DNA of 33,662 bases, taken from IMG/VR virus record IMGVR_UViG_3300048914_000159, positions 1 to 33,662 of that record; one strand, written 5' to 3'. Below the pieces are notes generated by a model. The model saw only the letters and a program-made list of their open reading frames with translations. It ran no database searches and was not told the DNA's origin. The translations under genes were made by a program, and so were the position numbers. Position 1 is the stretch's first letter, and each line of letters starts with the position of its first letter. Shown here piece after piece: positions 1 through 33,662 of this stretch. This DNA is from a virus.

Positions 1-823
1 AGAAATGTGCGGAAGGGCGGCGACCTTTGACGGTGTGCGGAACATTCTCGCCCGGCGTCCACTCGCCCCACTGCTTAAGGTGGAACGGCACGCCGGCCGC
101 CGCGCAATCGTCGCGCAAATCTCGGAACCAATCGGGATGGGTCGGCCTGGACTTATGCTCTCCCTGATCGGTTTCGCCTCCAACAATGACCCAATCCAGC
201 CGGCGAAGGGTTTCCATGCCCGGTGAGAAGTGTCCGTGTCTGAGGATGCCTGCCGCTATATCGAGGGGGTGCGGCGAGATCGCCCAACGAAGGTCGATAG
301 GGCCGAGCAGCGGTTCCAGTGAAGCGAATGAGAACGCTGGCCGCAATGCGGCGGCCGCCATCAGAAGATGCGGTAGGTTGGTATCTGCCCGCTTCTGATC
401 CTCGATCGTCGTGCCGATCGCTGCGTTTGTCGGCAGGCCGCCAGCAGCTTCAGCAAGTTTGATGATGTTCTGCGGTCGCTTCGTCAGAAGAAGGAAGACG
501 AGACGAGGCGCCTTGCGCATCACCTCGAAGGCATCGGCGCGCCACTGCGGGTCAACCTGATTGTCGAAGATGTCGGCAAGGCTGGCGCAGAATACGAACG
601 GGCGGTCGCCGTCCTTCTCGGCTTGGCGCTGCCAGCGGATCGGATCGTTCCAAGTATGAGCACCGGTTCGAACGCGAGGCGCATTGCCCCACTGCACCTT
701 GCCATAGCGCTTATCCATGAGAGCTTCGGCATAACAGCCGTCGCATGCCGGGCTGATCTTGGTGCAGCCCATCCAAGGGTTCCAAGTGTGGCGCGTCCAC
801 GAAATTGCAGTATTCTCAGCCAT
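1..823 (-). CDS. Phage Gp37/Gp68 (DUF5131) three-Cys-motif protein, partial
   Basis: The frame is open from ATG at 823 through the left edge (274 codons seen), so the C-terminus is missing. The N-terminus carries the family signature: tryptophan-rich start, then Cys20-x6-Cys27-x2-Cys30 followed by Tyr-Ala. Further family-like segments are FCASLADIFD, a LLLTKRPQ strand, a SLEPLLGPI segment and the motif VIVGGE. The three-Cys motif suggests a metal or iron-sulfur site, but the family's reaction is not established as far as I know. It is the last visible gene of the leftward early operon, and its start overlaps the preceding stop by 8 bases. The family is often encoded beside a three-Cys-motif partner protein (TcmP); none is visible here, so any partner would lie left of the window. 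Family assignment is firm, function is not. Confidence 0.85.
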   Translation of the reverse strand, partial: MAENTAISWTRHTWNPWMGCTKISPACDGCYAEALMDKRYGKVQWGNAPRVRTGAHTWNDPIRWQRQAEKDGDRPFVFCASLADIFDNQVDPQWRADAFEVMRKAPRLVFLLLTKRPQNIIKLAEAAGGLPTNAAIGTTIEDQKRADTNLPHLLMAAAALRPAFSFASLEPLLGPIDLRWAISPHPLDIAAGILRHGHFSPGMETLRRLDWVIVGGETDQGEHKSRPTHPDWFRDLRDDCAAAGVPFHLKQWGEWTPGENVPHTVKGRRPSAHF

Positions 824-1589
824 TGTCGCGACCCTCCAATGTGTTGGCAAAATTGCGCAGGATTTTGGTCAGCTCTTCCGACGTGATCAGTAGGTGGTCG
901 GGGTAATCGTCGGGCGATGTGCGATCGTCCCACTCGTTGACCGACTGCACGACGCTGGCGATCTCGGCTTCAACGTCCTCCCGCATATGTTCCTGGGGCG
1001 GTGTCTTCACGGCGAGCCATGCCGCCTCGGCAGCCGCGATGGCCTCAGCGAAGTCGTATTCCTTCGAGACGCCGGGCAGCGCAGCGGCCAGCTTCATGGC
1101 GACGAGAGCGGCGCTAATCCCGTCGCGAACGGTTACATCCAAATGCCGTAGCGACGCTGGTGCGATGCTTTCGCCACGCTGATGTATCATCATGCAAAAA
1201 TTACCGACATCGACCGGGTCGCCCTTCTCGACATGCTCCCTCAGAAGGCGGGACAGGTGATCGTTGGAACATGTATCCGTGTCCTGCCACCCACCGCGCC
1301 CTTCCAGCCTTTTCGCAGCGAGCTTGACGCGCATGGCGTAGGCGAACGCGTAGACTGATTTATTATCGAAGTGCGCCGGGTTTTGTGCGGCGAGCCTAGC
1401 GGTTTCGCTCGCGTGCGAAGTTGCTCTTGCAGTGTTCCAGTAATGCCAACCCGCATTGGTGACTTCGTCCTGGTAGCCGTCGCCAGATCGAACCAAGCAC
1501 TCTGTGCGGATCTCGATCTCCAGAAACCCGCTTTCCTTAAGGCGATCGACAACAGCAGTTTCGAACAATGCTCGCTGATCTTGGGTCAT
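816..1589 (-). CDS. Conserved phage protein of unknown function (257 aa)
   Basis: I chose ATG at 1589, which forms an ATGA overlap with the stop of the upstream gene, rather than a longer reading that would run through that gene. The N-terminal part (MTQDQRALFETAVVDRL) looks alpha-helical. The middle holds the segment EKGDPVDVGNFCMMIHQRGE, which I recall from uncharacterised phage proteins of many hosts. The C-terminal half is acidic. There are no transmembrane segments and no catalytic motif I can name. It sits near the end of the leftward operon and overlaps the DUF5131 gene by 8 bases, so the two are probably co-translated. I cannot assign a function. Confidence 0.8.
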   Translation of the reverse strand: MTQDQRALFETAVVDRLKESGFLEIEIRTECLVRSGDGYQDEVTNAGWHYWNTARATSHASETARLAAQNPAHFDNKSVYAFAYAMRVKLAAKRLEGRGGWQDTDTCSNDHLSRLLREHVEKGDPVDVGNFCMMIHQRGESIAPASLRHLDVTVRDGISAALVAMKLAAALPGVSKEYDFAEAIAAAEAAWLAVKTPPQEHMREDVEAEIASVVQSVNEWDDRTSPDDYPDHLLITSEELTKILRNFANTLEGRDNG

Positions 1590-1927
1590 GCTGGCTCTTT
1601 CTGTGTCTGCTTGTCGTGCCGCAGTAGCGCGGTAAAAACCGAAATATTCGTTGGTCGGCTGACCAAAGGGCGAAACCGGCGTGCGTGAAACGTCGGCTCG
1701 CCTGGTCGAAATGGTGGAGCGGTCACCTCGGGATTGACGATCTCGACGAGGCGCAGGCACCAATGGCCTTTGAAATCGGAATAGCCGATGTGCCTAATCG
1801 AGTAGATGCGCCCCTTCTCAGGGTAGCGGCATCCCGCTGCTGCGCAGATCGCCCACGCTTTTCCCCGTATTTCATCGTCGATGCATACGATCTTGTCGCC
1901 CGGCTTTGCTGTCAGGAACCAAGTCAT
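1586..1927 (-). CDS. Hypothetical phage protein (113 aa)
   Basis: The protein begins MTWFLTAKPGDKIVCIDDE and continues with a beta-rich stretch (KGRIYSIRHIGY, GHWCLRLVEIVNPEV). This looks like a small barrel-type fold seen in phage proteins that open with a 'GDkVVCIDD' strand and a 'kGxxYtIR' strand. The last 40 residues are basic. It is joined to both neighbours by 4-base ATGA overlaps (1924-1927 upstream, 1586-1589 downstream), a sign of translational coupling in the leftward operon. Function is unknown. Confidence 0.75.
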   Translation of the reverse strand: MTWFLTAKPGDKIVCIDDEIRGKAWAICAAAGCRYPEKGRIYSIRHIGYSDFKGHWCLRLVEIVNPEVTAPPFRPGEPTFHARRFRPLVSRPTNISVFTALLRHDKQTQKEPA

Positions 1928-2298
1928 TCGGCAGCGTCTCCTGCGGGTGGCGCTGACAGTACGCGGAAGGCGGCATAGAAGATCTTCGGCGCGTGCCAGG
2001 CAGGATCGAATATCGTCGTGTCAGGGCCGGGATAATTGCGGGCGAAATAGTCGGCAAAGGCAGCTTCAGCGATTGCATAGGCCTCACTTTTGTGTGCCGG
2101 AAGCTGCGAGGGTGGTGGGTCGGAAGCAAAAAAAATAGCCGCAGGCGCGGTGGTGAGCTGCCGGATGGCGGAAGCTATTTCCTTCCCGGTTTCAAGCTGA
2201 CCAAGCAGGCGGTTGTCTGATCCGGGCCGCATCGGCGACACCCAGTTTTCTGCGATCAATGCAGCCTGCTCGATTGCTGATGCGAATTCAGCATTCAT
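1924..2298 (-). CDS. Hypothetical phage protein (124 aa)
   Basis: A mostly helical, soluble protein starting MNAEFASAIEQAALIAENWV. I recognise no domain. The second half has an alanine- and tyrosine-rich segment (EAYAIAEAAFADYFARNYPG) and the C-terminus is rich in Ala, Pro and Glu. Start and stop both lie in ATGA overlaps with the HNH gene (2295-2298) and the 113-aa gene (1924-1927). That placement is the main reason to accept it as real. Function is unknown. Confidence 0.75.
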   Translation of the reverse strand: MNAEFASAIEQAALIAENWVSPMRPGSDNRLLGQLETGKEIASAIRQLTTAPAAIFFASDPPPSQLPAHKSEAYAIAEAAFADYFARNYPGPDTTIFDPAWHAPKIFYAAFRVLSAPPAGDAAE

Positions 2299-2639
2299 GG
2301 TTCAATCTCCTGGCAGGTGATTACGGCCCGGCGCGCTTCCCATTGGCGCAGGATGTTCCGCTTACGGGTGACAAGTTGAAGATGCTCCGGATCTGGTCGG
2401 ACGCAGAGGCGGTTCCGGCAGAAGTGGTCGATTTCCTTTTTGCCGGGGATGTAGCCGTGTTCGTTGGTCCACATGACTAGGTGAACAGCGACCGTCTGGC
2501 CGCCGAGGGACATGCGGGGATAGCCTGCGCCACGGCCGCTCGTGCCGGAGGTTGGCCCGGTCCACGTCCAGCAGCCTGTCTGCTCGTCGATATCGACGCG
2601 CGCCATGATCTTTTCCCGGATGTGGTCGCGGCGGCTCAT
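2295..2639 (-). CDS. HNH endonuclease
   Basis: This 114-aa protein has the HNH layout seen in phage homing-type and stand-alone nucleases. There is an N-terminal TGCWTWTG segment (residues 21-28), His53 in a VHLVMW strand, then Glu69-Ile-Asp71-His72, Cys74 and Cys79 of a zinc knuckle, the HL pair at 86-87, and Asn95 in the RKRNI helix. The two cysteines are consistent with a structural zinc and His72 is the likely general base. It probably nicks or cuts DNA with a single catalytic metal. It lies inside the leftward early operon with ATGA overlaps on both sides, far from the terminase, so a packaging role as in HK97-type HNH proteins is not suggested by position. Confidence 0.85.
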   Translation of the reverse strand: MSRRDHIREKIMARVDIDEQTGCWTWTGPTSGTSGRGAGYPRMSLGGQTVAVHLVMWTNEHGYIPGKKEIDHFCRNRLCVRPDPEHLQLVTRKRNILRQWEARRAVITCQEIEP

Positions 2640-3154
2640 ATGCCGCGCCTCCAGGCGTCAAAATCACCACGCAGGCTCTGCCAACGCGCTGCAGCGGCAG
2701 GATCTTTGTTCAGATCCGCCATGCTGGTGACGTTGAGGATAGAGCGAACACGGGTTTTGACGCGTTCGGCGTCGCCGGCATCCTGCAGCTGGTGCGCCTC
2801 CATGAGATAGCGCTTGAAGAGGCCATCGTTCTGGCACTTCATGGCGCACTCGGCCGCGTAGTTTTTCTTCTTGTCGGCCTTCGGCTGCAAGCGACGGATC
2901 TCGGCAAAGGACTGATTGAGCAAGACCAGAAGAGCGCGCATCAGCGTTGGCGACTTCATCATCAGCACGCGATCGTCGTAGGGGCATGACGGCATCAGTT
3001 CGGCAATCGGGATGATCTCGCCGGTTTGATCGTCGCGCATGCAGATCTCGGCGCGCTGCTTTTCGAGGTTGTAGCTTTCCAGCCATTCCTCGCTGGCGAG
3101 GCCGGCGAGCTGCTTGGCTTCCGGATAAAGGCGGCGGGCGGTTTCGACGTTCAA
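2636..3154 (-). CDS. Conserved hypothetical phage protein (172 aa), TTG start
   Basis: The frame is open further upstream to 3367, but that part is the shadow of the zinc protein gene. The better start is TTG at 3154: it overlaps the upstream TGA as TTGA (3151-3154) and is preceded by a full GGAGG five bases away. The protein begins MNVETARRLYPEAKQLAGL and is soluble and mostly helical. It contains RDDQTGEIIPIAELMPSCPY, a hydrophobic helix (LMRALLVLLNQSF), AAECAMKC, a helix typical of phage primase-neighbour proteins (VKTRVRSILNVTSMADLN), and a C-terminal WQSLRGDFDAWRR. I recall such proteins from rhizobial phages but know of no function. It ends in an ATGA overlap with the HNH gene. Confidence 0.8.
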   Translation of the reverse strand: MNVETARRLYPEAKQLAGLASEEWLESYNLEKQRAEICMRDDQTGEIIPIAELMPSCPYDDRVLMMKSPTLMRALLVLLNQSFAEIRRLQPKADKKKNYAAECAMKCQNDGLFKRYLMEAHQLQDAGDAERVKTRVRSILNVTSMADLNKDPAAAARWQSLRGDFDAWRRGI

Positions 3155-3354
3155 AACAGCCTCCGATCCGCCCACTTCCAGCAATCCGGGCAGGTGTGCG
3201 TCCAGGCGTCGGCCTTGCGCTCGATCTTCCACTGCTCGTCCTTGATGTCCTGCAGGAGGATCTTGAAATCTTCCTCGGCATAGGTGCGGCGATAGGTGGC
3301 GGGGCAGGCGTCGCAGGTGATCTGCATCTTGCCCTCGTGCTTGATGAGGGTCAT
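3151..3354 (-). CDS. Small zinc-ribbon protein (67 aa)
   Basis: The protein carries two CxxC knuckles, Cys14-x2-Cys17 (CDAC) and Cys55-x2-Cys58 (CPDC), separated by a helical stretch. This is a classic treble-clef or zinc-ribbon spacing for a small nucleic-acid- or protein-binding module. The start is ATG at 3354; an internal ATG at 3327 would still keep both knuckles. It lies three bases downstream of the preceding stop, and its TGA overlaps the TTG start of the 172-aa gene. It probably has a regulatory or adaptor role, but no partner is known. Confidence 0.75.
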   Translation of the reverse strand: MTLIKHEGKMQITCDACPATYRRTYAEEDFKILLQDIKDEQWKIERKADAWTHTCPDCWKWADRRLF

Positions 3355-3357
3355 GCG

Positions 3358-3519
3358 CTATTCCCAAACTCTCTTGATCTTGGTGATGCGGTGCTCGGTC
3401 ATTGCCTCGGCGCGCTTGCGGGCCGCAATGGGATCGGGCGCGCTGATGTCGAGCTTGGAGCCGTCGGCGAGGTGGACACGGAAAGGCAAGTCCGAGCCGG
3501 ATATGTCTTTCTTAGCCAC
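3358..3519 (-). CDS. Small hypothetical protein (53 aa), GTG start
   Basis: I place the start at GTG 3519, preceded by GGGAGGG about eight bases upstream, rather than at an in-frame upstream start at 3564 that lies inside the previous gene. The protein begins MAKKDISGSDLPFRVHLADG and has the look of a short beta-hairpin followed by a helix (DPIAARKRAEAMTEHR), ending in basic residues. Short proteins of this design are common in phage early regions. Function is unknown. It overlaps the upstream gene by eight bases. Confidence 0.65.
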   Translation of the reverse strand: MAKKDISGSDLPFRVHLADGSKLDISAPDPIAARKRAEAMTEHRITKIKRVWE

Positions 3520-3826
3520 GGTCGAAGCCCTCCCGACGCGATGCCCTGTCCTGCAGCATGTCACGCAGCAGCTTGTCGTCGTTGCGGCAGCCGTTCAGCG
3601 TCAGGGCATGGAAGAGGGCGGATTCAAGTGCGACCGCGCCCTCGGCGATCGCGGTCTCGCTGACCGGTTCAGTCGCCAGCATGCCGAAATGTCCGGTAGC
3701 CTCGTGCAGGCTGATGGCGATCTGCCGCAGCTCGCGGTCGAAATAAGCGAGGGTGGTGGCAGGCATCGGCCGAGCCTCGACGAGGCGCGGAGTCGACCGG
3801 ACGGGGAGGCGATGAACGGTTCCCAT
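3512..3826 (-). CDS. Hypothetical protein (104 aa)
   Basis: The start is ATG at 3826, which shares one base with the upstream TGA (TGATG); a GTG one codon earlier is possible. After a basic N-terminus (MGTVHRLPVRSTPRLVEARP) comes a helical core (LAYFDRELRQIAISLHEATG, ETAIAEGAVALESALFHALT) and a charged C-terminus (RNDDKLLRDMLQDRASR). No transmembrane segment or known domain is visible. It is part of the leftward operon. Confidence 0.7.
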   Translation of the reverse strand: MGTVHRLPVRSTPRLVEARPMPATTLAYFDRELRQIAISLHEATGHFGMLATEPVSETAIAEGAVALESALFHALTLNGCRNDDKLLRDMLQDRASRREGFDRG

Positions 3827-4239
3827 CACACGATCTCCGATGCGTAGCGGCTTTCGAGTTCAGCGACCCGCTGACCTGCCATGGCGACCGCCCCGACCAA
3901 TAGAAGCGCGAGCGCCGCGGTGGTGCCCAGGAGCGCGATCCGCGACGGTGACCATTCCGCCCGGGTCTTGCCGGCACCCATAAGGATGATCGGCTCCACT
4001 CCGGGATCGTCGACGACAATCGGGCGGTGCATCATCTCGGCGCGCACGGTGGCGAGGCGACGACGGTGAAATTCGGCGTCGATTTCATCGAGAGCCGTTT
4101 CCGCTGAGGTCGTCGGGCGGCCCCAACGATCGAGAGATGCGAGTTCCGCGTTCCAGAACGCTAGATCGGCTTCCAGTTCCTCGTCCGTCATCGAGGATGG
4201 TGGCTTGCGGTGATGTGAGAGGATTGCGACTGCTGACAT
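3826..4239 (-). CDS. Small membrane-anchored protein (137 aa)
   Basis: The cytosolic part (residues 1-98) is charged and helical and contains DEELEADLAFWNAELASLDR and a DEIDAEFHRRRL helix. A single strong transmembrane segment follows at about residues 100-122 (IALLGTTAALALLLVGAVAM), then a short charged tail. This is a C-terminal membrane anchor, as in some phage exclusion or superinfection proteins, but that comparison is only topological. ATG 4239 has a GGAGG seven bases upstream. An 80-base gap separates it from the first gene of the operon. Confidence 0.75.
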   Translation of the reverse strand: MSAVAILSHHRKPPSSMTDEELEADLAFWNAELASLDRWGRPTTSAETALDEIDAEFHRRRLATVRAEMMHRPIVVDDPGVEPIILMGAGKTRAEWSPSRIALLGTTAALALLLVGAVAMAGQRVAELESRYASEIV

Positions 4240-4319
4240 GGACTGACCTCCATCCGTTCAGGATGCCGGCCGGTTGTGATCGCCCGCCTTGGCGAGCCCG
4301 GACGGACACCTGAACCGGA

Positions 4320-4556
4320 TCAAGCCGCTCGACGGGCCGGCACGGTTGCGCGGGTCTGCGTGACGCTGAGGGTCATCGCCATGGCGCGGGCATCGTCTGC
4401 GACAGTTTTAAGTTCGGCCGAGGTGATGCCGAGAGCCGTCTTGAGATCGTCTTCAGTGCAGCCCTCGCCAAGGCGGCGCATGCATTCGGCGACGCAGGCG
4501 ACCTTCTGGTCGCGCGTGGTGCAGTGAGGGTATGCGTTGTGATTTTGGACCTGCAT
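4320..4556 (-). CDS. First gene of leftward early operon, unknown (78 aa)
   Basis: I start at ATG 4556 because GGAG lies six to seven bases upstream; ATG 4568 has only an AGG directly abutting it. The protein begins MQVQNHNAYPHCTTRDQKVA, then a helical segment (CVAECMRRLGEGCTEDDLKTA) that resembles a winged-helix or HTH-like turn (ALGITSAELKTVADDARAMA), and ends basic and disordered. Its place directly behind the left promoter is that of lambda N, so an early regulator is possible. I see no arginine-rich N-type motif, so this is only a positional idea. Confidence 0.65.
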   Translation of the reverse strand: MQVQNHNAYPHCTTRDQKVACVAECMRRLGEGCTEDDLKTALGITSAELKTVADDARAMAMTLSVTQTRATVPARRAA

Positions 4557-4588
4557 GTAGTTCTCCATCCTGGGGGATTGATCCGGAT

Positions 4589-4656
4589 GGCTGGAGCGTC
4601 GGGGGCGGTGACGCACCAGCCTGCCTGGAGGCAATCCGAGGCTGTGCGCCTCGGAT
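4589..4656 (-). promoter_or_regulatory. Structured 5' leader of the leftward operon (three stem-loops)
   Basis: Three inverted repeats almost tile the leader. The first is at 4634-4656, a perfect 9-bp stem (ATCCGAGGC with GCCTCGGAT) and 5-base loop. The second is at 4622-4633, TGCC-TGGA-GGCA. The third is at 4589-4621, GGCTGG/CCAGCC plus GCGTC/GACGC separated by one A-A mismatch, with a 9-base loop. The first begins at the predicted transcription start. None is followed by a T tract on the minus strand, so these are not ordinary terminators. A stabilising, attenuating or put-like antitermination role is inferred. Confidence 0.6.
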
Positions 4657-4662
4657 GGAGGA

Positions 4663-4691
4663 AAGATGAGCGGAAATGTTTCCGCTGTCAA
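4663..4691 (-). promoter_or_regulatory. Left early promoter (pL-like)
   Basis: On the minus strand there is a perfect -35 TTGACA (4691-4686), a 17-base spacer and a -10 CATCTT (4668-4663). The spacer contains an operator dyad (4670-4685). The rightward early promoter has the same -10 hexamer, the same spacer length and the same operator placement, which supports both calls. The predicted start is near 4656, about 100 bases before ATG 4556. Confidence 0.75.
4670..4685. promoter_or_regulatory. Operator OL1-like
   Basis: The 16-bp dyad GCGGAAATGTTTCCGC has seven perfectly symmetric outer bases on each side. It fills the spacer of the left promoter, so bound repressor would exclude RNA polymerase. 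It is one of five related sites flanking the repressor gene. Confidence 0.75.
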
Positions 4692-4698
4692 CGGCTAG

Positions 4699-4714
4699 GC
4701 GGAAATAATTCCGT
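4699..4714. promoter_or_regulatory. Operator OL2-like
   Basis: The sequence GCGGAAATAATTCCGT is a near-perfect copy of the operator consensus. Its centre is 29 bp from that of OL1, just upstream of the -35 of the left promoter. The spacing would suit cooperative binding of two repressor dimers. Confidence 0.7.
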
Positions 4715-4818
4715 TATCACGTCGCGGCAATGCTTCTGTCCCGTCTGGCTCGGGCTTCAATGATTCGCGGAGAAAAGTGAATTGCTTCAATTTTTTGGAT
4801 TGGAGTTCGATGCTCTTT
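4715..4818. other. Intergenic stretch with no gene
   Basis: About 100 bases between OL2 and the end of the secreted-protein gene. I see no credible gene or terminator for the leftward cI transcript. The only dyad (AATTG-CTT-CAATT at 4780-4792) is weak, and its T run is on the plus strand, the wrong one. Confidence 0.4.
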
Positions 4819-5268
4819 TCAATCTCGGAGAAGCTTATCGGTAGGGAGTTTTTTCTTATAGATTGCCTCGAACATAGCCTCGGCTCGGTCGAGCGCCTCG
4901 CGTCTATTTCCGTTCGCAAGGCTTCCGCATTCTCCCGAATAACTCATTCGCTCGGTTGGTTCCTTGCGCACATTTGTTCCCTGGATGACCATCCTCCAGG
5001 CGCAGCCTTCCGTGGCGTCGGTCACGACCGCGCCGTCGCACCCCGTAGACAGGCAAAATGCAACGTTTCGTTGGGCCGGGTAGTCGCCTTGCCTGGCCTT
5101 CTTGTAATCCCTCGTAAAATTCTCTCGCGTCGCGTTGCAAAGACCTTCATGGGAAGTGTTGATGCATGCTGCAAGGAACGTATCCGGACTAGGGAAGGTG
5201 CCTGTTTGTCCTAAGGACGTTTCGCAGGATGATGCTATGAAGACAGCTGCCAAAAGCAATTTCCGCAT
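4819..5268 (-). CDS. Secreted cysteine-rich protein at the rex position (149 aa)
   Basis: The N-terminus is a clear signal peptide: MRKLLL, a hydrophobic core AAVFIA, then SSCETSLG before Gln21 as a likely signal peptidase I site. A lipobox reading (ASSC, Cys15) is possible but lacks the usual Leu at -3. The mature part has six cysteines (35, 44, 72, 77, 89, 114), fit for three disulfides in the periplasm. The segment DYKKARQGDYPAQRNVAFCL resembles a Sel1-like helical repeat, followed by STGCDGAV and GCAWRMVI. I recall similar conserved hypothetical proteins in rhizobial genomes. The gene starts six bases after cI, with GGAG overlapping the end of cI, so it should be expressed from the prophage. 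Lysogenic conversion or exclusion is inferred from position only. Confidence 0.8.
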   Translation of the reverse strand: MRKLLLAAVFIASSCETSLGQTGTFPSPDTFLAACINTSHEGLCNATRENFTRDYKKARQGDYPAQRNVAFCLSTGCDGAVVTDATEGCAWRMVIQGTNVRKEPTERMSYSGECGSLANGNRREALDRAEAMFEAIYKKKLPTDKLLRD

Positions 5269-5274
5269 TGAAAT

Positions 5275-6012
5275 CTACACTCCGAAAAGCTCGTTCGTAG
5301 TCAGCACTTTGTGAATCGATTTTATGTGCTCTCGCTTGATTTGTACGTGAGACTCGGGATTTCGCTTGAGGATAGATAGGTGCCGTTCTGTCCGTTTTGC
5401 GTAGACGCCTAGAGTGGCTTCAACATTCACCTCATCAATTGCGGCCTGAACCACGATAACGTCGCCAATACGAGGTGGGCGGTGGGGGTGCACGTAGATG
5501 AGGTCTCCGGGGAAATACTGAGGCTCCATCGAAGATCCCTCAACAAAAAGAGCATACACATCACGCGCACCCGTCAATGCTGGTGGCCTCCGCACGTAGT
5601 CGATTACATCGCTGGTTACTTGGAATGCGCCTTTGAGATGCGAGCCGGCTGCTGTTCCGCGCACGGGCACATCATTCGGCATATCGGCGCGGTTTGGGAT
5701 CGGCACGTTCGCTGGATGGATTTCTGACCAAGTCGGTGTGGGCGTTTTGATTTGGGTAAAGGCTAAAGATCCGTCCTCCCGGATTGCGGTGACGTCATCG
5801 ACCGGTCCTTCACCCGTAAGTATCCACTGTTCGGAGACGCGCAATACCTTGGCCAAGCCGGTGAGAGTTTTCCCGGCTGGGATCTGGGTTTCACTCCCAA
5901 GCAGCTTACGCAAGGTGTCTTTGGACAGGCCGGCCTGGATGGACGCGGCTTGGGCGGAGAGTTTCACAGCTTTGAGGCGTTCGCTTATGCGAATAGCAAT
6001 TGGATTTCCCAT
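5275..6012 (-). CDS. CI/LexA-type phage repressor with S24 autoprotease domain
   Basis: This 245-aa protein starts at ATG 6012; longer readings would cross the operators. Residues about 8-66 form an XRE-type HTH (AASIQAGLSKDTLRKLLGS). The C-terminal half is an S24/LexA-like peptidase: Ala122-Gly123 as the likely self-cleavage bond, Ser161 in EGSSMEP as nucleophile, and Lys206 in YAKR as general base. Cleavage during the SOS response would induce the prophage. The gene is divergent from the Cro-position gene across three operators. There is no Shine-Dalgarno upstream, and an operator ends three bases before the ATG, so the mRNA is probably leaderless, as for lambda cI from pRM. It is co-transcribed with the secreted protein gene. 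Confidence 0.92.
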   Translation of the reverse strand: MGNPIAIRISERLKAVKLSAQAASIQAGLSKDTLRKLLGSETQIPAGKTLTGLAKVLRVSEQWILTGEGPVDDVTAIREDGSLAFTQIKTPTPTWSEIHPANVPIPNRADMPNDVPVRGTAAGSHLKGAFQVTSDVIDYVRRPPALTGARDVYALFVEGSSMEPQYFPGDLIYVHPHRPPRIGDVIVVQAAIDEVNVEATLGVYAKRTERHLSILKRNPESHVQIKREHIKSIHKVLTTNELFGV

Positions 6013-6014
6013 GT

Positions 6015-6030
6015 GCGGAATTCTATCCGC
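6015..6030. promoter_or_regulatory. Operator OR3-like
   Basis: GCGGAATTCTATCCGC, a diverged copy of the operator consensus placed three bases upstream of the cI start codon. It covers the TAGAAT -10 of the presumed repressor promoter, so binding here should shut off cI, as lambda OR3 does. Confidence 0.7.
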
Positions 6031-6047
6031 TCTTGTGGATTTCGGAA
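6020..6047 (-). promoter_or_regulatory. Repressor promoter (pRM-like)
   Basis: On the minus strand a good -10 (TAGAAT, 6025-6020) is followed seven bases later by the cI ATG. The best -35 at 16-17 bp is weak (TTCCGA, 6047-6042). OR2 lies immediately upstream, which suggests dependence on activation by repressor bound there. The start would be at about 6013, giving a leaderless mRNA. Confidence 0.5.
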
Positions 6048-6048
6048 G

Positions 6049-6064
6049 GCGGAATAAATTCTGT
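6049..6064. promoter_or_regulatory. Operator OR2-like
   Basis: GCGGAATAAATTCTGT, the weakest dyad of the three right operators (one half-site diverged). Its centre is 23 bp from OR1 and 34 bp from OR3. It lies between the two divergent promoters and touches the -35 of the rightward one. Confidence 0.65.
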
Positions 6065-6092
6065 TGACTTGGCGGAAATGATTCCGCATCTT
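6064..6092 (+). promoter_or_regulatory. Right early promoter (pR-like)
   Basis: TTGACT (6064-6069), 17-base spacer, CATCTT (6087-6092), with operator OR1 filling the spacer. The layout and the -10 hexamer match those of the left promoter. The predicted start falls at about 6099-6101, on or next to the ATG of the first rightward gene. Confidence 0.7.
6072..6087. promoter_or_regulatory. Operator OR1-like
   Basis: GCGGAAATGATTCCGC, with OL1 the closest to a perfect dyad, inside the spacer of the rightward promoter. It is expected to be the strongest right-hand repressor site. Confidence 0.75.
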
Positions 6093-6100
6093 CTGCCGTC

Positions 6101-6358
6101 ATGACACTCAGAGAACAGCTCATATCAGTATCCGATCTGTATGGTGAGGCTCGCGGCATAGGTCGCCAGCGCGTTTCGACGATTGTCCTCAATAGAGGTG
6201 CTTCGTTGGATCTGATCGCAACTGGTCGTGCCGATTTGAATACCGGTACCTTCGAGAAGGCTATGCAGTGGTTTTCGGATAATTGGCCTGATGTTGCTGT
6301 TTGGCCGGCCGATGTGTCTCGCCCGGAGCGATCTTTTGTCGCTGAGGCGGTGGGATGA
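6101..6358 (+). CDS. Cro-position regulator (85 aa)
   Basis: A small protein whose residues 21-60 (RQRVSTIVLNRGASLDLIATG, then FEKAMQWFSDNW) read as helix, short turn and helix of a compact DNA-binding or dimerisation fold. I recall similar proteins just across from the repressor in many rhizobial prophages. The position, first gene rightward from the repressor, is that of cro. No Shine-Dalgarno precedes ATG 6101, and the predicted transcription start is at the ATG, so translation is probably leaderless. The stop overlaps a following small ORF as ATGA. The Cro role is inferred from position; the HTH is not textbook. Confidence 0.75.
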   Translation: MTLREQLISVSDLYGEARGIGRQRVSTIVLNRGASLDLIATGRADLNTGTFEKAMQWFSDNWPDVAVWPADVSRPERSFVAEAVG

Positions 6359-6528
6359 ATAGCGCGAAAATTTCAATTGGCGGCGGTTCATCCTCCCACC
6401 TGTCCGCCACAAGCCGCGCCGCTTGCCGCTGTGCGTGTGGCGCGGCAATTCGGCCGGGACAGACAGTGTCTCGCGGACCGTCCCGGCCGATTTTTTCTTA
6501 CCAGATGTATGCATGCGGACCTCCATGA
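6355..6528 (+). CDS. Small Cys-rich ORF coupled to the Cro-position gene (57 aa)
   Basis: This ORF starts in an ATGA overlap with the preceding stop and encodes a glycine/serine-rich start (MNSAKISIGGGSSSHLS), a CxCxC cluster (Cys24, 26, 28) and the segment IRPGQTVSRGPSRPIF. The cysteines could bind a metal. An intrinsic-terminator-like hairpin lies inside the coding sequence (6450-6496), which is unusual: either the ORF is not translated, or translation modulates termination. The overlap and cysteine pattern favour a real gene, but I recognise no family. Confidence 0.4.
   Translation: MNSAKISIGGGSSSHLSATSRAACRCACGAAIRPGQTVSRGPSRPIFSYQMYACGPP
6450..6496 (+). terminator. Intrinsic terminator-like hairpin (tR1 position)
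   Basis: TCGGCCGGGAC (6450-6460) and GTCCCGGCCGA (6480-6490) pair perfectly over 11 bp and are followed at once by six T residues (6491-6496). The 19-base loop contains its own small stem (AGAC-AGT-GTCT). It points rightward, about 90 bases after the Cro-position gene, like lambda tR1 downstream of cro. It would limit transcription into the downstream early genes unless suppressed. Confidence 0.8.
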
Positions 6529-6559
6529 GCTGAGGACCTGACACTCACATTTCTGAACC

Positions 6560-6576
6560 TTTCCCACGATGGGAAA
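6560..6576. promoter_or_regulatory. Dyad TTTCCC-N5-GGGAAA, copy 1
   Basis: A perfect inverted repeat with 6-bp arms and a 5-bp centre (ACGAT), in the gap before the CP76-like gene. It is unrelated in sequence to the repressor operators, so it is probably the site of another regulator. Confidence 0.55.
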
Positions 6577-6587
6577 CGCACGGGAGA

Positions 6588-6604
6588 TTTCCCGGCGCGG
6601 GAAA
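6588..6604. promoter_or_regulatory. Dyad TTTCCC-N5-GGGAAA, copy 2
   Basis: The same 6-bp arms around a different centre (GGCGC), 28 bp from copy 1 centre to centre and 22 bases before the start of the CP76-like gene. Conservation of the arms but not the centres is typical of a protein-binding site. Confidence 0.55.
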
Positions 6605-6626
6605 CCTTTTGCCCGGAGATACGGCT

Positions 6627-7133
6627 ATGCAGGACACGTTGACCAATGCCTGGTTTCACCAGCTCAAGGCAGCCAATCGGCTGCTGATCAAGAAGAACGG
6701 CGGTATCGAGGCCGCCGCCGATGTCTGCTCTCTTTCGAAAAGTCAGGTCGGCCGGTGTAATGCGGACAGCGATACTGAGCTTTTGCCGATCCCGGCTGTT
6801 CTTCGGCTGGAGGCAGAATGCGGCGATCCGTGCGTCACGCGAGTAATGGCCGGCCTTCACGGCTGCAAGCTGACGGATCCAGAGCAGGTCAACAGCGACG
6901 GAACGTGCCTCGTGCGCGGCTCGCTGGATATCGGCGCCGCTGCCAACGAGTACCAGCGTAACGCCTCAATCGCCTATTCCGACTTGAAGGTGACGAGGCA
7001 GGAAGCGCGACAAGGCATGCGTGATCTGCAGAAGCTCGTTGACGAGGCGAACGAGCAAATGACCCGCTATTCGGAAATCATCGCTCGCGGCGGTGACAAC
7101 TCGCCGGCACTTAAGATCGTCGGCGGGGAGTAG
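6627..7133 (+). CDS. CII/CP76-like phage regulatory protein (168 aa)
   Basis: The start is ATG 6627 with GGAGA six to eight bases upstream; an in-frame TTG at 6609 lacks a site. Residues 1-80 follow the pattern of the phage CII/CP76 regulator family: FHQLKAANRLLIKKNGGIEA, then AADVCSLSKSQVGRC as an HTH whose recognition helix is SLSKSQVGRC, then LPIPAVLRLEAECGDPCVTR. The C-terminal part (residues 120-155) is a long helix likely to oligomerise. It should bind DNA and set the lysis-lysogeny balance or early gene expression. Two TTTCCC dyads just upstream are candidate autoregulatory sites. The family call is moderate. Confidence 0.75.
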   Translation: MQDTLTNAWFHQLKAANRLLIKKNGGIEAAADVCSLSKSQVGRCNADSDTELLPIPAVLRLEAECGDPCVTRVMAGLHGCKLTDPEQVNSDGTCLVRGSLDIGAAANEYQRNASIAYSDLKVTRQEARQGMRDLQKLVDEANEQMTRYSEIIARGGDNSPALKIVGGE

Positions 7134-7138
7134 AGCTG

Positions 7139-7465
7139 TTGGCGCGCCACTTCCACAAGCGGGTCGGCATCACCATCAACGTGCCGGAGGTCGCAAAGGC
7201 GACGCTCGACCGCCAGGCGGCAGCGCGCGGCCTCAGCACGTCGATATGGGCAGGGCAGGTTTTCGATATCGGCTTTGCGGCGATCTGTGCGCGCGAACGC
7301 TCGATGCCCATTACCGATGCGGATCTCGACGCGATCGTCGGTGCGACCTTGCTTCTGTGTTCACGAGACTGGGACATGGCGGCTATCGCGACCGGCCTTG
7401 GCGTTTCCGAAGAGACGATCGCCCGCATTCTCGATGGGTGGCGTGAATACAGGAGGGCGTCGTGA
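7139..7465 (+). CDS. Small HTH-containing phage protein (108 aa), TTG start
   Basis: The start is TTG at 7139, with GGGGAG eight bases upstream. The N-terminal part (residues 10-46) looks like a ribbon-helix-helix-type strand and helices (VGITINVPEVAKATLDRQAA). A C-terminal HTH spans residues 79-101 (DMAAIATGLGVSEETIARIL). I recall proteins of this design as conserved but unnamed in rhizobial phages. It is probably a DNA-binding protein. The stop overlaps the next start as GTGA. Confidence 0.75.
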   Translation: MARHFHKRVGITINVPEVAKATLDRQAAARGLSTSIWAGQVFDIGFAAICARERSMPITDADLDAIVGATLLLCSRDWDMAAIATGLGVSEETIARILDGWREYRRAS

Positions 7466-7695
7466 ACCGATCCTTTCCTTCGATGAGCCAACGCCTGGAT
7501 GATCTCATTCACCGCTCCGGCCTGCGAAATTTCAGGGCGACGGCGCGCCACTATGATGCTGCCGGAACGTTCGATTTCGCCGAGGGCGTCCAGCACCGCG
7601 AAGAGGGTGCTTACGATCGATATGTTCGAGGCATGATCGAAAGCGGTGTCTGCTGGCGCGATCCGCACGCGCGGAGGGCGCTGCGATGGAACTAG
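7462..7695 (+). CDS. Hypothetical protein (77 aa), GTG start
   Basis: GTG 7462 overlaps the previous TGA and has a perfect AGGAGG five bases upstream. The product is small, soluble and basic, with aromatic residues in the middle (FRATARHYDAAGTFDFAEGV) and a C-terminal GVCWRDPHARRALRW. No domain is recognised. It overlaps the methyltransferase start by ten bases, so the two are probably co-translated. Confidence 0.7.
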   Translation: MNRSFPSMSQRLDDLIHRSGLRNFRATARHYDAAGTFDFAEGVQHREEGAYDRYVRGMIESGVCWRDPHARRALRWN

Positions 7696-9143
7696 CCCGT
7701 CACGACCAGTCCGATCTTGCTGCCACGGTAGATCGGGCACGCGCGCTCCTCGACGAGGGCGATTACCAGGCGGCGCTGATGCTGTCTTCCGGCGCGTACG
7801 ATAATGCCAAGGCGGGAGCGGCCTTCGCCAATCGCGTCAAGGCTGGTGAGCAGCTGATCGGCAAGGCGAGGCGCATGCAGGCCGATGCGCTGCTGATCGA
7901 AAGCCGCGCCAAGATCGCGCTCGCCAACCAGGTCGACGAAGCGCAGTCGGCAGGAATGATCGCCGGCAAGGGGCGCCCCAAAAATATTCCCGACGAGAAT
8001 ATTTATACGCTGGAAGATGCGGGCCTGACCGCTAAGCAGTTGCACGAGGCGCGCCAGCTGCGCGACGCCGAGGAGAACGAGCCTGGTATCGTGCAGCGTG
8101 CCATCGAGGCGCGAGTCGAAGCAGGCATGGAGCCAAGCCGCAGAGCGCTAAAACAAGCTGCCGGGCATGCCGTCGGCACGAAGACCGCGACCAAGGAAGA
8201 GCGCGGCGACGATCTGTACGAGACACCGATCGATGCGATGCGGACGCTGCTGGCGCTCGAAAGCTTCGGACTGAACGTGCTGGAACCGAGCGTCGGCCGC
8301 GGCGCGATCCTGCGTCCGCTGGAGGGGGCGGGGTATGAGGTCACGATAGCGGATCTCGTCGACCGCAGCATCACGACACAGCACGGGGAATGCCAGGGCG
8401 TCGGTGACTTCCTGCTCTCGGTTGCGGCCGAAGGCGATTTCGATCTTGTGACCAATCCGCCCTATGGCGTGGCGAATGCCTATGCCGCCTATGCGCTTCG
8501 GACACATAAGCCGCGCAAGATGGCGCTGCTGCTGAACCTCAACTTCATGTGCGGGTTCGAAGATCCTGACCGGTGCTTCGTCATGGACGAGTGCCCGCCG
8601 TCGCGGATCTACGTGTTCACGCGTCGCCTGCCGATGATGCACAGGGATAATTGGACCGGCAACAAGGCGTCCAGCCAAATGAATACCGCGTGGTTCGTCT
8701 GGGAGATGAATGACGACGGGACCTATGGCTCCGGTTCCCCGCAGATCATCCGCGTCGATTGGCAGAAGTTCCAGTCGGCAGAGCCGCTTGCACCTGGTGC
8801 CGGCGGCTTCATTTCGCCGCTGCAGTTCGCCGAGGCTGAGGAAGATTTCACCCGCACCACGCCGCGCAAGACGCTCGACGAACGTATCGGCGAGGAAATG
8901 GCCCGCGCCCTGGTGTGGATCGCCGAACAGGATCGGTTCGACGCTGGCGAGCTGCGGCGCGGGATAGGCGTGCGGCCGTCGGTCGCGGATGCGCTCATCG
9001 CAGATTTCGCGGGCAGGGGGCTGATCTGGGCTGCGGTCGATGACGACGGCTGGCGGATCTCCGAGGCCGGAACGACAGCGCTGCAGGCGACGGCGGCGGT
9101 TCTGCTCGCCAGCCGTGCGGCCGTCGACCAGGTGGCGGCATGA
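7686..9143 (+). CDS. N6-adenine DNA methyltransferase with extra N- and C-terminal domains
   Basis: This 485-aa protein has three parts. Residues 1-165 are helical and contain GKGRPKNIPDEN and DAGLTAKQLHEARQLRDAE, of a type seen in phage ParB-like or DUF3102-like proteins. Residues 170-370 are the methyltransferase: YETP at 178-181, motif I EPSVGRG at 200-206 (AdoMet binding), and catalytic motif IV NPPY at 257-260, typical of amino (N6A) methylation. Residues about 400-470 look like a winged helix (FDAGELRRGIGVRPSVADAL, then GLIWAAVDDDGWRISEAG). It probably methylates phage DNA against host restriction or acts as a regulator. The target sequence is unknown. Overlaps: 10 bases upstream, ATGA downstream. 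Confidence 0.85.
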   Translation: MELARHDQSDLAATVDRARALLDEGDYQAALMLSSGAYDNAKAGAAFANRVKAGEQLIGKARRMQADALLIESRAKIALANQVDEAQSAGMIAGKGRPKNIPDENIYTLEDAGLTAKQLHEARQLRDAEENEPGIVQRAIEARVEAGMEPSRRALKQAAGHAVGTKTATKEERGDDLYETPIDAMRTLLALESFGLNVLEPSVGRGAILRPLEGAGYEVTIADLVDRSITTQHGECQGVGDFLLSVAAEGDFDLVTNPPYGVANAYAAYALRTHKPRKMALLLNLNFMCGFEDPDRCFVMDECPPSRIYVFTRRLPMMHRDNWTGNKASSQMNTAWFVWEMNDDGTYGSGSPQIIRVDWQKFQSAEPLAPGAGGFISPLQFAEAEEDFTRTTPRKTLDERIGEEMARALVWIAEQDRFDAGELRRGIGVRPSVADALIADFAGRGLIWAAVDDDGWRISEAGTTALQATAAVLLASRAAVDQVAA

Positions 9144-9328
9144 CCTTGATCCGATGGCTACTTCGTGTTCGCTTCAGAGGTCCTGATCTGGTTCTCTTCG
9201 TGTACGTCTGGGACCTATGGTCAGACGGCCAATTCTTGCAAGCCGCTGCCCTGTGGACTGCAGGTCTCTTCGTGATCGAGGTTGTTGTTGCCCTCGTCAT
9301 GCTGACCGGAAACGGCGGTGGCGAATGA
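9140..9328 (+). CDS. Small membrane protein (62 aa)
   Basis: ATG 9140 and TGA 9328 both lie in ATGA overlaps with neighbours, which is the main evidence for a real gene. The protein has two hydrophobic stretches, about residues 15-26 (PDLVLFVYVWDL) and 34-57 (AAALWTAGLFVIEVVVALVM), the second long enough for a transmembrane helix. It may be an early inner-membrane protein; no family is recognised. Confidence 0.65.
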   Translation: MTLIRWLLRVRFRGPDLVLFVYVWDLWSDGQFLQAAALWTAGLFVIEVVVALVMLTGNGGGE

Positions 9329-9642
9329 CCACCGATTTCTCTCCCAAAATGCTGCGCGGGTTTCTCAACGCCCGTATCGAGATGGCCGGCTATCGCGCGG
9401 CCTTCCCGGACGAGCGCAAGGGCCTTCGCCGTGGAACGATGACCTTCGACAGGGCGCGGCAGGCAGAGCGCAACGCGATCATGAAGCGCGCCAAGGTCAC
9501 GGATGAGCAATTCGAACTGGCGCTGGCAGGGCGCGTCATTGGTCTGGGGGCGCGCGAGCGTCTTTGGAAGGCGCTGAATGCAGACCCTGCAGCGCATGGC
9601 GTCCGGTTGCTTGCCGGTTCTGGACAGGAGCGTATCCGATGA
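9325..9642 (+). CDS. Hypothetical early protein (105 aa)
   Basis: The start is ATG 9325 in an ATGA overlap; readings from further upstream would run through the membrane protein gene. The protein is basic and helical (MLRGFLNARIEMAGYRAAF, RARQAERNAIMKRAKVTDEQ). The segment VTDEQFELALAGRVIGLGAR could be a divergent HTH. Function is unknown. It is followed by another ATGA junction. Confidence 0.7.
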   Translation: MTTDFSPKMLRGFLNARIEMAGYRAAFPDERKGLRRGTMTFDRARQAERNAIMKRAKVTDEQFELALAGRVIGLGARERLWKALNADPAAHGVRLLAGSGQERIR

Positions 9643-9923
9643 TCGCAGATATCGACCGAGCACGTTTCGCGTCCGATACGTTGGATTGGCTGGAGCGCAA
9701 GAAGCTATCCTATCGGCACGCGTCGACCCGTTACCCGGGCCTGAACCCGGCTTTGCTGTCTCGCGCCTGCAACTGCAAACCGCTCTCGGCAGGGAACATG
9801 CTGCTGGTTTGCAAGGCAATGCAGAAAGACCCGACCTTGTATCTCGTTCTCATCGACCGTCGCCAGCAAAATCAGACTGTTACAGCGATTGGCAAACGTG
9901 AAACATCGGGGGCGGCATCGTGA
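9639..9923 (+). CDS. XRE-like HTH protein (94 aa)
   Basis: The start is ATG 9639 in an ATGA overlap. Residues 14-62 read as a helical DNA-binding domain: TLDWLERKKLSYRHAST, then PGLNPALLSRACNCKPLS in the place of the recognition helix, then NMLLVCKAMQKDP. This is the pattern of a phage-associated XRE-like domain. The C-terminal tail is polar and basic. It is probably a small regulator of early genes. It ends in a GTGA overlap. Confidence 0.7.
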   Translation: MIADIDRARFASDTLDWLERKKLSYRHASTRYPGLNPALLSRACNCKPLSAGNMLLVCKAMQKDPTLYLVLIDRRQQNQTVTAIGKRETSGAAS

Positions 9924-10204
9924 ACCCGATCGTCGATATCCTCGTCGGGCTCGCGACCGATCGCCAGCGGGCGGAATGGCTTTCCACGATACCGCTCGGG
10001 GTCGTCCAGCGTGACGCAGTCGACATCTCCGAGGCCTTACGATTCGCCAAGTTCGAAGCCGGGCGCGCCTATCTCGCGGCGCTCGTCGCTCATGTGAATT
10101 CCGTGCGGATGGAGGACGGGTCGATCCCCGCCGAGACCCGCCAGACAACCGAATATGCCCGCAAGCTGATGTGGGGCGCAGTCAAGCAGGGGGAATCCGA
10201 ATGA
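9920..10204 (+). CDS. Hypothetical protein (94 aa), GTG start
   Basis: The GTG start at 9920 overlaps the previous stop, and the stop overlaps the C5 methyltransferase start as ATGA. The protein is helical (IVDILVGLATDRQRAEWLST, AVDISEALRFAKFEAGRAYL) without a recognised domain. Co-translation with the methyltransferase suggests a shared expression need, not a known function. Confidence 0.7.
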   Translation: MNPIVDILVGLATDRQRAEWLSTIPLGVVQRDAVDISEALRFAKFEAGRAYLAALVAHVNSVRMEDGSIPAETRQTTEYARKLMWGAVKQGESE

Positions 10205-12075
10205 ACATGCACCAGGCGTCGCTCTTCGCGGCCTTGGCGTCCTCGACGCTTCTGGCGGCCGGGCCGGCCGGACCGATCATCATCGACAGCTTTGCCGGGG
10301 GCGGCGGCGCATCGACCGGCATAGAGCAGGCTCTCGGCCGCTCGCCGGATTATGCCATTAACCACAACGCCGCGGCGCTGGCGCTGCATGCCGTCAACCA
10401 CCCGAACACGATCCATCTTTCGGAGAATGTCTACAAGATCGATCCGCTCGACCACCTGCGCGGAAAGCATATCGGGCTCGCCTGGTTCTCGCCGGACTGC
10501 AAGCATTTCTCGAAAGCCAAGGGCGGAAAGCCGGTCTCACGCAACATCCGCGATCTGTGCTGGATCATTCCCGGCTGGGTGGAGCGCATCCAGAAAAGCG
10601 GTGGCAAGGTCGACGTCGTGATGATGGAGAATGTCGAGGAGTTCAAGGATTACGGCCCGCTGATCCAGACCGCCAAGGGCGAGCGCCCGGACCCGGAGCG
10701 CAAGGGCGAGACGTTCCAGAAATGGTGCAAGAAACTCCGCGGCCTCGGCGCAAGGATGGAGATGCGCCAGTTGCGCGGCCGGGACTATGGCGCGCCGACG
10801 ATCCGCAAGCGGCTGTTCATTATCATGCGCTTCGACGGTGAGAAGATCGTGTGGCCGGAGCCGACGCATGGCGCGCTCAACGATCCCGATGTTGTCGCCG
10901 GGCGTAAGCTGCCCTGGCCGATCACTGCCGACAGCATCGATTTCAGCATGCCGTGCCCTTCGATCTTCGAAACCTCTGCCGAGATCTATGCCAAGCACGG
11001 CCTGCGTGCTGTGCGTCCGCTGGCCGACGCTTCAGAGGCTCGAATTGCAAGAGGATTCGATCGATACGTGTTGAAGGCGGCGCGGCCGTTTCTCGTAAAT
11101 CTCACCCATGGCGGCCGTGTCGAGAATATCGACGAGCCAATCAAGACGATTACTGGTGCGCGCCGGGGCGAAAAGGCACTGGTCGCACCGCACATCATGA
11201 CCATGCGCAATGCGCAGAAGCCTTATAGCGGACTGGACGAGCAGACCCACACGATCACGGCCGGCGGGGCTCACCAGATGCTTGTGGCGCCCGTGCTGAC
11301 CTATGCGCAGCAGGGGGGTGGCAATCGGCCGATCGACGGGCAGGCGCACACGATCACCGCGAGCGGAAAGGACCAGAATTCGGTACTCGTCGGCTTCATG
11401 GCGCAGGCGAACAATGACAGCCGGCGTATAGGCGGCGTAAATCCCGGCCGTGGCCTCGACGAGGCGGCTTCGACCATCACGCAGACCGGATCGCACCAGC
11501 AGCTCGTCTCTGCGTATGTGGCGCGCGATTTCGGAACGTCGACCGGGCATGCGGTGGACGTGTCGGCCGGGACAGTGATGCCGGAGGGACAGGGCAAGAG
11601 CAGGCTGATTCTGCCATATCTGCAATCCTACTACGGGACCGGCGATGGCGGCCGCGAGGACGAGCCGTGCCGCACCGTGACGGTGCGTGATAGGTTCGGG
11701 CACATTGAGGCCACGGTCGACGTACCGCCTTTCACCGAGGCGCAGGCAGGCAGGGCGCGGCAGGTCGCTGACTTCCTGAGGGCGCATGGCGTGTGGGACG
11801 AGCGCGAATTCGTCACGGTCGATATAGACGGCGCAACGTTCGTCGTCGTCGATATTGGCATGCGCATGCTGACGCCACGCGAGCTTTACAGCCTGCAGGG
11901 CTTTCCCGCCGACTACCAGATCGACGGCTATGACGACGGCAACAAATGGGTGTCGTTCTCCAAGGAAGTGCAGGTCTCCTGCGTCGGCAACAGCGTGTGC
12001 CCGCCTGTGGCGAAGGCTCTCGTTGCGGCGAACTGCAATCATCTGGCGGTTCAGGAAGAGCGGGTGGCCGCATGA
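10201..12075 (+). CDS. C5-cytosine DNA methyltransferase with six recognition-region repeats
   Basis: A 624-aa enzyme that would make 5-methylcytosine from AdoMet. Motif I is IDSFAGGGGAS (28-38). Motif IV is a variant, FSPDCKHFS, with catalytic Cys100 in PDC instead of PCQ. Motif VI is ENV at 143-145 and motif VIII lies around RGRDYGAPTIRKR (192-204). Motif IX starts at RELYSLQGFP (560-569) and motif X is GNSVCPPVAKAL (596-607). Between VIII and IX lie six modules of 30-40 residues (301-504), each ending in a TIT- or TVT-type core and usually an LVAP-like strand. This region holds the target-recognition domain in the family, so several DNA targets are possible. The MTase is in the early operon with no restriction enzyme nearby, which suits anti-restriction or self-marking. 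Confidence 0.9.
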   Translation: MNMHQASLFAALASSTLLAAGPAGPIIIDSFAGGGGASTGIEQALGRSPDYAINHNAAALALHAVNHPNTIHLSENVYKIDPLDHLRGKHIGLAWFSPDCKHFSKAKGGKPVSRNIRDLCWIIPGWVERIQKSGGKVDVVMMENVEEFKDYGPLIQTAKGERPDPERKGETFQKWCKKLRGLGARMEMRQLRGRDYGAPTIRKRLFIIMRFDGEKIVWPEPTHGALNDPDVVAGRKLPWPITADSIDFSMPCPSIFETSAEIYAKHGLRAVRPLADASEARIARGFDRYVLKAARPFLVNLTHGGRVENIDEPIKTITGARRGEKALVAPHIMTMRNAQKPYSGLDEQTHTITAGGAHQMLVAPVLTYAQQGGGNRPIDGQAHTITASGKDQNSVLVGFMAQANNDSRRIGGVNPGRGLDEAASTITQTGSHQQLVSAYVARDFGTSTGHAVDVSAGTVMPEGQGKSRLILPYLQSYYGTGDGGREDEPCRTVTVRDRFGHIEATVDVPPFTEAQAGRARQVADFLRAHGVWDEREFVTVDIDGATFVVVDIGMRMLTPRELYSLQGFPADYQIDGYDDGNKWVSFSKEVQVSCVGNSVCPPVAKALVAANCNHLAVQEERVAA

Positions 12076-13460
12076 CGACCGGGCCACGACTTTCCATCAT
12101 TCCCGCCTGGATTATCACGGACCCGCGCTTGAAGGGCAAAGATCTGCAGGTGCTGTGCATGCTCGGCCGCAATGCCAACACGCGGCACGGCTGGTGCCGA
12201 CGCAGCCAGGTGCAGCTTTCCAAGGCGCTGGACTGCTCGCGCTCAACCGTCCAGGCGGCAATCAATCGCCTCGTCGAGATCGGTGCGCTGGAGCGCCGTG
12301 AGGTCATCGAGAAGAGCGGCCGTGATAGCGCCCATTGGTATCGTGTTGTTTATGACAGCGTCGTAGACAGCTCTGCGTTCGACGCATGGGATGCCGAGGA
12401 CGAACAGGAATTTGATCCTAATCAGGAGCTTGAAAACAGGGGTACCCCTGCCGGTATATCGGCACCCCCTGCCGATCCAGAGTCGGCACCCCCTGCCGGT
12501 TCTGGACCGGCACCTATTAACGCCTCTTCTCTAACGCCTCCTGATAAACGAAATCAGAGAGAGGCGCGCGAGCGCGGATCTTCGGAAGTTCATGGAACGA
12601 TAAATGCGGCACTCATCAAGCGGGTGCAGAGCTTTTGCACCGGCCACGGCTACCGTGAAGGCGAATGGCCAAAGTGGATGGGCTCCACCATCGGGCATAT
12701 CGCGCAGCAATTCGCCAAGCTCACGGGTGAGCAGCAGGATGCTGCCTGCGCTGGACGTGACGTGTTCCTGGCCAAATGCGAGAGGGACCGAACGAGCAAG
12801 CCCATGCCGGTCGCGAACTATTTCCGCGATCTGGTCTGGGAAATGCTGACGGATGCGGATCGGTCGGCTTTCGCCAGCAAACATGCTGGGCAAGGTGGTC
12901 CTCAGCAGGCCGTGAATGGTCGTATCGCTGCACCGATCTTCGGGCCGGTCTGGTCGATTGCACGGATGATGCCTTTGCTCAATGGTCCAGCGGATGTTGA
13001 ACCCGCCGACCGGGAGAAGGTGCGCAGCTCCTATGAGACGCTGGCGAGCTATAGCCCCAGCCGGGCTGCGGCTTACGCGCAGCGGAAGGGCCTGTGGCTT
13101 GATGCCGACGGCACACTCGTTTTCCCTGATGATTTCGACCAGGTCGAATACGGCAACGCCGTGTTGGCGGAAGGATATCCGGAAGTGAACCGCTTGCACG
13201 AGGCAGCAAAGAACCGGGAGCGGGCGGCGGTAAGCGCGCGTTACGAAGCGCTGAAGGATCTAGTCGAGCCGGTCAAGGTCGGGTCTCAAACGTGGAGCGC
13301 GTGGCGCGAAAAGCATGAGCGGGAAAACTGGCCATGGGTGCCAGACACGGGAACATTCCCGGTCGTCTATTTCCCGAAGGGTGGTCCGGAAGGGCTGAGT
13401 GAATTCGAGCGCGCTGCGCGCTCCATGTTGGATGCGAGGGCAAACGATGATGCAGAATAA
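12072..13460 (+). CDS. Winged-helix replication initiator-like protein (462 aa)
   Basis: The start is ATG 12072 in an ATGA overlap with the methyltransferase. Residues about 20-95 are a winged helix of the HTH_36 kind (GKDLQVLCMLGRNANTRHGW, SQVQLSKALDCSRSTVQAAI, NRLVEIGALERR). A Pro/Ala/Gly-rich linker follows (about 120-150), encoded by 21-24-bp DNA repeats. The C-terminal region is mainly helical, with no helicase or primase motif. The domain order (DNA-binding head, linker with repeats in the DNA, C-terminal partner domain) is that of lambda O. It probably binds the phage origin and recruits host helicase. That role is inferred. Confidence 0.7.
   Translation: MTTGPRLSIIPAWIITDPRLKGKDLQVLCMLGRNANTRHGWCRRSQVQLSKALDCSRSTVQAAINRLVEIGALERREVIEKSGRDSAHWYRVVYDSVVDSSAFDAWDAEDEQEFDPNQELENRGTPAGISAPPADPESAPPAGSGPAPINASSLTPPDKRNQREARERGSSEVHGTINAALIKRVQSFCTGHGYREGEWPKWMGSTIGHIAQQFAKLTGEQQDAACAGRDVFLAKCERDRTSKPMPVANYFRDLVWEMLTDADRSAFASKHAGQGGPQQAVNGRIAAPIFGPVWSIARMMPLLNGPADVEPADREKVRSSYETLASYSPSRAAAYAQRKGLWLDADGTLVFPDDFDQVEYGNAVLAEGYPEVNRLHEAAKNRERAAVSARYEALKDLVEPVKVGSQTWSAWREKHERENWPWVPDTGTFPVVYFPKGGPEGLSEFERAARSMLDARANDDAE
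12441..12514 (+). repeat. Iteron-like repeats inside the initiator gene (candidate phage origin)
   Basis: Two perfect 15-bp copies of CGGCACCCCCTGCCG start at 12460 and 12484. A diverged copy lies before them (TACCCCTGCCGG from 12443) and a partial one after (CGGCACC at 12508). Each full copy is a dyad, CGGCA-N5-TGCCG. Spacing of 21-24 bp is in frame with the gene and about two helical turns. AT-richer sequence follows from 12514. Lambda has its origin iterons inside gene O in the same relative place. Confidence 0.55.
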
Positions 13461-14142
13461 GAAGATCAACGGCGAAAAGCTCTCTTATCGTCCCATGAGG
13501 GAGGCTGAGCTGAGCGATAGAGAGCGCTACAAAGCCTATGAGGCACGTGACAGGGCATCCGCTTTGCGATCTGCTCAACACCACCTCATAAGCGAGGCTT
13601 CAGTCGAGCGACCTGATTTCGACAATCTGTCGCGCTGGATCGTCACGACATGCCGACCCGGCAGTGAGCAGACCATATCGGAAGAGCTCCACAGCGCTCG
13701 AATCAAGTCGTGGTGCCCACTTGAAAAATTCAGAACGCGGCCTCGTCGAGCTCTCAAGCCTGTGGAAATCTATCGCCCATTCTTCCGGGGCTATCTCTTT
13801 GTGAAGGTAGTTCCAACACCGGAGGCCTTCGCCGGTGTGCTTTCAGCGTCGCGCTTGAACGCCATCATGAGCAGGGATGGCAAGCCATATCTGATGCCGC
13901 CAAGAATAATGGATGTGCTTATGGTTGGAATGCAAAAAAGAACGAAAATACAGAATGATGAGGTCAAGCTGCCTTTCACGATCGGTGATCGCATGAGGAT
14001 CGTGGATGGTCCTTTTAGCAGCTTTACTGCAATGGTGAGGGCGGCTCTTCCTGATCGCTGGCAGGCGGAGGTAGAGGTCGAGATATTCGGTCGGATGACC
14101 CCTATGACGCTCGATATTGACTCTCTCGCTTATGACACTTAA
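13447..14142 (+). CDS. NusG-family transcription antiterminator paralogue (231 aa)
   Basis: I start at ATG 13447 (GAGGG six bases upstream; ATG 13450 is equally possible). After a charged N-terminal extension (1-60) comes an NGN domain at about 63-163: RWIVTTCRPGSEQTISEEL, WCPLEKFRTRPRR and the hallmark RPFFRGYLFVKV. A KOW-type domain follows at about 177-228 (FTIGDRMRIVDGPFSSFTAM, then VEVEIFGRMTPMTLDIDSL). NusG paralogues such as RfaH and LoaP bind RNA polymerase and suppress termination on chosen operons. This gene ends the early operon and precedes a candidate late promoter and terminator, the position of lambda Q. Late antitermination is therefore a strong inference. Confidence 0.88.
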   Translation: MMQNKKINGEKLSYRPMREAELSDRERYKAYEARDRASALRSAQHHLISEASVERPDFDNLSRWIVTTCRPGSEQTISEELHSARIKSWCPLEKFRTRPRRALKPVEIYRPFFRGYLFVKVVPTPEAFAGVLSASRLNAIMSRDGKPYLMPPRIMDVLMVGMQKRTKIQNDEVKLPFTIGDRMRIVDGPFSSFTAMVRAALPDRWQAEVEVEIFGRMTPMTLDIDSLAYDT

Positions 14143-14242
14143 CGATTCTGGCCATGGCAGATTGATTCTTTCGTTTCTGCCTTTGGGATGACCGGGGCGT
14201 CTGATGCTCCTTAGGGATTGATGTTCTCCCCCGGCCCCCGCT

Positions 14243-14271
14243 CTGACAGCGCCTTGCAGGGTGCATAGATT
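14243..14271 (+). promoter_or_regulatory. Candidate late promoter
   Basis: CTGACA (14243-14248, five of six consensus bases), 17-base spacer, TAGATT (14266-14271, four of six). The start would be near 14278, giving a transcript of about 55 bases up to the terminator. The -10 overlaps a GATTC (GANTC) site at 14268-14272, so adenine methylation could affect it. Prediction by eye only. Confidence 0.4.
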
Positions 14272-14307
14272 CAGGGCTGGTGCTACTGCTATGTTTAAAA
14301 CTCCGAT

Positions 14308-14332
14308 AAGGCGGCCGAAGGGTCGCCTTTTT
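14308..14332 (+). terminator. Intrinsic terminator before the late genes (tR'-like)
   Basis: AAGGCGGCC (14308-14316) pairs with GGTCGCCTT (14321-14329) over nine pairs, one of them G-T, around a GAAG tetraloop, and runs into a T tract ending at 14332. It faces rightward, between the candidate late promoter and the first late gene. It is the terminator that a Q-like factor would have to overcome. Confidence 0.8.
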
Positions 14333-14382
14333 CCGTTATAGGATATACCGAAAATTTTGACCGATTGCTGATGGAGGCTGCC

Positions 14383-14418
14383 ATGCTCCTCGTCGCTGTA
14401 ATGGCGGCATCGTCATGA
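14383..14418 (+). CDS. 11-residue leader peptide upstream of the GPZ-like gene
   Basis: ATG 14383 has a perfect GGAGG five bases upstream and encodes MLLVAVMAASS. Its TGA (14416-14418) overlaps the ATG of the following gene as ATGA (14415-14418). The following gene has no good ribosome-binding site of its own. The short ORF therefore most likely exists to deliver ribosomes to it by coupling. A regulatory leader is also possible. Confidence 0.5.
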   Translation: MLLVAVMAASS

Positions 14419-14957
14419 GTGTCGAGTTTAAGTTCGATGCTTCCGACTTCGCCAGGGTGGCGAAGATCTACGCGTCCATGCCGCGCGAATTGCAGCAGAT
14501 CGCATTCCGTCGAGCAGCTGCCAGAGCGAGGGGCGCGGTCGAGCGTGACTATGCACGCTTCGCCTCGAAAGTCCTGAAAATCGCGCAGCGTCTCGTTCGC
14601 CAGCGGATGCGATCGAGGATCATCGATTCGGATATCGTCCTGTCAGTGCGGTCTACGAACATCCCGTTGGATCAGATCGGTGCGAGCCAACGCGGTTATG
14701 GCGTTTATGTCCGTGGTCGCGGCAGGTACGAGGGGGCGTTCATTGCCCGAAAAAACTCGAAGTCTGCCGCAGGGCTGGTTCTGCAGCGCAAGTCGTCGTC
14801 ACGGTTGCCGACGCAGATGCTTTTCGGACCAAGCCCGGCCAACGCAATCCAGCGCAAGCCGGAGGACTACGAGAACCTGCTGGCGGAGATCGCGGCGGGT
14901 GAGTTCGCGAGGACGATCCTGCAGCAGGCAGCCTTCCTCCTCGGTCGGGCAGGGTGA
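14415..14957 (+). CDS. Phage minor tail protein Z (GPZ)-like protein (180 aa)
   Basis: The protein follows the pattern of lambda gpZ-type minor tail proteins: a basic helical N-terminus (FRRAAARARGAVERDYARF), KVLKIAQRLVRQRMRSRI, then IPLDQIGASQRGYGVYVRGR, YEGAFIARKNSKSAAG, and RLPTQMLFGPSPANAI near the C-terminus. The order of these segments is characteristic. In lambda gpZ acts late in tail completion. Here the gene lies alone, upstream of the packaging genes and left of the presumed cos, unlike lambda where Z is with the head-tail genes. It is the first full-length gene of the late transcript. Confidence 0.75.
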   Translation: MSVEFKFDASDFARVAKIYASMPRELQQIAFRRAAARARGAVERDYARFASKVLKIAQRLVRQRMRSRIIDSDIVLSVRSTNIPLDQIGASQRGYGVYVRGRGRYEGAFIARKNSKSAAGLVLQRKSSSRLPTQMLFGPSPANAIQRKPEDYENLLAEIAAGEFARTILQQAAFLLGRAG

Positions 14958-14982
14958 CCCCTGACCCCCTTCGGGGTGGGGT
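14957..14982 (+). other. GC-rich stem-loop after the GPZ-like gene
   Basis: ACCCC (14957-14961) with GGGGT (14978-14982) and ACCCC (14964-14968) with GGGGT (14973-14977) form two stacked 5-bp stems with a two-base bulge. No T tract follows. It could be part of the cos region or an mRNA-stabilising hairpin. Confidence 0.45.
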
Positions 14983-15000
14983 GGTACCCCCCCTGGATCA

Positions 15001-15035
15001 GGGACCGTACCCCGGTTTCCATGCCAGACGGTCCC
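15001..15035. other. Dyad GGGACCGT/ACGGTCCC, candidate cosN
   Basis: Perfect 8-bp arms at 15001-15008 and 15028-15035 flank a 19-base GC-rich centre, about 130-165 bases upstream of the small terminase gene. Lambda cosN is also a rotationally symmetric site ahead of Nu1. No T tract is present, so a terminator is unlikely. Confidence 0.4.
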
Positions 15036-15079
15036 GGCGGAGCGCAGATCTCTGCCAGTTTTAGACGTCAAAACATTGG

Positions 15080-15126
15080 GTTAACGGGGTTAACGAGGTT
15101 AACGCACCCGGTTGACGCTAGTTAAC
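15080..15126 (+). repeat. GTTAAC direct repeats, candidate terminase-binding (cosB) site
   Basis: GTTAAC occurs at 15080, 15089 and 15098 with an exact 9-bp period (each followed by G). A diverged GTTGAC is at 15111 and a further GTTAAC at 15121. The cluster lies 40 bases upstream of the small terminase gene, where Nu1-type proteins bind repeated R sites in lambda cosB. No gene is seen in the 14958-15166 gap. Confidence 0.6.
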
Positions 15127-15166
15127 GCCGCTCCCTCGTCCTGGCGGCAAGACAGGATGTGGTTTC

Positions 15167-15772
15167 ATGACCGATGTCATGTGGGGCATAGGCCAGATCG
15201 CCGAGCGCGATGGCGTCTCAAAGGCGGCCGTTTCGAAGACGGTTCGAAAGCTTCTCGAAGCAAGTCCGGACACACCGGTCGAGCGCGGCGGGCAGGGGCA
15301 GGTGATGAAGGTGTCACTTGCTCACTACGACCACTTCCGTCAACGGCATATCAACCCGGCAAAGGCCACAGCGCCGTTGCGGATGGGCACGGAAGCGCCG
15401 CCCCTCGCGGGCGGGACGCGGTCTCCGATTGATCCGAGCGATACGTTCGAAGAGGCCAGGCGTCAGTCGGAATGGCTGAAGGTCGGTCGAGAGAAAATCC
15501 GACATCAGGAGGATTGCGGTCAGCTTGTTCGGCGGGATCGCATCGACGCGTCGCTTTCGAGCGCTGGCGCGGACTTGCAGGCGATCATGCGCCGTCTGCC
15601 GAATCGGGCTGACGACATAGCCATGGCAGTGTCGAAGGAAGGTGTTCACGGCGTGCGTGTTTTGCTCCGCCAGATCGCCTTCGACATGGGTAACCAGATG
15701 GCGGACAGGCTTGCTGAGATTGCAGTCTCCGCTCCCGAGCACGACGAGCTTATCGAGGACGAAGAGCGGTGA
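15167..15772 (+). CDS. Terminase small subunit, Nu1-like (201 aa)
   Basis: The N-terminus is an HTH (MWGIGQIAERDGVSKAAVSK), followed by HYDHFRQRHINPAKATAP, the pattern of phage DNA-packaging Nu1-type subunits in alphaproteobacterial phages. A helical middle region (residues 95-150) is probably for oligomerisation, and the acidic C-terminus probably contacts the large subunit. It recognises phage DNA at cos and loads the large subunit. GTTAAC repeats lie just upstream. The stop overlaps the GTG of the large subunit gene (GTGA). Confidence 0.82.
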   Translation: MTDVMWGIGQIAERDGVSKAAVSKTVRKLLEASPDTPVERGGQGQVMKVSLAHYDHFRQRHINPAKATAPLRMGTEAPPLAGGTRSPIDPSDTFEEARRQSEWLKVGREKIRHQEDCGQLVRRDRIDASLSSAGADLQAIMRRLPNRADDIAMAVSKEGVHGVRVLLRQIAFDMGNQMADRLAEIAVSAPEHDELIEDEER

Positions 15773-17766
15773 CAGTTCATCCTGGTGCGTTGCGGATCGT
15801 CTCGTCCGTCTTGGCGAGCGCAATCCGTCCGCAGCCACCGGTTCCGTTTCCGATCTGGCTGCCGAAAAACATCGTGCTCGTCGATGGCCCGAAAAAGGGA
15901 GAGTTTTGGTCGGCCGACGATGCGCCGTACCTGCCCGAAATTGCCGAGTGCCTTAGTCAGGAGCATCCTTGCAACCTGGTCACGGTCCGCAAGTCACAGC
16001 AGACCGGAGTATCCATCCTTGCGCTTGCTTGGATGCTCTACATTGCCGAGGTCTGCCCCGACAACGCGCTGTATGGCGTGCCCGGTCTGGATGCGCTTCG
16101 CGACATCAACTCAGGCAAGATGCAGCCGCTGATCGACGAGTGGCAGAAGAAGACTGGAAAAGCTGTTGTTTATCCGACGACGCAACGCAGCGGTGACGGT
16201 TCGACGACGTACGAGAAGAAATTCCCGGGCGGCGCGATCTATCTCGCCAACGCCAACACGGTCATGGACCTGTCGGCCAAAACGACTCGCTACGGGGTGA
16301 AGGACGAAGTTTCGAAGTGGCAGGAGCTGCCAAACGGCGCTGATCCCGAAAACCTATTTTTCGGTCGCTTCACCGCCTTCCGCCGCCAGAAGAGTTTCAA
16401 GATCTTCGAACTGTCGACGCCCGAACTTGATAGCGGCGATGAGCTGGGCGAGGGGCCGGGGCACTGCAGAATCGACCGCTCCTTTCGTCGGTCGGATAAG
16501 AGGTTCTGGAACATCCGTTGCCCTGAGTGCGGCAACGAGCTCGTCCAGTGTGACGCCTATCTGAAGATCGACCGGGCGCACCCGCACAAATCGTACATGC
16601 AATGCCCGCACTGCGAGCACGGCATCTCTGAATTGGAACGGGTTGCGGGGGTCAGGGCAGGTCGTTATATCGCCACGGCTGAGGGACCGGACAGGCATCC
16701 TGGCTTCAACGTCGATGCCTTCATGTCGTTGATGATGTCCTACGAGGCGATCGCCGAGGACAAGATCAACTTCGAAGCCAAAGGCGAGGCCGGCGCGAAG
16801 GACTACCATAATCTGGTTTTGGCCCTGCCATACCAGATGAAAGGCAACGCTCCCGATCACAAGCGGCTAATGGAGCGGCGCGAAAATTATGCGCCGAACA
16901 TCATCCCCGCGGGAGGGTTGCTTTTCACGGCCGGCGCCGACGTTCAGGGCTACGGGATCTTCTGCGAAGGCGTCGCCTTTTCCGAGGATCGTCAGAGCTG
17001 GAATGTCTTTGCAGAGTTTTTCGAAGGTGCGACCGACAATCCGCAGCAAGGGGCGTGGGTTCTCCTCGAGGAGTTCTTTGCCAGCGAGTTCGCGGATGCC
17101 CATGGTGTTCTGAGGAAGATCGAGGCGCTTGCGGTCGACAGTGGCTATCGTACCAACCAGGTGTTGGAGTGGTGCCGTCGCCATCCGAACGCTTATGCGA
17201 TCAAGGGTGTCGAGGGTCGCGGTGTTCCTGCGATCAGCGCCCCATCGAACAAGTCGGTCAGCAAGCGCGGCAAGAAGAAGCGGTTCGGATCAGCGCGAAG
17301 CTGGCCGGTTGGGACTTGGCCACTTAAAGCCGAGTTCTACGGCAACCTCTACAAAATGGGCTTGGCGGCCGGTGAGGCTACCGATCCGCCTGGCTATTGC
17401 CACTTCCACAAAGATCTCGGCGAGGAATACTTCCAGCAGATCACTGCGGAATATTTCAAGCAGAGCCTCGTGAAGGGCAAGCTGCACGAGGAGTGGCTGA
17501 AGCGTCGTCCCGATAACCATTTTCTGGATTGCCGGATCTACGCCATGGCGATGGCTGAGCATCTTGGCTTGTCGACCATGACGAAAGAGGCCTGGGCAAA
17601 ACTGAGAGCCTCACTTGAGCCAGCGTTGATCACGGATCTGCTTTCGCCGCCGAGTCACCAACTCATGTCGGCGCGCGAGCCTCCTGCCGCGGCTCCACCG
17701 CCGCCACCAGCAGCCAGCGCGCCTAAGCCGCCGGAGAAAGAAAACCGATGGAAGAAGCGCAGGTAA
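15769..17766 (+). CDS. Terminase large subunit, lambda gpA family (665 aa)
   Basis: Start GTG 15769. The ATPase part has an unusual Walker A-like segment, RKSQQTGVS (74-82), as in gpA-type terminases, and a YGVKDE segment (175-180) near Walker B. A zinc knuckle pair follows: Cys251, Cys254, Cys279, Cys282. The second half holds the nuclease domain, beginning with the strand LLFTAGADVQ and later ALAVDSGYRTNQV. The tail is proline/alanine rich and basic. It translocates DNA into the prohead with ATP and cuts at cos. The family is firm and implies cos-type packaging. The 3' end overlaps the portal gene by 19 bases. Confidence 0.93.
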   Translation: MTVHPGALRIVSSVLASAIRPQPPVPFPIWLPKNIVLVDGPKKGEFWSADDAPYLPEIAECLSQEHPCNLVTVRKSQQTGVSILALAWMLYIAEVCPDNALYGVPGLDALRDINSGKMQPLIDEWQKKTGKAVVYPTTQRSGDGSTTYEKKFPGGAIYLANANTVMDLSAKTTRYGVKDEVSKWQELPNGADPENLFFGRFTAFRRQKSFKIFELSTPELDSGDELGEGPGHCRIDRSFRRSDKRFWNIRCPECGNELVQCDAYLKIDRAHPHKSYMQCPHCEHGISELERVAGVRAGRYIATAEGPDRHPGFNVDAFMSLMMSYEAIAEDKINFEAKGEAGAKDYHNLVLALPYQMKGNAPDHKRLMERRENYAPNIIPAGGLLFTAGADVQGYGIFCEGVAFSEDRQSWNVFAEFFEGATDNPQQGAWVLLEEFFASEFADAHGVLRKIEALAVDSGYRTNQVLEWCRRHPNAYAIKGVEGRGVPAISAPSNKSVSKRGKKKRFGSARSWPVGTWPLKAEFYGNLYKMGLAAGEATDPPGYCHFHKDLGEEYFQQITAEYFKQSLVKGKLHEEWLKRRPDNHFLDCRIYAMAMAEHLGLSTMTKEAWAKLRASLEPALITDLLSPPSHQLMSAREPPAAAPPPPPAASAPKPPEKENRWKKRR

Positions 17767-19385
17767 AACCGAAGGTACGGGTAAAGGCGGTTGGGATATC
17801 CTCACCATCGTCGCCGGCAACGCCGAAACCTGGGCGGGCGCGTGGTGACTACCTGCGCGATACCCGATCGGGAATTATCGCGTCTCGTCCTGCCTACATC
17901 CGCGAGCATCGTGACGAGATCCGTCGCGTTTGGGACCGGACGGCCGCTCTGGCCATGGACCTGATCCAGAACAGCGGGCGGCTGAAAGGTGCGTGCGATC
18001 AGATCATCGCTGACACCGTTGGGACAGAGCTTTCGCTCAATCCGCAGCCCGATTTGACGGGCCTCGGGTACAATGATGCTGAGCGCCGCGATTTCATCGC
18101 GCTGATCAAGCGATGGTGGAAGCGCTACGCATGGAATGCAGCTGAGTGCGACGTTCGTGGAAAACTGACCATCCCCCAACAGGGCGACGTCGGTATCCGC
18201 TGGTGGATGGCATATGGTGAAAGCCTGTCGCAGATGCAGTATTTCGACGAAGCGAAACGTCGTCGATACGGTCTCGTCAGCGGCGCCAAGGTTCTGATGA
18301 TCCCTCCTCATAGGTTGGTCAATCAGACCAGTGAGGTCGAGGGCCTCTATCAGGGCGTCTTTCATGACGCGAACGGCCGAGCCGAAGCTTACCGCACGCG
18401 GTCTCGCGAGGATGGATTGCTCGTCACTCGTGACCTTGCGGCGCGAGATCGCGATGGTCGGCTGCTCGTATCGCACGTGTTTGATCCGATCGATGCGACC
18501 GATGTTCGCGGGTTGTCGCCGCTGGCTTCCGCGTTTCGCCGTCATATTCAGCACGAAACGCTGGATGACGCGACGCTGCAAATGGCTGTTCTGCAGACGA
18601 TCTTTGCCGTCACGCTCACCAGCGATCGGCCGAGCGCGGATGCGTTCGAGGCTCTGGAAGCGCTGAAGGAACATGGTGGCGATGTCGCAAAAGATGTAGC
18701 GGCTGACTTCACCAACTATTTCGCGGCTCAGCTCGACAGGGCGGCGGATTCTAGCATTAACATCAGTGGCGACCCGACCGTTTCGCACCTCGCACCTGGT
18801 GAGCGGCTCGGCATCGAGTCGGCCAAGGTGCCGGGCAGGGACTATCTGCCATTTGCAGCAAGCCTCTCGCGAGACATGGCGCGCGCCATGGGCGTCACGT
18901 ACGGCGGCCTGACGATGGACTATTCTGCCGCGACCTATTCGTCAGTCAGGATGGAGGGTTCAAGCATCTGGCCAGTCGTCACACGAAGGCGGGAACGGAT
19001 CGCCGCTCCACACTACCAAGTGCCTTACGAGCATGGTCTCGAGGAGGAGATTGCGACGGGTCGCATCCCGTTCAAAGGCGGTTACGAAGCCTTTGCAGCG
19101 AACCGTGACCGTATCTTTTGGGCGCAGTGGCAAGGGCCGGCGAAGCCGACGGCGGATGATCTCAAGTCGGCAAAGGCTTCGAGTGAAAAGATTGCCAACG
19201 GGACCACGTCTTTGGAACGGCAATGCGCTGAAGATGGCGTCGATCACGACGAGATCTTTGAGGAGCGCCTCCGTGAGCATCGTCGATATGTCGATGCTGG
19301 GATGGTTTCACCCTATGACCGAAACCGTCCGAGCGTTGCCGCCGGCGGTGACGAGAGCGAACCGCGGGAACCAGACGATGCCTAA
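17748..19385 (+). CDS. Portal protein, lambda gpB family (545 aa)
   Basis: The order of segments matches lambda-type portals: YLRDTRSGIIASRPAYIREH, LIQNSGRLKGACDQIIADTV, a KRWWKRYAWNAAECDVRG segment, IPPHRLVNQTSEVEGLYQGV, FDPIDATDVRGLSPLASAFR, LGIESAKVPGRDYLPFAASL, then MGVTYGGLTMDYSAATYSSV. The dodecameric portal is the DNA entry ring of the prohead, the packaging motor dock and the tail joint. The start at ATG 17748 lies inside the terminase 3' end. It is followed by a gpW-like gene with a short overlap. Confidence 0.93.
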   Translation: MEEAQVKPKVRVKAVGISSPSSPATPKPGRARGDYLRDTRSGIIASRPAYIREHRDEIRRVWDRTAALAMDLIQNSGRLKGACDQIIADTVGTELSLNPQPDLTGLGYNDAERRDFIALIKRWWKRYAWNAAECDVRGKLTIPQQGDVGIRWWMAYGESLSQMQYFDEAKRRRYGLVSGAKVLMIPPHRLVNQTSEVEGLYQGVFHDANGRAEAYRTRSREDGLLVTRDLAARDRDGRLLVSHVFDPIDATDVRGLSPLASAFRRHIQHETLDDATLQMAVLQTIFAVTLTSDRPSADAFEALEALKEHGGDVAKDVAADFTNYFAAQLDRAADSSINISGDPTVSHLAPGERLGIESAKVPGRDYLPFAASLSRDMARAMGVTYGGLTMDYSAATYSSVRMEGSSIWPVVTRRRERIAAPHYQVPYEHGLEEEIATGRIPFKGGYEAFAANRDRIFWAQWQGPAKPTADDLKSAKASSEKIANGTTSLERQCAEDGVDHDEIFEERLREHRRYVDAGMVSPYDRNRPSVAAGGDESEPREPDDA

Positions 19386-19653
19386 CATGGTGAAGATCGG
19401 CGCAGCGCTCGTCGATGCGGATGATCCCTGCGCTCTCTATGCTGCCCTCTATGCGGTGCGAGTGCAGCGATTGGCCGGAGGACAGATCGAGGAGAGTGAG
19501 ATCCGCTCTCCGATCATGCATCAACGCATCAAGCTCGCGTCATCGAGCGTGGCCGACATCGATGCGGAGCTAGCCAGGCTCTCTGCCGCCTGCGAACTGA
19601 AAACCAACGGCAGACGCACGCGATACGCCAAGCGTATCCGCTTCTGCCCATGA
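19378..19653 (+). CDS. Head-tail joining protein, gpW-like (91 aa)
   Basis: ATG 19378 overlaps the portal stop. The protein has two helices around a short hairpin (DPCALYAALYAVRVQRLAGG, then SSSVADIDAELARLSAAC) and ends GRRTRYAKRIRFCP, the typical basic Gly-Arg-Arg end of gpW proteins. gpW plugs the portal and prepares it for tail attachment. In lambda W sits between A and B; here it follows the portal, a common variation. Assignment is by pattern and position. Confidence 0.75.
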   Translation: MPNMVKIGAALVDADDPCALYAALYAVRVQRLAGGQIEESEIRSPIMHQRIKLASSSVADIDAELARLSAACELKTNGRRTRYAKRIRFCP

Positions 19654-19663
19654 GGGGGCGATC

Positions 19664-20590
19664 ATGAGTTTTGCCTACGGACAGATCGCGCAGCGTGTGT
19701 TCAACACGCCGCTGCTCTACGACGACAGAAAGGCCGAAGCATTCCTCGCCGGTCTTGGCGGTCGCATCGCAGGGGCATCGGTCGTGATTGCCAATCCGAG
19801 CGGAGCGATCGAACACACAGCCTTTGAGAACGGCCGGCCGTCGGCGGGGCGTCTTGGCGATGGCCTCGGACGTTATTACGAACGCCGCGGCATCAACATG
19901 GTCGACGTCGTCGAAAATGTTGCCGTCATTCCGATTGAAGGAAGCTTGATCCACAAAGGTGGTTGGGTTGGAGCGTCATCTGGCGAGACTTCCTATCAAG
20001 GCCTGCAAACGCAGCTCGCGTGGGTTGAGAAAAATCGGGCCAAGCTCAAGGGCGCTGTTTTCGAGATCGATTCCTACGGCGGGGAGGTGAGTGGCGCATT
20101 CGAGACGGCGGCGATGATGCGGCGCGTTTCGAAAATCATGCCGACTATCGCGATCCTAACCGATTTCGCCTACTCAGCCGGGTACATGATGGCGTCGCAG
20201 GCGAGACAGATCATCATGCCGAAATTCGGCGGGGCTGGCTCCATCGGCGTCATAATGGTCCATGCCGACTACAGCGCGCAGTACATGCAGCAGGGCATCA
20301 AGGTCACTATCATTCGGTCTGGCGCTCAGAAGGCCAAGGGGAATCCATTCGAGCCTCTCGACGATCGCGTGGCCGACCGCTGGCAGGCTGAGGTCGATGC
20401 CATGCGCGCCGATTTCGCCGTACTGGTCGCCATGGGACGGGGACGCCGCTTCAGCGCGGCCAAGGCGCTTGCGACGGAAGCCGAGCCCTATGGAGCTGAA
20501 GAGGCGGTGAGACTCGGTCTCGCCGACGCGATCGGAGATCCGTCCGAGGCGTTCGATCAATTCATTCGCGAAGTCAACCGGAGCAACTGA
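19664..20590 (+). CDS. S49-family prohead protease, lambda gpC-like (308 aa)
   Basis: The S49 (SppA-like) core is visible: VAVIPIEGSLIHKGGW, FEIDSYGGEVSGAFE, then the nucleophile Ser171 in AYSAGYMMAS, GSIGVIMVH, and Lys223 in SGAQKAKGNP as the likely general base, 52 residues after the serine. It processes scaffold and head proteins during capsid maturation. In lambda the same gene also encodes the scaffold; here a separate scaffold-like gene follows two bases after the stop. Confidence 0.9.
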   Translation: MSFAYGQIAQRVFNTPLLYDDRKAEAFLAGLGGRIAGASVVIANPSGAIEHTAFENGRPSAGRLGDGLGRYYERRGINMVDVVENVAVIPIEGSLIHKGGWVGASSGETSYQGLQTQLAWVEKNRAKLKGAVFEIDSYGGEVSGAFETAAMMRRVSKIMPTIAILTDFAYSAGYMMASQARQIIMPKFGGAGSIGVIMVHADYSAQYMQQGIKVTIIRSGAQKAKGNPFEPLDDRVADRWQAEVDAMRADFAVLVAMGRGRRFSAAKALATEAEPYGAEEAVRLGLADAIGDPSEAFDQFIREVNRSN

Positions 20591-20591
20591 G

Positions 20592-21149
20592 ATGACCCGC
20601 AGCGTACTTGCGGCAATCCGGGCATCACTGATGCCCGGAGACGCTGATCCTATCCTCGATGAGGACAAGCCGGATGCTGGAGCATCCATACCTGAAGCTG
20701 GCCCGACACGGGCAAATCAAGAGGACGCCGATATGTCGGAACCTTCGAATACGCCCGCAGGTGCTGCCAGCCAGCCTGCTGCGGGATCCGGTAATGATGA
20801 TGCCATCAAGGCGGCTGGGCTAGCCGGTGAGGAGAAGGGCGCTCGAGCAGCCAACGACCGTCTCGTGACGATCCTCGGCGCCGACGGCATCAAAGGCGAC
20901 GGAAAGCGCATGGGAGCCGCGCTCGATCTCGCCGTTGGCTCGCCGGGCATGTCCGCGGAGCAGGTCACGACCTTCGTCAAGGACAATGTCTCGGCCAACA
21001 GCTCCAGCAATGCTTCCGCTGCTGTCGAGCACGATCGCCGTCGCCAGGCCGCGATGCCGCACGCGCAGCCCGATAAGAGCGGGCCGCGCGGCGACAACAT
21101 GCGCGTCGATATTGTCGCGGATATGAAACGCCGTCACGGCATCAGCTGA
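20592..21149 (+). CDS. Scaffold-like protein (185 aa)
   Basis: A low-complexity acidic N-terminus (Asp, Pro, Ala rich) is followed by an alanine-rich helical region (DAIKAAGLAGEEKGARAAND), which repeats in part of the phage Nu3/scaffold C-terminal pattern (GMSAEQVTTFVKDN), and ends basic (DIVADMKRRHGIS). The position between protease and decoration protein is that of a scaffold. An internal ATG at 20733 with GAGG upstream could give a shorter form, echoing lambda C/Nu3 nesting. No catalytic motif is present. Confidence 0.7.
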   Translation: MTRSVLAAIRASLMPGDADPILDEDKPDAGASIPEAGPTRANQEDADMSEPSNTPAGAASQPAAGSGNDDAIKAAGLAGEEKGARAANDRLVTILGADGIKGDGKRMGAALDLAVGSPGMSAEQVTTFVKDNVSANSSSNASAAVEHDRRRQAAMPHAQPDKSGPRGDNMRVDIVADMKRRHGIS

Positions 21150-21160
21150 GGAGCACATCC

Positions 21161-21547
21161 ATGGAAACCTACTCGTACAAGGTCGATTCCGATGTCGTGA
21201 AGAGCGAGGGCGAAAGCCGCATTTCTCGTGATGACGACACTCTGGCCTCCGGCTCTGGCCTCGTCATCTGCGGTACCGTTCTCGGTCAGATCACGACTGC
21301 CGGCGCCACCTTCGGCAAATTCAAGCCGCTTGCTCCTGCCGCAAACGATGGCACGCAGACGGCAAAGGCCATCATTCTCGAAACCGCCAACGCGACAGCT
21401 GCCGACGTGACGGTCGTCAATCTCAAGCGGCATGCGCAGGTGGTTCTTCAGGCCCTGATTTGGCCGGCCGGCATCACCGACGCGCAGAAAGCGGCGGCGC
21501 TTGCATCCCTTGAAAACACGAGCATCGTCGCTCGAAACGGAGTCTGA
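21161..21547 (+). CDS. Head decoration protein, gpD-like (128 aa)
   Basis: The protein matches the gpD head-decoration layout: a flexible N-terminus, GSGLVICGTVLGQITTAG, AAANDGTQTAKAIILETAN, VVNLKRHAQVVLQALIWPAG, and the C-terminal ALASLENTSIVAR. The small size and location just before the major capsid gene agree. The trimeric decoration protein clamps the expanded capsid. Confidence 0.9.
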   Translation: METYSYKVDSDVVKSEGESRISRDDDTLASGSGLVICGTVLGQITTAGATFGKFKPLAPAANDGTQTAKAIILETANATAADVTVVNLKRHAQVVLQALIWPAGITDAQKAAALASLENTSIVARNGV

Positions 21548-21552
21548 CATTC

Positions 21553-22593
21553 ATGTCTACGGTTATCGACTATCTAAATGCTCCGGAGTTTGCTGACGAC
21601 AAGCTGACGGAAAGCATCAATATTCCGCCGTACCAGACCGGTCGACCTGCCCAGCTCGGAATCTTCTCCGACGAGCCGATCGCAACGACTTACGTCAAGC
21701 TCGGCTACACTTCGGAAGAAATCACGATCATTCCGGCCCGCGAGCGTGGTGGCGAGAGCAATCTCAACATGCGCGGCGATCGCCAAGGCGTCATGATCGA
21801 GATCCCGCATTTTCCGCTGGACGACAAGATTACGCCGAGCGATCTGCAGAACATCCTTGCCTGGGGCGAGGAGGCTGTTTTCGAGACCCTCGGCGGTGTT
21901 CTCAACCGCAAGCTCGGCAGCATTCGCAGCAAGCACGATGCCACTCATTCCCATCTGGACTGGGGCGCGCTAAACGGCATGGTCATCGATGCCGAGGGCA
22001 AGCTGCTCCTCGACCTTTACGACAAGTTCGAGATCGAGCAGACGGTTATCAGCTTCGATCTCGGCGTTGCGACGACCGATATCAGTGCGAAGAACCGCGA
22101 AGCGAAGGCCGCAGTCCGCAAGGCGCTGCGCGGTACAGCCTCTTCCGGTATGATCGCGCTCGCCGGCCCGGCCTTCTTCGACCAGTACGTCGCGCACAAA
22201 TGGGTCCGTGAGAGCCTGCAGAACTATCCCACTGCTGCGGTAAACCCGTCGCGTGACGATGTGCAGGATACCTTCACGTTCTCGGGGCTCCGGCTGGAGC
22301 GTGTCGACGAGGAGTTCAACTATCGTCGTCCTGACGGCACGCTTCTTGCGCGCCCGGCAGTAGCCGACGATGAGGCGGTTCTCATCCCGCTCGGGACGCC
22401 GCACTTCAAGCGGTTCATCGCGCCGCCGGACACTATCGCCGACGCGAACCGTGCGCCGCGCCCGACCGACAAGATCTTCATCTCGACCGAGGATTTGAAG
22501 CACGGCAAGGGCAGGGAAGTGCATTCGGAATCGAACGTGATGCCGATCTGCACGCGCCCCGACCTAATGGTGAAGCTCAAGCTCGAGGAGTAG
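21553..22593 (+). CDS. Major capsid protein, lambda gpE family (346 aa)
   Basis: Length and segments fit the gpE family: IPPYQTGRPAQLGIFSDEPI near the start, TIIPARERGGESNLNMRGDR, then FPLDDKITPSDLQNI, a central alpha-beta body, the SRDDVQDTFTFSGLRLERVD segment, and a C-terminus with LIPLGTPHFKRFIAPPDTI and SESNVMPICTRPDLMVKL. It forms the HK97-fold shell. The gene is preceded by gpD-like and followed by small head-completion genes. Confidence 0.93.
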   Translation: MSTVIDYLNAPEFADDKLTESINIPPYQTGRPAQLGIFSDEPIATTYVKLGYTSEEITIIPARERGGESNLNMRGDRQGVMIEIPHFPLDDKITPSDLQNILAWGEEAVFETLGGVLNRKLGSIRSKHDATHSHLDWGALNGMVIDAEGKLLLDLYDKFEIEQTVISFDLGVATTDISAKNREAKAAVRKALRGTASSGMIALAGPAFFDQYVAHKWVRESLQNYPTAAVNPSRDDVQDTFTFSGLRLERVDEEFNYRRPDGTLLARPAVADDEAVLIPLGTPHFKRFIAPPDTIADANRAPRPTDKIFISTEDLKHGKGREVHSESNVMPICTRPDLMVKLKLEE

Positions 22594-22597
22594 TCCG

Positions 22598-22912
22598 ATG
22601 TTCGCACGTTTCAAAAAGCGTCACGAAGTAATCGATCCTGAAGTCGGGAAAATCATCTACCCGCGCGGCTGGGCCGGTGAACTCGAAAAGGACACCTATA
22701 ATGCCGCCAAGAAAGCGGGTGTCCTGATGCCGTCTCTTGAACTGGAGTCCGCTGCTGCGAAATCCGGCGGGGATGCGCAGAAGATCGCCAAGGCCGAAAA
22801 GGCCCTGGTCGCGGCAAAGGAAAAGCTCGCTACCGCGAGCGAAGCCGAGAAGGCGGCGGCTCAGGTTGCAGTCACTGAGGCCGAAGCTGCCCTCGCGGCC
22901 CTGAAAGCCTGA
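22598..22912 (+). CDS. Small structural protein with coiled coil (104 aa)
   Basis: The N-terminal 45 residues contain YPRGWAGELEKDTYNAAKKA. The C-terminal half is an alanine/lysine/glutamate-rich coiled coil (KAEKALVAAKEKLATASEAE). It sits between the major capsid and the gpFII-like protein, with a ribosome-binding GAGGAG overlapping the capsid stop region. Lambda has FI here, a packaging helper with an alanine-rich N-terminus. An FI-like role is a positional guess; I do not recognise the family. Confidence 0.7.
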   Translation: MFARFKKRHEVIDPEVGKIIYPRGWAGELEKDTYNAAKKAGVLMPSLELESAAAKSGGDAQKIAKAEKALVAAKEKLATASEAEKAAAQVAVTEAEAALAALKA

Positions 22913-22914
22913 CG

Positions 22915-23307
22915 ATGGTTGACTGGGCATCGGCGCGGGCCTTCACCGAACAGGCCTGCGCCGAGATCTTCGACTACAAGGTGTTCACCGCGACTGGTAT
23001 GAGAAAGCCTGCTCGCGACGTGAACGCCTCGGCGGCACCCGATCCTGATCGGCCCGCCTTCGATTTCATGGGGTCCGTCGACAGCGAGCCGAGCTTCAAT
23101 CAGATCGGCTCATCTGCCCGAACGTCGGCGTCCAGCTTTGGTGATCGGCAGGTGGCCAGGACCTGTATCACAGCTCTTGCGCGCGACTGGCCGTGGATGA
23201 TCCAGCAGGGCGACACGATCGTCGGCGCGGAACAGCAATACAGGGTTGTCGCCACTCCGGACCGTGACGGCTCCGAACGGGTTGCGATCTGGGTCAATAA
23301 GGTTTGA
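22915..23307 (+). CDS. Head-tail attachment protein, gpFII-like (130 aa)
   Basis: Starts two bases after the previous stop. The second half has the small beta-barrel pattern of the gpFII attachment family (DWPWMIQQGDTIVGAEQQYR, then VVATPDRDGSERVAIWVNKV). The N-terminal half is longer and polar. gpFII-type proteins form the ring on the head to which the tail binds. The call relies on pattern plus the lambda-like gene order D, E, FI, FII. Confidence 0.7.
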   Translation: MVDWASARAFTEQACAEIFDYKVFTATGMRKPARDVNASAAPDPDRPAFDFMGSVDSEPSFNQIGSSARTSASSFGDRQVARTCITALARDWPWMIQQGDTIVGAEQQYRVVATPDRDGSERVAIWVNKV

Positions 23308-23310
23308 ACC

Positions 23311-24039
23311 ATGCTTTCTGCCGAAGCCATGCGCCTCGCCGCGATCGAGGTCCTGTGCCCGACCGAGTCGAAGTCTTCCGATCTCGGCTGGCCGACGCTC
23401 GCTCGCCACAGGGTCTACGACAGCGCGGAAATCTTGCCTGAGGATCTCAACCAGCAGGCGAAGTACACGCCCTGCCTGTCGCTCTACACCGACGAGATCC
23501 GGATGGAGCGGCGCGGCGACACCTCTCCTTCAAGCGACAGCTTCCCCGTCGCGGTGCTGGTCGTCATCGCCGAACTGGCGGTGGCAGCGGAAGGCGATGG
23601 CGGTGAGCCGACGATCATGCCGCTTGTCGAGAACGACGCGCAGGCCCGCCTGGTGCTCGGTGCGTTGTGCGCGCAGGTGCGCCAGTCTCTCAACCTATCA
23701 GAGGCGGGAGGGCTGTTTCGGTGGATCGTGTCGTCCGTTGAGGATCTGCGGATTGAACCTTACTCGCTTCCGCAGTTCGACATCCGGTGGATGCGCAGCA
23801 CCATGCGCTTCACCTGTAAGATACGGGAAGACACCTTTCGCGAGGAAGGCGGGATGCCAGAGCCAATGCGGTCCCTGTTTTCTCGTCTCCCGGAAGCGTC
23901 CTATGCCAAGGCAAAGCTTGCCGAACTGGACGCGATCTTTGCGGCTCCGAACCGGAAGCCGCTCGAGCTGATCGGCATTACCAGCCGAGGCGCACCCGGT
24001 GATCCGCCGGACGCGTCCGTCAAAACCAACCAGCCCTGA
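23311..24039 (+). CDS. Putative tail terminator or completion protein (242 aa)
   Basis: I do not recognise the sequence. The N-terminal segment (MLSAEAMRLAAIEVLCPTES) and a middle IAELAVAA helix with FRWIVSSVEDLRIEPYSLPQ and DIRWMRSTMRFTCKIREDTF resemble the alpha-beta layout of tail-terminator and minor-tail adaptors. The gene lies between the head-tail joint and the sheath genes, where contractile phages encode these. The role is inferred from position only. Confidence 0.6.
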   Translation: MLSAEAMRLAAIEVLCPTESKSSDLGWPTLARHRVYDSAEILPEDLNQQAKYTPCLSLYTDEIRMERRGDTSPSSDSFPVAVLVVIAELAVAAEGDGGEPTIMPLVENDAQARLVLGALCAQVRQSLNLSEAGGLFRWIVSSVEDLRIEPYSLPQFDIRWMRSTMRFTCKIREDTFREEGGMPEPMRSLFSRLPEASYAKAKLAELDAIFAAPNRKPLELIGITSRGAPGDPPDASVKTNQP

Positions 24040-24059
24040 ACTCATTTCGGAGTGAGACC

Positions 24060-24266
24060 ATGCAGCGCTTCAGGCTCAAGAGCTCTAAGCAGAACGTCCC
24101 CATGCCCGAACGAGGCAGCGGCGTTCTCTTCACGTCGGAGAAGACTGGCGAGGCCATCGACCCGATGAACCCCTACTACGCCCGGATGATCGCATCCGGC
24201 GAACTCGTTTCAGTCGATCCGGAGGACACGTCCGAAGGCTCCAGCAAGTCCCCGAAGGGAGCATAA
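24060..24266 (+). CDS. DUF2635-like small tail-module protein (68 aa)
   Basis: The protein has the DUF2635 order: a short basic strand (RFRLKSSKQNVPMPE), a central GEAIDPMNPYYARMIASGEL segment with the tyrosine-arginine pair, then an acidic tail. In Mu-like phages such a gene lies immediately before the tail sheath, as it does here. GGAGTG is seven bases before ATG. The function of the family is unknown. Confidence 0.7.
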   Translation: MQRFRLKSSKQNVPMPERGSGVLFTSEKTGEAIDPMNPYYARMIASGELVSVDPEDTSEGSSKSPKGA

Positions 24267-24269
24267 TCC

Positions 24270-25775
24270 ATGGCCGTCGGCTTCAATCTCATTCCCGGCA
24301 ACATCCGGGCGCCCATTTTCGCCTTCGAGATCAACTCGGGTGGACAGTTCGAAAATGTCTCTCGTTTCCTGCTGGTCGGCCATGCCAACGCCGGTTCTTC
24401 GCTTGTCGCCGATGTTCCGGTCCGCTGCAACAATGTCGAAGAAGCTGTCGCTCTTGCCGGTCGTGGCTCGATGCTCGCGGAAATGCTGATCGCCACGCGC
24501 CTCAATGCGCCGGCGCAGGATGTCTGGCTGCTTCCGATCACCGATGTGGGCACGGCCGAAGTTCGCACGGTCACGGTCGGCAATGTGCCGGCGAGCGGCG
24601 GCTATGCTGTGCTGCTGATCGGCGACGAGGCGGTGGCGCTGACGATCAATGCTGGTGACACGGCGACTGCGGTTGCAGCAGCGCTTGCCGCCGCGATCAA
24701 CGCCTACCAGAACCCGCTGACGAAATCGGGCCTGCCGTATACGGCGACGGTTGCCGCCGGCGTCGTCACGCTGACTGCACGGCACAAGGGCGTGATCTTC
24801 TCGACGGTCGACCTTTCCATTCCGGTCGTGACCGGCGGCAATGCCTTCAACGGTGCCCTGACCTTCGCGACCACGACGCCCGGGACCGGTTCGCCGGATC
24901 TTGCCGCCGGGCTTGCAAGTCTCGGCGACGATCCTTTCGACTGGATCGTGTCGCCGTTTTCGGACACCGCCAACTTGGCCCGCTACCAGGTGCTGCTGTC
25001 CGATACGAGCGGTCGCTGGGCGTGGAATCGACAGTCCTACGGCCATATCTTCACAACGGTCACCGACACGACGTCGAACCTGACGACCCTCGGTCTGTCG
25101 ATCGACAATCGGCACATCACCATGGTGCCGCGCCTGGCCGGAGCGGGCAATGGGACGCTGCCTTGGGTTTTCCTTGCCGCGCTTATTGCTCGCGTCGTGC
25201 CGTGGTTGTCTGCCGGCGACCTTGGCGACGTCAGCCGAAACCAGACCGGCCTTGTCGTCGAGGGCGTGACCGCGCCGCGCGATCGCTCGAAATGGTTCAA
25301 CGACTATGCCACGCGCGACGCCTTCCTCGGTACCGGCTTGTCGACATGGGTGGTTGGAACCGACGGTCGTGTCGCGATCGACAAGCTGGTTACGATGCAG
25401 CGCACCGATGGAGCCGGCAACGTCGATACGACTTTCCGTGACGTGCAGGCGATCGGCCAGCTGGTCTACGTCCTTCGCGTTTTCCGCGAGCGGCTTCATT
25501 CCGAGCATGGTCGTAAGGCCATTGCGGACAGCAATCCGGGCAATCTCGCTGCGATCACGACCGTGGTGGACATCGCCAACACGTTCGTTGCCGCTTACCG
25601 CTCGATGCCGGGCGTGTTGGAGAACTCGGCCGAGTTCATCCGTCAGCTCGACGTGCAGCGCAATACCGGCAATCCGAACAGGGTCGACGTCTACGCGCCC
25701 ATCGATCGCATCAACCCGCTCGATGTCATCGCGGCGAACGCCACCCTTTACGCTCAGTTCCGCGAAGCGGTCTAA
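24270..25775 (+). CDS. Contractile tail sheath protein, Mu gpL-like (501 aa)
   Basis: Starts MAVGFNLIPGNIRAPIFAFE, the typical sheath opening of Mu-like phages, followed by SRFLLVGHANAGS. The middle carries an inserted beta-rich domain (about residues 90-190: TVTVGNVPASGGYAVLLIGD, TATVAAGVVTLTARHKG). The C-terminal part has the conserved sheath core (VTMQRTDGAGNVDTTFRDVQ, NAT at the end). This gene shows that the virion has a contractile tail (myovirus). Confidence 0.93.
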   Translation: MAVGFNLIPGNIRAPIFAFEINSGGQFENVSRFLLVGHANAGSSLVADVPVRCNNVEEAVALAGRGSMLAEMLIATRLNAPAQDVWLLPITDVGTAEVRTVTVGNVPASGGYAVLLIGDEAVALTINAGDTATAVAAALAAAINAYQNPLTKSGLPYTATVAAGVVTLTARHKGVIFSTVDLSIPVVTGGNAFNGALTFATTTPGTGSPDLAAGLASLGDDPFDWIVSPFSDTANLARYQVLLSDTSGRWAWNRQSYGHIFTTVTDTTSNLTTLGLSIDNRHITMVPRLAGAGNGTLPWVFLAALIARVVPWLSAGDLGDVSRNQTGLVVEGVTAPRDRSKWFNDYATRDAFLGTGLSTWVVGTDGRVAIDKLVTMQRTDGAGNVDTTFRDVQAIGQLVYVLRVFRERLHSEHGRKAIADSNPGNLAAITTVVDIANTFVAAYRSMPGVLENSAEFIRQLDVQRNTGNPNRVDVYAPIDRINPLDVIAANATLYAQFREAV

Positions 25776-25790
25776 CCAGGAGTTTCCAGC

Positions 25791-26165
25791 ATGCCAGGAA
25801 AAGATTTTGGCGGCGAAATGCGCCTGCGTCTCGCCGATGGCCGCAGCATGACCATGCGCGGAGCCTTCACCCTCGGCGCTTCCGGCATTTCGTCGGAAAG
25901 CGTCACCAACCAGGATGGCAGCGTCTCGCGTGTCGGCACGCCGCGGCCGCGCACCGCCGAGTTATCGCTCGAGGATAGTGGTACGGATGTGAACCTTCTG
26001 ATGCGGGCGCCGCGTCAGGACATCTACATCACCGAAGATTTTACCGGCGTCAGCCACATCTTCACCGGCGCCATGATCACCGGCGACCCTCGCGTGAACC
26101 GAGCCAACGGTGAGATGACCGGCATCCAGATCGAGGCCTCTGGTTATGATCGGCGCGGCGGATGA
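25791..26165 (+). CDS. Tail tube protein, Mu gpM-like (124 aa)
   Basis: Gene order (directly after the sheath) and sequence agree: FGGEMRLRLADGRSMTMRGA, a tube-type beta pattern, EDSGTDVNLLMRAPRQDIYI, then FTGAMITGDPRVNRANGEMT and IQIEASGYDRRGG. Tube rings stack inside the sheath. AGGAG lies eight bases upstream. The stop overlaps the chaperone start as ATGA. Confidence 0.88.
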   Translation: MPGKDFGGEMRLRLADGRSMTMRGAFTLGASGISSESVTNQDGSVSRVGTPRPRTAELSLEDSGTDVNLLMRAPRQDIYITEDFTGVSHIFTGAMITGDPRVNRANGEMTGIQIEASGYDRRGG

Positions 26166-26500
26166 AGAACGTCCCTCTCAGCCGAAGATATACCGTCGGG
26201 TCGGCAGCCTTCGACAATCTCAATTTCCGCGAGCCGAAACTCGTGGATTATCGCCAGATCGGCAAAGCGATCGAGGTACAGCGCGGCATCGTCGTCACCT
26301 ATCCTGAGGCGATCTGGTCGTATGCCGACCGTTTACTTCACGAGACGCCTCCTGGAGCATTGAACGATCTCGACCTGGTCGACGCGATAGCTGTCGAAGA
26401 GGCAATCATCGATTTTTTTACGGAGGCGAGCAAGCTGCTGCGCAAGCGCGAGAACTCGTCTTCCGACTCGGATGGCGGCCAAACGACGTTGACGGAATGA
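26162..26500 (+). CDS. Tail assembly chaperone, unshifted product (112 aa)
   Basis: The protein corresponds to Mu gp41-type chaperones: a strand PLSRRYTVGS, FDNLNFREPKLVDYRQIGKA, then helices (AIWSYADRLLHETPPGALND, LDLVDAIAVEEAIIDFF). It coats the tape measure protein during tail assembly. A slippery heptamer occurs at codons 84-86, and normal reading continues to TGA 26500. It begins in an ATGA overlap with the tube gene. Confidence 0.82.
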   Translation: MKNVPLSRRYTVGSAAFDNLNFREPKLVDYRQIGKAIEVQRGIVVTYPEAIWSYADRLLHETPPGALNDLDLVDAIAVEEAIIDFFTEASKLLRKRENSSSDSDGGQTTLTE

Positions 26501-26568
26501 CATTCGGCGAACTTGCGTGGTGGTTCTCCGAGGCGGTCGAATGGGCGCAGGACAACAAAAGGAAATAG
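26162..26568 (+). CDS. Tail assembly chaperone, -1 frameshift product (135 aa)
   Basis: The product of a -1 slip at T_TTT_TTT (26413-26419). After Asp84-Phe-Phe the ribosome would re-read from 26419 (TAC) and stay open to TAG 26566-26568, adding 49 residues. The added part contains LGWRPNDVDGMTFGELAWWF, which fits the 'W..xxxD.MTxxEL..W' pattern of the second half of frameshifted chaperones in P2- and Mu-like phages. The pattern runs across the ATG at 26497, which argues that the region is read as an extension and not as a separate 23-aa gene. Programmed frameshifts in this gene pair are known across tailed phages. Confidence 0.8.
26413..26419 (+). promoter_or_regulatory. Slippery heptamer for -1 frameshift
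   Basis: Seven T residues positioned as T_TTT_TTT with respect to the upstream frame (GAT TTT TTT ACG). This allows both tRNAs to re-pair after a one-base slip. It is the canonical X_XXY_YYZ form and lies 80 bases before the zero-frame stop. Confidence 0.8.
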
Positions 26569-26571
26569 CGG

Positions 26572-28446
26572 ATGGCTCGTGAAGTCGAAGCAAGGCTGAA
26601 GCTTTCCGCTGTTGATCGCACGGCGAAAGCCTTCGGGGCAATCGAGCGACGCCTCAATGCGGTGAACCAAAAGGCCACCGCCGTCAATCGGGCGCAGGCA
26701 GCGGTCGCCCGCACGATGGACGGCGCGCTTCTCGCATCCGCTCGGTATCTTGCTCCGGCTGTCATTGCTGCCGGGACGGCGGGCGCCGTAAAGCGGTTTG
26801 CAAGCGTCGAGCGTGCGGTGAACAGAATCGGCATCACTGCCGGTGCCTCCGCTCAGGATACGAAAGCAGCCTTTGCTGTCATCGATCGGGCGGCGCACGA
26901 TTACGCCATGGGGCAGGACGAGATCACGGCCGGGCTGGATAGTCTCGTCGCCTCGGGCCGAAGCCTCGAAAGCTCTCTGAGCTTTCTGCCATCTGTCGCT
27001 GCGACCGCGCAGGCGGCTGGCGCTGATATCGTCTCGATCGCCACAACAGCTGATGCCGTCGGCAATAATTTCGACATCGCTGGCGACAAGATGCAGGAGG
27101 CTCTGGATATCCTCGTCAATGCTGGCAAGCTCGGCAAATTCGAGTTGAAGGACATGGCCTCCTACCTGCCAACACTGACGCCGGCTTTCGAGGCGCTCGG
27201 CTACAAAGGCGAGTATGCGGTTCGCAAGATCGCTGCATCCCTGCAGGTTGTCCGCAACGGTACCGGTTCCGCCGGCGAGGCTGCGACCGCATTCTCGAAC
27301 GTGCTCCAGAAGATGGAGACGAATGAAACAGTGAAGCGCTTCAGCGAGTTCGGCATCAATCTGAACAAGGAAATGGCACGCGCCCGCAAGGAAGGCCGCG
27401 ACCTGATCGACGTCTTTGTCGAGCTGACGAACAAGGCCATCAAGGGCGACCTGTCGAAGCTGCCGCAGCTCTTTGGTGATGCGCAGATGATCACCGGTAT
27501 GCGAGCGCTGCTGAACGGTACGCCCGAACTGACCCGATACATGACCGAGCTGGGCAATTCTACAGGATCGGTTGCTGCCGACCTTGAGCGGATCCTCGGC
27601 GACAATCAGACGAAGATCGATCGGATGAGCGCGTCATGGGACAAGCTGGTCAAGTCGTTCGGGGAAGGTGCGGTCAGTGCTGGTGGTGCCGACCTTATGG
27701 ACAGCGTGTCGAATGCCATCGACTATCACACGGCCGTCAATACTGGCCTCGAAAAGCGCGGTATCACCGGTTGGTGGGAGCGGACGAAATGGGGTCTCGG
27801 CAGCTCGCAGGAGGAAAAGAACCTCGCCGCCTATGAAGGCGGTTGGCGTTCAACCCCGTTGAGCGGCAAGGGCCCGATGTCTGCGAGCCCGGAGCTTCCC
27901 TCTCGCCGGCAGGATGCGGTCAGCAGCGGTGCCATTCCGGTTCCGCAGGCTCGACCCGATCCGCGGATGCCGTTGCCCGACCTTCGCTATGATCAGTTTG
28001 CGCCAATCGGGGCTGGTTACGTTGCCAACCTCGAGCGCCGTGAGGTGGCGAATTGGCAAAAGCAGCGCGAGGAGCGTTACGCCGCCAATGTCGCCGATCT
28101 CGGCAAGGGCAATGATTTCTTCCGCATCCCATCCAAGGATGACGTCAAGAACGCTCTCGCGATCGACATGGGCGCCTACCGAGAGGGTGGCGAAGCTGTT
28201 GCGGAGGGTGGTCGCACTGCCGGTCAGGAGATCGAAAAGAGCGCTGCGTTCTTCAAGGTCGCGGGCGTCGATGTCGGGCAAGCCATCATGTCGGCCGCGG
28301 CCAAACTGTCGGAGGCAGCGAACCGTCTCAGCTCGGTCAGTGTCAACGTTAACACCGCGAATATGGGCGGTGCACGTAGCGTGAACGCCGACCGTGGTCG
28401 AAGCATGCCCCCGAGTGCCGGGGTTCCTCCTGGCGGCGGTCCATAA
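26572..28446 (+). CDS. Tail tape measure protein (624 aa)
   Basis: The N-terminus (AREVEARLKLSAVDRTAKAF) and the body match PhageMin-type tape measures: RFASVERAVNRIGITAGASA, YAMGQDEITAGLDSLVASGR, IVSIATTADAVGNNFDI, then EALDILVNAGKLGKFELKDM and TAFSNVLQKMETNETVKRF. A hydrophobic stretch at about residues 52-68 may help membrane passage at DNA entry. The C-terminal third is Pro/Gly rich and less conserved. Tape length sets tail length; 624 residues suggest a tail somewhat shorter than that of Mu-like phages with larger tapes. It directly follows the frameshifted chaperone, as expected. Confidence 0.9.
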   Translation: MAREVEARLKLSAVDRTAKAFGAIERRLNAVNQKATAVNRAQAAVARTMDGALLASARYLAPAVIAAGTAGAVKRFASVERAVNRIGITAGASAQDTKAAFAVIDRAAHDYAMGQDEITAGLDSLVASGRSLESSLSFLPSVAATAQAAGADIVSIATTADAVGNNFDIAGDKMQEALDILVNAGKLGKFELKDMASYLPTLTPAFEALGYKGEYAVRKIAASLQVVRNGTGSAGEAATAFSNVLQKMETNETVKRFSEFGINLNKEMARARKEGRDLIDVFVELTNKAIKGDLSKLPQLFGDAQMITGMRALLNGTPELTRYMTELGNSTGSVAADLERILGDNQTKIDRMSASWDKLVKSFGEGAVSAGGADLMDSVSNAIDYHTAVNTGLEKRGITGWWERTKWGLGSSQEEKNLAAYEGGWRSTPLSGKGPMSASPELPSRRQDAVSSGAIPVPQARPDPRMPLPDLRYDQFAPIGAGYVANLERREVANWQKQREERYAANVADLGKGNDFFRIPSKDDVKNALAIDMGAYREGGEAVAEGGRTAGQEIEKSAAFFKVAGVDVGQAIMSAAAKLSEAANRLSSVSVNVNTANMGGARSVNADRGRSMPPSAGVPPGGGP

Positions 28447-28470
28447 ACCTCTCATCATCGGAAGGGCGTC

Positions 28471-28929
28471 ATGCGCAACTGGGAACGGACCCTGCGACGC
28501 GCCTCGTATCGGGGCGTGTCCTTCTGGGTCGACGCTGAGGACTTCAATGGTGGCAAGCGCCTTGCTGTCCATGAGTATGCCGGCGGGCGTCACAGCTACA
28601 TTGAAGAAATGGGCCTACGCACCTCGAATTACGAGGTGACGGCGTATTTGGTCGGCGATCTTTCCGACGTCGAGGGCAAAGCCCTGGAGATGGCCTGCCA
28701 GGCTGAGGGGCCGGGCCGTCTCGTTCTGCCGATCGACGGTGGCACAATGGCTTATGTCGAGGACTTCCGCCGTCTGCGCGAGAAGGACAGGACCGGCTAC
28801 ATCGCGTTCGGGTTCCGCGCCATACCGATGACCAACATGGTTGGAGCGTCGGTCGGCGTGGGTGATGTCACGCTCTCCGTATCGACAGGCTTCCTCTCCG
28901 CGTCGATATCGTTCGGGGGATTGTTCTGA
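28471..28929 (+). CDS. DNA circularisation protein N-terminal domain (Mu gpN-like), split gene part 1
   Basis: The 152-aa product matches the DNA_circ_N domain: RRASYRGVSFWVDAEDFNGG, KRLAVHEYAGGRHSYIEEMG, YEVTAYLVGDLSDVEGKALE, GPGRLVLPIDGG, then the EKDRTGYIAFGFRAI strand. Mu gpN is a longer protein in one polypeptide; here the frame closes at TGA 28929 after the N-terminal domain, and the remainder is encoded by the next gene. In Mu gpN is a tail/baseplate component; the circularisation name comes from Sf6-like work and may not apply. Confidence 0.82.
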   Translation: MRNWERTLRRASYRGVSFWVDAEDFNGGKRLAVHEYAGGRHSYIEEMGLRTSNYEVTAYLVGDLSDVEGKALEMACQAEGPGRLVLPIDGGTMAYVEDFRRLREKDRTGYIAFGFRAIPMTNMVGASVGVGDVTLSVSTGFLSASISFGGLF

Positions 28930-29552
28930 TGCCGGCTGATCGCACCTCTATTCTGACGTGGTTGACAGACCTGGTCTCCGATCTGGTCGAAGATGCCATC
29001 GACAAACGTGAATTGACGCAACGGATCGCGGCCGCTCCGACCTTGGACGCTGCTTCGTTCGGTGCTGAGGTCCTGACGATCGGCCGAGTGATCGGTGAGA
29101 CTGTCACGACGCTGCCTGGATTTGATCGGCTCTCCCTCCCGTCCTCTCTCTCGGGGGAGACGCGAGCAGCAGCATCCGTTGTTCTCGCTTTGATGTTGAG
29201 CGTCTCCGGAGCCCGGGTCGACTGGCCCTCTCGACCGGCTGCGCGCAATGCCCGTGCACGGATCTCGGAGGCCGGGGACATAGCGCTCGCTGCGGCTTCC
29301 AGCTTGGCGGAAGACGGGGCCGATCTCTATGGGTGGTTGTCGTCGGTCATTTCTTCATCGGTGCGGGTCGTGTCTGCGATTGCCGCAAACAGCGTACCGG
29401 TGGTGAGGGTCGAAACGGAGCTTTCGCTTCCGTCCACGCTGATCGCTTACAAGCTCTACGGCGACGCCTCGCGCGCCGACGGTGTCGTATCTATCTCCCG
29501 CAGCTCGACACCGATGCTGATGCCGTCGGCATTCGACGCTCTCGCCACATAG
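28929..29552 (+). CDS. DNA circularisation protein C-terminal part (Mu gpN-like), split gene part 2
   Basis: ATG 28929 shares its A with the previous TGA (TGATG), in the -1 frame relative to part 1. The 207-aa protein is helical and serine/alanine rich. Near its end it has STLIAYKLYGDASRADGVVS, the conserved C-terminal signature of gpN-type proteins (LYGDASRAD). Together the two products cover a normal gpN. A separate, translationally coupled subunit or a fission by frameshift are both possible. Confidence 0.75.
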   Translation: MPADRTSILTWLTDLVSDLVEDAIDKRELTQRIAAAPTLDAASFGAEVLTIGRVIGETVTTLPGFDRLSLPSSLSGETRAAASVVLALMLSVSGARVDWPSRPAARNARARISEAGDIALAAASSLAEDGADLYGWLSSVISSSVRVVSAIAANSVPVVRVETELSLPSTLIAYKLYGDASRADGVVSISRSSTPMLMPSAFDALAT

Positions 29553-29560
29553 GCAAGGTC

Positions 29561-30610
29561 ATGAAACTCGAAGATGTCACCGCGAGCGGTTTACCGCCGA
29601 TCATCGCCGTGGACGTCAGTGTCTCGGCAGAGGAGGCGGTTCGCACCGCTTCCGTCGATTGCGTCATTATCGGCTCTGGCCTGCCGGTTTCTATTGGTCA
29701 GCCGGTCACACTCGCAGCGTCCGGGGAGGTCATTTTGACCGGATATGTTCGCGACATGGGAACCGGCTATGACGACCAGACGAGGACATTGAACATTGGC
29801 CTCGTTTCAAAAACGGTAGACCTCGTCGAGTGCAGCGCGGAGCACAAGACCGGCGAATGGATGGATAAGGATCTGTCCGAAATTGCCAATGATCTCGACA
29901 CGCTCGGGGTTGGGATCGAGACGGACGGATCGACCTTCGAGAAGGAACCACGCCACAAGCTGATCACCGGCGAAAGCGCGTTTCAGTCGATCGAGCGTCG
30001 CGCACGCGGCCGCGGCGTCCTCATCTACGACACGCCGAAGGGCAGGCTCAAACTTGCCACCAAACCGGAGGGAACCCACGCCGGCACGTTGAGACGCGGG
30101 GTCAACATCCTGAAGGGTGCAACAGCCAACTTCACGGAGCGCGGCAGGTACAGCGAGATCAAGGTTCGCGGACAGTCGACGGGCGCAAGCGACAAGGCTT
30201 CGTTGCGGCCGGAAGTCACGGCGAAGGACAGCGGTATCACACGGCGCAGGCCTCTGATTATCGCCCATGAAGGTGAGATCACGCCGGATCGCATGAAGAA
30301 GCGATCGCAATGGCAGGCGAACCGGGCGGCCGGGCAGTCGGTCACGGCAAGTTTGCCGGTCACTGGCTGGCGCGACGAAGCAGGGCAGCTGTGGCAGCGG
30401 AACTGGCTGGTGCAGGTCGAAGACGACTGGCTCGGGTTGAGCGGCCTGATGATCATTAAGGGCGTCTCGTTTCAGCAAGGGAATGAGGGCACCAAGGCGG
30501 TTCTCAGCCTTGCAGATCCCCGCGCCCTTGGCGGCGAAAACCCGCGCGGAAAGAGTGCTGCCGGATATGGCGCACCTGGTGCAGTCGAAGCGGAGTATCA
30601 GGACGAATGA
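29561..30610 (+). CDS. Baseplate hub protein, Mu gpP-like (349 aa)
   Basis: I take ATG 29561, eight bases after the previous stop, rather than longer readings through the gpN part. The segments DVSVSAEEAVRTASVDCVII, IGQPVTLAASGEVILTGYVR, TLNIGLVSKTVDLVECSAEH, KDLSEIANDLDTLGVGI and FQSIERRARGRGVLIYDTPK correspond to the Mu gp44 (gpP) hub family, structurally like T4 gp27. The C-terminal WRDEAGQLWQRNWLVQVEDD is also typical. It forms the hub that carries the spike. Confidence 0.85.
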   Translation: MKLEDVTASGLPPIIAVDVSVSAEEAVRTASVDCVIIGSGLPVSIGQPVTLAASGEVILTGYVRDMGTGYDDQTRTLNIGLVSKTVDLVECSAEHKTGEWMDKDLSEIANDLDTLGVGIETDGSTFEKEPRHKLITGESAFQSIERRARGRGVLIYDTPKGRLKLATKPEGTHAGTLRRGVNILKGATANFTERGRYSEIKVRGQSTGASDKASLRPEVTAKDSGITRRRPLIIAHEGEITPDRMKKRSQWQANRAAGQSVTASLPVTGWRDEAGQLWQRNWLVQVEDDWLGLSGLMIIKGVSFQQGNEGTKAVLSLADPRALGGENPRGKSAAGYGAPGAVEAEYQDE

Positions 30611-31089
30611 GCGGCACCCGGTTGGAACTCGACGGCGACGTCCATGAAAAGGATGGCCAGCAGTTCATGAGCGGACGCGGCCGGTTCTCCGATGGCTACA
30701 CAAAGATCCTTCGGATCGAGCCGCATGGTTTCATGTCCAACCCGGTAAAGGGCGCGAAAGCGCTGCTCATATCGCCGAACGGCAATCCCGACGAGGCATA
30801 CATCCTCGGCGGTGAGCATCCCGGTCATAGGCCTGCCGGTCTGCCGGGCGGGACGTCGGCGATCTACGATGCGGCGGGCAATATCATCAAGCTGGTCGGT
30901 ACCGGAATCGTCGCCGATGTCGCTGGCGATAGCTTCACGATCAAGGTCGGCGGCGTGCAAATGGTCATCTCAGCTGGCGGCGTCGAGATTACCGGTGGCT
31001 CTGTCACACATAACGGCAAAAATATTGGCGATACCCATGTGCATGGTGGGATCGAACCCGGCAGCAGCAATACCGATGTGCCAGCCTGA
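30607..31089 (+). CDS. Baseplate spike protein, Mu gp45 / gpV-like (160 aa)
   Basis: ATGA overlap with the hub gene. The N-terminal part is an OB-fold-like beta pattern, followed by a beta-helical repeat region (IIKLVGTGIVADVAGDSFTI, VGGVQMVISAGGVEITG). The tip is GDTHVHGG, with His144 and His146 forming the HxH motif that holds an iron ion at the apex in P2 gpV-type spikes. It pierces the outer membrane after sheath contraction. Confidence 0.88.
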   Translation: MSGTRLELDGDVHEKDGQQFMSGRGRFSDGYTKILRIEPHGFMSNPVKGAKALLISPNGNPDEAYILGGEHPGHRPAGLPGGTSAIYDAAGNIIKLVGTGIVADVAGDSFTIKVGGVQMVISAGGVEITGGSVTHNGKNIGDTHVHGGIEPGSSNTDVPA

Positions 31090-31097
31090 GGATTGTT

Positions 31098-31634
31098 ATG
31101 CTGAAAATCATTCCGGTCGACGACGAGCGCGAACCCTACCGCTCGCCCGATCTTCTCTGGGACGGCCTGAGTGGCGACCTCGATGTCAACGCCCTTACGC
31201 ATCCGACCGCGCCCGGTGACCTGCGCGCCGAGCAGGGGATCGCGACACAGGTGTTGATCTGCCTGATGACAGACAGGCGCGTCGAGCCCGAAGAGTTGCG
31301 CGATGGGGACCAGAACCGAGGCTGGCTCGGCGATAGCTTTGACATCAAGCTCGGCGAAACGCCGATCGGTTCTCGTCTCTGGTTGCTTCGCCGTGCCGCG
31401 ATCTTCGAGGGCATAGAGGTCACGGTCGAGGACTACATCCGCGAAGCCTTGCAGCCTCTTCTCGATCAGCGCGCCGTCGTCTCGATTGATGTGAACGTCA
31501 CCGTCGATCGGGCGCGAAACCGGATCGACTACGGCGTCGTGCTTCACGGCAAGCGCGGCGAACGGATATTCGACAGACAGTTTGAATTGCTATGGAGGCA
31601 GGCTGATGCCGTGGTCTATCCGCTCTCTCGCTGA
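31098..31634 (+). CDS. Baseplate protein, Mu gp46-like (178 aa)
   Basis: Matches the GP46 family pattern: LRAEQGIATQVLICLMTDRR, GWLGDSFDIKLGETPIGSRL, WLLRRAAIFEGIEVTVEDYI, REALQPLLDQRAVVSIDVNV. It is the counterpart of gpW-type baseplate wedge proteins (P2) or T4 gp25. Gene order spike, gp46, gp47, gp48 is exactly that of Mu. GAGG lies seven bases upstream. The 3' end overlaps the gp47-like gene by 29 bases. Confidence 0.85.
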   Translation: MLKIIPVDDEREPYRSPDLLWDGLSGDLDVNALTHPTAPGDLRAEQGIATQVLICLMTDRRVEPEELRDGDQNRGWLGDSFDIKLGETPIGSRLWLLRRAAIFEGIEVTVEDYIREALQPLLDQRAVVSIDVNVTVDRARNRIDYGVVLHGKRGERIFDRQFELLWRQADAVVYPLSR

Positions 31635-32688
31635 CGGCTCGTCTCGCCTGCGTGGCGCTTTCCGCCAGTATATGCCCGGCACAGATTCCGCGCTGAAGAA
31701 CAACTTCGTGACGGTAACCGTCAAAGTGCTTGCGGCGCTCGCACATGAGTTTGAGTTGCGCATGGCCTATCTGGCACAGCAACTCTTTCTTTCGACGGCA
31801 AGCGGCCAGTATCTCGCCTTGCATGCCTCCGATGTAGGGATCTACAGGCGGCCAGCATCTGCAGCGTCCGGAATTATCGAAGGTGCCGGTTTGCCCGGCA
31901 CGACTTATCCTGCCGGCATTCGCTTTTCTTCGGGCGGAAACACCTATGTTTCGACCGCCCCGGCTACCGCGCAGGCGGGCGGACAGCTGACGCTTCAGGT
32001 CGTCTCGGAGACGCTGTCGGCTTCCTCCAATCGCGATGCCGACGGGCTATTGACCCTTGCTGATCCTGTTCTTTGGCCAGACCTTGCAACGCAATGGGCT
32101 GTCGCAGCGGGCGGTCTGGGTGGTGGCGCGGATATCGAGAGCGATGAATCTCTGCGAACGCGCGGGCTGCAGCGCAAGCGCAACCCTCCAGGCGGCGGTA
32201 CGCTTACCGACTATGAGCGCATTGCTCTGTCTGTTCCGGGCGTTGCCAGGGCGTGGGCTTTTCGAGACACGCTTGCGCCGGGCTTCGTTGTCGTCTTCTT
32301 CCTGTTCGAGGGGCGCAGCGATCTCATTCCGCTCCCGGCCGATGTGGAAGCCGTCCAGGCTGCCATTGACGCCGGTCGTTTGATCCGTGTCGACGACAGC
32401 GTTGCACAGGCTCCGATCGCGCATCGGGTCGATATCGTCATCCACGACCTGTCGGCGGATACTGAAGATGTTCGTGCCCAGATCGCTACAAACCTGCGGG
32501 CGATGTTCCGGGACCGTTGCAGACCTGGGATACCTGCTGACGTCTTTATCCTGTCGCGGTCATGGATATCGGAAACGATCAGCCAGAGTGTTGGCGAAGA
32601 CAGGCATACGCTCGTCTCTCCGGCCGCTGACATCGTGCTGACCAACGGGCATTTTCCGGTAGTGGGGAATATCGCATATGGCTCGTGA
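31606..32688 (+). CDS. Baseplate J-like protein, Mu gp47-like (360 aa)
   Basis: Start ATG 31606, with GGAGG about eight bases upstream. Conserved baseplate J features are visible: FLSTASGQYLALHASDVGIY, then RRPASAASGIIEGAGLPGTT and YPAGIRFSSGGNTYVS. Further on are LGGGADIESDESLRTRGLQR, the PPGGGTLTDYERIALSVPGV segment and the C-terminal DVFILSRSWISETISQSV. The protein forms the baseplate wedges around the hub. It overlaps the gp48-like gene by 11 bases. Confidence 0.92.
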   Translation: MPWSIRSLADGSSRLRGAFRQYMPGTDSALKNNFVTVTVKVLAALAHEFELRMAYLAQQLFLSTASGQYLALHASDVGIYRRPASAASGIIEGAGLPGTTYPAGIRFSSGGNTYVSTAPATAQAGGQLTLQVVSETLSASSNRDADGLLTLADPVLWPDLATQWAVAAGGLGGGADIESDESLRTRGLQRKRNPPGGGTLTDYERIALSVPGVARAWAFRDTLAPGFVVVFFLFEGRSDLIPLPADVEAVQAAIDAGRLIRVDDSVAQAPIAHRVDIVIHDLSADTEDVRAQIATNLRAMFRDRCRPGIPADVFILSRSWISETISQSVGEDRHTLVSPAADIVLTNGHFPVVGNIAYGS

Positions 32689-33463
32689 TCCTGCCCGCCA
32701 TACGGTGACGACCGTCGCCTCGGCTGATCCGCAGACCATAGCTCTACCGGCACCATTCGATGCCTTGTCCAGTCCGACTAACGATGACCTGATCGGCGCC
32801 GGGCTGTCCTTGTGGCCGACGGGGGCGGCCTGGGGGACGCCGGACGGGCAGGCCATTGACCCTGAGAGTAATCTCGCCCGGTTCACCCGCGTCCTGGTGG
32901 CAGGGTTCGAATGGCTCTACGGGCGAGCGTTCCAGCTTGCTCGAGAGTCCACCGTCTCCGGTGTGGCGGACCTTCTTCCGGAATGGGAAGGCGATTACGG
33001 TCTGCCTGATAATTGCATCGATGAAATTTCCAGCACGGCCGAGCGGCTTCGTGCTCTGGAGGCCAAGGTCAACAGCCAGGCTGTTGTTCATCCTTCCGAT
33101 TTCATCCGCGTCGCATGGGCGTATGGCTTCGACATCGAGATCGAAGAGCCCGCGATCTTCGAGTGCGGCTTTTCCGAATGCGGTGGCGAGCACGAGACGG
33201 GCGCCGCGCGCGAGGAAACCTACTGGGTCATCCGCGTTCGCGACATGGCCGTAGACTACTTCCTTGTCGGCATCAGCGAGCTTGGTCAAGATCCGCTCTT
33301 TTCGTTCGGCGAGGCGGAGCGTCTGCTGTGCATCATGCGGCGTCTCGCGCCAGCCTGGACCGTCCCGGTTCTCTGGTCGAGCCGAGAGCAGTTCTACCTG
33401 GCCGACGGTAATGGCGCTGTCCTGACCAACGAAGCCAATCAGAAACTTATCGTCGTCACCTAA
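32678..33463 (+). CDS. Baseplate protein, Mu gp48 / YmfQ-like (261 aa)
   Basis: The gene follows baseplate J and has the YmfQ-type pattern: LWPTGAAWGTPDGQAIDPES, LARFTRVLVAGFEWLYGRAF, a WEGDYGLPDNCIDEISSTAE segment (typical 'WE..yGLP..'), RLRALEAKVNSQAVVHPSDF, FDIEIEEPAIFECGFSECGG and RLLCIMRRLAPAWTVPVLWS near the end. It links the baseplate to tail fibres. Confidence 0.85.
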   Translation: MARDPARHTVTTVASADPQTIALPAPFDALSSPTNDDLIGAGLSLWPTGAAWGTPDGQAIDPESNLARFTRVLVAGFEWLYGRAFQLARESTVSGVADLLPEWEGDYGLPDNCIDEISSTAERLRALEAKVNSQAVVHPSDFIRVAWAYGFDIEIEEPAIFECGFSECGGEHETGAAREETYWVIRVRDMAVDYFLVGISELGQDPLFSFGEAERLLCIMRRLAPAWTVPVLWSSREQFYLADGNGAVLTNEANQKLIVVT

Positions 33464-33475
33464 TCCCCGGGGATT
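33462..33475. repeat. 14-bp perfect palindrome after the gp48-like gene
   Basis: AATCCCCGGGGATT overlaps the TAA stop and lies eight bases before the next start. It has no loop and no T tract, so it is not a standard terminator. It may be a protein site or chance. Confidence 0.4.
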
Positions 33476-33482
33476 GAAACAC

Positions 33483-33662
33483 ATGAAGTATAATCCGCCT
33501 TACGGATCGGTCGATCCGAATGCGCCTTATGTCGACCGCAGTACGCCCGGTGCTATCAAGGGCTCTGCTGTCCCAGCTCCGGCGATCGAGGAACCGCAAA
33601 GGGAAATCGTCTCTGTCATCGAGGCCGCTGGTTTCGAGCCTGTCGGAGGGGAGGAGCAGCTG
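33483..33662 (+). CDS. Tail fibre-like protein N-terminus, partial
   Basis: The frame opens at ATG 33483 and remains open to the right edge (60 codons). It begins MKYNPPYGSVDPNAPYVDRS and continues with GAIKGSAVPAPAIEEPQREI and VSVIEAAGFEPVG. I recall this N-terminal pattern (IExPQREIV..I..aGL.P) from tail proteins of alphaproteobacterial and other phages that carry variable receptor-binding C-termini. Position directly after gp48 is that of Mu gene S. The receptor-binding part is outside the window. Confidence 0.75.
   Translation, partial: MKYNPPYGSVDPNAPYVDRSTPGAIKGSAVPAPAIEEPQREIVSVIEAAGFEPVGGEEQL

Follow-up and report, generated by a model that had tools for sequence, protein, structure and literature searches.

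The window, i.e., the whole stretch of DNA analyzed here (IMG/VR record IMGVR_UViG_3300048914_000159, positions 1–33,662), is a 33.7 kb temperate phage, placed by its relatives among the phages of Rhizobiaceae. The genes that define its layout are the following:

5275–6192, minus strand: S24-type repressor
6609–7133: CII-like activator
11946–13460, plus strand: replication-initiation protein (phrog_270, E=2e-34)
13447–14142, plus strand: NusG paralogue with NGN and KOW domains, 231 aa (Pfam, PHROG and PDB profile matches)
14415–33463, all on the plus strand: late genes (PHROG matches), with the neck gene starting at 14415, TerS at 15167 and TerL (gpA) at 15769

The replication-initiation gene is the last early gene ahead of nusG, and its end overlaps the nusG start. 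Beyond the neck and terminase genes, the late region encodes the portal, head maturation protease, capsid, contractile tail and baseplate. The same gene order is found in six characterized phages, phi2LM21, phi3LM21, PPF1, vB_MseS-P1, Rivra and Nsp-JY10. The original prediction for this DNA had placed an NGN–KOW protein at the end of the early operon, ahead of about 19 kb of late genes. Both statements hold: the protein matches PF02357, phrog_6386 and NusG/RfaH profiles, its gene lies between the replication-initiation and late genes, and PHROG matches run from neck to baseplate from position 14415.

Two DNA methyltransferases are also encoded in the window, and the cytosine methyltransferase at 10171–12075 carries HTITA-type motif repeats in a long middle region between two conserved halves. 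In Agrobacterium phage Rivra, the immunity/early region contains an annotated tRNA-Leu(cag), located between the repressor gene and the CII gene (L232:36246–36321).

Residues 63–158 of the phage NusG match Pfam NusG (PF02357, E=2e-10), and residues 62–227 match phrog_6386, annotated as ‘transcription antiterminator’ (E=3e-31). When the family profile was compared with solved chains, NusG (E=2e-32) and RfaH (E=1e-16) were recovered, together with the KOW-only chains 1nz9 and 2kvq. Judged by these profiles, the open reading frame at 13447–14142 is a member of the NusG/Spt5 (NGN–KOW) superfamily. Ahead of the NGN domain it carries an N-terminal extension of ~60 aa that host NusG does not have. 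In a tree, the window protein and 25 other phage copies form a single clade (26 copies, support 100/98), separate from seven host NusGs and three unrelated phage NusGs, and the median identity between host and phage NusG is 29%, compared with 80% among host proteins. The phage gene is a true paralogue, since a NusG copy without the RNA element described below is also present in every one of the 20 host genomes in which that element was found.

A second NusG-like family, with open frames of 228–309 aa and no RNA element, was found in Rhizobiaceae genomes (L225, L226, L227 and L228). In these proteins the phrog_6386 match is restricted to the N-terminal part of the profile and is followed by an unrelated C-terminal region. 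Two of these loci have what looks like the 3′ end of a tRNA downstream, a hint that they belong to other mobile elements.

The structured RNA element behind nusG

A conserved structured element of ~130 nt, overlooked in the original prediction, occupies positions 14156–14293, in the interval from the nusG stop codon to the terminator. The first clue came from blastn, where positions 14268–14409 of the window, outside nusG, matched the corresponding segment of Rhizobium phage PPF1 at 74% identity; the NusG proteins of the two phages are only ~29% identical. Alignment of the sequence 3′ of nusG across relatives revealed a conserved structured stretch in every one of them. The features of this region are:

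14156–14181, plus strand: hairpin P0 (GGCAGA...TCTGCC), predicted from sequence and present in this form in the window’s subtype only
14192–14234, plus strand: stem P1, CCGGGG (14192–14197) with CCCCGG (14229–14234), supported by partner permutation
14240–14277, plus strand: hairpin H2, outer stem GCTCTGA (14240–14246) with TCAGGGC (14271–14277)
14249–14264, plus strand: inner stem of H2, GCGCC (14249–14253) with GGTGC (14260–14264)
14278–14293, plus strand: mini-hairpin H3, GGUGC-UACU-GCUAU(G), nearly invariant
14308–14332, plus strand: intrinsic terminator with a 9-bp stem, AAGGCGGCC GAAG GGTCGCCTT TTT

Relatives keep a hairpin at the P0 position with other sequences, for instance GCCGATGG/CCATCGGC in L066 and GGAGAGGCG/CGCCTTTCC in L003. 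P1 opens just after a conserved GGAYGA-like sequence, encloses a domain that varies by subtype, and closes just before H2. Across 55 non-redundant elements its 5′ arm occurs as 30 distinct hexamers, and the mean pairing run is 4.95 with the arm’s own partner versus 3.57 with permuted partners, none of 1000 permutations reaching as high a value.

In an alignment of 85–86 sequences, the outer stem of H2 is 96.3% paired and shows both-sided changes at six of its seven pairs. The covariation score of the whole structure is 0.197, compared with 0.105 for shuffled alignments (0/500) and at most 0.084 when the structure is slid. At the inner H2 pairs, G–T outnumbers A–C by 20 to 2, which matches the expectation if the transcribed plus-strand RNA folds. 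H3 follows the consensus RGUGC-NNNN-GCUAU, with GC/GC closing pairs unchanged in 85/85 sequences. Its loop positions, which were left unconstrained in the search pattern, read GNRA in 36 and UACN in 22 of the 62 non-redundant relatives (together 58/62). Single-sequence folds are no more stable than those of shuffles (z about −1), and P1 is missing from the minimum-energy fold of the window; the case for the structure is therefore a comparative one.

The sequence GCTCTGACA at 14240, boxA-like by eye alone, is one arm of H2, and the arm carrying these letters is rewritten with compensation in L206, L215, L220 and L223. A search of Rfam returned no family at the gathering threshold, and a permissive search gave one non-significant match on the minus strand (E 0.57). 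By its RNA-type covariation, the element P1–H2–H3 is a previously uncatalogued structured RNA.

Linkage of the element to the phage NusG

To follow the element independently of the protein, the DNA pattern GAYTCARRGCNNGTGCNNNNGCTATG was searched alone. At least 119 stretches of viral contigs matched, and 80 loci were returned. Among the matches listed, 75 of the 80 viral loci have a NusG-family ORF 91–154 nt upstream on the same strand, and the remaining five have no more than 235 nt of sequence upstream of the motif before the locus ends. Some 85,000 species genomes yielded 65 copies of the motif, 59 of which lie 86–182 nt behind a NusG-family ORF on the same strand. Three of the other six are cut by the locus edge and three are chance-like, with neither H2 nor NusG (L137, L159 and L189), in line with a rough estimate of ~4 chance matches.

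A covariance model of the element, R1, was then run on host genomes and identified 28 copies in 20 of them, all 28 located 52–143 nt behind a phrog_6386 match. Applied to 248 genomes of the host family, R1 gave 27 hits, of which 26 lie behind NusG, the exception being the weakest hit; the element is thus present in 23 of the 248 sampled genomes (24 with a hit, one of them a false positive). Weak covariance hits without NusG (L218 and L236) were taken as false positives. Widening the search to the order and the class, with stricter filters, added no convincing host beyond this family. The window phage and Rivra each carry a single copy of the element in their entire genomes.

The element is absent at host NusG loci and at the other phage NusGs tested, and is near-exclusively linked to the phage NusG clade. 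The counter-example is a pair of phage-type NusGs in Agrobacterium vitis genomes (L222 and L224), which lie near the window’s clade, have no recognizable element, and possibly belong to prophage remnants. Co-inheritance through physical linkage explains part of the association between element and nusG.

A very diverged element was detected at L223:1775–1838, beside a Pseudochrobactrum prophage NusG. It has a 3-nt H3 loop, an R1 E-value of only 0.05 and a fully rewritten H2 stem (GGAGAAGCG/CGCTTCTCC), indicating that the element family reaches beyond the model. On one contig of Rhizobium oryziradicis N19, three nusG–element copies (L135, L167 and L179) apparently represent three such prophages.

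Terminator and the start of the late genes

The original prediction of a terminator at 14308–14332 is borne out by the 9-bp hairpin found there and by its conservation in position. The bare terminator-like pattern is unremarkable in the window, with three occurrences versus 3.9 expected in shuffles; 50 of the 62 non-redundant relatives have a terminator no more than 84 nt from the conserved motif, compared with 1.2 in shuffles. About a fifth of these relatives have no terminator close behind. Several unrelated stem sequences occupy the terminator position in different relatives, and no antiterminator partner was found upstream of the terminator arm, the pairing being 5.8 against 5.4 for a shuffled arm. 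An RNA-only attenuator with an antiterminator stem was rejected on these two grounds, which together favor a protein switch over an RNA one.

The late genes often begin shortly after the terminator. The next start codon lies at most 45 nt from the terminator stem in 21 of the 39 scorable relatives, and in Rivra, as annotated, 14 nt separate the T-run from the start codon of the first late gene, leaving little room for a promoter in many of these phages. A start codon (TAGGATATGG) stands directly after the terminator in relatives, and positions 14333–14350 of the window instead read TAGGATATACC. The window thus seems to have lost the gene that originally opened its late region, which leaves the neck gene at 14415 in first place.

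A candidate NusG-dependent late switch

We consider it probable that the late genes are controlled by a cis-loaded processive antitermination switch made up of the phage NusG and the structured RNA behind its gene. Early transcription would cover the replication gene, then nusG and the element and, early in infection, stop at the terminator (14308–14332). As the NusG paralogue builds up, nascent P1–H2–H3 RNA would recruit it to the very polymerase that has just made this RNA. Once loaded, the paralogue would displace or pre-empt host NusG/NusA and render the complex terminator-resistant, so that the early promoter could also serve the late operon of ~19 kb, which would need no promoter of its own. 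We infer binding of the element by the protein, read-through of the terminator, the timing of the switch and the choice of host Nus factors displaced. As to the broader claim, we incline, by a narrow measure, to the view that one family of Rhizobiaceae temperate phages relies on a new class of processive antitermination, in which the phage’s own NusG would act as the late switch, loaded by a dedicated, uncatalogued structured RNA directly behind its gene, with no late promoter.

The original prediction likened this locus to the Q–pR′–tR′ logic, operated by an RfaH/LoaP-like factor. The first likeness stands as far as layout is concerned, with a NusG in the Q position, a terminator before the late genes and the same order in six phages; a conserved pR′ is missing. 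The second stands for an RNA of the LoaP style before a terminator and fails for RfaH’s DNA site, as no ops-like site, a check proposed with the original prediction, was found in 14143–14414 (12-mer, up to 2 mismatches). From its covariation, the cis site is best described as a structured RNA, neither a Q-type promoter-proximal site nor ops DNA.

In logic, the phage system appears to work most like LoaP/dfn rather than Q–pR′–tR′. LoaP of Bacillus velezensis depends on a hairpin in the RNA ahead of an intrinsic terminator (PMC12691694). The dfn/mln leader system shares with the phage locus a specialized NusG paralogue, a hairpin followed by an intrinsic terminator, and a long operon beyond (PMC12691694). 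However, LoaP acts in the 5′ leader of antibiotic operons of a Firmicute, whereas the phage element lies at the early/late junction, in the 3′ UTR of the factor’s own gene. LoaP recognition also involves a single small UNCG hairpin, while the phage element is larger (P1, H2 and H3), with GNRA or UACN loops in another closing context; the UNCG-tetraloop dfn hairpin was not found in it. The likeness to LoaP is a works-like one, and we do not equate the phage NusG with LoaP, RfaH or Q.

Like lambda Q, the phage factor is encoded where the early operon ends, with a terminator preceding the late genes and with the logic of a late switch, but Q is an unrelated protein used with pR′, in contrast to an NGN–KOW protein with no conserved promoter and a cis site that behaves as RNA. 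RfaH is likewise a NusG paralogue, and both factors would be expected to stay on the polymerase across a long operon. RfaH uses ops, whereas the phage has no ops match, a covarying RNA as its cis element and a factor that adjoins its single target. GafZ of the Caulobacter gene transfer agent offers another alphaproteobacterial, phage-derived late cluster under antitermination (PMC11150451); it is described as a separate antiterminator acting with host NusA, NusG and NusE and loaded at a promoter with GafY and IHF (PMC11150451).

HK022 put is a phage-encoded structured RNA thought to give a terminator-resistant polymerase, with no phage protein needed (PMC9378689), while the present RNA is paired with a phage NusG. 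The element could itself be an antiterminator of this kind, contacting the polymerase, with the NusG paralogue being auxiliary or acting generally on the phage transcript. A compact RNA of several hairpins directly preceding a terminator would fit such a role, as would the near-invariance of H3 although the NusG sequences diverge to ~20% identity. We nevertheless regard this explanation as unlikely, given that no convincing copy of the element occurs without a NusG-family gene of the phage kind, and that neither host NusG nor any of the other phage NusGs tested has it alongside. In addition, a lone RNA could not delay the late genes, because it would act on the first transcript.

It also seems improbable that element and terminator simply form the 3′ end of the early operon, with NusG promoting termination, as autoregulation or insulation, and the late genes having their own promoter. 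The element is the 3′ UTR of nusG, and housekeeping NusG of other bacteria can stimulate termination (PMC8060035). A late promoter, however, finds little support in the sequence: promoter-like sites in the element region of relatives do not exceed chance, nor do the 2 matches in this region of the window compared with 1.0 expected, and no promoter-like match was found on the plus strand of the window’s late region (14400–33662). Late start codons are, moreover, often close behind the terminator. The lack of promoter-like sites is not conclusive, as alphaproteobacterial promoters can match the consensus poorly.

That the conserved stretch acts as DNA, as an ops-like site for pausing and recruitment, a cos site for packaging or a replication site close to the terminase genes, is very unlikely. 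Its location one to three genes ahead of terminase and the almost invariant H3 sequence would agree with a DNA site, but compensatory changes, one-strand G–U tolerance and GNRA/UACN loop exchange are signatures of RNA, orientation and distance to nusG are fixed, and ops is not matched. The original Q–pR′–tR′ proposal of a late promoter at 14243–14271 is hardly credible and was rejected: its 9/12 consensus match occurs in one of 62 non-redundant relatives, the window itself, compared with 2.6 by chance, and its hexamers, CTGACA and TAGATT, fall on opposite arms of the conserved hairpin H2.

There are few specialized NusG paralogues, and most have been described from chromosomes and plasmids. 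The open-licence full texts searched contained no description of a phage NusG as a late regulator or of this RNA, in agreement with the original remark that an operon-specific NusG as the late switch of a temperate phage seems little described. A review of NusG (PMC7819879) makes no mention of phage-encoded NusG. If correct, the cis-loaded antitermination model would add an RNA-guided NusG paralogue, present in 23 of the 248 sampled genomes of the host family, and offer a candidate answer to how these Rhizobiaceae phages switch on their late genes. It would also supply dozens of natural protein–RNA pairs for studying RNA recognition by a NusG paralogue. Rivra belongs to the element-carrying set and was isolated on Agrobacterium tumefaciens EHA105, which makes the idea directly testable.
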